Shown: positions 1 through 64,000 of the stretch, in pieces
Layout of the letters: every line of letters starts with the position of its first letter
Numbering within the stretch: position 1 is the stretch's first letter
Origin: Fennellomyces sp. T-0311
Taxonomy: Eukaryota; Mucoromycota; Mucoromycetes; Mucorales; Lichtheimiaceae
Direction of reading: 5' to 3'
Assembly: GCA_025266875.1 (NCBI GenBank)
Contig: JALLLT010000009.1
Coordinates: forward strand, 62,001-126,000
Length of the DNA: 64,000 nucleotides
Made by a program: the position numbers and the translations under genes
The notes under the pieces: model-generated
The model's input: the letters and a program-made list of their open reading frames with translations, nothing else
The model's database searches: none
Told to the model about the DNA's origin: nothing

Positions 1-371
1 GAATTTAAAATTCTTCTGCAATTGGTGCAAGCTCGATTCTTTTTTCTTTCTTGTATGCTCATTTCGGTGCGATTTTCTGTTGGCTCAGTTTAATGGTCTT
101 GATAAGAGTTGGTTTCTGGGAAACGCCTTTTTGGTTTGACAATAGGGACGCCATGCTGGTGTCACAAATTCCAAAGTAAACGCCAAATCAGCCTTCCATT
201 TTGGTATCTGTACGAGCAAATATAATAAGGTCTCTATGTAAACTTCGCTTTCTAGCTTTCTTTCTTCTTTTTTTCATAAGCAGCTATGTTTAACGAATCA
301 ACAATTTCTTACAACTAGAGCGAGGAATCCAGGAAAAATTCGACCTAGAATTTGGAATTCTAAAAGAAGAA

Positions 372-1533
372 ATGACCCAAATTAGGGAGTCCGTCGGAGA
401 CCTTAGCCGCGACATTCGCACCCTTGAGCATACGATTGACCTTTCCATCCAAACCCAAGGGACTGCTGAAGTTCCGCGGTATCAAGCTTCGCTTGGAGTC
501 ATCGAAGACAGCCCGTTCACAAAGGTTCAGATACGCAAGGTTATCGAACATCCAAGGGATGAGAATGGCGTACTGAAAAAGTTTTCGTGGGACCTGTTCA
601 AATACCTCTGAAGGAAGGTTCTAGGAGGCAGTAGCTGGGAATCATCGCTCCTTGTCACGTTCAAGAAGAATGTAATGCCCTTTGCCGAAGGGGTAGCCAA
701 CCACATTCATATCAAGTACGCTGTTCCTGCTAGCGCTTACTGGCTTGATCTCACCAGCAACCAGCGCCTTGAGGCCGTGCGCCTTCTTGAGAATGGTGTC
801 CGTGCCGACTTCACCCTTTCTGTGGCAGTTGGCCACTGGGCAGCACGAATCATTATGGTCAAAGCATGGTATAGAGACGTGGTTTCAGAGATGGAAGGTA
901 TGTTGATATAACTGAATCTCACTACAACGGACTCTGAGCTACGCTAACGTTTGCTTCACTATAAATGTAGATGGTGAAGAAGCAAGGCTCTTTCCCCGCA
1001 CACCAGCTCGTCCTCAACTTCTGTTGTCCCGATGCCAAGCACCATATCAACTCCTTTTCACATCACAGATAGAAGTTCTGTTGATGCACCGCCTACTCCT
1101 AGTCTTACGAGAACAGAAAGGTATAAGTTTCATTACCTATATATTGCATATAATGTTTTAACAACCATTTAATGAAGTGATTATATATTAAGCTTTAGTT
1201 CGAACTCTGATTCTGAAGCAGCGGATCCTTTGGACATTACATTCACAAGTGATGAAGAGGAAGTTGAAGAGTCTCAGGCCGAAGGTTGCGAAAGATGTAA
1301 GAAGTGTAAATAGTGTAGTTGAATTTGACAATAACAATATAGCTCCTCTGGTAATAGTGACTGGCAATAAAATGGTGACGGCTCCAAAGGAAGCTCCTAA
1401 AAAGGCTTCAAAGATGGCTGCCAGGAAGATCCCCAAGAAGATCCCTAAGAAGATCTTCAAGAAGGTCTCAAAAACAGCTCCCAAGGCGGCTACCAGCCGA
1501 ATCGCTTTGAGGGACAAATGTGGTATCGCTTAA
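372..1533 (+). pseudogene. Broken multi-exon gene of a coiled-coil 'HWAA' family (copy A)
   Basis: Reading begins at ATG 372 and stays in one frame to about 911, except for a single in-frame TGA at 609-611 (a CGA to TGA change would explain it). The N-terminus looks like a coiled coil, and the block ends in the motif GHWAARIIMVKAW. A spliced Ser/Pro-rich stretch then follows (about 980-1120). An intron GTATAAG...TTTAG (about 1122-1198) joins in phase to an acidic exon at 1199 (...DSEAADPL...). A Lys-rich repeated tail (KKIPKKIPKKIFKK) lies in another frame up to 1533. The first intron could not be placed with confidence. The same layout, with a related W-A-A block, occurs near 26.1-27.2 kb and 39.4-40.6 kb. 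The latter lies inside a CACTA-like element, so this copy may be a relic of such an element. No biochemical function is recognised. Confidence 0.5.
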
Positions 1534-2511
1534 TGAGAAAAAGACTTCCGAAAGACGAGACCAAAAATAAGATCATGTTTTATTGAGGAAAACTACTCTC
1601 TATTTATAATGATGATGAGTCGGGACGGAGAAGATGAATACTTTTGTCTAATAGTCCAAAGATCCATGTTATCGCCGAGTCTCTAATGACCTTGCCGTCT
1701 AATGTTAATGAGGCCGAAGGTCATACAGAGCCTTAGTTAACGGAGTTGCCCTGCATGATCGGTAAAGCCGGATCAAGGTTGCACATGCAAGCGAATAAGG
1801 CAATCGATAACTGTACGGTTGTTGATGTCTCAATAACAACGGATATAAACAAGGACTAAGGAAAAGCATGTAACCATGGATGATGGTGTATGTCGGGAAT
1901 ACGACAACAAAACAAACAATACAGGAAAGAGAAAATACACGACCAGAGCAAACACAATAACAAAGAAACATAAATCCCATTAATGTTCTGTAAACACTCT
2001 TTGCACTTAGTTCTTGTAATGCAGTAGCTAGTATAACAAAAGAAAAGCGGCTCATGTATATGTAATAAGCATGGTTATACACAATAAATGATAAATATTT
2101 TGGACTGGACTATTTTGACCTACGTATACCTATAAAGTATCAGCTTATCGGTACATAACAGTTATTGTAAACCCATACATATTGGCCCAATCTTGAACAA
2201 AACGCGAAAATACTCTTTTATCCAGAATATGCAAACGTCTTCAAATGTACTTGTATTTACACATTCAAAAATATTGCTTTGGTCTATTTAGCTTCATAAA
2301 TCCTCAAAACTACACAAAAAAAATCTTCAGAAAATCTTCAGAGAAGCCTTAATATGAGTGCAAAATGAAGATTCAAAGATTTAGGGATTCTCTAACGATT
2401 TTCTGAAGATTTTTTTTCCCAATGTGCTATATATCCTATAGCATAACATAGTGTAGTGTATTCAATGAAAAAAAATAAAACCATAAGCTTAAGTGTACAT
2501 ATAAAGAAAAT
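1534..2511. other. Intergenic, no gene seen
   Basis: AT-rich DNA without a convincing reading frame. It holds one short foldback repeat (2316-2417), listed separately. The open frames here show no family motif. Confidence 0.6.
2316..2417. repeat. Foldback MITE-like inverted repeat
   Basis: Two 30-nt arms (2316-2345 and 2388-2417) are inverted copies that differ at about three positions. Each starts with a run of eight A/T and carries the core ATCTTCAGAAAATC. The whole unit is only about 102 bp, so it has no coding capacity. It resembles a non-autonomous foldback element. No clear target duplication was seen. Confidence 0.55.
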
Positions 2512-2917
2512 TTAATCATCCGAAGGCGCCGGGAACATAATACTGCCATAGTTGTGGCTAGTTTTCATAATTGCTCGGGCATGCTGGTACAGTTCCGCTG
2601 GTCTCATTTTGTCAACCGCGCAGAGCTCATCATATTCGTTTAGTTGCCCGTTCCGTATACGCTCAGTCAGGTCGTTCTGAATCAACAGTACGCCGACCTC
2701 TTGGAAAAGGACTTGTTGAAAGAACTCCTGGCCACCCAGAGAAGAAACAAGCTCGCAGTATTCTGGCCCCATTAGCATCGGAATATACATTTCATGGAGA
2801 GTATCAAGGATGACGCTTCCTCCTAACGCGCCATAATATCCTGGCTGTATATCATATGTAAGTTAAACAGTAAGTTGAATATTCAAAACTTATATACAAA
2901 TCACACATTACCATATA

Positions 2918-2945
2918 ACGTCCGGCCGGAAAAAATGTATACAAA
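2918..2945. repeat. Terminal inverted repeat, left end of the 2918-4787 element
   Basis: The inner 24 nt (2922-2945) match the right end exactly. The outer 4 nt (ACGT against AAGA) match partly. The palindrome CCGGCCGG lies within it. Confidence 0.9.
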
Positions 2946-3149
2946 GTTTGATTGCTTATATCTTCATGGAATCACAGCCATTTTACATAAAACAAAAAAG
3001 ATTTGATAGCCACGCAGTAAGATGATTTTATCATTTGGTTTTTAATACTCTTTGTCCTGTTATGAATGTTTGGTGGCTAGTAAAATAAAATTGATCAGTT
3101 TTTTTTTTTTCAAGAAATTTTTTGAAGATTGAGTACCAACCTTCTTGTA

Positions 3150-4658
3150 TTAATTTTCAGTTTCAAGAGAGCTACCATCTTCTTCAACAACTGCCACAGA
3201 ATGGACAGCGTTTCGCTGATGCTCATCATGATAATATTTGCATTGAATGACCATCTTTCTCCACAAAGATAAGAGGTCATTCGAATGCACTGCAGCAAAC
3301 ACGCGGTACAGTCGATGTGCAAATTGAACCTCAGTAGTATTTGCTGGCTCTGGGTTGTATGCAATCTGCTGTTTGACAATGCCCCACAGGCCTTCAATCG
3401 GCTGCAGTTCACAATGATACGGAGGCGTTTTCATAACTGTATGACCATATTTGCTGGCAATCTCATGCACAGCATAGGCAACAGGGTGCTCACTTCGTAT
3501 TTCCTTGAGGCGTTCAAGAAGAGCCCTCTTGGAAGGAAGTTTTCCAGGCTTTAGCGAAGGAGGCACTGTGTATTTGCTTTGTGAAAACCAGTCGCGGATA
3601 TCCTGGACACGAGCGTTGCTGTTGGGAAGTGGGTCGACTTTGCGGAAATGATACTTCGCACCATCCATATGGATGATGCATCCAGAAGGGAACCGTTCGC
3701 TAAGTTTTTCACAAAGTCTTTCAAAAAGCTTTTCGAACAAACTTGCATTGAAGTTACCATGGTAATCATGGTAATCTGGAGCGATATTGGCATCCTTTAC
3801 ACACTGTGGCAGATCGGCAAATGCTTGTGCAGTATTTTTTGTTGGGAGACGTCCACACTTGCGCTTCATACTGACATTCTCTTCTTCTTGAACATAGGCT
3901 TTGCCTTTGACTGGCCAGATGATTGTATTTTCTTCAACTAGCTCAGCCCTGAGACAATTGTTCTCCTTATAAACTGCAAAGGCACCAAACATTACCAACA
4001 TCGGCTTACGCCCAGTTTGGTTGACGACAGTGTCTGGGACATAGTACGTCCATCTGGTGTGATGGTATAAGTGACAGTACGACTCATCAAGAAACACCTC
4101 CGGTTGGATAGGCAGCTCATTACAATTCAGATTGTTCAAGCGTCTTTCCAGATATGTCTTTCTGTAATTGACAATGGCTTCGCTGTCATGAAGAATATTT
4201 TGCCATTTTCCCATCCCATAATGAAGTCCAGCAAGCTTCAAATCCTCTTTCATAACCGAGAGAGATGGCACATCAAATCCTTGGTTTTCGAGGTGCGTGC
4301 GGATACGTTTTGCTGTGGCTGGCTGACCGGTCTTGATGCATTCCACAGTGAAATTTCGAATTTCATTGACATACTCATCCGAGAGTACCTTCCTTGGGCG
4401 ACCTAGCTTCTTACTTTCATTTGGCAAATTCAGGTCATTAGAAAGGGTAATGATTCGTCCCGCCGTTGTGTCCCCAATGCCAAAGAGGTCCTGCAACACC
4501 ATGCACGGGGAGTCGTCAATATTGAAGTTTCCGAGTCTTCTGTGCTCGCTTATATATCGATGAGCGATAATAAATGAAGTCCATTCGTTTTTTGTAATGC
4601 GCGCTTGAGTGCGTTTTAATTCAGGTGATGCCATTGTATGCGATGAAATGTAGGTCAA
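3150..4658 (-). CDS. Tc1/mariner-superfamily transposase, intact
   Basis: Uninterrupted 502-codon frame; ATG 4658 or the second ATG at 4634 (MASPELKR) may be used. Residues 15-140 form helix-turn-helix DNA-binding parts with a GRPRK basic motif near 86-90. The DDE core shows Asp191 (FLDESY), Asp332 (HMDGAKYH) and Glu422 (QPIEGLWGIVKQ). About 89 residues lie between the second Asp and the Glu, far more than the 34-41 usual in Tc1/mariner. A Lys-rich insertion with many charged residues fills this gap. The C-terminus is acidic. All three acidic residues are kept and there is no stop, so the protein could be active. A broken relative lies at 35.1-43.7 kb. Confidence 0.88.
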   Translation of the reverse strand: MTYISSHTMASPELKRTQARITKNEWTSFIIAHRYISEHRRLGNFNIDDSPCMVLQDLFGIGDTTAGRIITLSNDLNLPNESKKLGRPRKVLSDEYVNEIRNFTVECIKTGQPATAKRIRTHLENQGFDVPSLSVMKEDLKLAGLHYGMGKWQNILHDSEAIVNYRKTYLERRLNNLNCNELPIQPEVFLDESYCHLYHHTRWTYYVPDTVVNQTGRKPMLVMFGAFAVYKENNCLRAELVEENTIIWPVKGKAYVQEEENVSMKRKCGRLPTKNTAQAFADLPQCVKDANIAPDYHDYHGNFNASLFEKLFERLCEKLSERFPSGCIIHMDGAKYHFRKVDPLPNSNARVQDIRDWFSQSKYTVPPSLKPGKLPSKRALLERLKEIRSEHPVAYAVHEIASKYGHTVMKTPPYHCELQPIEGLWGIVKQQIAYNPEPANTTEVQFAHRLYRVFAAVHSNDLLSLWRKMVIQCKYYHDEHQRNAVHSVAVVEEDGSSLETEN

Positions 4659-4759
4659 ATGAAAGCGAGACGTGTCAGGAACACGAAAATCGCAGTTTTA
4701 ACGTAAAAAAATGACATCACGAGGAAGTTCTATTAATGAGCACTTTTTGCACCCAAAAT

Positions 4760-4787
4760 TTTGTATACATTTTTTCCGGCCGGTCTT
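4760..4787. repeat. Terminal inverted repeat, right end of the 2918-4787 element
   Basis: Reverse complement of the left end, with 24 of 24 inner bases identical, followed by TA 4788-4789. Confidence 0.9.
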
Positions 4788-7700
4788 TAATTGTCAATTT
4801 CCATATATAATGTCATAGGACTTTTTGCACAACGCTTACCGAGTTTTTGATACTTTTCGATCACTTCTTCACGGAAAGGACTATATCCCCCTTGAATGAT
4901 ATCATCAAGGTCCGGTCTCAGTTTCTGGATCCTTCTTCTAAGAACTTGAAGATCAAGTACAAGTGGGTATGATCGCTCTTCCACAAGAGGCTTGCATATC
5001 GTTTCAATGTGGTGGCGTCGACAGAATTGTTCCCTTTGGGTGTAAGTTAACATGCGTCTAGTCTTTTCTGGATCTTGATCTACTGTAGCAAACAGGCCTT
5101 CTAGCACCTCGGTTGAATGAGGCTTTTGAAAAACTTGATGGCAAAAAGGGCAAGTTATAGCTACATACATATAGTAATTGATTAGCTAAAAAAAGCTAAT
5201 AAGCTAGGTAAACATACTTGTTCCTTGAGTAACTGCGCCGGTGGGTTGAAGTATTTCACTCAATTCGATACCATTTTCATGGACTATACGTTTGGGCTTT
5301 TGGACTAGTTCTATGCTGTCTAGTTTATACCAGACCAGAACAGTCAAATTGGTCGTTGTAAGCAGCTTATCGAATTCCTCAGGATCAGCGCTAAGCACTT
5401 CTATCTCCTTCGACTTGGCCAAATTGTCGACTTTCCCAAGAACTTGCTTTCCTCCATGAAGTATCGTCGCCACTGTATAGAAATGGTCACCGCGATGACT
5501 TGTGCCATATATTTGTGCACACTTGGTGTACTGAGCATTTTGAAATTGCAGCTTGTACAGAAAATGTGAACTCTCTATACGTTTCGTTTGGTCGTTGGTC
5601 CAGCTATGAGGTTCCACAATGAGGAAAGGAGAGTAGCGCGTAACAGTTTCACACGATGTCGCCTGCGTGTTACTGCAAGTTTCTGAACGGCAGTTCACAT
5701 GCCTGGGTGAGGATAGGGTAAAGTATGCAAACTGTGTGGTGAAAGCTGATGGGTCGTCTGTCGTTAACATCTCATCACAGTGATCAATGGATGAAATAAT
5801 GGCGTCTTCGCTGAAAGTATTGCCGCAGACGTTACATATGTACGTGCGTGTTACCGAACGAAAGAAAAGTTGCTGTATTAATGGTGAGGCTTTTGATAAT
5901 ATGAAGTCGTTGAAAAAATGAACTGGGCTGTTCATTTGTTTGCCAGCATAGGTCAGATCGCACCAAGCAAAGTGTCTTGCAATTTTGCTTGCTTCTTTCC
6001 GGCCTTGATATGTGTTTTGAGAGTGGCTGACAGTGCTTAATACCAGCATAATGTCCGTCAGATTATATGGCTTAGGAGGACCGAGATCTGCAATTTCATC
6101 AAGTTTCACGAAAGGAAAGACCGAAAACCATAGTGTCTCCATTATACAGTCGATAAAGCACGAGCTATCGCTGTTTGGTGCGATCTTTAACTCCAATGAA
6201 TCTAAATTATTCTCTGGTTAATATCAAGTATGAGACGCTTTTCATTCTATATACCTTCGATGATCTTTTTCTGCTGCTTCTTTTTGTGTAAATAGATAGG
6301 TGGTATATGAATAAAAATGCCAGAGTTGGTCTTGCCAGAGTCAGAGATGGTTGGATCAGTGTTGGTGAAATCTGGGACTGCTGGGTCAATGTTTATGGAT
6401 TCAGGGATGATCAGACCAGTGCTGATGGATTTAGGGTTCATCGAGTCAAGGTCGGTGGGGTCAGAGATGGTCGAGTCGCTGGTGTTGGAGCCGGGGATAG
6501 TCAAATTGGCATAACCGGAGACAATTGTATCAGATTCAATAGCGCTACATAGCCGTTAAACAGTATTTACGTCGTTAGCACAGATAAATAAACTTCAGCG
6601 TATCATATACCCCATACATTTTAGCCTTTTTTTGGGCACCATTGTCGTTGTTAGCCTCAAATTTTTGCTTTCTGGACTGTTTGTCAGCGGATTCGTTGAT
6701 TCTTTGGACAAGCGTCTTCCTAGGCTTAATGACATGCTTTTTTCTTCGACCTCTGACGGCAACTTTCTGCAGAATCTTTATAGTACCAGGTTCCGGATAG
6801 TGTGAGTCTCGAATAATCGATTCCACTTTATCCAACAATGCATTGCGCGCTTGATTATCCTTCATCTCTGCCAATTTGGTCTGCAGCGAGTAGAGTACGT
6901 TCATCGACCGCATACACAACTCATTCTGAATAGCTGAATATGTGTTCGGGGCTATTTAGGTATAATGATGGAAACGAATTAGCCATCTACATAACCTAGC
7001 CGCTTCTATAAGTGATACTGACCTTCTCTTTCTAAATGCCAAATAGCATCGATCTCTTGAATAGTTATAGGATCTTCTGGAAGCATGTGCTGACATGGAA
7101 GTGAGAAGTTGATCCTTGAAATGCACTGACATTCACCATTCACAATCCAGTCTGAAGTTCCTTCAACTCTACGTCGTAAATATTCATCCCTTAACACATA
7201 CAACGGAAAATGTGAGATCTTTCCAAAGATGTTAGCAAAGTAATGCTCATCAGTGGATACAACGACGACTGGACGGCTCTGCATTTCAGTATAGAATTCT
7301 TCCACTTGAGCCATTCTCTAAGTTTTCAATTACAAGCAATGTTATCTTTAGCACAAATCCACCAATCAAGTCTATAATGCAGAGTTGTCACACTTACTGT
7401 TGCTTTTTCTTCTTCATTGATTTTTTTAAATAAATGGAGTAGTGAATGTGGTTTGAAATGTGACTTGAGAACATTGTGTCTGCTTTCAACACGTTGCGTC
7501 GTCCGGTTTTCAAGATGAATCCTCTTTTCGCACCACGGACCAGCCCATTGCTGTCGGATGTCTATGGCGCTAATATATTATAAGTAGTGTAATTTTCAGT
7601 AACAATAAGAGCCATACTTCTGTAGATATTCGCTCAGTTCAGCGGGTTTACTTGAATCGATGGCAAGCCAATGGAAGTCTTGTCTGGCAGCCTCGAATTC

Positions 7701-8849
7701 ATCGGTGTCCCGGGTCCAGATCATTTTCTTGACAATGTCAGACATTTTTTCCTCATCTGATTTTTGATTATCGCATCTCTTGGTGGAGAGGGTACCGCTG
7801 AATTGCTTTTCAAAGTTGTTATACACATGCCAAGCACATAGCATTGTTTGACTTCCAGAGAATGCTTGCACCAAGGCTGAGACGAGCTTATTATCTTCAT
7901 CGGTGACGAATAAGGCAGGGGCCTCAGAGGTACTTCCTGGCCAAACGACGGTTCTGAGGATACTTGCGAGCCAAGTATAAGATGTCTGTTTTTCGTTGGA
8001 TAGCAAAGCATAACCAACGACGAACGTACACAGACTGTCATGTCCACCAAGATCGGTAACACCGACAATATGGACAAGTGGCATCTTGTGAAAGTTCGTT
8101 TTTTACGTTGCGTCGATAAGCACCACTTTGGAAAAGTGTCTCGCATTAGGAATGGCGTCTTTATGGATGATGAAGAGGTGCTTCAAGACGTTCGTGGTTG
8201 GCGTTACTTCGTAGTAAACTTCGTAGCCTTCCGATTCCAGATAGACCTTTAGGGGCTCGAACTCAGTAGACGCTCCAGAGACACTCTTCTGTTGCTGAAT
8301 GAAGTTGTAGATAGTCTTGCGCTTCACCACAACTTCTGGATAATTTTCCTCCGCCATTTTGATGGCACTGCCAGCAGATAAATCGCCACAGATAACCATT
8401 AGTGCCTTCTTTACATCTTGAGACAGCTTTTGATGCTGTATATAGCACCTGGCTACATCCTTCGGGTTCGCAGAGACAATCAGCTCATGGTTATGTGGAT
8501 TCCCACCAGCAATGTTCCCCTGCTCAGGTTTGTAACTGAAGATGGTACCAGAATGCAGCATCACCTTACGGATCTCCCAGAGTGGAACTGTTTCGCCTTT
8601 CCGTGCCTTCTTTGGTAAACGCGTATATATCTGCTAATTGCAGCCGCATGCCATCGTCTTCATCTTGCGTTGACGCTCCTGGCCGCCATTTTTGATTTTC
8701 CCATCGTGGACGCAGTTGACGTATCCGGAATGTTTATCTCCATTGACATGCAACGTAGCCACAGCAAAGCCATGATTCAATGCGTAGAGTTGGACATCTA
8801 GTTCCAATGCCTCTTTCAACGAATAGGTTTTTCCAATTAAGTCGCTCAT

Positions 8850-9774
8850 CTTAAGAACAAAGGGTAGCAGTAGTTTAGAGAGATACAATAACGTAGAGTA
8901 ATATGAAGGAAGACAAGACGTCAAGAACGCGTGTGATTTAACAGAGCAGGGCCTTATATACGCTATGCCACAAAGGTGCTTACTATTTTTATATGGATAA
9001 ACACATGTTCTGCGAGACATTAGATATCGCGAATAACCTTTATATGAATTTGTAGATCACGCATGCAATTCGCTTGAACAAGGCTATACATGTGCCGTAA
9101 GCTGATTATTAGTTGGATATAGAACATGGCTACACATGGTTTGACAAGCTCATCGCACGTGCAATTCATTTTGCATATGCTATTAAGATGAGCAATTTCT
9201 TGAAATAGAATGCATCCTCTATACAAGCGAGGAGTCTGTATAGTCTATTCGACTATTGCAAAGACAATGCTGGTTTCCATTAACAACTGATTATAAGAGA
9301 TTGTAAGACTAGTAGAAGTTGGGACAATCGCAATATCACTAAGAATTTCGAATAGCAGTAATAAACTAAATTCCGAGTGCTGTAGAAGGTTAGCAGCTGA
9401 GAGACTGAGAGTGTAAAAGCTCACATCATTGCTAACGAATGAATCGACGGAATGGATACGTAGATGAAGTTGAAAAAAAGTAGTAAAAGAAGTCGTTCCT
9501 GGATACAAACATTGTTGTTATGAAGTATTATTGATTACAAACTCAATATATATTTGGCAGCAGCATTAATCTGACGATCATGGAAGCGAATGTGGCGACC
9601 AAGAGGTTGCCATCAAAAAAGTCGCCATCAGAAAAAGTCGCCACCACAAAGCAGGCAATATCATTGGCTCTGAAAAAAACGGGTTTAAAAAAACGTCGCC
9701 ACGATAAGGAAAAAAACGTCACCACTGTAGTAATACCGAATTTATATATCGTAGCAACTGTTTTCGCAGAGCGC
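8850..9774. other. Upstream of the MULE-USP gene; no gene supported
   Basis: This is the 5' flank of the minus-strand gene starting at 8849. No long terminal repeat matching the DNA left of 2512 could be found by eye. A Lys-rich open frame at 9580-9855 runs into the repeat below and shows no family motif. Confidence 0.4.
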
Positions 9775-9924
9775 ATATTTCAGCATGCTGATAGTATGTC
9801 TGAAAGATTTCTGAAATACAACCTTTCAGACAAACATTTTAGAAGGCTGAAATAAGTCTGAAAGATGAATCTTTCAGCACATCTTTCAGCCACTGACAGA
9901 TACTGAAAGATATCCTTTTTTGCA
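9775..9924. repeat. CTGAAAG-rich short palindromic repeat
   Basis: About 150 bp containing many copies of CTGAAAG and its complement CTTTCAG, including the perfect inner hairpin CTGAAAGATGAATCTTTCAG near 9859-9880. One end, read inward, gives CACTGCAAAAAAGGATATCT, which resembles in style the end of the foldback at 2316-2417. It is probably a non-autonomous element at the 5' edge of the LINE. Confidence 0.4.
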
Positions 9925-11075
9925 GTGTCTTCTAATAAGAGTATCACCAAAGTGGAACTTTCTAAGATTCCCACTAGGTTGCCCATTAAAGACCTGGAAA
10001 TCAGGCTACGCGCTGCCCTCTCGTACTTCGGCACAATAATGCACCTAAGTCTGTACCGAGCGGCTGGGGGTTGGTTTCAGGACAATGGATGTGCTGTATT
10101 GGTCAACGATAAAGATGACTCATTGCTGAAGGATCTCATCCATCGGGTGGCATATGGCAAAATTAGATCTAGTGAACAAGAATTCTATGCGGTCTGGCAA
10201 GACATGGGTGATTATTGTCAATACTGACATGACGACGATCATAAAATTGAGGACTGTAAAAAACGACCAGTTCAAGGGTGCTTCAACTGTGGCCGCCACC
10301 GTCACATTGCTCGATACTGACCCCAGCCAAAGAATGAGCACCCAAGGAAACAGGCGAAAAAAACCACCAACCATCAATCAGCTACATCTGAGTCAAAGTA
10401 CAAGAGCATCCAAAAACGCCAAAAGGATAAGCAATGCCACACAGCCACAGGCACAGCAATGAATGATGGTGGCCCGAGCACCAATATAATTCGCCTTCCA
10501 AGACACCTCTTCACCAAAAAGCCTGAAGATCCAAAACAACCAGCAGATCTTGTCGCTGAGCCACCAGTCACCACAGTGGCAACTGCTCTCGTAGCACCAG
10601 TAGCACCAGTAGCACCAGTAGCACCAGCTACATCGGCAGTACCTGCTACACCGATCATTGAGATCGACTTCTCCAAGAGTCAAGAGCAAGGCATCGCAGC
10701 CTCGAAACACACGCCCAACATCAAGCCTGCCGACGAGCACATTGGTTCCAGCCAGTCCTTCACAGCCAAGATGCCCAGCGAAAAGAAAAAGAAGCAGCCC
10801 GCATCGCCGAAATCACAGCCCTCCTTGTTGACCTCGATGAGGAAGGAGACACCGTCATGATGGTGTCTGATGCTCCAGACCCCAATGTTCGGATCACTCG
10901 ATCTATAACAACGGAGCGAACTTCAGGCGAGTCATATCTTCAGAACCTGCTTCAAAATCTTCCAGATCATCCCATGGATAGCACCAGCGCCTCCAGAGCC
11001 GCCTCTCTTCAACCTCACATTGCGTACCACATCGTGACCACTGGTAATGCAGAGGCTGAAGAGGGGCCTTTGTAA
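9925..11075 (+). pseudogene. LINE ORF1 (gag-like, two CCHC zinc knuckles), broken
   Basis: One frame runs from about 9925 to 10860. An N-terminal RRM-like region is followed by two zinc knuckles of the form C-x2-C-x4-H-x4-C at about 10216-10257 and 10279-10320. In each knuckle one Cys codon is replaced by TGA (10225-10227 and 10318-10320). A Pro/Ala-rich region with an APVAPVAPVAP repeat (about 10580-10625) follows. A second frame, 10857-11075, begins by overlapping the first stop. The sequence fits the nucleic-acid-binding ORF1 of non-LTR retrotransposons. The 5' end is unclear. Confidence 0.7.
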
Positions 11076-11097
11076 GTGAAATTTCCATTTTCCTTTA

Positions 11098-11965
11098 ATG
11101 AAAATCAATATCGCAACACTCAATGTACGTCACCTTAGAAAAGGTGGCGACACACAAAAACAATCACAATTCCTATCAACAATACGACAACAAGCTCTAC
11201 ACATCCTCGCCATGCAAGAAACACGCATTTCAGGTGATGAACCAGATTTCATTCTTTCCAGCCAACTTCATGCTGCACACAGTATATAGAGTTACGCATG
11301 CGGCATGGTTAGCTTTACACCTTCCATTCGTTCCTACCTTATACGTTCCGTCCAACAAGGACAAGGGCTCTGGGTCAAAGTCATTCACACCAATGATGAC
11401 TTCGACCCCTTCTACATTCTGAATACATATGCCCCAGCAAATACCGGTGAACGTCACGCTTTCCTGCATGACATTATGCTTCCGCTTATGCAATCCGCAG
11501 AACTATCATCGCTCCTCGAACAGAGTATAGTTCTCGGTGACTTCAATTACTCATATGAACGGAATGATTCTTCATTTAGTAAGGCGCCAGTGTCATGGCG
11601 CGAATTTTTAGCCGAACATTTTATCAATGTGATGACACCTGGTTGTTGTATCCAACATGAACACACCCTAACAAGCTTCTTTGTCATCTATGCTGTCCGT
11701 CAGCGAATAAGAGCTTTCCATCCTTACCGCCGCTTCCCACTTCCGACATCGGAACGTTGAGCTTCATGCTTACCAAATACTCAGCCAATCAGGTTACTTA
11801 TAGACACGACCTTCCAGTCAACGCGTCTCTTTACGGATATGCTCTGTCAGCGTTCATCCTCTCGATCATCACGATCCGTAACTGCCCAATGATAATAAGG
11901 TTGACATTACACATCACTCACGGAAATACCGGCTTAAGGAAATCCCATCATGGATAAGCATTTAT
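11098..11965 (+). pseudogene. LINE ORF2 remnant: endonuclease domain, no reverse transcriptase
   Basis: ATG 11098 opens an APE-type endonuclease with TLNVRHLRKGG and LAMQETRISG, then LNTYAPAN and IVLGDFNYS. A TAG at 11287-11289 interrupts it where TGG is likely. The frame breaks near 11690. What follows (to about 11970) is already 3' untranslated-like sequence shared with the second LINE (GATAAGCATTTA...ATAAATA). The reverse transcriptase is therefore deleted from this copy. Confidence 0.75.
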
Positions 11966-11973
11966 TATAAATA

Positions 11974-12340
11974 TTGGATTTTTCCTCGAATAAGGTGGAC
12001 CTTTTTTTTAGCAATATGGCGGGTGATTATTTTCCAACATGGCGGCCCTTTTCCATTGGCGGGTCATGTATTTTACATTATGGCGGTTCGTGTACTTTAC
12101 ATTAAGGCAGATTATGTTTTTAACCAAGGCGGCTGATGTATATTTCATAAGGTGCTTGTGTGTTTAGTATTTGGCAGCAGTTTAAAACGATTATGGCCGC
12201 CTTCCTAAAAAATTATCATGCGCCATACCGTGTAATTGATTGCTCTCGTCACACACATGGAAGTTCACTTTTTATTTAAAAATGCATCAGAGCATCTGCT
12301 CTTCCAGAAGAAAGCAACATTTATACTCAGAGACAATGAG
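11974..12340. repeat. Left long terminal inverted repeat with GGCGG sub-repeats
   Basis: Matches the right end in inverted orientation over about 260 bp, then over about 90 more bp beyond a gap of roughly 300 bp present only on the right. It contains about seven direct repeats of 22-24 bp around the core TGGCGG followed by TNATGTATTTTACATTA-like DNA, a pattern expected of transposase binding sites. Confidence 0.85.
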
Positions 12341-12351
12341 GGGGAAAGGTT

Positions 12352-12999
12352 TTATTCCTGCATAAGTGACGGATCATTGCTCAACAAATCTTGAAGAATG
12401 TCCTGGTTCACATGCAAAATCTTTGATCGAATACGTTCTACAGGCTTTCTCGGCACTGGCTCTGGCATGACAGGCTTGTACGTTTTGATCAACTTTGAAG
12501 CTGTAGATCTTGGCATCCCGACGAGTTTACCAGCAGAACCTGGTGACAAACCCTCAAAGTAGTGACCTTTGATCACCTTTTTTATATCCTCAGCAGTATA
12601 TTCCCTGATGGTACGTTTTGCCTGTGACTTTCGCTTCTTCTTTTGTTGCTTTTTGGGTGGGGACGTCGAGCCGAGCGTTTGGTCGGGCGTTGATAAGGTC
12701 GCTTGCTGGGACAAAATTGGAGACACTTGCTTGGACACAATCAGAGACACCGGCTTGGACGGTTGCTTGGGCGCTTGATTGGACGCTGTCTTGGCTGTTG
12801 CTTTGGATAGCTGTTTGCGTGTTGCTTGGGAGGTTGATGGGGACACGTTCTTGCGCACTGATACAGATGTTGCCTGGGACATCGTCTGGCACAATGGATG
12901 TATCAATCCTGGAGACGATATCGGAGGCGTTGGGGGTGATGATGCTTGGAGCACTAAATGCTGCTGTTCGGTGTTCCCCATATCGCAGCGTTCAGACAT
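12352..12999 (-). CDS. Ser/Thr/Gln-rich helix-turn-helix protein of the nested transposon
   Basis: 215 codons from ATG 12999. The first half is low-complexity Ser/Thr/Gln/Pro. A basic stretch (KKQQKKKRKSQAKR) precedes a helix-turn-helix region at about 135-170 with the motif GSAGKLVGMPRSTASKLIKT. The end (HVNQDILQDLLSNDP) looks like the start of the linker found in IS630/Tc1 transposases, with no catalytic part after it. It may be a DNA-binding accessory protein or a split-off N-terminus. Upstream in-frame codons (...NLNDLNNALDDDDEE) extend to an AG at about 13064, so a 5' exon is likely. The gene reads toward the left terminal repeat and diverges from the transposase gene. Confidence 0.6.
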   Translation of the reverse strand: MSERCDMGNTEQQHLVLQASSPPTPPISSPGLIHPLCQTMSQATSVSVRKNVSPSTSQATRKQLSKATAKTASNQAPKQPSKPVSLIVSKQVSPILSQQATLSTPDQTLGSTSPPKKQQKKKRKSQAKRTIREYTAEDIKKVIKGHYFEGLSPGSAGKLVGMPRSTASKLIKTYKPVMPEPVPRKPVERIRSKILHVNQDILQDLLSNDPSLMQE

Positions 13000-13249
13000 C
13001 TCCTCATCATCATCATCAAGAGCGTTATTGAGATCATTTAAGTTGATCGATGCGACAGCATCACTAGTAAATAGTAATTATATCAGTATCATTTCTTTAA
13101 TTCGTTTGGATGTATAGTACATACTGCTTTCCCTTTACTACTAAAAATATTCTCCAACATTGATGTGAAACTTAATTATGAGCAAAAAACCAAGTATAAA
13201 AGTAACCAGTTACGTGGCTTTATTAGAGTATAGAAATGACGTATGATGT

Positions 13250-13467
13250 GGGACGTGATATAACATAAAGTTACTCGGGAATTGGATCTATTAGTTATTT
13301 GAAGATAGTATCTGACAAGGTTACCAAAAATTGTGATATAATGGGTAGCCTTAATGACGTATGAGAAGGACATAGTAAATGTCCGAGAAGTGTGTTCATA
13401 GGCGGTGTAAAGATGGTGTTTGACAAGGTTACCAAAAATTGTGACGCAATGAGTAACTTAAATGATA
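13250..13467. repeat. Tandem repeat, about 107-bp period, left part
   Basis: Two units share ACAAGGTTACCAAAAATTGT and GGACATAGTAAATGTC. They continue on the other side of the MULE at 17521, so the MULE landed inside this array. The array lies between the two divergent genes of the host transposon and may hold their control region (inference). Confidence 0.7.
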
Positions 13468-13476
13468 TATGGAAAG
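13468..13476. repeat. 9-bp target site duplication of the MULE, left copy
   Basis: TATGGAAAG directly before the terminal repeat. It is repeated at 17512-17520. Nine base pairs is the usual Mutator-type duplication length. Confidence 0.95.
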
Positions 13477-13899
13477 GGGAAAGGCTAAATGCACCCCCCT
13501 CTCGTGCACCCCACCCAGCACTTGTGACGTAGACAGTCGATTTCTAGCTAAAGCGCACCCTCACCCTGCACCCCTTCACCTTTCACTGTAGAATTTAACT
13601 TGACATGCCAAAGCGACCCGTGAGAATCCAACGAAACCATAATTAAACGCGTCATCCCAAATCAACCCGTGAGAATCCAGGGAAACCATAATTAAATGTG
13701 CCATGCCAAATCAACCTGTGAGAATCCAACTGGGCAATAATCGACATGGCAAATCGAACATTGAGAATCCAATAGAGCAGTAATCAAACGCGACACTCCA
13801 AGTCGACACGTGCGAATTCAGTAAAGCAGTATTCAGAAGTCGATAGCATTTGAATTTGCCGCCAGTGGAAAATAAATAAAGATATATTGCTCACCACTT
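13477..13899. repeat. MULE left terminal inverted repeat with about 50-bp sub-repeats
   Basis: Starts GGGAAAGGCTAAATGCACCC. From about 13610 to 13840 it contains about five degenerate direct repeats of 45-50 bp built on GTGAGAATCCA and AAACCATAATTAAA, spaced as expected for repeated transposase binding sites. Confidence 0.9.
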
Positions 13900-14010
13900 T
13901 AAGAGAATTCCGTGAAAGTATCTGTACAACAGTTCACAAGAAGATAAAAGGGTAGTCCTGAGCATCACTATTAAGCTTTCTTCCTTTTTTTATACTTAAA
14001 TTTTCCAGTA

Positions 14011-16978
14011 ATGTCATCCGAATCGCAAAACATGCCATCTATCAATATTGGTGATCGCTTTCCAACTATGGAAGATGCTCGTACTGCAATCAGAAAGTAT
14101 ATGCAAGCCTCCAACGTGTCAGCCACTACTATCAGAAGTGATATTGGCAAGCTTGTGATGGGCTGTAAGCACTCAGGCAAACCTCGCAATATCTCTGTCC
14201 GTCCTGACACAGTGAAACTGCCAACCGTGGTTAATTGTGACGGTAAGCCACAGAAAGAAGAGTCGAAGAAGACCAGAAAACGGGATTCGCAGCGCAAGGG
14301 ATGTCCATTCTATGTCAAGGCAGTAATCCGAGAAGGCCGAGAATGGGAAATTGTTCAAGTCGTAAACGAACACAACCACCGTATGGCACTTGACAAATTC
14401 TCGTACCCTATGAATCGACGTTTGAACCATTCACAACGCGAACACGCTGTGAAACTGATCAAGGCACATGCTTCAAATGCCGTAATCAGTAGTGCTTTAA
14501 AGGCACTTGGCGCAGGACCAATTCCAAAGGACATCGGTAACTTACGCCGCGTCATTTTCAACAATGATCCTGAACATCAGATGTTCCACCTGATCAACGA
14601 CCTCGAAGCAAACAGCTATCAGGTCAGATTTCAGGCAAACACTGATGAACAAGGTGTATCGACCCTTCGCTCGCTCTTTTTTGCACATAATGACGCGATC
14701 AAGCTAGCACGAAAGTTCTCCGATGTTGTTTGTCTTGACGCAACGTATAAGACCAACAAGCACAAGTTGCCTTTTGTCAACGTCACAGGCACTGCAAACA
14801 TCGGCTATCCCAAACTGAAGACATTCTTCATCGCTGGCGGTTGGATACTACATGAAGACAAGTCCACCTATGAATGGTTTGCCGAATGTCTGGAATCCGT
14901 GGTCTGGCCAGCGAAAGAGGGGATACCATCACCCAAAGTACTTGTCACGGATAGTGACAATGCAATCATGTATGCCTTGGATGTCATATTCCCCGCATCA
15001 TACAAGCTTTTATGCCAGGTCCATCTTCGCCGAAATTTCGAATCTAATATGGATAAGTTTTTCAAGGACAAGAATGACTTTAACTCCTTTATGCACGGCA
15101 TAAATATGATGATGATGTGGAAAATGGAAGACAGTCGCACTGGGCTTACGGTGATAGCCACTGACGACACATATAATGAGGGTTACCGCTTGGTCCAGAC
15201 TGCATTGGAAAAAACTCACAACCCAGAAATAGCCAAAAACTACATGAACAAGTAATCACCAATAATTTATAGTTATGTGCTTCCGCTAACAGTTACTTCT
15301 CTTTACTACTGAAAGAAAGCTAAACGTCGAAAAACGCTGGGCTGGCAAGTTCATTGCAAAGGTCCCACATCTGGGGAATACCACTACCAATCGTGTGGAA
15401 GGCGCACATGCGGAACTGAAGAAAAATCTGAAAGCATCAAGTAATTTCTATCTTGCATTCAAAATATTAGATCAATTTTATAATCTTAAGGTATGTACAA
15501 GTTCACATTAATTCAGAGAATATAACGTTTACATTAATATGTCACTTTTTCTTATATCTATTAGCTTGACTTGTATAATAAGCAAATGGACAAAGAAATG
15601 TTTGGGTTCGATGCCCATATTGCAGAAAGTGATGCCCGACGTCTGAAAGCTCTTTCCTGCAACATATCACGATTCGCATTCGACATAATCAAGTCCGAGA
15701 TTCGTCGATCGAATATGCTACAAACAATTCATTGCCAATGCGTTATTAAGCATGTATTCGACATTCCATGTTGCCACGTACTTCCTCTTGCTGGTGAGAT
15801 TCCGTTGTCGATCGTTCCCAGGAGATGGCATCTCTTTCCTGAAGATACATGTAAGAAAAATTAGCCATTTCAGTCAACGTATATATTTATCTCTATATCC
15901 AAAGTTGATCCATACATAAACACATCAGCCGACCATGTTTCACCAAACGAAGGCGATGCTTCCATCCTTGCAGTTGCCAGTGATTATACGCCCGAAACGA
16001 TCCATGACCGGATTTCCACAGAGCTGTACCGTATTGAAAAGCTCCAGTATATATACACCGATCAACAACAGCAAGTATCTCTTTTGGAAAAGTTAACAGC
16101 CATCAACCGCAATTCCTTCATCGACCTTAAGGAATTAAAGCCACCAAAAGGGAAAGAATCAGCAAAACGCAGTACCAAGCGAGATGCAATTTTCAGCGAG
16201 ATTCACGAAAAAGAATCAAAGAAAAAGGCTAAAACCTTATTCGCCAAAGATGCTCTTGATGCATGGTACGTATCCCACTGCGGTATATAATTTAGAACGC
16301 GCTTAGGGCACTTAATATTTAATATACTTACATCGGATAATATCGTGATAGGAATGGTGGCAGTTTGCCACAAGGAAACCAAAAACAGCCAGTAATAACA
16401 CAAGGACCTGCCACGCCAAGTGATAAAGCCACTGTGGATCAATATGATGACATACTTCACCCTGTCGCACCTCGCCATGCAATCACACGTATCAACAACG
16501 TAAGCGATGATGGTAATTGTGGTTACCGTGCAATTGCTTTGGCAGTGAAATCCGATGAAAGCAAGTGGGGAGAAGTTAAAGATGCCATGCTGGAACACCT
16601 TAACAATCATATGGCATTATATCTGCTTCTTTTTGGAGACAATGATGTTCGTAGGGTTGTGAGCCGGTTGACCAACCGGATTTCACCAACAACTTCAGCA
16701 TTTTGGTTTATGGTTCCTGAAGACGCGGTCCTTGCAGCTAATACGTTTAACGTGGCAATTGCATGCTATGTTCCGATAGTTCAATGCTTTACGTGCCAAT
16801 GTTCAACCTACCAGCGCCACACCCGATTATTATCCAGTTGCATGCCGCCCATTACTACCACATCGAATATAAAACACGTGCAAAGATTACGTGGCCACGT
16901 CTGTATCCAGCACATTCTTCTTTCTGTCGTCGCCATCAATTACAAGACTTTTCACTTGCTTTTCCTCATTTATAATTG
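14011..16978 (+). CDS. MULE transposase fused to an OTU-type cysteine protease (one frameshift)
   Basis: Exons 14011-15251, 15316-15490, 15565-15850, 15905-16265 and 16352-about 16978 join in phase with no stop. Order: FAR1/WRKY-GCM-like zinc domain (C at GCKHSG, GCPFYVK, EHNHRM); MULE DDE core with Asp in CLDATYKTN, Asp in LVTDSDNA, CQVHLRRNF and Glu in RVEGAHAELK; SWIM finger (CQC...CCHV); Lys-rich linker; then an OTU domain with catalytic Cys in DGNCGYRAIA. The OTU His (LHAAHYYHI) lies in another frame, so a 1-nt loss or 2-nt gain occurred near 16768-16775. The start ATG is 111 bp inside the left terminal repeat boundary. The transposase part looks intact. The OTU fold would cleave ubiquitin-like conjugates if functional (family knowledge). 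Confidence 0.88.
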
Positions 16979-17088
16979 TTAGTTTTTACTCCCCTTCTTT
17001 ATATATGTATATCCAATAGTAATCAACAATTTTGACTTATCACACACTGAGACACTATATACATAGATCTAAGTTGGCTCCTAGCATG
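16979..17088. other. 3' untranslated stretch of the MULE gene
   Basis: Short AT-rich spacer between the stop of the OTU frame and the right terminal repeat. Nothing else is seen. Confidence 0.5.
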
Positions 17089-17511
17089 AAGTGGTGGGCA
17101 ATATATCTTTATTTATTTTCCACTGGCGGCAAATTCAAATGCTATCGACTTCTGAATACTGCTTTACTGAATTCGCACGTGTCGACTTGGAGTGTCGCGT
17201 TTGATTACTGCTCTATTGGATTCTCAATGTTCGATTTGCCATGTCGATTATTGCCCAGTTGGATTCTCACAGGTTGATTTGGCATGGCACATTTAATTAT
17301 GGTTTCCCTGGATTCTCACGGGTTGATTTGGGATGACGCGTTTAATTATGGTTTCGTTGGATTCTCACGGGTCGCTTTGGCATGTCAAGTTAAATTCTAC
17401 AGTGAAAGGTGAAGGGGTGCAGGGTGAGGGTGCGCTTTAGCTAGAAATCGACTGTCTACGTCACAAGTGCTGGGTGGGGTGCACGAGAGGGGGGTGCATT
17501 TAGCCTTTCCC
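17089..17511. repeat. MULE right terminal inverted repeat
   Basis: Inverted copy of 13477-13899, 423 bp long, ending in GGGTGCATTTAGCCTTTCCC. Confidence 0.95.
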
Positions 17512-17520
17512 TATGGAAAG
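17512..17520. repeat. 9-bp target site duplication of the MULE, right copy
   Basis: TATGGAAAG, identical to 13468-13476. Confidence 0.95.
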
Positions 17521-17790
17521 GGACATAGTAAATGTTCAAGAACCATGTTTATGAGCGGTGTAAAGCGGTGTCTAAAGAATGTCAAATGTCGTGACACAAT
17601 CAGTAACCTGAATGACGTCTATAGAAAAGGACATAGCATGTGTTTAAGAGCTGTGTCTGTGAGTGGTGTAAAGATGGCGTCTAATGAGGTTGTCAAAAGT
17701 TGTGGCACGATGGATAACCTAAATGACGTCTATGAAAAGGACATAGTAAATGTCCAAGTGTCGTGCTCATGAGCGGTGTAAAGCTTCTAA
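17521..17790. repeat. Tandem repeat, about 107-bp period, right part
   Basis: About two and a half units with GGACATAGTAAATGT, GAGCGGTGTAAAG and CCTAAATGACGTCTATG. It continues the array at 13250-13467 that the MULE interrupted. Confidence 0.7.
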
Positions 17791-17848
17791 CCATCCCAAT
17801 AACCTATAAAAAGGCTAAATAAAGCTATAAACGCAGAACTTTACCACA

Positions 17849-19344
17849 ATGTCTACTTTCACACCGAATCTCGATTTACAGAATATGCTCCCTTTTCATG
17901 AAGCAGAGGATCAACAGATGCAAGACATTTTCCGCGAAGCATACGATGTCATGGAAGGACAAGTTGACATAGAGGACCAATACCAAATCATTGTTGACGA
18001 GTTCAACGAAGGTACTGGTGGTATACAATCATTGGTGTCGATGACTGCATGAGAAAATGTACCTCAGGTATCTTATACGGTGTTAAATGTGTATACAAAT
18101 GTTAAGAGTTTATTGACAAAAAAATAAATAAACAGGAACAGCGTCCAGCAATATTTGTCCAAGCACCAAAAGCTAGGGGAAGACCACCAAAGAAGCATGA
18201 ACCTAAAGACGACGTTCCGAAAAGTATGTTGCCCACTACTCAATAATCATCGAATCTAAATATGACCATAGAGACACGAAGAACATATACAGACAAAGAT
18301 ATCGTCCACCTGATCGATACCATCCAAGAGTTCGCATTGAGCGCTGCTGCAGCTGCACCCATAGCGCTAATGTCAGTACGATTCGCTCAACGGTATTGAA
18401 AATACTATCGCGATGGCGAGCCCTACCTTCCTTCCCTCCGAAAATCAAACAGCAAACAACAAGATCCTACTTTGCTCCAGCAGCACACTCATCACCTGGA
18501 ACAGCTGTATGACAAGGACCCCACCACAACACTTGCCCAAGCACAGGAGCTCCTCCTAAGAGTCTACAATGTCAAGATCACACAAAGCGGTCTACAAAAA
18601 CATTTGGTGAAGCATTGTGGGCTTACTATGAAGAAGATTGAACCAGTATCCAAAGCCCGAAACTCTCTCCAGACGATCAAGGCTCGGTTTAACTGGGCTC
18701 TTGATATCACAAAGCGCGGTCTTCTGTATGAAAACCTCATCTTTATCGATGAGGCTGGCTTCAACATGTACATCCAAAGGTGCTTTGGCCGGTCAAAGAA
18801 GGGTAAGCCTGCAAGAGCTACGGTATCGAAGTCGAGAGGTGCAACAGTGACGATTTTGGGTGCGATTTGTACCGAGGGCGTGATCAATTTGTCGTTGAGA
18901 AAGCCCCAGCTTGTCACTGGTACCAAAAAGAGAAAGCTTGGCGCCGATAAAAAAGAGACCATCATGATTGGAACGCGTGCGGAGCACTTCTTGGAATTTG
19001 TCAAGACCGTGATGTGAGTGGTGCTTGATAACAAATTGCAGCAACAGATTATTGTTCTTGACAATGCAACAATTCACCATACAAAAGAGGTGAAAGAGGT
19101 GGTCTCAGCGCATGGTTTTGAGTTTCTTTTTCTCCCCCTGTACTCGCCAGTGGCAAATCCGATCAAATTGTTTTGGTCGAAGCTCAAGAGTGGTGTCAAG
19201 AGGCATACTTTGACTTCTGCTGACACACTCACACCAAGAATCATCAACTCCGCCCACCTTATCACCAGCAAGGATTGCAAAGGATGGATCAGGCATTCTG
19301 CAAGTTATATCCCACGCTTTCTCCTGGAAGAGCAGATGCTCTAA
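17849..19344 (+). pseudogene. Tc1/IS630-type transposase, broken (DD34K)
   Basis: Starts at ATG 17849. Two introns are inferred (about 18067-18137, and GTATGTTG...CATAG about 18222-18269) that keep the frame. An AT-hook-like GRPPKKHEPK lies near 18176-18205. The DDE core has Asp in LIFIDEAGFN and Asp in IVLDNATIHHT. The expected Glu of the NPIE motif is Lys (ANPIKLFWSKLK), 35 residues after the second Asp. In-frame TGA codons stand at 18050, 18397 and 19015, all explainable as TGG or CGA to TGA. The gene ends against the right terminal repeat. Confidence 0.8.
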
Positions 19345-19967
19345 TGCATTTTTAAATAAAAAGTGAACTTCCATGTGTGTGACAAGAGCAACCAATTACA
19401 TGGTATGTGTGATGTAGAAGGATCAATTGGTAACAATAAAGAGTCGCTGAGACCGTAAAATAAATCTCTGTTCTGGTTGTCTTTTCATATGCTAAACTAG
19501 TGCCTTATTTATACTGTTGACTACGGCACATCTTTGACTGTCCTTCTAGCATCTTCTAGTTATTGAAGGTACATTTGTCATCTAGTGATGTTTCACTGAG
19601 TGTCGCTCTTCACTCTGATTGTTTCACTTTCATATTTTATCCGATTCTTCTTTTATCCGAACTTATGTTTATCCGAATTCATCTTTATGCAAATTATCAT
19701 GTCAGCCACGACAGTATGGCGCATGATAATTTTTTATGAAGGCGGCCATAATCGTTTTAAACTGCTGCCAAGTACTAAACTCACAAGCGCCTTATGAAAT
19801 ATACATCAGCCGCCTTGGTTAAAAACATAATCCGCCTTAATGTAAAGTACACGAACCGCCATAATGTAAAATACATGACCCGCCAATGGAAAGGGGCCGC
19901 AATGTTGGAAAATAATCACCCGCCATATTGCTAAAAAAAGGTCCACCTTATTCGAGGAAAAATCCAA
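19345..19967. repeat. Right long terminal inverted repeat
   Basis: Inverted counterpart of 11974-12340. The outer part is 19705-19967; the inner part adjoins and even overlaps the end of the transposase gene (GGAAGAGCAGATGCTCTAAT). About 300 bp (19400-19704) have no match on the left, from either a left deletion or a right insertion. Confidence 0.85.
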
Positions 19968-20064
19968 TAGAGAGAGCAAAACATATGAAATAAAATCAGT
20001 TACCTTTTTAAGTCTCATTGACATATTTGTCTTTTACACTTGCTTCTCTCTGATTTAACACTGG

Positions 20065-22375
20065 TGACCCTCGCCAATGCTATATTCCAACCTGGCACTC
20101 AACCGCTAACTTGTCGTCTTTCTCATCTAATGACTATGTGTTTTTGCCGGAATCGCTGCACAGCGTCAGCTCTTCTTCAGAAATCGATTTTCTGAACCCC
20201 ACTTGGACTGACCATTCCCTGATCACATTTTCCCTGCGATGTCCCAGGGTTACTGCTGGTGGCCATGATATCTGGCGTGCTAACCCGTTTCTAGCCTGGT
20301 TCAAGGCCTTCCAGATGAAAATGGGAGAGGATCTAGCTGCTGTCCACAACCAAATTTCAACATGTTGCAGTCCTCAAGAAGCATGAGAACTGACTAAAAA
20401 GACCGTTCAACAATCTTGCCGGCAGCACGGAAGATACGAAGCCACAAGGCGCCATCGACAACTGAAGCACCTCCAACGACAGCGGAATCGGATGCTTCGA
20501 GCACAGAAAAGTATGCAAGAAACCCCACATCGTCCAACTGCAGTGTGTACCGCCATTGTAAATATCCAGGAAGAGAATGCATAGATCTATTCACTCAAAG
20601 CAAGTGTTCGCTGGAGGGAAACGGGGGAAACATCCGCCGGATACATCAAGCGTACTGCGAGACAGCGTCAAGCACAACGAAACATGGTAGAACTGCAACA
20701 TCCATGCACAGGAGTCTCAGGCTCCTCTCTCGATCACATGCATGATGCTGCAATGACCTTCTAGCAACAGTTATACAAAACTGAGCCTACTAATGAGGAA
20801 GCCATCTCAGACATTCTTAGTGGCATCCCACCTTCTTGCGTTCTCGACGACTCTGACCGCGACCTGCTAGTGCAAGATATAACACTGGAGGAGCTGCAAA
20901 CGGCTGTTCGTCGCTCACCTAAGCAAAGCAGCCCTGGGATGGATGGCTTACTGTATGCAATTTTAAGCCTCCTTTTTCATCATGAAGCAACGGTGGATCT
21001 GATTGTGCAAGTGTACAACGAGGCACTCCAAAATGGCATCTTCCCCTCATCATGGTCTGAGACCTTCTTGTGTCTCCTTTCAAAAAAAGAGGACTTGACG
21101 AATTTGGCCAACTGGCGCCCGATTTCTTTGATCAATACCGACGCCAAGATATTTACTAGGATCCTCAACGCGAGAATGGTATCTGTCAGCGCAAAACTCA
21201 TCAACAAGTACCAGACCGGCATTCGACATGGTCGATATATTGCCGATAATGGCTTGGTGGTGAGGTTGGCAATGGATCATGCAGCAAAACAAGGTCTTGA
21301 TGACATTGCTATGGCTCTGGATAACGAGAAGGCGTACGATCGAGTACAGCCCCTATACCTGGAGCACTGTCTTGAACGGTTTGGATTCCTGGAAACGATT
21401 CGGAGGTGCATCGGAAATCTTTTCTTTGGGACTAACATAAGGATCAACATCAATGGGCCCTATCCCCTGCCATCCAGCAAGGTCGAGGAGTCCGCCAAGG
21501 CGACCCGTTGTCTCCGATCTTGTTCAATCTGACACTGGAACCCCTACTACAACGAGTACTGCACGACCCTTCTATCCATGGTTTTGTCCTGGAGCGCCCT
21601 GGCCCTCTTATTCCAGCGTTAACGGAACTGTCTGCCCAGCTCAAAGTCCTAGCTTATGCCGACGACTGCCTCTTCTACATACACAACCCGTCTGATTTAC
21701 ACCGAATCATGCATCATCTCATCACTTATGGACAAGCATCGAACGCCAAGGCCAATTTCAACAAAATTCACGCTATATCCTTGTCTGGCAAATCGTCCGT
21801 GACCTGGCCGCCACAACTGGCTCAATATGATATCCACTCTTGGTACGATCAGACCTCCACCAATGCATTGGTCTACCTTGGATACACTCTTTGCTCTTCG
21901 CCTATCCAGCGAGATGCTTTTCTTCAAGCACTTCTTGTTAAGATTCAATCGGGCTGTCAAATACAATCTCAACGCTCCCTGTCTATTGTTGTATCCAACA
22001 TGAACATAATCACTGATCAGTATCTCGGAACGGTTATCTCTCACTTTCCTTTTTGGTAAAACTCACTCATGCAGACATATCTTCCATATCCGGCATATTA
22101 TCATAGACGTTATCATGAACGCGTGTCAACAGCTATCACTTAGCTTATCGTTATCCGTTATGGACCAGCTCCATAACGATAGACATCACTCGTTTCTCAA
22201 TAACACCCCAACATGACATACGTAATGGATATACAGGTATAATCATGATATGACCTTGGATAACATCGGTAATAGGAAGTCCCATCCATGATAAGCATTT
22301 AATATAAATAGAGCGAACTCTTCATCAATAAACTACAGTTTTCTGAGTCTCGTTGACTTCTATTGTCCCTTTTCG
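20065..22375 (+). pseudogene. 5'-truncated LINE 2: endonuclease end plus reverse transcriptase, broken
   Basis: One frame runs from about 20066 through the endonuclease end (SNDYVFLPESL, WTDHSLI) and a linker into a reverse transcriptase (SSPGMDGLLY, NWRPISLINTD, ALDNEKAYDRV). Stops interrupt it at TGA 20384, TAG 20582 and TAG 20762. A frameshift near 21490-21500 moves the frame to GVRQGDPLSPILFNL and then the AYADDCLF catalytic motif (about 21655-21680). Coding ends at 22059. The 3' tail (22060 to about 22370) shares GATAAGCATTTA and GTCTCGTTGAC with LINE 1. The copy starts right after the LINE 1 tail. Confidence 0.85.
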
Positions 22376-22653
22376 ATACTCGCTACTTCGCTCTTATCTC
22401 ACCGTTACTCATGCTCACTTTGATCCAATTACTTTTGGTATTCGTCATCGTTCTTGTGTTCATTTTAAATCTATCGTGTTATTTGTATCGTGTATAACGT
22501 GCTATTGCATTATTCCTTATCGTTATTGGCTATCTGCTACACCGGGTATTTTCAATGTATACAAGTTATTCGCGTAACCTTAAGCTCTTTTGAAATATAT
22601 AAAAGGCAGTGATTGAAAGTGTGATAGAATCATTCAACAAACAGTCTAACTAG

Positions 22654-23341
22654 ATGAACTCCAGCAACAACATTAACAACAACCGCACGGTGAACAAGAA
22701 GGGCGACAAGAGGAGCAGCAAGAAGAACGGAAAGGTTTCCGTACGGGTTACAAAGAATAAGGCTGCTAAAAAAAGCCAATGCTGGTACTTTTTTAACAAA
22801 CTATATATGACTTACATCGTACTAATGTTCGACTTTTTCGTCAAGTTGTAGCTGCGGTAATCGAATCCTACTTTAAAGAGAAGGATATTTTAGTGAATGA
22901 GATGTCCAAATATGGGATCAGTGGGTTCGAGACTGAAGAAGAGACGGAGGAGTTTGACAACCTCTTGGCCACCACTCCACATCGGCGACGTGCAACTGTC
23001 ACAGAAACAATCCGTACCAGGGTACTACGAATGCACAACCCAGCAAGAAACATGTACCGACAAGTTGCCCAACGGGTAAAAATTTCGCCTTCCACTGCCA
23101 GACGAACTGTGCTGGACGATATCAACAAGTACATGGTTGATCAGAGACGAGATATGGAACTCGAAGTGGCAGCAACAACAGCTGCAAGAATTGCAGAAGC
23201 CGAGGGAGAGAGACTGTCGTCTCTAAACGACGATATGGATTACGATGAAGATGCATGTCCCGGTGAGGACATGGAGTGTAATGAGGATGGTTCAACATCA
23301 GAGTCAGATGAACTCAAGGGTTTAGAAAGCATGAAGTTGTA
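22654..23341 (+). CDS. Helix-turn-helix protein next to a Tc1-like transposase
   Basis: A first Asn/Lys-rich exon from ATG 22654 is followed by an intron ending at TAG 22851, then a second exon to the TAG at 23339-23341. The exact join was not resolved. The second part has a helix-turn-helix (RQVAQRVKISPSTARRTV) and an Asp/Glu-rich C-terminus. It resembles in type the accessory gene at 12352-12999, again next to an IS630/Tc1 transposase gene. A role as the DNA-binding partner of the transposase is inferred. Confidence 0.45.
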
Positions 23342-23625
23342 GTCTACCTTTTCCCTGTTGGAACCCAATATTATGCATAGTTAATACATATACGTTATTA
23401 CAGTATACTTTTTATCGTAGCAAACCAGGAAGTAAATATCGATTGATTTCACGTGTTGTGCTGTTACAACAATGTGTTGCCCGATTAAGAAAGTGTATAT
23501 ACAATTTGTGGCACACGATACAGTCCAACAATTTCTGGACAATATAAAAGCGTGCTTCCGTTTCTTATGTTTTTTTAACTTTACTTGTGTCTTCCAACTC
23601 TCTTCAACTTATCAAACTCAATACC

Positions 23626-24889
23626 ATGGAACATGCTACTTACTATTACGCTCTTGGTGATGGCTATTATCGTGAAACGCCAGTTCACGCGATGGAGGAG
23701 GATGCTTCTGATTTTGCTTCCCAAGCTGAGCCCGGTAACCAAGATTTACCTTCAAACGAGCCATACGAGACAACCAAACAGCAAGAATTGATATGGGGAC
23801 CCACTCTTTACCAACGTGACGATGTTACCAAATTTGTGAACTTACGAGTGATCAAAGGCGTTAACACTCATAGGGCTGCAAAGGATGCAAAAATCGGCAA
23901 ATCAAGAGCCTACCAATTTGATCTCGAACGACAACGGAATCCGGGAGTGCTTCCAGGTCTCCGTGTTAAAGGATATCGATCGAAATCTGCCAAGATCACT
24001 GATGAGCAAGCCGATTATCTTGTCACTTTTGTGAGCAAGCAAGATCCTTATTTTACGATGGCCGCTGTAATGGATGCTTTTAATGAGAAGTTCAAGGGTT
24101 GGTAAATGATAAGCATAGTTTACGCTGCTCAATTACTAACATTGATTGTAGATAGCTCGGTTTGCAAGACCACAGTCCAAACGTACATTAAAACGAAGTT
24201 GCATTCAGACTTACTATACCACCACTCGGTCAAGGACAGCTATTTGACAGCAATGTCTTTACCAATTTTGTGGAGTATCTCACACAGAAACGCTTCGATT
24301 ACTTCACCAATTGCGCATTCATTGATGAGTGCAGGATCTACAAGACTGGTCTTCACCCTGTGTCCAAATTGCCCAAAAGAATACCTGCTGGTAACACCTT
24401 CCCGTTCGACGTTTTTTGCTGTCTTACGGTGGAGGGTTTGCATGGTGTCTCACAACAAGGAATGCTCTCGGATCGTAAGAAGAAACAACGGAATGTTCAA
24501 AAGTTGCTCACGGCGCACAAGAAAACCATCTGGACCACAGCCCACCATTTTCTTCTGTTCGTAATGAATTTCGTCAAGTTTTTCAAGGATTCCAATGCTA
24601 CCGGGATAGCAATCGTCATGGAAGATACAGAGATGCATCGCAACGAACGTGTGGTAAAGGCGATCAAGGATGCTGGCTTCTACCCAGTGTATATCCGAAG
24701 AGCCTGGCTGCACTAAACCCGGCCAAATCCCTGTGGAATCGCCTTATTGACTGTGTGAGAGTGAATGCCATATCAGAAGAGGACGATTTGGCAAATCGTA
24801 TCACGGAGGCAGCGAGGACTATAACAAAAGCAGATTGTCAGGAATGGATATCACAGTCAAGTTCTTTCCTTAAGGACTACGATGCATAG
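23626..24889 (+). pseudogene. Tc1/IS630-type transposase, frameshifted
   Basis: ATG 23626 opens an acidic leader followed by a helix-turn-helix region (NTHRAAKDAKIGKSRAYQF). An intron near 24103-24160 and frameshifts near 24258 and 24705 break the frame. The core shows Asp in NCAFIDECRIYKTG and IVMEDTEMHRNERV at the second Asp position. The final motif reads LNPAKSLWNRLIDCV, with Lys where Glu is expected. The end lies at TAG 24887-24889. It is the same general family as 17849-19344 but clearly a different lineage. Confidence 0.7.
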
Positions 24890-24989
24890 ATTTTTCAATT
24901 ATTTATTTCCTCAACAGTTGTTAGTGATGTGTAGTCTTATGTGAATAATTTCCATTAGGGTTGTCGCTTATGTCTAATGTTGCAAAGTT

Positions 24990-25110
24990 GTTGTCCAATG
25001 CACTGGATGAGATTCCCAAAAAGCTGATTGACGATTTCCAACAAGCACATGATGACTTCCAAAACGTTGATTGATGATTTCCGACAAGCAGATGACGATT
25101 TCCACAATGC
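24990..25110. repeat. Short direct repeats after the Tc1-like relic
   Basis: About four degenerate copies of GATGATTTCCAACAAGCA-like DNA at roughly 20-27 bp spacing. They resemble the sub-terminal binding-site arrays seen in the other elements. No matching inverted end was found upstream of 22654. Confidence 0.4.
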
Positions 25111-26086
25111 TGAATTTTTTTTCTAAAAAGCGGCGTCGTACATTTCCCTAAAGTAGAGCACACTTGTTCACAGACACTCAGAGTATGTCCATATAGATAC
25201 TGTAGTGTCGGATCCAGTAAAGTGACAGCAGCAGGACCTGTATAGAGAAGCCCTGCCATGTGAGCAAAGAACAAAATATAATACTTCGCAAAAACAAAAG
25301 TCTACCTGTATAATTATCTGGAAAAAGCCAATACGCAAGTGCAGTATTGGAATGGAATTGAATCACACTTGCAGTGCGAGGATACAATTAGAAAAGAAAT
25401 GAAAGTACCCCTCAACGGAGCACTGGAACAATTACAAATCACTAATAAAACCAATCACTATGAATACACTAGAATTTACAACAATCAAAAGCACACTCAC
25501 GGCAGAGCTCTCTCCTATCCTCCTCTGGGAAGAAAAGCCTTGTTGTTTATTCATCTGATCAAGTTTTGCTTTTTAAAGCACACAGTGTTGTACAATTTGA
25601 AGGTCATATTAGGAAACTAGTGCAGTAATTAATCGTTAGGGAATACTTGTGCGGATTCGCCATAAGAGTTTGGTTCAGTATGCTTCAATCACCCTTGATT
25701 TTTACTATAACCTTTAACCCCGCACCAACAATACACAGCTTTTCCATTGTGCGACACCAGAAATCCTTAATCCCCATCATTATTCCATAAATCTATTTTT
25801 ATCTTCCATAATCCCCCAAATCTGTCCAAAGTCAAACGAGAAATACAGTATGAGGGGGGTGCAAATAGACGTACCTCCGGTAGGTGTGCCTGGGGTTGGC
25901 GAAGACCAAATATATGCGTCACAAGAGTTTTAACTAATACTTTAAGACACAATCGTCGAAAGACTCAGTGCAACTTTGCTCATGTTTTTGAGGATCGCTG
26001 CCCCTGTGTGCATAATGGTTGTTCGATCTCTCAGATTCAAGTTGATCTGATGACTGTTCTCACTGCACAACTCCTTCGCGTACCGA
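25111..26086. other. No gene seen
   Basis: AT-rich sequence without a supported reading frame or repeat. Confidence 0.5.
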
Positions 26087-27183
26087 TTGGTAGCAGGTGT
26101 CTCGGTGCTCTTTATGATGTTTATTTGGTATAGGATTTCTACAAAGCAATCGCGCATTCTTTTTTTTGCCGTTTACTCTTTTACTGCTGCAAAGGATGAC
26201 TACGCATCTCTGACAAACTATCAAGCCTCAATCAATCAAATAAGGGAGAACCAATCTGAGATTATCCGACAGCTGGAAAGTAGTCAGTCGAGCAGCAGCA
26301 ACGCACCCATTTCGTCGACGCAACCACCGATGGCATCAGGTACTATTGTCAATCGCCCTGAACCAATAGAAACGAACGGTGTAAAAACATACAAGATCAT
26401 GGGATCGCATATCATAGCTTTGATTGATCCAGACCATACAAAGCCAAAGCATCAGGTACAAGGTGTCTTGGGCGCAATTCGCAAATACAGACGAAAGCTG
26501 ATTGACGCTCTACGAGGCCAACTGAAAAACACCCAGTATGCGACGGTGTCGTGGTCCATATTCCCTGCCAAGAGTATCGAGTACCTGAAATGAATACTTT
26601 TCAAGATATTGTGCTTGCGCCAACTGGTGTAGATCTGAAGGTTTATGCAGGTAATTGGGCTGCAGATCATTTCCTCGCCACGACGTGGAATAACAGTGCA
26701 GGATATCGACGTCAAGTGTAAGCGTATATATTTTCGTTACATTACCTTTCATTAACTTTCCACTCAAAAGAATCGATCGCATCAACGTACTGCTGCTCCA
26801 GGTGGTGGTGGTGGTGGTGATGGTCGTCGTAGAGCCGGTAAGGATCATAATAATCGTCTGTCTGTTACTGGTAAGGGTAGAGTAACTGATCGTGAACCTG
26901 TTGGTGTCTTAAATGGAGGACTTGACCATGTGAATGCTGGTGCGAATCTGAGTAATACACAAGGTTTACCTAAACAAGTCCGTGTTAACGCTACAACTGG
27001 CCAAGGTAATCGGAGTGCTGCTAGTGTCACTGACATGGAGGGACCAATTTACGATGCTCCCCACTATCGTGCTTCATGTGCAAGTAGCGAGACTGACATG
27101 GAGGATGTGCCATCTTCCAGGCGCCGGTATTGTCGATGGCGGTTTGTGCACTATGTCACTTTTTGTTCTAATATACATTGTTA
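26087..27183 (+). pseudogene. HWAA-family gene (copy B), frameshifted
   Basis: A coiled-coil-like N-terminus (SINQIRENQSEIIRQLESSQ) and a Ser-rich linker lead into a conserved core (YKIMGSHIIALIDPD...RKYRRKLIDALRG). The frame stops at TGA 26591-26593 and resumes one frame over with FQDIVLAPTGVDLKVYAGNW and AADHFLATTWNN. A phase-0 intron GTGTAAG...AAAAG (about 26718-26770) joins to a Gly/Arg-rich tail ending near 27183. The AGNWAA...TTW block matches the GHWAA and AHWAA blocks at 0.85 kb and 40.4 kb. The start shown is only the open frame start; the true start is unknown. Confidence 0.45.
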
Positions 27184-27189
27184 GTCCCC

Positions 27190-27860
27190 ATTCTCAATCA
27201 CAATCATCTGTAACACCTAGATAAGTCGTTGGGTCATGTAATTAATGGAAGCAAACCGATCTTTTCTATTTGCCAAAGGCATTACGGTGGAGGCTCATCT
27301 ACTGCTGAGTTAATTGGATACAATTGCTTATACATGTCGATACTAAGGGATCTAACCGTATCTTTAGATCAAATTAAAATGCACAGACTCCTGGACCAGA
27401 AGAGTAAGTGCCAACAATATATATATGGGTTATGAGCTAACTGGTTTTCATTTTAGAAGCTCAAGTAATGGATCAACCAACAAGAGACACAAGTACGTAC
27501 TTATTCACTCGACAATGTATGCTCCATAATAAGACCGCCTTATGTATTTAGAGTGTCCCAGAACAAGAACAAGTTGGCGCTTGCACAAGGTATATGCAAC
27601 GACGTCGCTCTTCAAGAATCAGTTAAGGAAGTACAGATCAGTTGGTGGGCTAGTGGATTGGTTATTTGTAATACTTTATCTGAATGTATAAAATATATGA
27701 GAATGGCACATAATATAAAGGTGCATATTAGGGAGATGGTGAATAGAATTATACATGAATCTCTATGGATCTACCTGAATTAAGTACAATGAATACTCCT
27801 GACTCTTCCTGACAATACCTAGGTTCCTGAGATCTATGAAGTGGTACTTTACATTCATTT
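27190..27860. other. No convincing gene
   Basis: Short frames only, among them KNKLALAQGICNDVALQESV near 27560. They could be 3' exons of the HWAA relic, but no motif supports this. Confidence 0.35.
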
Positions 27861-28780
27861 CCACAGTATTGTAGGTCATAAACATCCAGGAACTATCATG
27901 CACTTTGATGCAGCATTTAGGCCTTGGTGCGCCTGTCCCAGGACGCAGTAAAGAACTAGAACCAATGGAGATCGATGTTACTTCTCCTGAGGGACAATAG
28001 CTCGAACGGATTGCCTCGTTGTCAGTCGTACACACAATCACATAAAGAGATTATTAGCATCATGCTTTCAACAAAGCATCGTTGGAACCAAGAAAGGTAC
28101 AAGCGTACTGGAAAGGAGATGAGCATCAAGGCTTTGGAAAAGGACAGAAAAGCGCGAAACACCCGAGACAAGACTGTGCGGCGCCGATCCTCAGCGCGGA
28201 TACGAGCTGTGATTGCTGACGGTACAAAGCATGGTCACGTCTTAAATTGCTTCGGAAGTTGGGTGACGCGTGTGTTTGTTATTCTCATGGGTACATAATT
28301 CGTAACTGACAACGTTAAATAGGCAATAGCCCGATACGCGGACATGCAGGGAGATGCGCAAAGAAAATCAAGGAAGCGATGCGTCCAGCGCAAAGGGGCT
28401 GCATGGTAGTTGGTGATGAATATCTGTCGTCGAGTATATGCACTTACTGGTTTAAGCGATTGCACTGCCATATGGCACAACGTGGTATGTCCCAGTCGCA
28501 ACATGATAAATAGAGACAGCATCGGCAGCCATAACATTGCTCTTATGGATCTTTCCACGATGATTGCGAAGGACGGTTTGGTCTTTTTCCCTCCTTCAGA
28601 CGCGCCGCAACAACAACAACAACAACAACAACAACAACGACTAAGCAGCGCAAGTGGTACCTTGCTATGAATAACTGTCCCGCGGTTGCTCCCACTGGTA
28701 ATATCTTTCCCTTGAGCACTCACAGGTAGCTAATATTTCGATTAATCAGGATCCTGGATGCGCCATCTGGAAGAATGAAT
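27860..28780 (+). pseudogene. TnpB/Fanzor-like nuclease relic (copy 1), 5'-truncated
   Basis: Aligns by eye with the minus-strand gene at 56.3-57.4 kb: EPMEIDVTSPEGQ against VAMDIDVTCPEQQQ, then GNSPIRGHAG, VVGDEYLSSSICTYW (RuvC-II Glu and zinc-ribbon start) and RDSIGSHNIALMDLSTMIAK (RuvC-III Asp). The RuvC-I motif is absent. Several stops interrupt the frame (for example after EGQ at about 28000), and the second Cys of the first CxxC is Trp. A polyglutamine tract (28606-28638) follows. The tail GT...AG intron and GAATGGGCTTGGTAAGT are shared with the other copy. Confidence 0.65.
28606..28638 (+). repeat. CAA/CAACAA microsatellite (polyglutamine codons)
   Basis: About ten CAA codons in the TnpB-like relic. 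The second copy near 56460-56480 has a shorter tract, so the length varies between copies. Confidence 0.8.
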
Positions 28781-28879
28781 GGGCTTGGTAAGTGGTAGTC
28801 ATCATGAATAATTTACCCCAGACATGTTACCATAGCCCAAATGTTTAGCCGGTTCGATTTTCATGTGAAGGGAAGCCCC

Positions 28880-29001
28880 CTTTCTCCTTTTGCACTTGCC
28901 TTTCTTTCTTCCCTCTCTGTGTACATGCCGCAATAGATCTTATACCTCTTTTTTTATCCTTATTCCACTGTGCCCTTAATTTAAACTAATACTAGACCGT
29001 C
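28880..29001 (+). promoter_or_regulatory. Pyrimidine-rich leader upstream of the PEX22-like gene
   Basis: A CT-rich run (CTTTCTTTCTTCCCTCTCTG, about 28900-28920) lies before ATG 29002, typical of fungal core promoter and leader DNA. No specific factor site is claimed. Confidence 0.35.
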
Positions 29002-29913
29002 ATGCCCACAAACGCACTTGTACAAAGGCAAATGTCGCTGCTGCCGCGCTGGGTCGTTCGGATTGTTGGATATTCGTCCTTGGCGGCTACTATCATTAGC
29101 ATCATTGTCTACTGGTATAAGCGGTTCCCTCCCTCTTCCAGTACACGCCGGTCCACTCGCTCCAACGACGGACGCAATCAACAGGTAAATCGCCTCCAAC
29201 CGAGATTAGTAATGAAGAATAGCCTAAAGGTAAACTCTGTCCATTATAGGCGAGAGCGTCGGGAACCCCGGCAGCAAGCGGCAGTAGCAGTGGGTGGGGA
29301 AGTCGACTGCTCGGCAACAAGAAGAAGCGAGTCATGACACTTTCATTGAAAAACGTACGAGTGGCTGTTATGAAGGCGAATTGCGTGTATACTAATGAGG
29401 GCACAATAGACGGTGTTATGGAACCCTTCATCGGACGTCAACACACCCAACCATGCGTTCCACGAAAATGCAGCGATTGCGCTGACCCGATTGACACAGC
29501 TGTACGATGTACACGTCGTTATCCACGTGGGCTCCAAAGACGAGCAGGAGCAGATCCAGCGCCTGTTGACGAACGCGGGGCTGCTCGACAAGGGTGTCCT
29601 GGACAGCCGCAAAATCCTCTGGTGCTCAACGGAGGAAGGCAAGATCCACATGATCCGGCACATCGAGCCGCACATCCACATCGAAGGCGGCTGGGAGCTG
29701 GATGACGGCGAGGACATTGTTCGCAAGCTCCGGCCTTTTGTTTCGCGACTAATTTGGGTAATTACCAGACGGAGGCGCAGCTCGTTCAATCAAGCACGGC
29801 TGAAGGAGTCGGATCAAGGAATCTTGGGCCAGAACGTCGAATTGGCGGAGAAGCTGCTGGAGACGTCGATTGCACAGGAGGTCGGGTTTGCCGTCGACGA
29901 TGAGGACGTATGA
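29002..29913 (+). CDS. PEX22: Peroxin-22-like peroxisomal membrane protein
   Basis: Three exons, 29002-29184, 29250-29354 and 29410-29913, join in phase 0 into 262 residues. An N-terminal membrane segment lies at about 18-40 (VVRIVGYSSLAATIISIIVY), followed by a low-complexity basic linker. The C-terminal domain starts with VMTLSLKNTVLWNPSSDVNT and continues with a Rossmann-like pattern (LTRLTQLYDVHVVIHV, ILWCSTEEGKIHMIRHIEP, IRKLRPFVSRLIWVI-type ending). In yeast, Pex22 anchors the ubiquitin-conjugating enzyme Pex4 at the peroxisome for receptor recycling (family knowledge). The name rests on pattern recognition of the fungal Pex22 family. All splice sites are canonical and no defect is seen. 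Confidence 0.75.
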
Positions 29914-30059
29914 ACTAAGCAATAAAAGGACATTATGTACACAAACATTTGTGATGTAGTGTGTAGCACGGACAACTCCGCGAAGGGATTGCCTTTCTTG
30001 AAGTTCGATTTCGTGACACGGTGTAATTATTTAATTGCTCTTTGTGTCGCTGTGCTTCG

Positions 30060-30105
30060 TTTTCTCTTCTCTTCCCATCCCCCTCACCCTACACTCCTTG
30101 AAACC
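30060..30105 (+). promoter_or_regulatory. CT-rich leader before the aspartic protease start
   Basis: TTTTCTCTTCTCTTCCCATC followed by CCCCTCACCC directly upstream of ATG 30106, a common feature of well-expressed fungal genes. This suggests the transcription start region only. Confidence 0.4.
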
Positions 30106-31599
30106 ATGCTGGTATCCGCCATCGGACTTGCGGTGCTCGCCGCATCTTCCGCCACTGCCGCCGCCGCTGCCGAGATCAAGCCAATCACCATTCCCTTGGT
30201 GCGAAATCAAAACGGCTACGGCACTCGAATCAGACGCTCCTCCATGGAGAGGCGCCAAGCGTCCCCCACCACCCAGCGTCTCTTTAATTCTGATGGCCGC
30301 GAGTTCCTGATCGAGGTCGGCATAGGAACCCCTGCGCAAAAGTTCAACGTGACGTTGGATACTGGAAGGTATGTGTGCCTGGTACGACCGAAACCAGCGT
30401 GAAAAGAAAAATCGGGCTGAGCAAGCAAGCATATCCCTTTTAGCGGTACGTTATGGGTGCCTTCGACCGATTGCTCCATGCTAAACTGTCCCTACGAGCG
30501 ATTCAACGCGTCCGCTTCAACCTCAGCCCAAACGACGAATGCTACTTTCCAAATAACGTACGGCATTGGTATGGCGAACGGCACCTACGTCCAAGAATCT
30601 GTCACTGTGGCGGGTCTAAATATTCCCAACCAAGTCGTTGGTCTGGCTGCTGAAACCGAGGATATATACGGTGGCATGTCCGAGGGATACAGTAATGGCA
30701 TTATGGGCTTTGGTTTCCCGGGCATGAACGCTCTGCGTGGATACGAACAGGACGTTCCTTTTATATTCAACCTCGCAAACAACAACCTCATCCCTGAAGC
30801 AATATTTTCTATCTACCTCAACAGCCAGTTCGAGTACGGATATTCGGGAGAAATCACGCTTGGTGGCATCGACGACTCAAAGTATACTGGCTCACTGACA
30901 TATGCGCCTGTGGCCAGCTACACGCTAGGTACAAGCACAGGGCAAGTCATTCAGGATGTGTACATCTATTGGACATTGGGTGGTACTGGTATCCAGACTT
31001 CGACCGGCTTCAATACCAACTTTGCCGAGGTGAAAGGCTTCATTCTCGACACTGGCTCCACGCTGACGTATGGCCCGAAAGAAATCACCGACCAAATCGC
31101 CCAATCAATTACTGGAACTAGTGCCCAGCAGATCTACGACGTGTTCTACGGCATGTACCGTATCGACTGTGGACTTGCTTCGCGTGATGATACCATCACT
31201 TTCTCCGTCGCCACAAACCCTCAGTCACCTGCAAGTGACCCATACAAAATGGCGGTACCGCTTCGTGAAATGATCGTTCCGCTGAATGCCCACACACCCG
31301 AAGAGGCACAAGAGTGCTTCCTCGGTGTTGCACCAATGCCAAATAGTCTTTCCTGGGAATCACCGATTGAATATGTTCTTGGAGAGTCGGTGTTGCGCTC
31401 GTTCTATACGGTACATGATATGGCAAGACGTCGTATTGGCATCGCCCCTGCCGCCTTTGTCCAAAGTAGCAATGGATCAAACGGAAACGGTGATGGTAAC
31501 GGCAACGACAAGAACGCCACCGGCTCTAACCTTCTTCGGTCGCTGAGATCAGTAATCATGGTAGCTGCCATGGTAACTGGCATCAACATGCTTTTCTAA
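30106..31599 (+). CDS. Pepsin-like aspartic protease, probably GPI-anchored (yapsin type)
   Basis: Exons 30106-30368 and 30444-31599 encode 472 residues. A signal peptide (MLVSAIGLAVLAASSATA) is followed by a propeptide with the basic site RIRRSSMERR. The catalytic DTGS motifs are Asp85 (split by the intron, DTG|S then GTLWVPS) and Asp290 (ILDTGSTLTYG). A long flap region contains several NXT/S sites. The C-terminal lobe ends with YVLGESVLRSFYTVHD, matching the family's ILGDxFLRxxY. The tail is Asn/Gly-rich, then hydrophobic (VIMVAAMVTGINMLF), as in GPI-attachment signals. It should act at the cell surface or be secreted and hydrolyse proteins. Length is slightly above secreted Mucorales pepsins because of the tail. 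It is intact. Confidence 0.92.
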
Positions 31600-32605
31600 A
31601 GATTTTCTTACCCCTTCTATACTTACTACTTTTATACTTTATATTTATTTGTTTGTAGTCACGCATTGTTACTGTATACGTCAAGCTTCTGGAAGCTGAA
31701 AAGTGTTCTTTTTGCACATTTTACATTCGAGATATTATGCAGAGGGTTTTCCAATTTACATAAACGATTTGCGAAGACGGGAAGTCGGTCGATACCAACT
31801 TGAGCTTCTTAAAATAGCATAGCTTCTCTCCGTGACACTTTTGGTCAAAACTGCATGCTATCTATATTTAGCTTTGCTTGCAGGTCTCATGGTGGCTTGT
31901 CCCGCGCAATACCGTGTGTCTTTATGCTTCATCACCTGGACAATCATATTATTGTTGACTTCAGTCATACATGGTCATTTGCCACGTACAGAAAAGCTTA
32001 CAGAATTCAGAATTTGAACAATAGGATTATGATACCAGTCGACAGATGCCCGCTGTGGCTTTGATTGCCTAATACAACAACAAATACCTCCGGCACTTGC
32101 ACCGTAAGTACTCTTTCCCTATGCTGTGCGGAACAGTTGCTATGATCGATGTATACAACTGAAACGTGATCATACGGCAATCACTCATCTGTAATCTTGC
32201 GCAAAAAACAGAATCGGATTACATAGCAGCCTATAGTCATGCTGAATAAAAACCCTTTAGGTAAAGCGATGGTGAGCATATTCAAATTCTGATATTCAGG
32301 GGCCTTTCATAGAGATTAAAGCGTATTTATTATTATAATTTATGGGTATGGCACTCGAGGGCAACATCCTTTAGGCAATTTGCCGGCCATATTGAGGGCA
32401 GAGGGAATTGAAAGTGGGTATAGGTGGTGGGACATACAGGAAAACCCTTACTGGGAAGAAAAACCTGATGTGAGGACTGTGAGCTCGGGAAGTATCCGGT
32501 ATGGCAATAAATATAAAATTCTAGCTACGCGACAAAGTAAAGAAAAAGAAAGAAAGGGAGGTAGTGATAGCGGTAATTGTGTGCGTACCCATGGTAGTGG
32601 GAATA
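31600..32605. other. No gene seen
   Basis: 3' flank of the protease gene and AT-rich DNA. The open frames at 31832-32064 and 32380-32802 lack family motifs; the latter is antisense to the LINE tail that follows. Confidence 0.5.
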
Positions 32606-33085
32606 CTAGCCAGTGGTATCGATATTGCTGTTGGTATCGTCAAAGAATGGATCCAGGATCAACGGTGGATCGGGTTCTGGGTCAAATTGTGTATCTGGAT
32701 GGGTACATATATCAATATCCCGAAGAACTTGGAGAAGCAGTGGCCATGTTCGGCGCCAGTAGCCAGACCGAAGGCTTTTGGCCTTGCATGGTAGGTCATT
32801 GAGGAGGATGTCAATGATATGCTGAGTGCGATCGACAGGCTTGTTGTAGCTTTGGAGCAGACGTTGGAAGGCTGGTTCAACCAGTGGGCAGACAAGTAGT
32901 GGTACGGTGAGCGGTTGGAAGTGGTATCGGTTAGGTGTCTTGCCACTCACGCCACATCTGCATTTTTTAAGAGGGAAAGAAGGGAGCCAGTGCATACGCC
33001 ACTTGACAAGGCGATGGTGAGCTTGACTGCTGGAAGGCAAAAATAATATCGGATCCCAGCGGCGCTCCGGGAGGGCACGGGCCAC
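32606..33085 (-). pseudogene. LINE 3'-end fragment (C-terminal part of ORF2)
   Basis: Starts with DPILFLPSSSQAHHRLVKWR and MHWLPSFPLKKCRCG. The same block (DPILYLVASPKDRHRLVKWR, MHWLPSYSL) is found at about 42.1 kb after a reverse transcriptase region. No catalytic domain is present, so this is a 5'-truncated copy. Confidence 0.65.
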
Positions 33086-33224
33086 TGAAGGAATGGCCTT
33101 TCATACAGCTGCTCCATCATTCTGACTTCATTCGCTGCGTTATACATTATGTGCATAAATTCCTTAATACGCCGACATCCTCTGGCCGGACCGCTTGACG
33201 GCTTTTATGGGCCTGCTGTTCAGA

Positions 33225-33544
33225 TTAGCACCTTGTAAAGCCGTCAGTAAAACAATCGCACTTAACATGATTATCTCTATTCATTAAACATCTATTGCCA
33301 CCCAGCCTGCAGCACTTCCACGCCTCATCTTTCCAGCCATCAAACTTGCCGTGCAAAGCCCAAATTGGCTCGCCATCCGCCGTTGCAATGCGAAAGAGAT
33401 TAGCACCCACTGCGACGTTGGTTGTGCGACCAGCTCCCAATAGGAAAGTTGATGTCGTACTTCAGGTTGCATGATTGGGTAGTTGGAAATTAGCATCAAA
33501 AGGAGTGTTGCTTGGAGCTTTAATACCGTTTGTTTTCGACCCAT
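33225..33544 (-). CDS. Possible small Cys-rich secreted protein, frame broken
   Basis: ATG 33544 opens a hydrophobic, signal-like start (VLKLQATLLLMLISN). The frame then shifts near 33440 to a stretch with strong coding character (NLFRIATADGEPIWALHGKF, then DGWKDEAWKCC) and a Cys-dense end (CCRLGGNRCLM, KCDCFTDG, TRC; six Cys in about 30 residues). No intron could be placed to join the two frames, so this may be a pseudogene. The family is not recognised. The Trp/Gly/Asp pattern suggests an extracellular domain. Confidence 0.3.
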
Positions 33545-35086
33545 TCAGAGGAGCCGCTGGGAAAAATATACTTGCTACTTTTTTTTTTTTTTTAGAAAAG
33601 ATGTTTACTGCAGGCACCTTAAATGGCGCCAATTGATAAAGAATGAGCTACGTAGCTAACAAAACTTCTAGTTACAACTTGTTTTCGGCTTCTATCCTTC
33701 GTAGTGAACGGATGGATCGAGCCACTACACCATTTGGCCAGAAAGGCTCATCATCGAAAACAAATCGCCAGTGAGCGCAAATATACTTGCTACTGAGTCT
33801 TTGGCCTGCATGAAACAACATCCTTTATTGGTGGAAGATGACTGTGGGACTCACATCCAATCTCAAGCGTGGTATCCTGCAAAGGACGGGGACCCAGTCT
33901 TGTTGGTATTTGACATCTGTGTCTAGATCAATTCAGCGCGACTCTCCGATAGTCGTGATTTATTTATACTCTGTGAGTAGAGTGCTTTTCAGCTAAAATT
34001 CCTGTTGATAAGTATTTTGCTACTGAGAACCCCAATTCAATAATTTATTACATAGATAATAGAAAAGGTAGTACTAGTTAAGCAGGACTTGGCAGTTATA
34101 GTAGGAAGCGCGTGTTATCATACATGGTAAGGCGAGCCATACATAGAGTATCTTTATTTACCAACAAGTATCCGCTAAATCAACACTTACTTAATCAGTT
34201 GAGAAGACTCAAATGCCATGCCATGTCGTCAGTATCCTACTTCCAATTACCAATAACTTGCTTATCATGCAGCTGTTGATGCGATGCGATGGATGGAACT
34301 GTGTTCTGAATGAATGTACGTAGTTGCATCAGCATTTATTTGTGGCACGGTGTCCGTTTTTGTTGTGATATATCATCGGGTGCTTCCGTTTCGCTTGAAA
34401 GTCTTTTACTGATGATCCAGCTTTAACAATGGATCACGGGATTAAATTTACCCGTAGTCAGGTAAAAGTATGCCGCTTGGCCAAAGCACCTCTGTTCCTT
34501 GGATTTTTTCGTAAAAATGAGTTGTAAGTATTTTATGACAATCCTAAAGTATATCAATCTTATATGTAACATTTCTAGCGACGAGAACGCCCACAACAGT
34601 TCTCAAGATTCCTTGCCACACATAGTAAGTCGCAGTGGACAATAATACGCGGTGTTGCATTGCTGACGACAGTTGTACTTTCAGTTTTTTTTTTATCAAG
34701 CATCTTTCCTTCACCGTTGCTGTCCTGGTGGTAGAGCAACATACAAACCTAAAAAGTGCTGTGTCTTGCCACGGTATAGGTAGCAACATTGTTGGCGATT
34801 GTGGTTGGTGTGGCCTTCGGGTAGAAACATCGACCACTCTTACTTGGTAGGTGACTTTAAAAGAAGCTTTGGAGGGCATGATACTTATTGAAGAACATTT
34901 TTCCGCTGCATACAACGCTACTATCCTATATCTGATCATATGCTCCATTTGCTTATGGTAAGTTGGTATAAGTATACTTTTTGTTTTCTGTTACTGAAAT
35001 CATATATTTCTAGCGCTTACATAGATGCGATTGATTGGATATGTAATAGCGTTGATTCAGTGGAGATTTGTTTATATATAAAGATA
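33545..35086. other. No gene seen
   Basis: Contains a poly-T run near 33577-33592. No supported reading frame. Confidence 0.5.
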
Positions 35087-35965
35087 GAGGTGTGACAAAA
35101 AAGATGCATTCAATTTTTTAATGTCCCGATATCTCATCAACCAAGTGCCTAAAAGCTTCAGTTTAAAAGCGAAAAGGTACCCTTGTATATTCTCTATTAA
35201 TTTAACGTAAAAGCGAGAAATGATTGTATAATATAGCTGTGGCTAGTATAAAAGTGAAATGACCTGTCAGTAAAAAGAAACCAATGTTTTCCAGTTCATG
35301 CAAATCCACATCAACGTCGAAATTGCTCTTTCGTAGTTCATCGTAACTACGGTTTGCTTCTACAGTACTGACTTCCTCCATATCAGCACAAGAGTCTCTT
35401 ATCATTTTTTGAGAGAAGATGCAGCAGCGTGTTTCGCAGTGATAATGCTGTATCCTTGTCACAAGAGTCTCTTCAGCGGGTTTACTCTTTTACTGATCCT
35501 CAAAACTTCTCAATCGGCTGACATTCGCAGTGATATGGTGGCGTTTTCATGAACTTATGAACATATTTGTGAACAATCTCGTACGTCGTATGCATTTCTC
35601 TATCATAACGAACCATTGCATATGTGATAAGCTGTTGCTTTGCAAGAGGGCGACCACCCTTTGGCAAATTTGGGATGCCAGCCACATCAGGAAAAATACC
35701 CCGGTAATATAGGTTATATCAGGTTAATGTTGGTAGCTGACCGTTTTTCTCGGTAATCCTTGGTAAATTTTGGTCTCTACCAAATTTAACCAAGATACAC
35801 CAAGTTTTCCGTTTTCTTGTAGGTTTTTTGGTGATAACGACAGGTTTAAAAATGTTTTTGGTACAAAATGGTAATTTTTGGTTTTTAATGGTGTGTACAC
35901 CGAAAATTCCAGAGAATAACCTAGGTAAACGGGTTGAATACATAGCGCGATACTTTTATTTAAAC

Positions 35966-38900
35966 CTCTTAGATGTCTCGTGTAAGACCAAGTTGGATGG
36001 GTGTTTTCATCATGTCGTTGGATACATAATAATATCGATTTTTAAACGTTGGAGGACATAGGACACCGGCAGCACAATCGATTTCGGAAGCATCACAAAC
36101 GTAAAACTTTCTAATATCTGAACTGAAAGTACCGTTTCCATAAGGGTACCCATGCTTTGTTAATTTGGTCGTTGTTGCTAAGCGTAGCAGGCACAATAGT
36201 CGATCCTCAGCTGTGAAAAATAAAGATTAAACTGTACGTAGTTCGTAGAATTCTTTTGCTTTCGACTTACCGCCGTATTGGTGCTTAAAAAAAGAATAGC
36301 CTCTCCTAAAAAGTTTTACACAGTGTACCAGATTCTTTGCTGCTTCGAGGGCAATTATCAACAGGCAATGTTACTTTCAAATACGTGCCCCGATTCCGAA
36401 AATTGGGATCGAGGGTGAGGCGGCACTCATATGTCGATTCTGCTTTGTATAATCGTTTTTCAATGGCAATCCTTGTGCTTAGAGGCGGTAACGAAGTGAT
36501 CTTTTTCATCTTGCGGGCCCTAGCCCAGAATTTGCGCAGATAGAACATCAGATTTACAGTAGAGTAAGTATTTACTGATGCTGTGGGGTGCAGAGCTGGA
36601 CCCCACAGCTCTGAAGCGTTCGGTGTAGTATCGGTGCAGGTTGCATGTTTCTATTTCACCTTCTTTTGTGGCTCCGTACTCCTGTTGACTTTGTTGATGA
36701 ACTTTCGCGCTGCTGCTACCGTTAATTTGTTTCCAGCGTTTTTCCCAGGCGCGCGGGTTGATCTGACCCTTCGGTCATAAAACCCTACTACACGCTCCAT
36801 ACTTCGAGTTCTATATGCACGCAAAGGTCCCAATTGTCGAAGCGCTTTAGGGACATGTCGTAAGTGATGAAAGTTTAGGATGTAAAGGTTCGTGGGAATC
36901 TCTTTACGTGCATAAACATGCCACTTGTGTCCACATCTGTTTTGAATATAAACATGTAAGTATGCCTTCAGTTTAATAGTATGAATCATCTTACTCCTCA
37001 ATGGTATTAATGGATTCCTCTGTTTGATGCCATGAGAGAGATATTGAGCATGCTTTTACAAGATGCGCAAGGGCATTCGCTGCTTTTGCAGGGCAGTCTG
37101 TGCGTTCCAGTTGCTCAATTACAATTGTAGGGATAATGTAAAGGAGCGAGTCAATATAATCAACTGCGCGTACATCCTTTGTTCGAGATAAAACATCTTT
37201 CACTTTCCCGTCGAAAGTTGTAGGCCAGTGTGACATCGAATTTTTATAGCAGTGCTTATCGACACTTGCTGAGCCTTTGTGAGCAGGTATAGGGCGTGGA
37301 ATATAGGGTTGGTAATCATATAACCTCAATGAAGGACCAGTGTTACATCCGTAAAGATGCATTTCATATAAGCCATAAAAAAATGGGCCATGAAAAGATT
37401 TCAGAACCGCAAGTGGCGAAGGGGACTTCAAGCTGCGTTCCTATTTAAGTTGTTTAGTAGTTCGTGAATTATCAATGTAGAAAAACTTACAGGGTCTCCT
37501 TGTTGATAATCTGTTATTTGTCGTAACGGTTCTAGATTTTCAGATCCTGGATAGTAGCGGTCATAACCCGGTCTCGATTTTCCATTCGCACTACCAGTAT
37601 TCCGACGCTCAATAGATGCAGCACTTTCTACTCATACTGATGGCACTATACAAATTCGACAGCCAAAGATAGACTGATGGCCATCATGGTGCGCAAGGGA
37701 TGCCGCACCTGGAATATCACCAGTCGCCATGACCAGATGTACCTTGAAAGTTCGCATCACCTCATCGTCGCACACGACATCTCTTCCTTCGCTCTCAAGC
37801 TGTGTCAATTCCTCAATCAATGGTGCGATAAATGAATCCAAGTTTCCTTCTTTTGCCGTAGTGGATATAATACAGACTTGGATCATATTGTTGTCCTTAT
37901 AGCTATCAATTATTGGATCGACTATAGGTTAGTTGCTGAATAACCAAGCGATTTCTTGTAACACATACCGTTTTTCAGGAGTTTAATTTAATATTACTAA
38001 TGCACAATTGTCATGGATACTGCGCTATGAATGAACGACTGAAATCCATCTACATATAGCATAACCCCAATATCATAGCGACCCCATGATCTCACTGTAT
38101 TCAACGCCTGGCCGTCAAATATATCATTCATATCTCCTGGCTGAGATAGCATTGTTGATGTATTATGCATTTCGTTTCGAGTCGCAGTATGTGAGATCAT
38201 AGCAGCGAGTTGGTCAGCGAGTGGCAGATAACAAATAGTCGCGTAAGCAGTCCTTGTATCGCTACAGAGAAATCGAGGCTTTTTGCAGGAAGATTTTGGA
38301 CATTACGTTTCATGGTCGTTTATGAAGAGATGGCCGTCACTACGGCAGATGTCGTAATCACGCTTTGTAACTGGGTATATCGACGTTAGAAGCCCTTCAG
38401 TCAAGCGAGGAGACAAGATAATAATGAATTCTTTGAGAGGATCAATCGCATCCCCTGTATAACGATACTGTTAGCATTTATGGAGCGCCGATAAGGAAAA
38501 AACATACCATTGCAGTTCATCGTCACTGCCGTGGTAACGCTATTTACAAATGTAACTATTGCATCGGGTGCGTCACGCGATATACAGTATTTCTCAATAG
38601 TAGTAAACAGTTCAAGTCTGAGTTGCTCTGAAATGTTCATCTGTCGTATAAGTGGTGCCATAAATGTCTTCGGCTTGGAACTGTTATGAACATCAAATGC
38701 ATTTGATACGGCAGGATCTGTCGGGCACAAAGTTTCTTTCAAAGGTGTCCTAGCGTTCTCCGTGTCGACATCAGGGCTTTCTTCATTTAGTGTACGGATG
38801 TATTCAGCTGGTTCTTGAGTAGTATCATCGTCAAAATAGCCAGGGTCATAATAGTCGCTTTGGTGTTCTTCGAAAGGAGGGCGCTCTCGGCTATTACTCT

Positions 38901-39240
38901 CTATCGAGGCACTAGCGATCATGTCATTTTCATTGCGATTGGCGGCGCGATTTCGTGCATTAAGGCTGACTTCTCTGATTTGTGCTAGCCGGTTTTCATA
39001 ACTAGCCAAAGGCGATCGCAATGGAGATTGAAAGTGCATGTACTGTTCAGGATTAATAACGCGTTGCCTTTTGCGCGCATGCTCCTGATCAATCCCTTTT
39101 TGAACAAATTTCTCATTGTTACATGGCGCTTTGTGTTGTTTAATATCTGAGCGAGTAAACCTTCCTGGGCAGTATGGGCACCTGTACATTTTGCTGGAAG
39201 AGCTTTTCTTACGCGCTTTTCTTACGCGCTTTTCTTGCAA
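35966..39240 (-). pseudogene. tnp2/Plavaka-type CACTA transposase, broken
   Basis: ATG 39240 starts a basic leader and a zinc motif CPYCPGRFTRSDIKQHKAPC. An intron near 38510-38460 leads to YPVTKRDYDICRSD and a CPKSSC region, with an in-frame TAA at about 38308. Then come DIFDGQALNTVRSWGRYDIG, VMLYVDGFQSF, SFIAPLIEELTQLESEGRDV, a GDIPGAASLAHHDGHQ...CRIC block, SPLAVLKSFHGPFFYGL-YEMHL and NFHHLRHVPKALRQLGPLRA followed by MERVVGFYDRRVRS. The C-terminal parts reach 35969. The order and motifs match fungal CACTA transposases, including the DUF4218-like end. Asp of the usual DEMHL motif is Tyr here. Confidence 0.8.
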
Positions 39241-39311
39241 GCTTTTTTTATGCGCAGCATTTAAAGTCAGAATTTCTTTTTACAACGCCACCTTTCACGC
39301 AACATCTCAAA

Positions 39312-40652
39312 ATGCCTCTAAGCAGCATCGCAAGAGTCAAAAAAGAAGGCTCTTCCAACGCAACAAAGCAGTCTGAATATCTGAAAAGGCTGTACCGCAA
39401 AGAGCTACACCCGGAGCAGCAAAAAAGAGTTCCGGCGTCTCAATGCGAGAGCTTATGAACGAAGTCGAAGAACTTAAGAGTCAGGTGGTTTATTTGACAC
39501 AGGATGTGAACACGATGAACGGGATCTTGCAGTCCGTGGAAGGCACACTCGAGTACCTTAAACAGGAGCAAAGCACCAAGTACGACAATGTCGTGTCAAC
39601 CACGCAAGAGTTGATGGCGTCGGTAAAAACTGCATTCGCGCAACAGGTACCATCACCAAGTGGTTCAGGCGCAGGAAAAGAGTCGCAAGACGACTTGACT
39701 GTCATTCCGGCCCCAAGAGGGTACACAATGATTGAGGAAAAACGCAAATCAAATAAGATTCCAGTACGCAAGCCGCACATTTTACAGTTTGTCATCAAGC
39801 CGACCGAAAAGGGCATAAAACATACAACGGTACTTGCATTGTATTGCAACATGCGAAACGAACGTACGGCCGCGTTGGACAACCTTGCTGCGAGACTTCG
39901 GGAAACGTACAACACATGCTTGAAATTTCAGTAGTGGAACGCCGAAATGATGCAGAGGATCAGGATCTGGATGAAGTTCAGAGCCAAACTGGCAGCGAGT
40001 TTTCTGAAGCAGCTCAACGCGATGTAGAAGACGATTTTGCTGAGGAGAACGGAAATAGAAATCAGGAAATCGAGGACGAGGTTGTTTCTCTGAGAATGAA
40101 TCAGTGGGAGGGAGCCAAGATGAGGAGGGAAACGGAGACGATCAAGGTGGACAGGAAGCCGAAGATAACCAACGTGAACGGAAAAACGAAAATCCGGTTC
40201 CGGAATATGAAGAATGTGACCAGGAAGAATGGATGCGCTCGGGCCAAGTTTCGCAAGGCGTCGCAGACATGACATGGGCTTCAGTTCCGGAATCAGAGCG
40301 CAAAATTACCGTTCTTAGCTATGAAGCTAGCGTTCTCGAGGTTGTCAAGATCGATCTATCAACATGTGAAGCACACTGGGCAGCTGCTCATATCTTGGAG
40401 GAAGGTTGGAACAACCGTTTAAAGAATGCCAAGGCTAAGGCCAGCGGTAAGTCAAAGAAGAGACGTGGTAAGAATCAAGAACTCACTGGCCAACCGCAAC
40501 CTAAACGACAAGCGTGCAACAAGCGGTCCATGCACGTGTTAAACATTTGGGGACTGGAACCCATATCTAATGTGCTATATATATTAGCAAATCTCCTTCA
40601 TCCAAAGCACCTTGAATACCGCCTGGTTCAGCACAGTAAATATTTGCAATAA
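39312..40652 (+). pseudogene. Second gene of the CACTA-like element: coiled-coil HWAA protein (copy C)
   Basis: Divergent from the transposase gene. Reading starts near 39312 (MPLSSIARVKK), shifts frame before 39443 (MRELMNEVEELKSQV, a strong coiled coil), and continues to 39934 with YTMIEEKRKSNKIPVRKPHI. It shifts again through an acidic region (about 39930-40200) to a frame with DMTWASVPESERKITVL, STCEAHWAAAHILEEGWNNR and a Lys-rich tail (ASGKSKKRRGKNQ). The W...R...HWAA block aligns with copy A near 740-890 at nearly equal spacing. By position it corresponds to the TnpA-like partner of CACTA elements (inference). Confidence 0.55.
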
Positions 40653-41479
40653 CAAGTGCACCTGAGTGACTTACATGACCTCTTTAGAAAAGAAACATTT
40701 TATAGCATAGATACTAGCCGACCCCTACTCAATTTGCTCCATAGCTTAGTATATGACACGCTATAGCCGAAATAAACCGAAATCAATCGCGTTTACAGTA
40801 AGAACTGCGCAACAATCTGCATATAAGCCGTATAAAACGGCTGATTGAGCCACTGAGAGTCTCAAGTTTAGTTCGTTTTTTTCTGGTAAATGCTTGTTTT
40901 AGGTTTTGATAGGTTATTTTCGGGATAGGTGTTTTCAGGTAAACTGCCAAAATTCACCTACATTTTACCAAACCAAGAAAAACCAACCTCAACCAATGTT
41001 CACCAATTTTTTTTCCTGGTGTGGCAGTTTGTTGCTGTTGGTACCCATCCTTAACCTCGTTGATCGTCCAGAATGACTTAGGTAGTGAGTTCTTGATGCG
41101 CATGTGGTACTTTGCACCATCCACATGGATATGACAATCAACAGGATATTCCTCGCTTAAATGCTTACAAAGATCCCCAAAGATTGACTCGAAGAGATAT
41201 GCAGTAAAGTTACCATAGTAACCATGTAAGTCTGGCGTAATATCAACCTCTTCTACACATTCCGGCAGGGATCTCCATTCTTCAGCATCTTGGAAAGGCC
41301 TTCCCCTTCGTGGCTGATCAGACTGATGTGGTCCACCGATCACTGGCCAAATGATAATCCCATTCTCACCCTTAACGACTTCAGCGCGAAGACGGTTTCC
41401 TTGACGATACATAATGAACGCACCAAATATCACCATTAGCTGCTTCCTTCCTTCTTCGGTCACAGTTCCACAAGTTGAA

Positions 41480-43120
41480 AAAGTATAAATTTTATTTGGA
41501 AAACTTTTTGACCTGCTCCAATAGGTATATGATCGCTTCCTTGCGGTACAAATATATAGATATAAAAAGGTATCCGGTGCCTGTCTGAAAAAAATCTTAC
41601 TGGGAGAAAGACAGGCCGATGTCGAAACGTTGTGAATCGTCATAGATATAGAGAGAAGAAAAACAGTGTAGGTATAATACCAATGAGGTAGACATGGGTA
41701 CCACCCTAAGTGTGGTTGCTTGTAGGTGCTGATGGTCTGCCTTGGAGAGCTTTTTCCGGTGCCGGTTCGTCATCATCGTACTGCTCGTCTTTATGGCTCA
41801 GCTTATCGACCTTGCGGAGGACATGCAAAAGTGCGGGCCACGCCTTCTTCCATTTACCCCGGGTCAGTCCATTATTTAAACGCGAAAGGCTGTTCAATAT
41901 GCAGTCGATGACCTGTGTATTGTTTTGCTGGTCAGGGGTTGGTCCAAATGGTAGGAGTAGTTCTTGAAACTCTGCCGGAAGCAATGGATAGGTGGCATAG
42001 TGTTCTCGAGGGCAGCAACTGTACCGCATTCTCAATCCTTCAGTGAGTATGAGGGAAGCCAATGCATACGCCATTTAACCAGTCGGTGTCGATCCTTGGG
42101 TGAGGCTACCAAGTACAAGATGGGATCGACAAGGCGATATGGTCTTAGACACCGAATTGATTTGTACTTGGAAGACCGAGCTGTAAACTCTTCGTCTCGT
42201 TTCTTATCAATGGCCGCTACCACCGGGTCCTTGGGTGAGGTCAAGTCGTTTTGTAGCTTCCAGTACTGCTGATGTAGTGGGTTGGTAGCCGCTAATTTTG
42301 CCATTGGAGGTCGTTAGAGTCCGGCCGCTCCATAGGAAAGAAAGCTCAATCGCACGGGCCATAGTAGACACTGGGAGCGATTGAAGCCTGGTGGCGAATT
42401 TGAGCTGTAATGTACGTGCGCGCAGCTTCATGGAAAGAAGTTAAGCCAATACCATTGATACAATGGTAGGAAACTTTGTCAACTTTTTGCGATTGAGCGC
42501 CATTTTAATACACCCAACTTGTGTTTTCTGCAATTGTTCCATTTGGACGACTGAGACCGCTGCAATGGCAAGCCCATATTCCAAGATTTGTCTGACAAAA
42601 GAGCGGTATGTACGTAGTGCTGTCCATAGGCCAATGTCATATTGATGCACTCCAAGTTGTCACAGTAAAGCCATACTTCCCGTTGCCTTGGTAATACGCT
42701 GGCTGATCAGCATATCAGTGACGATGCCCTTATGGGTAAATGGAATTCCAAGATACTGGAAGCTTTTGACCTTGCGGATTACTGTATTATAGAGCTGGTA
42801 CTCCCTTGTTGCTTCCTGGTCACTGAGTGTTTCGGCTGGTGATGTTGCTGGAGGTTCGATAATGGCACACTTTTGAGGGTGTCAGCGATAACCTTGATCG
42901 AGCGAATATCACAGCTCCACAATGTGGAAGCCAGGTCATACGACTGGAGCGGCCGATAAGACAGTAGAGTCGTCGGGAAAAACTTAGGTGTTCTTGGATA
43001 GTATGTCATGCCAGTGGTGAGGTTCTCCCGTCGCTTGGTGATATACTCATGGCGGTATTAAACAACGTTTGGAGTATCATGAAGTGAGTTTTTTCTGTGC
43101 CAACACCGAAATATAGGCCC
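41480..43120 (-). pseudogene. LINE 3' fragment: reverse transcriptase end and C-terminal region
   Basis: Minus-strand pieces in order: GYR-stop-HPQKCAIIEPP (TGA for the usual Trp), SFQYLGIPFTHKGIVTDMLI, LWTALRTYRSFVRQILEYGL, then SSKYKSIRCLRPYRLVDPIL and HRLVKWRMHWLPS, and a C-terminal region ending near 41706. Several stops and frameshifts are present. The 3' tail (AATAAAATTTAT near 41485) abuts the transposase piece at 41475. It is a 5'-truncated insertion into Tc1-like element 2. Confidence 0.75.
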
Positions 43121-43677
43121 ATTTAGAACATATGGTCTCTTAGAGATTGACCATATGGCTATGCTTCTTGAATATCTCAGTTGCGGTAACCTCAAAAGCC
43201 AAACTGCTCCTTTCTTTGTTGTTCTCTAGGATGACTTCGCGCACATCAGCAACATAACCATTCTCGAGCTTGAGTTTCGGTCTTCCAATGGCCAATGGAT
43301 TTTCCGTGATTTTTCTGTTCTTGTACATAGACAATGCCTTCGGTGCAATGCTCTTTCCAATGCCACATACCTACCTCAGCTATAAGATCGTGCAACTAGA
43401 GGTCGATAGCTTGTGACAGGATAGTTTTATACTTCATAAGAATATGACTTACATTCAATGCCATACAATATTCGTTTTCGACATTGCAGCGCCATTACAT
43501 GTAAGAAGCTTCCAATCTTCTTTAGCGAGATGCCTATTTAAGCAAAAAGACGCGTCAGCACCTCAGGAGTAAATTTTAGTAAGCTCAGAAGACAAATTCT
43601 ATTAGCTGAAGATGAGATATTGTAGAAAAGGCTTTGAAGGTCGAAATATTGAATGCGTCCTTTTTTTGCCAAACCTT

Positions 43678-43924
43678 TATAAACGCGTCTGAGCTTTGCA
43701 CCGGCAAGCACAGTCTCTTTCAGCAAGATGTATACTATAGTATCAATTTTAAGGTACAGTTGTATCTTATATTTGCAAGTGCTAGAGCACAAAGCATGAA
43801 GAATGTATACAGATCGAATCATAGACAAGCGTTGTTAGCATGCACGCGGTAGACAGAAACTTGCGCAAGTAAACTGTAGCATACTACACGTTCCTATGTA
43901 TCACATATCCCAACCGTTTGCATG
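43678..43924. other. No gene seen
   Basis: Short AT-rich flank between Tc1-like element 2 and the LTR-like repeat. Confidence 0.5.
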
Positions 43925-44634
43925 TTGATAAACATGTTGGTAGCCCTGCCAACTTTCCCTCTCTCTCTCTCTCTCTCTTGTATTATCATATCATATATTA
44001 TCATTATCAGTATAAAAAAGAAGTACAAAAACCAAAAACAATAAATAATATAAAAACCCCGAAACCCACAAGTACCTCAAACACCCACAACTACCCAATA
44101 GAGTAGCTTAATAGCCAGAATCTTCTTTGCTGCGGCACTCTACATCCCAACTACCGCGGCAGCTGCGCTACCACTAGCCAGCAATTAGCCTGCATGAACA
44201 ACACCAATCACCTTTACCCTCACTGCTGCGGCAACTACACCATCACCAATTGGTTACCGTACGCACCTATCACAGCTAGAATAGCTAGTGCTGCCCCATT
44301 GTATCGAAAGATATAAATAAGAAGCGCTTTTTATTAAATAAACATTGGTCAATTGATTACATTTATCAACACCCCAACCTAAATACTTTATAGTTATCAG
44401 TGTTGTTTAGTGTCCTGCAATTAGGATTACTGTTTATCGATCAAGCAATAAAGACAATTTGCTTTACTACCCATTTTCTATTTCCAATTCTCAATCCTCT
44501 TTAGGATCCCTCCATACAAGCGTCCGTAACAAACGATGTTGTTGCTGGTGCTCACTCTATTTTGGTGTACTCAACTACCGATTTATACGACAACCGACTA
44601 CTGTACACCTGACTCAAAACGGCGCCAACAATAT
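43925..44634 (+). repeat. LTR-like repeat, copy 1 of an inverted pair
   Basis: About 700 bp with an inner TGTTGG...CCAACA frame (43935-44630) and the 3' end GGCGCCAACAATAT. An inverted copy lies at 49788-50430. Homology starts at TTGATA and stops at ATAT in both. No matching 5-bp target duplication was found. It could be a solo LTR or a small terminal-repeat element. Confidence 0.6.
43959..43978 (+). repeat. CT microsatellite
   Basis: Ten CT units inside LTR-like copy 1; the inverted copy has only a short GA/CT remnant. Confidence 0.9.
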
Positions 44635-45188
44635 GAGCCTTGGGCTCTGCGGCTTTCCTCTCCTTGGTCACCTGCTGTCTTAGATTTGCCTTCATATTCT
44701 TGCTGTCGCTTCCATACATCAGCGGTAGCTTCAGAATATATAATCACTAGTGCTCTTCCTTCAACCTTTAGGGAAATCCTAAGTACATGCGCTTTGCTAA
44801 ATTAAATTTTGTGCGTTTGAATCGACACATGTAAATATTAGGAGAGAGCATCCTTTCTTGTATATCTTCTTCTCATTATTCAAAATGTGTACGACAAGCT
44901 TTGCTGCTTACTCATCGATTACTATTAAATAATAAAAAAAATAATTCAGAAAATAGAATTAATTACGGTAATCCTTCTGTAAGCGTTATATCCGGGTCTC
45001 GGATGCAGTTTTGCTATTACTCCCATTGATAAGGATGGCCAGATTACGATCCATGAGGCACAGTAGTTGGTCCAAAATACCGCGGGTATTAGCATTCTGC
45101 GAAACTATCACACACTTCCGATTCACCGGTTTTTGAAAATAAAGGATAACAATAAGTTTATTAATACCCGTTATGGGAAAATATGCAT
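44635..45188. other. No gene seen
   Basis: AT-rich 3' flank of the flavoprotein gene. No reading frame is supported. Confidence 0.5.
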
Positions 45189-46928
45189 TTAAAGTTTGGA
45201 CACAAGAGTCGACTGTGACGCCGCCGCTATCCCCGCTTTTCTACCCAGTATCGATCCGAGCATGAGACCGCTGTAGGAGAAAAGGAATTATTTGTGGGTA
45301 AATGTACTTATCACTACATCTCGGACTTACCTTCCACCAGGGTAATTGTCGTAGAACAAGCCTCCCACGATCTCACCAGCAGCGTACAGATTATCAATAG
45401 GACGTGAAGAGATATCCAGGACAGCGGCAGATTCCGGATCAACTGCCAAACCACCAAAGGTAAAAGTGATACCTAACCAAAATAGATGAGAAAATAGTCC
45501 AATAGTGGGTAAATAGATACCTGTTGTAATTTTCACTGCCGCAAATGGCGCCTTATCAATCGTCAACGCCCAATTAGATTTTGGCAAATTGAGTTGCTTG
45601 AGTGTGGATTGAGTGGATAATCCGTCCATGACAGCAGGGTCCCATTTAGCATTGGGATGTTCGCGCTGATAAGCTTCAACCGCCGTATTATACTCGCGAA
45701 TGGTTGCAACCAAAGCCTCTTTGTTATTGAGTGTTGCCTTCCACAAACCTTGTTTTGGCGTAGCCAGTTTCTCGGCAAGTTCCTCGATCGAGTTGGCGGT
45801 GATTTTTTCAACCACAGAGTCATGGTACTCCTCCTCGCGTAACCATGGCAGCGCCTTAGCGTCCCAAATTTGAAACGCAATGCTACCTGGCTGCTTCATA
45901 ATTTCCTTGCCAAAAGATGCGTAGGTGTAGTTGCGAAAATCCATCCCTTCGTCAACAAATCGTTCACCATTACGATTCACCATGATACCAAGGGGATAGC
46001 CGCTCTTGGTAAATTGGTTGGTCAGGACGGTATCACCTTGATGTGCATTTGTGTTGGCGTCCCAACAAGTGGCGTGGCAAGAACTATATCCGCCCACGGG
46101 TTTCGCATTGCAGTCGCGTTGAGCAATGATATGGCCATCTCCAGTGTTGTAGGGCGTACCACGAACATGCGCCAAATCCCATTGCGGACCAAGGTATTGT
46201 GCACGCATTGCTGCGCTTGCTTCGAATCCACCACACGTCAGAATGACGGCACTGGCAGAAATTGCTTGTTTGGCGCCTTTATGGATAACATTGAGCCCGG
46301 TGACGGCTGAACTTGTTGGAGATGTCAACAGTCCAATCAGGCTGGTATCGTACTGCACAGTGACACCATGACGTGCAGCAGAGTCCGAATACTGCTTGAT
46401 TAACCCTTTACCGCCATCGACAACGCTAAGTACCATGCCGCCCCAGAACTTGAATCGTCCGTCGACTTTGTATGCTTGTCGGTTGAACGAGAGTCGAAAC
46501 TTGACACCCACTTTGGAAAGCCAATCGATAGTTTCGCGGCTTTGATTGACAAGGACATCTGCGAGAGTAGGATCAGCGCGACCACCAGTGACTCGCATTA
46601 AATCGTTCAAGAAATCATCACGCGTGTAAGGATCCATGTCGATGATTTTGGCAGTTTCTGAGTCGACGTTATGCAGGATGGGAAGTAGGTCGTCCAGGCC
46701 CCCAAATACTGTGCGAAATGCGCCTGTGAGAATACATGTTAGATACAAGCAGAACATATGAGATCACTGTACTTCACCTGCAGTGAAATAGCTGTTGCCA
46801 CCGGGATACGAAGTTTCTGTGGATTTTTCGATCAAGAGCACGCGGCCTGCGCCGGCTTGCTTGGCTGCAATCGCAGCAGAGTAACCTGCATTTCCGCCGC
46901 CTACAACAACAACGTCCCAGTCTGTCAT
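45189..46928 (-). CDS. FAD-dependent dehydrogenase, TcuA / fumarate-reductase flavoprotein family
   Basis: Four exons (46928-46778, 46723-45521, 45472-45331, 45270-45189) join in phase. The N-terminal FAD-binding motif is DVVVVGGGNAGYSAAIAAKQ, followed by the ribityl/acidic end LLIEKS. The active-site region has GGNSYFTAGAFRTVFGGLDD, and the substrate domain shows NRNGERFVDEGMDFRNYTYA. The C-terminus has FGGLAVDPESAAVLD, YAAGEIVGGLFYDNYPGG and SGLMLGSILGRKAG. The whole matches tricarballylate dehydrogenase TcuA-like proteins more than soluble fumarate reductase (pattern judgement). A cytosolic oxidoreductase acting on a tri- or dicarboxylic acid is inferred. It is divergent from the MFS permease gene, so they may share control. 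No defect is seen. Confidence 0.85.
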
Positions 46929-47460
46929 GCTAAAAATCAGGTGTGTCGGTTGAGGTTCTTTAGTGAAAAAAGATGATTTATTATTCTTTTGAAGAAAAAG
47001 AAGCAATTTATGCCGTTTTAGGTTCCATTTCCCATAATGGCGTTTTTACCGTCAAATGCATGAAGGCACATGATGAGTCACTAATTTCTTTCCTTTGACC
47101 TTAACACGGATGATTTCCCTTGCTTAATAAGAAAGTTTCAACGCTGAGTCAAGAAATGAGGTTCATCTGAGAGATAAGGGTAAATATTTTTCTGCGGTGG
47201 AATTAGGGGGGAGGGAACGGGAACGGATCAAGAAACGGTGGACTTTGTGCCACGTTTATTACAGGATACATCAGCTCCCACGCTGATTTATTAATTTTAC
47301 GACTGACTCGTATTTAGCAAATGTAACCTGGGAAAGAATACTTCTACTTGACAGTTTTTCGTTCACGCGACCCAACCCTACTAGATCGAGTATAAAACCG
47401 TTCAGGATTATTTTTCTTCTTTCAGTTTTAAAACTTCCTTCTTCATTTGTTTCTCTTGCT
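46929..47460. promoter_or_regulatory. Divergent promoter between flavoprotein and MFS genes
   Basis: 532 bp between two start codons on opposite strands. It holds an AT-rich stretch and a G-rich patch (GGGGGGAGGGAACGGG near 47207). A shared bidirectional control region is inferred from layout only. Confidence 0.45.
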
Positions 47461-49657
47461 ATGTCTGCAAATAACAAAGAGGATGACTCCACACCTAAGG
47501 ACACAGAATCCATTGGTGGAGAAAAGACTGTAGCAAGTAGCCAGTTGGAACGGAAGCTGATCCGGTATTCCATCTTCAAACAACGCTTTCCTTTTTTTAC
47601 CACGCTTGCTAAAAGCTATCATTTAGAAAACTTGACTTTCGTATCCTGCCACTTTTATGTCTACTGTATCTTATGAGCTACTTGGATCGGTCTGTATTAT
47701 AGTGTTAACGAGGAAAACTGCAATATACTTACTCACATTTTCTTCGTACATAGATCCAACATCGGTAATGCCAAACTAGGAGGATTGTTAACCGATTTGG
47801 ATATGACCACTAACGAGTTTCAGTGGTGCTTAAGGTAATAAATACATCTGATATTATTCCATCTCTCTCTTGGCCATCATCTTGGTCATCCTAAGCCCAT
47901 CATACTATCTTGTCAATTATTAGTATCTTCTACTTTGGTTACATTATCTTTGATATTCCTTCAAATATTATTATGAGACGATGGCGTGCATCATACTGGC
48001 TTGCAGTACTTGTATTGTAAGTAGTCCAGCAACTCCTCCAAATATTTGCCAACGATACTAATAAGAATGCATAAAAGCGCGTGGGGCGTAGTCGCTATGG
48101 CTATGGCTGCATGTACAAATTTTACAGGTCTGATTGTATCCCGTCTCTTTCTTGGTATTATGGAAGCAGGTAACATTAGTAATGTTTTGCTCTTGATGCA
48201 TATGCATGTAGGCTAATAATACCGTATTTAGGCTTTTTTCCCGGTGTTCTGTAAGTGGAAGATTGTGTGGGACGGAAACAATGCAGCTGACTATTCTTAC
48301 AAGGTACTACCTCTCGATTTGGTACAAGCGGAGAGAATATGGTCGGCGCGTAAGCTACTTTTGGTCATTCAGCTCCTTGGCTGGTGCCTTTGGTGGCTTG
48401 ATTGCATACGGAATCTCGATGATTCCTACGCATCAACTGCACACGTGGCAATGGTGAGCATATCAATGCAGGAGATTATGAAGCAGCTGATAACTTCGTA
48501 TTGCACAACAGGCTTTTTCTCATTGAAGGTATTCCTTCCGTACTGCTAGCTGCGTTTGCTGCATGGTATTTGCCAAACGAACCTGAAACAGCAAAGTTTC
48601 TATCCAACGAAGAACGAGAGCTTGAAGTTTCCCGACTCGCAAGAGGTTTGTTTTAATTAATTTTAAAGAGAGAAAATGATGAGAATATGTACTAATATGC
48701 AAGCTTTCAGATCAGGGAGCAGCAAATGATCATTCTTGGTCCTGGGCCCGTGCAGTCTCCGTGTTTTCGGACTATAAGACATACGTGTTTATGTTTATCT
48801 ACATTACTGGCACCAGTGCACTGCAGGGCGTTACTCTGTTTTTACCATCGATTATTGCTGGTATGGGACAATGGGACCGCGCTGTCTCACAGGCCTTGAC
48901 TACACCACCCTACTTTTTGGCTTTCCTTGCAACTAATATTGCTGGCTGGAGCTCCGGTATGTTTGCATTTACAAATAAAACTCAACATTATATTGAAATA
49001 TACACAGATAAATGCTTTGATCGTGCATTTCACATGATTGGCATCAATCTCGTTGGTATGGCAGGTTTCTTGATCATGATGTTTGTGCCTGAAGAGCAGG
49101 TTGGGGTACGCTACTTTGCTGCATGTATCATTACTATGGCCGTGGTATGTTCTGTTAAGTATTCATTTTACGTGGGCGGAAAAAGCTAAAAATTATTACA
49201 AAACTAGTATGCCAATGTTCCAGTCAAGGTTGCATGGTTCAACAACAATTTGTAAGCTATTACTGTTAAAAAGTGCACTGAATATGGCGGAACTCATCAG
49301 TTTTGCAGCGGTGGTCTAACTCGAAGAGCATTGGCATCCGGTGCAATCGTCGCTGTCGGTACAATTGGTGGTGCGGTACGTGTCATATAAAGATGGTAGC
49401 CTCCAATATACTTATAGTTTGTTTAGATTGGAGGTCAAATTTACTTTGATGAGCCGCTTTATTTCGGCGGCAATACTATCGCATTTTGCTGTCTTGGTGT
49501 TCAAAGCATCGCTGATATTGCGTTGAGATTTGTACTTGCTCGGGAAAATAGGCGGCGCGAAAAATTGTCACCCGAGCAGAAAGAGTATGAGATTTTCAAG
49601 TACGGAGGTGACGAACTAGCCGGCGATAGGCATCCGGATTTCCGTTATGTGTTGTAA
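47461..49657 (+). CDS. MFS anion permease (Dal5/allantoate-permease type, ACS family)
   Basis: About twelve short exons with canonical introns that keep one frame. Key pieces are LERKLIRKLDFRILPLLCLL, YLMSYLDRSNIGNAKLGGLL, FYFGYIIFDIPSN, FTGLIVSRLFLGIMEAGFFP, YYLSIWYKRREYGRRVSYFW, LHTWQWLFLIEGIP, WYLPNEPETAKFLS, then FIYITGTSALQGVTLFLPSI, VPVKVAWFNNNFGGLTRRAL, VGTIGGAIGGQIYFDEP and the end GDRHPDFRYVL. The DRSNIGNA signature, the RLFLGxxEAGFFPG helix and the DxPxxHPDFRY tail are typical of fungal ACS-family plasma-membrane transporters of organic anions. The substrate is unknown; pairing with the TcuA-like gene suggests a tri- or dicarboxylate (inference). Confidence 0.88.
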
Positions 49658-49787
49658 ATAGTAGTTTCTTGTTTCGATGTATGCTATTAAAATATATAAT
49701 TCGTTTTGCCCTAAATTTATCCAAAGTACGTAAGTGCACTTAGGCTGAAAACCGCGCCAGTAAAAATGAAATCAAACGAGGAATGAG

Positions 49788-50430
49788 ATATTGTTGGCGC
49801 CGTTTTGGGTCAGGTGTACAGTAGTCGGTTGTCGTGTAAATCGGTAGTTGAGTACACCAAAATAGAGTGAGCACCAGCAACAATATCGTTTGTTACGGAC
49901 GCTTGTATGGAGGGATCCTAAAGAGGATTGAGAATTGGAAATAGAAAATGGGTAGTAAAGCAAATTGTCTTTATTGCTTGATCGATAAACAGTAATCCTA
50001 ATTGCAGGACACTAAACAACACTGATAACTATAAAGTATTTAGGTTGGGGTGTTGATAAATGTAATCAATTGACCAATGTTTATTTAATGAAAAGCGCTT
50101 CTTATTTATATCTTTCAATACAATGGGGCAGCACTAGCTGTTCTAGCTGTGATAGGTGCATGCGGTAACCAACTGGTGATGGTGTAGTTGCCGCAGCAGC
50201 GAGAGTAAATGTGATTGGTGTTGTTCATGCAGGCTAATTGCTGGCTAGTGGTAGCGCAGCTGCCGCGGTAGTTGAGATATAGAGTGCCGCAGCAAAGAAG
50301 ATTCTGGCTACTAAGCTACTCTATTGGGTAATTGTGGGTGATAATGGTAATATATATGATATAATAATACAAGAGAGAAGAGAGAAATGAACAGAGGAAA
50401 AGTTGGCAGGGCTACCAACATGTCTATCAA
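49788..50430 (-). repeat. LTR-like repeat, inverted copy 2
   Basis: Inverted copy of 43925-44634 with small deletions and many substitutions. It carries the same GGCGCC end and the ATTGATAGACATGTTGG start. The two copies bracket the flavoprotein/MFS pair. Confidence 0.6.
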
Positions 50431-51372
50431 TATGTATGTAGATTGCTACTATTCGGAGGAGCGAGGTCAGTTTATATTCGCGAAATCAACTCCTTTCTCG
50501 ACAATTAGTAATCTTGAGTCATCAAGTTTCGGTCGTTGCTTGCATGAATTCCGTATTTCATACACCACTCATTATTTAGTTTTTTTGGCATGTTTTATTG
50601 CTTGACTAAAAATAAAGCTTATTAGTTGAGAAGTAACGACGATTGATAAGTTGGAAGCGATGGCTGCTCATATTTTGAAAATAGGTACAAAACTCATTAG
50701 CTTTCGATACGTATTGCTGTGAGTGGCTTATGTGTGATGGCCAACGGCACTGTCTTTATATTCCAGAGACAGCTTAAGGACCATTTGATATTATCTTACT
50801 TTTACATGACCGTAAGCTAATGCGAGCGAGTTAAAGCTATAGGCCTTGCTTAAAATATTAGAACTGTACAACGAACAGTAACGCTGCCAAGAGCTTTGCC
50901 TGCTTAAAGACACTAAGAGCCACCTTGATGCTTGGCATCACAAGATAAGCTAATCACGACACGCTCCACCTTAATATATACCTTGATCTCCAGCTGGATC
51001 TCACAAGTATAGTATCGAAGTAGCAAGTCGATCATAGTATAGCAAGAATTAGTAAACTGGAAGCGAAGGGAATGATATGTAGTGTTTGTTATACTAATTA
51101 AATAAAGGCAACGCAAGCTGCCAATCGTTCATCCCCTTGCTCCACCGGGGCATTTCGTTTAAATGTCTAATGACATTTTTATCCATGTAATCGAGGCCGA
51201 GTTTGTAACATACTTGTATCAACAAGCTGCAGAGGTCTAGGCAGCAGGTTTTGTGAAACCCATCTAGTCCCTGGCGTTTCTCGGCAGTTGATCCAAAACA
51301 CATAAAAGGGCGCATATGCGTCGAGAATAAGTAATCGTCACGTGCCCTTCTTTTACTCCTTTTAAACTTAGC
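50431..51372. other. No gene seen
   Basis: Sequence between the LTR-like repeat and the first rhomboid gene. No frame or repeat is supported. Confidence 0.5.
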
Positions 51373-52417
51373 ATGGAACCGAACACCGGACAAACGGCTT
51401 CGACTAACAGGACCGGTGAAAGCACTCGAATCTTTATATCCCATGTCAAACAGTACTTTAATTCACTGCCACTATTTTCGTTATCGGTAATCGCCATTAC
51501 TTGGCTGATTGGCTTGGCAGATGTCCTAGGGCGCGTGAGCCCATCGCAAACCAATCTCGTCAGCCAATGGCTCTACCTAAGTGCAAACAAAGTGCTATAC
51601 GGGTTGCAAGGTATATGTTTTTCTCAGTAGAGGCGATCGTTACTAAAACATGTCTTACTTATGCAGGTCACCGTATTTTATTATATCCACTCGCGTCACC
51701 GGGTATCTCCTTACTGCTTACCAACACTCTCTTGGCACTGCCATATATGGCGGCCATGGAACGAAAGCAAGGTACCGTTCGACTGGCATGGCTTTTGATC
51801 AGCTTATACACATGTGCCATTGGCCTGGCATACGTAATCTTGATATCTCTGTTTTCATCTATCGCGCGATATCATTCATGTGCAGGTTTATCAGCATGGA
51901 CGGTAGCGCTTGCTGTGTGGTCGGCTATGGAGGAAGAGGCCGAGGGCCAGTCAAATGATCGCATGTAAGCAAAGAGAAGCTTCAGCATTGGCGGGTATTC
52001 ATGCAAGTCTAGGCTATTTGGTGTGATTCATCTTCCCGGTAAAGCCATGCCCTTCTTGATAATCGCATTTTATTTCTTCCTCGTTCCCGACACTTCGCTC
52101 GTCCTTCATGTGCTTGCTGCCGGCACTGCATACTGCTGTAAGCCACTTACATATGTATAAGCGTGCATAGCATTAATGATGTGTAAACAGATTTCAAGAA
52201 GCGGATACCGGCCCGCCTGCTGCCATCTGAAGATACCTACCGCCACTACCAAAGTCGCCCGTGGCTTGAGCATGTTACAGGCAATCCACGGTTCATTTCC
52301 ATGGATGCAGCCTCAAGTGGATATTTGCCTATCCATAACAACAGTGCAAATGTTGCCAGTGCCCACAGCCCTAGTGGTGGCTTTCCTGGACAAGGTAGAC
52401 GATTGGGCGACGAATAA
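51373..52417 (+). CDS. Rhomboid-like membrane protein, tandem copy 1
   Basis: Exons 51373-51610, 51667-51964, 52013-52137 and 52191-52417 join in phase into 295 residues. About six hydrophobic segments are seen. Family marks are HRILLYPLASPGISLLLTN, LALPYMAAMERKQGTVRLAW, the Ser region CAGLSAWTVALAVW, and a last segment SLVLHVLAAGTAY. The His in that last segment aligns with the catalytic His of Rbd2/UBAC2-type rhomboids (FLGHLCGI). The Ser motif is GLSA instead of GxSG. A cytosolic tail ends in a Gly/Ser-rich stretch (GGFPGQGRRLGDE). It likely sits in the Golgi or ER membrane and may or may not be proteolytic. Splice sites match those of copy 2 exactly in phase. Confidence 0.75.
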
Positions 52418-53186
52418 AAGAAACCATTTATTATTATTAGAACTACCTCTGGCCAGAGTTGCTTTCGCGGCCATGTGTTTTTGTACGCGCGTTTCCTGCC
52501 ACTCCTGCTTGAACTTGTTATCGAACTATGTATCGACAACGCTTCGGTCACCCTTCGAACGTGTAGCTGTGAATTATATACACCCTGTGCTTCCATACTT
52601 TCTGCTCATTATACTATGTAGCGGTGGCAACTTAGATGGTGTTTGTTCTCAGAATTACCGGAATCGATGAAGGTCTTACAGAGTGTTTTCACTCACTTTT
52701 GTCATGTGTACCAAATAACACACATCATGTAATTACCACTTTGACATCTTGCTGGGTTACCCTATTCGCCCATAGTTATGGTGTAATCCTTAATCGGATA
52801 TGGAATGCTCTCTATTATTAAAACTAGGATTGTATCACCGCAATACGCTCAAAGACAGCAGGTGATCGCTTGCCATGGCCTGGATTGATCATGGTGAGCA
52901 ATGCCTGTAGCTTTGTAGAAATAAAGGCGCGCACAGGCCATATGCGCTTTGCTTGCAGCGCATAGCTTCCGAACACACGCAAGAACTAACGTTGATGAAG
53001 GGCTCCACACGTCAATGTATCGCAAGATAAATGCCCAGTCAGCAAGAACGTATTACTGCCGCAGCAACCCTAAAAGGTCTATTTTAAGAGATAATGCCTA
53101 TATAAGGAGCCATTGTGAGCAAAGAACAACGAGCAGCAACTGTCCCTACAGGAAGGATTACCACTCTTAACCTTTTTGAGCCTAGT
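52418..53186. other. Spacer between the rhomboid-like copies; no gene seen
   Basis: No supported frame. It holds the 3' flank of copy 1 and the promoter of copy 2. Confidence 0.5.
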
Positions 53187-54183
53187 ATGGAGTCGAACAC
53201 CGCACAGGCGGCTTCTCCTGAAAGCAGCGGAGGGTTTAAGGCAAACGTCAAGCACTACATTAATTCATTGCCACTACTTTCATTCTGGATATTCTCCATT
53301 GTTTGGGTGATTACCCTTGCCGATCTTCCAATCTTCTTGACTGGCAATGATGCCTACACATTCAGGCATTGGCTCTGCCTCAGAGCAGACAAGGTTATAA
53401 ACGGTTTTCAGGGTATGTGCTCGTTCCTAATTGCAAGGATAGCTGCTGAAACGCTTCGACTTTTTGCAGTTCACCGCATTTTTTTGTATCCACTCGCAAC
53501 ACCGGGCTTATTCACATCGCTTGTAAGCACCTACTTGGCACTTCCTTACATGGTGATCATAGAACAAAAGTATGGCACTTCTCGACTGGCGTGGCACTTG
53601 ATCAGTGTCTATACATGTACTGTCGGTATACTCTACACGATCTGGAGCGCTTTAGCTGGTGTTACATTTGGAGAATGCGGCGGCTTATCAGGATGGGCAG
53701 TGGCGCTTTCTGTCTGGATTGCCAGGGAGAAAGAACCCGAGGGTCAATGGAACGATCGAATGTAAGCAAAAATATGCCTCTGTAGTTGACGCGTATTCAT
53801 GCAAGTCTAGATTTTTTGGCGTGATCCGCATTCGTGCCAAGGCCATGCCCTACTTCATCAACATTTTTTACTTATTTTTCACAGCGGGTCCTTCCTTTTT
53901 CCTAGGCTTGATCGCTACCGCCGTCGCATACTGCTGTAAGTCACTTGTATGTCTAAGCGTACATAGCATTGATGACGTGCAAACAGATGTCAAGAGCCGA
54001 GTACTGGCCGGTCTACTCCCATCCGACGACTTTTTCTATCGTTTTGAAAGCGGCCCATGGGTGAAGCGTATCGCAAGCAATCCAAGATTCGTGTCTATGG
54101 GTGCATCTACAGGTGGATATTTGCCTGTCTATAAGGATGACGTAAATGTTGCCTTTGCCTCCAAGGATAAAGCAGATGGTTAG
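53187..54183 (+). CDS. Rhomboid-like membrane protein, tandem copy 2 (catalytic His replaced)
   Basis: Exons 53187-53412, 53470-53761, 53811-53935 and 53987-54183 encode 279 residues, with the same exon phases as copy 1 and an identical third exon length (125 nt). The Ser motif is a canonical GGLSGWAVALSVW, but the segment SFFLGLIATAVAY has Gly where the His should be, so a non-proteolytic role is likely. Intron 1 is 57 nt with no stop in frame, so its retention would add 19 residues. The start was chosen by alignment with copy 1 (MESNTAQAAS against MEPNTGQTAS), although the frame is open upstream to 53115. The stop is 24 bp from the end of the convergent gene. Confidence 0.75.
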
Positions 54184-54207
54184 TCGACGAATAAAGAGAA
54201 CCGTTTA

Positions 54208-55267
54208 TTATTGTTCGTCCATTTCGGCATTGGGATTCCATGGATACGCAACGTCTTTGAGGACATCTAGCAGGTCAGGATGGTTTTCCAGGGCAGCCAA
54301 TTCTTCAGGAGCCTTGACAAGCACGAAGCCTGCGAAACCGAGCGAATTGATCGAAATCTGCAGATTCCCCTGAGGCATGGTAGCTAGCTCGCGCGAACGA
54401 GGCACCATCATCATAAACTGGTCGGTCAGTATGAAGTTATACGATATTTCTCTATCGGGAGTAGCGTGTTTGCGCAACTGATGGAACATGGCGTCGAGCA
54501 GCCCAAAGAACATTTGCGCAAGGTAATCGGCGACCTCCTCATTGTCTGTGCTTGAATCGATAAAATTGCGATCGAGTGGCGTGATTACGTGCACGAAGGG
54601 AAGCTCGTTCAATATATAAATCTGGCCGGCCTTGCGATCCTTGATCTGGTTGAACAGCACCTTGATTGGTGGCTGCGGCTGCTGTCCGTGCAGAGGCAGG
54701 ATCTGCATATGCTTATGCGGCTGACTAGCGCCAGAAAACGGGCCACAGTTATAGAATGCCAGGGTCGGCGTTGTTCCAAAGCCCGTCATCATGCATTTCC
54801 ACGTTGCCAAAAGATCCGAAGGAAAGAGCGGCTGCGACTGACTCTTGAACTCTACATTACCGCTCAATATGACATGCGTGTTTGTGTCATGACGCTGCTT
54901 CTATACCTTTGGTGACGACGATAACGTGGTGAGGAACGACGCAGAACTTGTTCAGGACGATTGAGTGCTCGTCGAAATCCATAACGTGCAGTGCTGGGTG
55001 TGGTGGAAGGAATGGGTTCACCTTGATCTTCTTGTTTTCTTCCGCAGGTGCACCGCTTGGCTTGTTGGCCAGGGAAGGTGCATACGTGATTTCAAACTAT
55101 TTTCCGCGTTTCTACCCATCAGTTGCCATTGGCTACAGCGCATGCAAGCCGCTTCATACCTCAACACCATGGACATTCTTTTTCACTTGGGTGGTTTCAA
55201 AAAAGAACAAATCTTTGCTTTTCAACGCCGCGTCGTACTTTTCCTGGATCAAACTGGGCAGTGTCAT
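54208..55267 (-). CDS. Ap4A phosphorylase / ATP adenylyltransferase (HIT-like)
   Basis: Exons 55267-55160, 55096-54907 and 54851-54208 join in phase into 313 residues, close to the roughly 320 of yeast Apa1/Apa2. Features are NPFLPPHPALHV, LNKFCVVPHHVIVVTKEFKS (VTKEF formed across the second intron), FYNCGPFSGAS, the active HxHxQ site QPHKHMQILPL, and the C-terminal YNFILTDQFMMMVPR. The enzyme splits diadenosine tetraphosphate with phosphate to ATP and ADP, or the reverse, in the cytosol (family knowledge). It is convergent with rhomboid copy 2 and divergent from the GNAT gene. Confidence 0.93.
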
Positions 55268-55385
55268 TTCATAAAGAGAAACACGGAGGAACGCGGATAC
55301 ACTTTACTCCGAGCACTGGAAGAAGAAACTGCGGAGCCTGTCACTCTCAAAAGTCGCTTCTCTCTCCTTCACACGATTCCAAACC
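55268..55385. promoter_or_regulatory. Compact bidirectional promoter, Ap4A phosphorylase / GNAT
   Basis: Only 118 bp separate the two divergent start codons. It ends in a CT-rich run (CGCTTCTCTCTCCTTCACAC) before ATG 55386. Shared control is inferred from the spacing. Confidence 0.5.
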
Positions 55386-55865
55386 ATGGCCACCACAATT
55401 CGACCCGCCACTTCAGACGATGTTCCTCTCATTCTGAGCTTCATTAAAGAGCTTGCCTTGTACGAAAAAGCACCTGAAGCCGTGGTTGCCACCGAAGAAC
55501 TTTTGCACAAAAACCTGTTTGGAGACCGGCCATACGCCGAAGTGATTATTGCCTCCGTCGATGACAAGCCTGCTGGTTTCGCCTTATATTTCCACAACTT
55601 CAGCACGTGGGTCGGAAAGCCCGGATTGTATCTCGAGGATCTGTTCGTTCGCCCTGAGTTCCGTGGCCTTGGTGTTGGCAAGAAACTGCTGATCCAGGTC
55701 GCCACAATTGCCAAGGAGCGCGACTGTGGTCGCTACGAATGGGTTGTGTTGGACTGGAACGAGCCCTCCAGAAAGTTCTATGAGGCAATGGGCGCCAAGC
55801 CGCAGAAGGAATGGATTATTTATCGCGCTGAGGGCAAGTCCATAGATGATCTCGCTGCTATGTAG
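55386..55865 (+). CDS. GNAT N-acetyltransferase, diamine/spermidine acetyltransferase type
   Basis: A single exon of 159 residues without introns. It starts TIRPATSDDVPLILSFIKEL and continues with FALYFHNFSTWVGKPGLYLE, DLFVRPEFRGLGVGKKLL (acetyl-CoA motif with RxxGxG), and the end WVVLDWNEPSRKFYEAMGAK. The pattern GLYLEDLFV...RGxGxGKxLL with WNxxxxxFY is that of diamine N-acetyltransferases (SAT-like). It would acetylate small amines such as polyamines or thialysine with acetyl-CoA in the cytosol. It is intact and shares a short divergent promoter with the Ap4A phosphorylase gene. Confidence 0.92.
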   Translation: MATTIRPATSDDVPLILSFIKELALYEKAPEAVVATEELLHKNLFGDRPYAEVIIASVDDKPAGFALYFHNFSTWVGKPGLYLEDLFVRPEFRGLGVGKKLLIQVATIAKERDCGRYEWVVLDWNEPSRKFYEAMGAKPQKEWIIYRAEGKSIDDLAAM

Positions 55866-56325
55866 ATGTATTGTATCTGTATTTTATCAACGCCCTTGGG
55901 CTGCTATTTCTTACATAAACCGTATGTGTGTGATGCCCTTGTGGCGCCAAGAATCAATTCGACCATTTGAGTATAGGAAGCGAGTAACCCACCGAACAGT
56001 CCAAACTGACCCAGCGGTGTGTTTCGCTTTCGTGATCCGCTCGAAAGAAGGAACCTATAAACGTAGTTTGCGAATCGCGCAGCGGCAAAACTTATTTACC
56101 ATCTTAGCAGCGTTACAAAACATGCAATAGTGAACCACGTCGTTATGTCCAAGATAGGTGGCACAAAGCTACCATGCGTAATATGAATTGAAAGACATAC
56201 GTAAATCTAAGTGTTGCAAAGCCTAAGTGATAAATTCCGTAGCCACTCTCTAGATTAAGGCTATGAAAACATGCTTGGGGTAAGAAAAAATTGAAACTAT
56301 TTATTGTGGCGCTACGACTTACCAA
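55866..56325. other. No gene seen
   Basis: 3' flank of the GNAT gene up to the end of the TnpB-like element. No frame is supported. Confidence 0.5.
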
Positions 56326-57540
56326 GCCCATTCATCCTTCTGAATGACGCGCCTGGGATCCTGATTAATCGAAATATTAGTTACCTATGAAAGCTCAAGG
56401 GAAAATCGTATTATCAATGGGAGCAAACGCGGGAGAGTAGTTATTAGCAAGATAAGACTTGTGTTGCTTGGTTGTTGTTGTTGCTGCACGTCGGAAGGGG
56501 TGAAGACGAGGCCGTCCTTCGCAATCATCATAGAAAGAGTCATAAGTGCTATATTGAAACTGCCGATGCTGTCTCGGCTCATTGTGTTGCACCTGAGTTC
56601 GCGACTGGGACAAGCCATGTTGTGGCATATCTTCGACCCATTAGACTTTTTCTTCTTTCTTTGCCTGTGGTACATACGGTTGTGCAGACGCCGGAAACAA
56701 TAAGGACATATGGTTGACGACAAATGTTCATCGCCGACTACAGTACACTGAGCACATCGCGTCTTTGGTTTTTTTTTTTTGGAACCTCTGCGTGCATGCC
56801 CTCGTATCGGGCTGTTCCTTATACAATATTGTCATAGGTATCCATGAGAACAAACTCACGTGGAACCCAGCTTCCAAAACAGTTCAACACATGGCTTCCC
56901 TTTGTACTAGCAACGATTGCAGCTCGTGTCCGTGCTGAGAGTCGACGGTGTGCCTTCTTGTCTCGAACATCGTGCCTTTTCCTGTCTTTTTCCAACGATT
57001 TCGAACTCGCCTCCTTTCCAGCATGCTTCTCCCTCTCTCTTTTCTTGCGATGTTTTGTCGATAGAGTGATACAGATGATTTTTTGGCTGTAATCTCATGT
57101 GGGCATGACAATGAGGAAATGCATTCGAGCTGCTGTTGCTCAGGACAGGTAACGTCAATATCCATTGCTACTGATTCTTCACTGGGTCCAGAGGCAGAGA
57201 GATCAAGGTCATCATCTTCGTTAACGTACAATGTTGCGCACCTGTTAATATGTTCAAACATCGATCCCAATGTTGGGCCTGTCGTACGCATCGTAACCAC
57301 GATCCCGAGGTCGCTTCCAGAAACGAAATTGTTTGCGTTTCCAAGGTCAAAGTCTTTGGTCTTTGATATGACCTATAGAAGAATATCGAATCAGTGACAG
57401 CTCGTGTGATTGTTCAATTACAGTGTCACCTCCGGCTCTGAAGGCCTTGGTAAAGGCTGGCCCTTGTCCAACTGTTTCAGTTTATAGAGTTGCGCTCGTT
57501 TAGGGGCCAGCTCTTCAAGTGTATCCTCCATAATAACTCA
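56326..57540 (-). pseudogene. TnpB/Fanzor-like RuvC nuclease, catalytic half (copy 2)
   Basis: Minus strand. RuvC-I: NNFVSGSDLGIVVTM (about 57350-57300), joined upstream to LAPKRAQLYKLKQLDKGQPL by a GTGACA...CTATAG intron. RuvC-II: TRCAQCTVVGDEHLSSTICP (about 56760-56710). Zinc ribbon: CPYC and then CHNMAC. RuvC-III: SRDSIGSFNIALMTLSMMIA. All three acidic residues are present, but the frame is broken between the RuvC-I exon and the RuvC-II region (stop and shift near 56884). A polyglutamine stretch follows. The tail and last intron match copy 1 near 28.7 kb. Eukaryotic TnpB relatives of this kind are RNA-guided nucleases carried by transposons (family knowledge). The assignment is by motif only. 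Confidence 0.7.
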
Positions 57541-59300
57541 GTTTTGATCCGCTTGTCCTGTTGCCTTGGCATATGATTGGATGCTGTTTAAACTTCGCTC
57601 AAGGTTATCCGGTTGTTTCCCTATTTCGCGGAACAATCCATTTTTTGTATAAGTGAACCTGCGAAAGTCTTGCTTGCGGTGGTTTACTGTTTTGCCAGGC
57701 GACCGATATCCTTGGTGAGTTCCTGGATGTTTTGTTTCAGCTTTGGAGGCTTTGCCTGGCTAGCACGGTCTTGCTTTTCTTTCGTCTCGGGCATGATGAC
57801 CACCACCGACTTCGTCTCCAGCCAACCAACGGCCCAGCGGTTCGTGTACACTAGTACGTTACCCGGTCGGCGGCGCCCATGATTCCAGAGTAAATTGCTA
57901 ATCATCTTCATATCGAAGATACTCGCTAGCATGGTATCCCGAAAGTAGCTTGCAGTTCTAGCACTTGTAACCATCGCACTTTGACCGCCATATAAAGTGT
58001 ACCTGTCTCCAAGAGTTTCGTACAGGGATGTTGCATCCATAACCAAGGCGATCTTGGGCCTGGAATCTGGAACGAGCTTCCAAGATTGCTTGGACAATTT
58101 GATGGTTCCCATGACTTTTTTTGGTAAGCGTCGCCAGTGGCGCCAAGTTGAACACTGAGAGTTCTGGTGCCTTTCCTTTCTCTGGTTTGTGTGGTACAAA
58201 GGGCCGAAGGGCGTTGACGGCGTTCTCTACCACTTGTCCTTCCTCCCTCGAGACTGTGGTGCCCGAATACACTTGCTTTAGGATGTAAGACGCGGTGACC
58301 TGGTGCTCTATATTTAGAGTGTGTACGAGCATAGTAACCATTGTCAGTAGTGCGCGTATGGTTGCCATCTTGGTCTCGGCTTCACCTCCTTCGATATGGG
58401 TTCCTTCGCAAATATCTTACACCGCCAGCTCTTCATCATCAAAAGTCGTCCTCCAAAATCTTAACGGATTCTTCGTTTCGTCGCTCCTCTATCGCTTCAT
58501 CTTGATCTACATTCATATTCGCGCCGTCATCGTCTGAATCTTCCTGAATATGCTGTCCAATGCGGTCGTTCGGGATAAGGTCTGGTGTCAAAGCTGTGGC
58601 AACTTCCATGTACTCGATTAGCTTCAAAGCTCCTGCGCGTCTCTGAGCTTTTGGGAGTTCAACCTCAAAACCAGGTCGGTGCACATTTTCCTGTAGCACT
58701 GCTACCACTCGCGGTCTGAAAGAACAGAATCGCATGATGTAACTTGGTCCGGATCGAACTTGTCAAGATCCTTGGCATCATCGTCTCTTGGCTGACAATG
58801 TTGGATTACAGTGGTCTTGCAACGCAAAATATGGTGCCTTTGGCTCAACCCAGAAACGGCCGGCAGCGTATTCCCGCGGATAGCCATCTTCTTCGTCTTT
58901 GATTCGATCCTGTATATCCCAAAAGTATTTCGCGAGTACACCGTAATTTTTTTCTTTGTAGGCTTGATCGTCATCCTTGAGAATATGTGCTTCATCCCGG
59001 ATGGGGTCATTATCGACTTCTACACCAATATCATGATTTTGATCTTCCTCTTGCTCATCTATCAAGTCCTTTAAAGTTAAATAGTCGTCATCGATAGAAA
59101 CCTATATGAGTGGTAAATATATAACTATATATGAGTAGCAACTCTTTCTGGATAAAACCTGAGGAGAAGTAGCGCTTTGCTGATCATTTATAACGGACGA
59201 AGGTTCAGTCTCTAGGCTTCCATCATTGTCCTCAGTAGCTTCCGATGAATCTTCAGGAACAGGCCGAGAAAAGAACTGCTCCACTGTCATCTGTGAAGCA
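57541..59300 (-). pseudogene. Upstream half of the TnpB/Fanzor-like gene, broken
   Basis: Minus-strand coding pieces in order: an acidic start (FFSRPVPEDSSEATEDND, from about 59300), an intron ending TAG at 59103, an Asp/Glu-rich exon with YPREYAAGRFWVEPKAPYFA, then RRAGALKLIEYMEVATALTP, LNIEHQVTASYILKQVYSGT, NALRPFVPHKPEKGKAPELS, a frameshift at an A-run near 58115, then IALVMDATSLYETLGDRYTL and GNVLVYTNRWAVGWLETKSV. It leads toward the RuvC half with no other gene between. The function of these pieces is not recognised; they may be the long N-terminus of the nuclease or a separate element gene. Confidence 0.4.
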
Positions 59301-60000
59301 GCATGAGGAAGTGCAATTTTTTTTCATGCTTCCCAGAGGTCTCCCACAACCACGGCGTTTTTGGCTTGAAACCTGATCAGGCTGATCCGTACGTGTAATG
59401 ATCAAATATGGAGGAGGTGGATAGATCCCAAAAATGTGCAACGTAAAGAACCCGTGTTGAAAATGTTCTCACCAACAGAAACGATCAAAACGCCAAACGA
59501 CTTCCCCATGCACAGATGTGCTATACAAGGACAACACAACGTTTCCGAGCGCACAGTGGTAGCGGCTACCTTAACTCATAATCCCATTGGCTAGATGTTG
59601 GGTACTCTCCTACTATGGCTCAGGGAGCAACCGCTTAACTATCTATATCATTGGATGGGTGTCTACCCCAGTAGCTTTAACCCCACCGAGATTAGAGAGG
59701 CGAAACTGCGAAAACGAAAACATGGCAAAGTCACTTGCTTTTGGACGCTGATGAAGACCATGGTTTGGTCGTTTGCTACGTGGAACCAAGGGATGCATCC
59801 CAACTAACTACCCGCAAATTGAAGGAGAAGGACAATTGGGTTATACGCCCCACCTAGCCCAAATTAATACTTTTGTTAAGATGCGTAGATTACATTGGTA
59901 TCGGCAGATTTCGAGAGAGTAAGCACTTTTGTTGACTATTGTTCGAGTAACCCAGTGATCCACGTTCGTTGTCCCCGTCTCGACAATCTTCATCTTTTCG
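59301..60000. other. No gene seen
   Basis: Upstream flank of the TnpB-like gene. A 70-codon frame at 59595-59807 (basic, Trp-rich) has no motif. Confidence 0.4.
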
Positions 60001-60315
60001 GTGGCTTTCTTTCATAAAATCGGAGCTTCTCACATGTTATGTGCTCCCAATATAAACTACACTTTTATTCTCCAAGTTACCTCCAACAAGAGTACGTATC
60101 GCATTAGCGTAAAGCAAACACCTTATATCATGATCCAGTCTGGACTTCAACCTCAAGAACATGCCCTTCATAACCTACGGGAGCTTGATTTGCCGCTCAA
60201 GGATTTCTTTGAAGCTAATACAGCCGTTATCGCCACTGCCTACGTCAAAACACCCGTCGTACGTACCCTTCGCCGGGAACTGATCAGGCCATTTATCGAC
60301 ACAGAATTCTGGTAG
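60001..60315 (+). CDS. Hypothetical reading frame, unrecognised
   Basis: 104 codons with plausible composition (QPQEHALHNLRELDLPLKDF, then FFEANTAVIATAYVKTPVV) ending RPFIDTEFW. Not recognised. It may be one exon of a larger or decayed gene. The start codon is uncertain. Confidence 0.2.
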   Translation: MAFFHKIGASHMLCAPNINYTFILQVTSNKSTYRISVKQTPYIMIQSGLQPQEHALHNLRELDLPLKDFFEANTAVIATAYVKTPVVRTLRRELIRPFIDTEFW

Positions 60316-63300
60316 GCTCGGCTCGTCGTCAGCGCTTATGGGCTGAAAGGTACTGTGGGGGATATAAAAGAAAAGGCAAACGCTCGATCATTGGCATGAG
60401 TGAATTTAGACTCATCCATCCTTCTAAACAATACCATATGTCCTGATCGAAAATAGGGAACATAGAGCTGAGGAAAAGTAATGATCCCACATATTATTAT
60501 GGTGATGGCGCTCTAGGGGCAATAAAAAGTACTGTCATTAAGAGCAGCCAACTCTGTGTTAGTCAAGCATTATCCTTGATGTGATCAGCAAGCAGCGTTG
60601 GGTATGCTATGCTGACATACCCTAAAACGCCGCACGTAACGATCAAAACCTCCCAGCTTCTTTCCTAGCGTAATACGAACGATATTTTACATAGCCAGTA
60701 TAGTGTAGCAACATTCTGCTCTGTAGGTTTGATGCAAGTCGTTTTTAGGAGGCTTTATTCCAGCGTGCAAACTTGAAATATTAATCATGTTCAAAATGAA
60801 AAAGCAGAATATGATTTCTTTATCGTCTGATGACATGGGAATACATGCCAAAAGATATATAACAAAAAACACAAACCCGAAAGCACGACGTATTAAAAAG
60901 AAGGTGTAGGTTGCAGGACTAGTAGGTGTACATTGACAGACAGTTGCAATCAAGTCTGATAATATACATCGTTGACCAAAATCAGATCGGGCATCTCCGC
61001 ACCAACTCCCGGTAGAATCGAACCGTCGTCATCCACTCGTTCTTCATCTGTCCAACTAGGGTCGCAATCGATTGCTGACCATCACTATTGACGAATAGAA
61101 ATAACGGATACTTCGACCTCCTATCTTGGACGCTGCCGCTAGCCATGTAGCCATGCCTTTGCGTTTCGGCCAACAAGTCGTCGAAGCAGAGCATCACCGT
61201 TTACGTTTCCTCCCACGCATATCTATATACATAGCACCATTAGCGTTAGCAATATCTTTATTAGTATGAAAGATAATACATTGTTTCGAACTGCACAAGG
61301 GAGGATCAAGTATCTGGGCCAACCCTCGGTAAATAATGTGTTCCTGAATACATGACTACCCAACTAGGGATTATAATAATTTGCTCTGTGCCTTCGAAAT
61401 TCCCTTTCTGATGCCACAGTGTAACACATAAACAGCTACCTGATACTTGCAAACCATGCACATGGGCATAGATACATTACATACCAAATGGGAAAAGCAA
61501 TTCTTTCGAAAAACATTGCGGCTTGCGTGCAATAAAACTCATAATAGCGGTGTATACGAATCAGTCCAATAATTGATGAATGGATATACGCGAACTTCTC
61601 CCAAGGCAAGAACAAAGATGCAATATCTAGCATTTACTATTTCGATTACTCCATTACCGCTGGTCCCATACAGAAGCAAAAAGGTATTTGAACGGTAATA
61701 ATTTAATTATGTGAAGCTGACGACACAACATATCATAATTATGTAATAAGCGACACAAGAACTTGGTTCGACATTGAAGATACTCAAGTCTTTGGATAAG
61801 ACATTTCATTTGAATTATACAGACCATATATAAAAATTGCGCATATAGGAATATGTTAACGAGGCTTTACATGATATGTGGGGTGTCTCTCAGATCAGTG
61901 AAGCTGATAAATAGTAAATGATGCACGACCGAAACAAGAGAATTTGTCGCTATTCTCTGTGAGAAAGTAAGGCCAGCGCGCTAAGATTTTTCTTCTTTTT
62001 TCTTTTGCTGCTCAGCTACCAACTGCAGTGGTATGCTCTCGAATCCTGCATATATCGTGATAATTGTACTGACAAAGAGGCATCCTTTGTAGAACGCTGA
62101 CAGCCTCAAACACCACGTCCTCTATTTGTGTGCAGGTACTGCCAGTCCTGCCACCACGGAACATGATGAGTGGAGGCGTGCGTATAAACAGGGTATGTTA
62201 CGTAAAAATCCGCATAACGAAATTGCTTACTGAAGCCCAAAAATATGATACAGACCCAAATTCGATCGCACAAGTAATATGTCTTTTTGATAAGAGTACC
62301 TACATCGATCTGGCTTTCTCTACTTATTTCAATGACGCAACCGATAGCAATCAGGTACCGAGCGTGAAAGGGCAGCATGAATTTGACAACACGATCATTT
62401 TGAACGACAATATGTGATATCTGACGTGAAACGAGTTTGTGATGCAAGATTTCACAAAGCGGACGAAGGCACTTGTGGTTCGTTTATATTTATATAAAAT
62501 CTGATGTTCTGCCCTGACGAAGCACTGGGCCCAGAAAACAACAACAGATCAGCCGAATTGGCTAGCGACCCTTAGGCCCTAATGGCTTTATTACGATTGC
62601 TGTACTCTCTAGTATTTTTATATTTAGCACATGTGTATTGAAACACAAAGCACGCGCAAGTGCTTTGAAAGATAAATCGCTAAAAAGATTTACTGTGCCT
62701 TTGAAGGTAATTGTAAACTAGATAATAGCGATTGGAGTTAGAATACTCTTGCTGGTACTTAAACATCTAATTGAAAAGTTACAAATTTATTGTGGAATGT
62801 GTTAGATCTGCTCCTATAGGTATAAGGTTTCTTCTTTGCGTTACGGCGAGTTTGAGAAACAATATGTATAATGTACAGATACCGCGCCTGTAGAAAACTA
62901 GAATGCGAAGAAAGGCAGGTCACTCAAACTCTATGGCGCAGAATCCCATACTTTTCGATGGACAATGACAACCTTTCGAACCCAAATATGAGTTCTTATA
63001 CGTGGAAACGGAGGTGTACAGACACGCAAAGTCCCAGTACTCTGAACAGTAAGTTCCTATGGCACAGGAGAAAACGATATATAAATTATTATTAGTATTT
63101 ACTTTCTTATTATAGTGCATTGCAATCACTTGCTGTTGACTTAAATGATGAATGCTGGGAAATAATCTTCGTATCGAAAGTATTGAATGAAACCGGAATG
63201 CCGAAGTTAGATCGAAATTTCGAAGACTTTGAAAACAATCAGAAACAAGTATTCTGAGTATGATAATGACCTTAATCGCGCCTGGAGTCAGGTGGATGAG

Positions 63301-63474
63301 TTCCGGCATACAGTGAAAGCAAGCGAGGAATTCGATTACGCTGACCAGCTCAATCTGGACTGAGCACAACACACAATCATACCTCATTTTTTTGTATCAC
63401 CCTGGGGGGTCTTTTTCTCGCAAATTGATGCAGGTAGTCTGAAGAAAGGCCTACTGGTGCGCTTTTAGCATAAT
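60316..63474. other. No gene supported
   Basis: Only short frames. 62871-63095 and a stretch near 63120-63240 (LQSLAVDLNDECWEIIFVSK) could be pieces of one spliced gene, with an AG at about 63115, but nothing confirms this. Confidence 0.4.
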
Positions 63475-63807
63475 ATGTACCACTGCTTCGATTATTCGTT
63501 TATCAACACGCAAGAGTATGATTGCACGTGGCTGATAGTAAAGTTCAAGACAGGATGCTGCTGTATCTGTAACTTTTATAGCTTGTTGGACTTGACCAAC
63601 AGTCAATCGCAACATTGGCTAGATCGAACGAAGAGCGAAAGGGCGAACGACAACTCGATTCCGCCAAAAGTGCATGTCAAGAAGTCCGATCTGTTCCTGG
63701 CCAAGGGCGCCTATGTTGAATATAAGTGCTCCGAGGCTGGTGGCGTTGACAGCGCTGGCCCTGGAGTCAAGCTTTTGAAGGGCATATCAATCTCCCAAAA
63801 ATCATGA
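63475..63807 (+). CDS. Hypothetical reading frame near the window edge
   Basis: The latter part has reasonable coding character (PPKVHVKKSDLFLAKGAYVE, CSEAGGVDSAGPGVKLL). A further short open stretch follows after 63810 (EVTGQTRPYMHKELYLTRRL). Not recognised, and possibly spliced beyond the window. Confidence 0.25.
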   Translation: MYHCFDYSFINTQEYDCTWLIVKFKTGCCCICNFYSLLDLTNSQSQHWLDRTKSERANDNSIPPKVHVKKSDLFLAKGAYVEYKCSEAGGVDSAGPGVKLLKGISISQKS

Positions 63808-64000
63808 GAAATATCTCTTGAGGTTACAGGCCAAACTCGGCCATATATGCATAAGGAACTTTACCTCACCCGCCGCCTGCGTAGCCTAGATCTGAGGAAT
63901 GCTCTGACATAAACGAACGAAACGCACACTATCAGATTACATGAGTAGCCAGCAGGCAAAACTTACTCCGTACTGTCTCAATGTCCTAGCTAAGGCAGCA

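Follow-up and report, generated by a model that had tools for sequence, protein, structure and literature searches.

The window, that is the whole stretch of 64,000 nucleotides of Fennellomyces sp. T-0311 (Mucorales, Lichtheimiaceae) that was analysed (C172:62001-126000; genome of 45.6 Mb in 182 contigs, loci named by contig label), contains two elements in which a MULE transposase is followed by a SWIM-type finger, a linker and a protease-like domain. Element A, at 2512-8849 on the minus strand, continues behind its USP-fold domain into an RTC4-like domain. Joined at GT-AG sites, eight exons yield 1322 codons from 8849 to 2512, and every phase fits. Exon 1 (7618-8849) comprises the N-terminal part and the MULE (DDE) transposase core, which matches PF10551 with 71.2 bits against a cut-off of 27.6 if its two in-frame stops (8634-8636 and 8103-8105) are read as X. 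Exon 2 (7398-7569), placed by exon joining, holds the end of the DDE region with RVESRH, and exon 3 (7023-7317) the SWIM-type finger CQCISRINFSLPCQH at 7131-7087. Exons 4 and 5 (6255-6951, consisting of 6618-6951 and 6255-6544) were likewise placed by joining and form the linker to the USP-like domain in the same order as in copy C138; exon 6 (5218-6213) encodes the USP-fold domain, identified by catalytic residues, finger and fold. Exon 7 (4840-5160), the N-terminal part of the RTC4-like region, was assigned by joining and has no Pfam match alone, and exon 8 (2512-2840) carries the RTC4-like domain (PF14474, 1.7e-13, 51.3 bits against a cut-off of 23.7). The last intron houses a nested DDE_3 (Tc1/IS630-like) transposon on the same strand (2919-4787), recognised by Pfam and by comparison with copies; its site is empty in copy C169 and, so far as 25 matching bases on its other side can tell, in C138.

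Element B, at 13477-17511, runs from MULE core through SWIM-type finger and linker into an OTU domain and is bordered by terminal inverted repeats (TIRs) of 423 bp with 99.76% identity, delimited by inverted-repeat comparison (left 13477-13899, beginning GGGAAAGGCTAAATGC; right 17089-17511), as well as by a perfect 9-bp target site duplication, TATGGAAAG, at 13468-13476 and 17512-17520. On the plus strand, exon 1 (14011-15251) encodes an AFT/FAR1-like N-terminus and the MULE core (PF08731, PF03101 and PF10551, the last with 60.9 bits against 27.6), exon 2 (15316-15490) NRVEGAHAELK, exon 3 (15565-15850) the SWIM-type finger HCQCVIKHVFDIPCCH, exon 4 (15905-16265) the linker and exon 5 (16352-16982) the OTU domain, exons 2 and 4 being placed by exon joining. 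In both elements the finger is assigned by its CxCxnCxH motif only, as no Pfam SWIM match appeared at E<=1 in either. The five exons of B fit in phase from the ATG at 14011 through the OTU box DGNCGYR, behind which, ahead of the His box, the OTU exon of the window copy is frameshifted. The initial annotation had read both OTU boxes as parts of the gene; DGNCGYR is indeed in frame, but the His box is not, and it is in the relatives C14 and C128 that the OTU exon stays open for 211 aa and runs through it. Its reading of A and B as single proteins with joining exon phases stood as regards the eight and five exons in phase, but has to be qualified by the two stops in A and the frameshift in B.

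The window copy of A is thus not intact, with two stops in the transposase and a nested transposon, and its relative C142 is open for 482 aa where exon 1 has the stops. Parts of family A were found at six loci: C19, C142 and C120 have the transposase side, C169 and C138 the protease side, and the window has both; among the stretches of relatives that were read, no second complete copy was seen. Similarity of C19 to A ends just inside the USP exon in the stretch read (window 6190), that of C120 ahead of the USP exon (6379) and beside another DDE_3-like piece, and that of C142 in the linker, close to the contig end, while C138 shows finger, linker, USP and first RTC4 exon in the order of the window. 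Upstream of A, a stretch at 9326-9607 recurs in inverted orientation 3' of the RTC4 exon in C169 and is, on this comparison, probably part of the family-A TIR; in the window no 3' counterpart of it and no target site duplication were seen, and the match of C169 ends at 2427.

The USP-fold domain of A spans 331 residues (P0009) and presents the catalytic residues in the expected order, C793 (6160-6158), H1018 (5485-5483) and D1037/N1038 (5428-5423), together with a finger of the form C-x2-C and C-x4-C. In an alignment of six modules (A4) the His box keeps its Gly and His in every row, and the Cys box is absent from two. By residues, finger and fold the module of A belongs to the USP fold: its structural neighbours, SAGA Ubp8 among others, are generic USP folds, and it matches ubiquitin USPs. 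Sequence searches reached less far. Pfam UCH (PF00443) gave no match at E<=10 in six members, profile A4 retrieved just two USP36 chains from the PDB (E 1.7 and 2.5), the domain of A alone matched only zinc fingers and the module of C134 unrelated chains there, and none of the 2143 candidates from a protein database search with the USP region of A reached E<=0.01. The module of C90, which in our reading is devoid of the CxxC finger, was compared on a low-confidence model, for which the top four Foldseek rows were USPL1 (7zju and 7p99, SUMO complexes; 3.1e-4 to 3.0e-3) and VIA ranked Ubp8 and USP15 first with low Z. From USPL1 the module of A differs in that it retains the finger and matches ubiquitin USPs.

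For the OTU domain, nine open exons of the genome, 23-94% identical to the first row, align with 22 invariant columns that include D-G-x-C-G-x-R and the His, so that catalytic Cys and His are kept in nine of nine members. Compared with the PDB, their profile matched best 6dx5 (4.7e-9), an entry named RNA-dependent RNA polymerase, which we take to be a viral OTU domain, followed by OTUD5 (3pfy, 5.3e-8) and OTUD1 (4bop, 1.4e-5), with OTUD3 also found. In Pfam, seven of the nine matched PF10275 and two PF02338, with best E values of 0.014 and 0.087, below its cut-off; the cut-off of the Pfam OTU/C65 models is a detection threshold and no defining trait of OTU proteases. The domain search proposed in the initial annotation thereby recovered MULE (PF10551) in both elements, but OTU only below the cut-off and UCH not at all. 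Its central claim, that two unrelated deubiquitinase-type folds sit on MULE transposases of this window, is nevertheless borne out, A carrying a USP fold and B an OTU domain.

Across the genome, 150 of 196 candidate MULE hits were scored, so that all MULE counts are minima, and the hits were split by score into 86 strong (>=49.9 bits) and 64 weak ones (<=47.3 bits). Pairing considered hits downstream on the same strand within 4 kb (RTC4 within 5.5 kb), with three OTU and two USP queries; OTU places were taken from 70 of 85 rows, 15 second pieces of listed loci being omitted, plus 23 from further queries, and the 12 USP places were merged from two query lists. Downstream of the strong hits, at least 86, OTU was present in 53, a USP-like module in five, both in none and neither in 28, and OTU followed one of the 64 weak hits, again as minimum counts. 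When fewer queries and a limit of 3.5 kb were used, the 86 divided into 49 with OTU, three with USP and 34 with neither. Of the places found, 39 of 93 for OTU and seven of 12 for USP lacked a MULE hit in the 4 kb upstream; some of them are truncated relatives, others may ride other elements. PF02902 (ULP, Peptidase_C48) had five matches at three loci, none of them near a MULE hit when the hit lists were compared by eye. At C161, a USP-like ORF (20431-21381) neighbours a MULE-OTU element and may or may not be part of it; inverted ends were seen from 21680 on, but since their partner, at 27400, coincides with the limit of the stretch examined, the element may be longer.

The combination is not confined to one species. 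Of five proteins retrieved from Circinella minor, four run from a SWIM-type finger into an OTU-like tail; P0001 and P0004 keep DGNCGF, P0003 is without the OTU Cys, P0005 without the Cys box and P0002 without OTU. Only P0001 is predicted as a single protein that has the MULE core as well as an OTU tail with its Cys; it shares MULE core, SWIM-type finger and OTU-like tail with the elements described here and is 38% identical over 89% of the query region, whereas P0004 and P0005 differ in that a full MULE core is absent. The sources name these proteins by one domain only, as in the case of P0004, which is OTU domain-containing in UniRef. As these gene models were made by others, they support the single-protein reading.

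How the two folds are distributed over the transposases was seen most clearly in a pair of related elements. C172b (C172:165157), with OTU and RTC4, and C90, with USP, share 53% identity over 425 aa of transposase, with values of 58% for the finger and 46% for the linker; beyond this point their proteases differ. In a tree of 19 transposase cores (plant rows P0006-P0008 left out for absence of the core pattern; C179 and C68 entered with no tail assigned) C172b is sister to the group of C90, C46 and C105 (100/99), and A stands on its own long branch, one of those for which the tree carries warnings. A tree constrained to unite A with the C90 group is worse by 17.2 log units (AU p=0.0024), which rejects the USP bearers as one clade and supports at least two appearances of USP on the transposase tree. 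Since RTC4 also accompanies OTU at C161:57k and at C127:291k, where the OTU is interrupted, it is common to OTU- and USP-bearing elements; behind C90 none was seen.

The same kind of USP module was found in C134 and C171 behind a different transposase, which does not itself match any Pfam family convincingly and is labelled GCM-type on the sole ground that its relative P0012 (blastp 1e-74) contains the GCM domain PF03615 (4.4e-7). P0010, the annotated protein of C171 in Fennellomyces sp. T-0311, is 99.8-100% identical to the C171 ORF over the aligned part and reaches the USP Cys box and the first CxxC, and P0011, an unnamed database protein, terminates in the same Cys box. A kinship of this transposase with the MULE core was considered as well and no relation was found (profile comparison E 0.4; blastp E 0.52 or worse). 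In a tree of six modules A pairs with C171 (100/99) and C90 with C134 (90/92), and forcing A with C90, or C171 with C134, was rejected (p=0.0008 each), the groups having been picked after the pairwise scores were known, with long branches flagged and the C171 row assembled from broken segments. Set against transposase class, the module histories disagree twice, and transfer may have run in either direction.

These relationships bear on the assumption that separate MULE lineages each captured host deubiquitinase genes. The host does possess USPs (32 matches to PF00443, a few genes being split over several matches), and Pack-MULEs elsewhere are described as picking up gene pieces (PMC6431247). 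In pairwise comparison, however, the transposon modules match each other (8e-46 for C90 and C134, 2e-15 for A and C171), whereas the best ORF of eight host USP loci reached 0.14, and OTU is spread throughout the strong MULE hits, so that we regard host capture as improbable. An exchange fits better because OTU is widespread in strong hits and present in another species, and because the USP modules are nearer to those of GCM-type transposons than to the eight host loci compared; protease cassettes thus seem to have been exchanged between transposons rather than each freshly captured. The "repeated, convergent capture" of the initial annotation holds as to repetition, for USP, but convergent capture gives way to exchange.

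Whether the modules are functionless passengers, decaying relics of no use to the element, has to be weighed against their conservation. Both window copies are broken, and the modules of C134, C161 and C171 have stops or frame breaks; since C171 shows a Tyr in place of the His kept by the others, not all modules can be active. Against this stand the invariant Cys and His in nine of nine OTU members, dN/dS of 0.29-0.32 between OTU families (four comparisons with usable dS; eight of 15 saturated), the occurrence in a second species and an isopeptidase of a different fold in the same position, which render the passenger assumption slightly less probable even than host capture. Three close OTU pairs gave 0.30, 0.56 and 0.75, and two recent copies of the B transposase are near neutral, with five synonymous and 11 nonsynonymous codon differences, a pattern that fits function kept over longer times and copies decaying after insertion.

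What is demonstrated at the level of sequence is that the fusions exist, that OTU and USP exclude each other among paired hits, that sister transposases differ by an OTU/USP switch and that the module tree is discordant. The explanation we favour, with moderate confidence as a whole, is that a large group of MULEs of this fungus would possess one interchangeable slot, C-terminal to the SWIM-type finger and linker, for a ubiquitin or ubiquitin-like isopeptidase module. OTU, the common occupant, would by its spread probably be ancestral, and in at least two lineages the slot holds a USP-fold module apparently obtained from, or shared with, the GCM-type transposon class. Replacement by an unrelated fold of the same activity class points to the activity as the feature retained, and the module would be an active isopeptidase which, tied to the transposase, may work in cis at the transposition complex. 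Its likeliest use would be to strip ubiquitin or SUMO off the transposase itself and so spare it proteasomal loss or inactivation; less likely targets would be chromatin or the repair proteins present where the DNA is cut. That the module instead cleaves the fusion as a polyprotein protease and frees the transposase could be read from the linker that precedes it in A and B; OTU and USP folds, however, are ubiquitin/UBL isopeptidases, and we consider such cleavage highly improbable. An action where the element inserts or excises, on chromatin or DNA repair (e.g., H2A/H2B or repair factors) rather than on the transposase, could draw on Ubp8 of SAGA among the neighbours of A, generic USP folds though these are, and on the repair role after transposition proposed for Ginger1 Ulp1/OTU (PMC2836005, in part); the sequence features here do not set it apart from self-protection, and we judge it rather unlikely. 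Beyond the favoured slot model, it is a tentative idea that isopeptidase modules are cassettes traded among unrelated transposon classes, the MULE slot being filled by OTU, twice by USP from GCM-type elements and elsewhere by Ulp1, with finger-less USPs possibly as USPL1-type SUMO isopeptidases; if true, one and the same function in transposition would fall to three unrelated folds.

Transposases that end in a ubiquitin-like-protease tail form a known kind. Plant KI-type MULEs with Ulp1 were reportedly described by Hoen et al. in 2006, and Babu and others are said to have linked WRKY-GCM1 fingers to MULE transposases in the same year and may already mention OTU/ULP fusions. According to the portion of Bao et al. 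(2010; PMC2836005) drawn upon here, Ulp1 is carried by Mutator elements from several plants as well as from Hydra and lancelet, which agrees with the ULP protease ascribed to plant KI-type MULEs in the initial annotation. These, like the plant KI-type elements, combine a Mutator transposase with a ubiquitin-like-protein protease but have the ULP/SENP fold, with no counterpart near a MULE hit in this genome. In the same portion, Ginger1 transposases have OTU or Ulp1, but not both, and resemble the present elements in TIRs and mostly GT-AG introns, but they are of integrase type with animals in the table, as opposed to MULEs of a fungus with OTU or USP and, in some, RTC4. Trichomonas vaginalis XP_001314237.1, a single protein named there, is like A in joining a transposase to a USP-type Peptidase C19, but the transposase is transposase_11 (PMC2836005). 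Helitrons/Helentrons share with B an OTU-like cysteine protease and differ by rolling-circle Rep/Hel in place of a DDE transposase, as far as PMC6431247 covers them in the part considered. A MULE with OTU or USP was not found among the matches listed in the open-licence literature: PMC6416283 makes no mention of OTU, MULE, ubiquitin, SWIM, ULP or protease, the available parts of PMC10799480 and PMC7928374 have no passage on a MULE-protease, and PMC11069148 names MULE genes, its main text being without OTU. The tail in general has been in print since at least 2006.

The use of a protease tail on transposases was only suggested in earlier literature (PMC2836005, in the part consulted). Here, transposases about half identical bear OTU or USP at the same joint, a natural swap which makes the question testable and offers natural chimaeras to assay, since a needed activity should survive an exchange of folds and a mere relic need not. 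The finding also points to accessory domains passing from one transposon class to another, and two unrelated tails in one place on related transposases suggest that the cleavage as such is of importance to the transposon.

The last intron of MULE A, the minus-strand transposon gene at window positions 2512-8849 that joins a MULE transposase to a USP-fold domain, accommodates a DDE_3 (Tc1/IS630-like) transposon at 2919-4787, the inverted ends of which read CCGGCCGGAAAAAATGTATACAAA. A piece 76% like this transposon lies beside the MULE A copy on contig C120, and at 2316-2417 roughly 100 bases form an imperfect palindrome (76%), near the point where the similarity of MULE A to its copy on contig C169 ends. 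Elsewhere in the window a second DDE_3-like ORF at 18400-19014 remained below the cut-off (1.7e-5), a reverse transcriptase ORF was found at 20765-21529 (PF00078, 1.4e-14), and ordinary-looking genes for an aspartyl protease (PF00026) and a FAD-binding protein (PF00890) occupy 30421-31596 and 45330-46763, respectively.

Genome-wide, the weak MULE matches (at most 47.3 bits) form a numerous second set, of which 64 were counted as a lower bound and only one has a protease nearby. In Circinella minor, the MULE transposase protein P0002 continues into a retrotransposon gag-like/CCHC region where OTU is absent, and its domain listing includes PF03732.

OTU matches at six places (C118:187291, C120:37582, C130:234660, C156:102284, C161:673299 and C161:917753), all of them open over 256 aa and scoring 48.7-48.8 bits, have no MULE match within 4 kb upstream, and here OTU is perhaps riding on a different element type. 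Transposase-like ORFs at positions 1930-3810 of locus L065 (contig C171) and at locus L079 (contig C134) are each fused to a USP-like module; they gave no convincing Pfam match, and their relative P0012, a database protein, possesses a GCM domain. Furthermore, since no transposase was seen on the same strand in the stretches read beside two mutually very similar USP-like ORFs on contig C161 (L080, 20431-21381; L082, 848700-850000), the USP-like module may also exist as a stand-alone unit.
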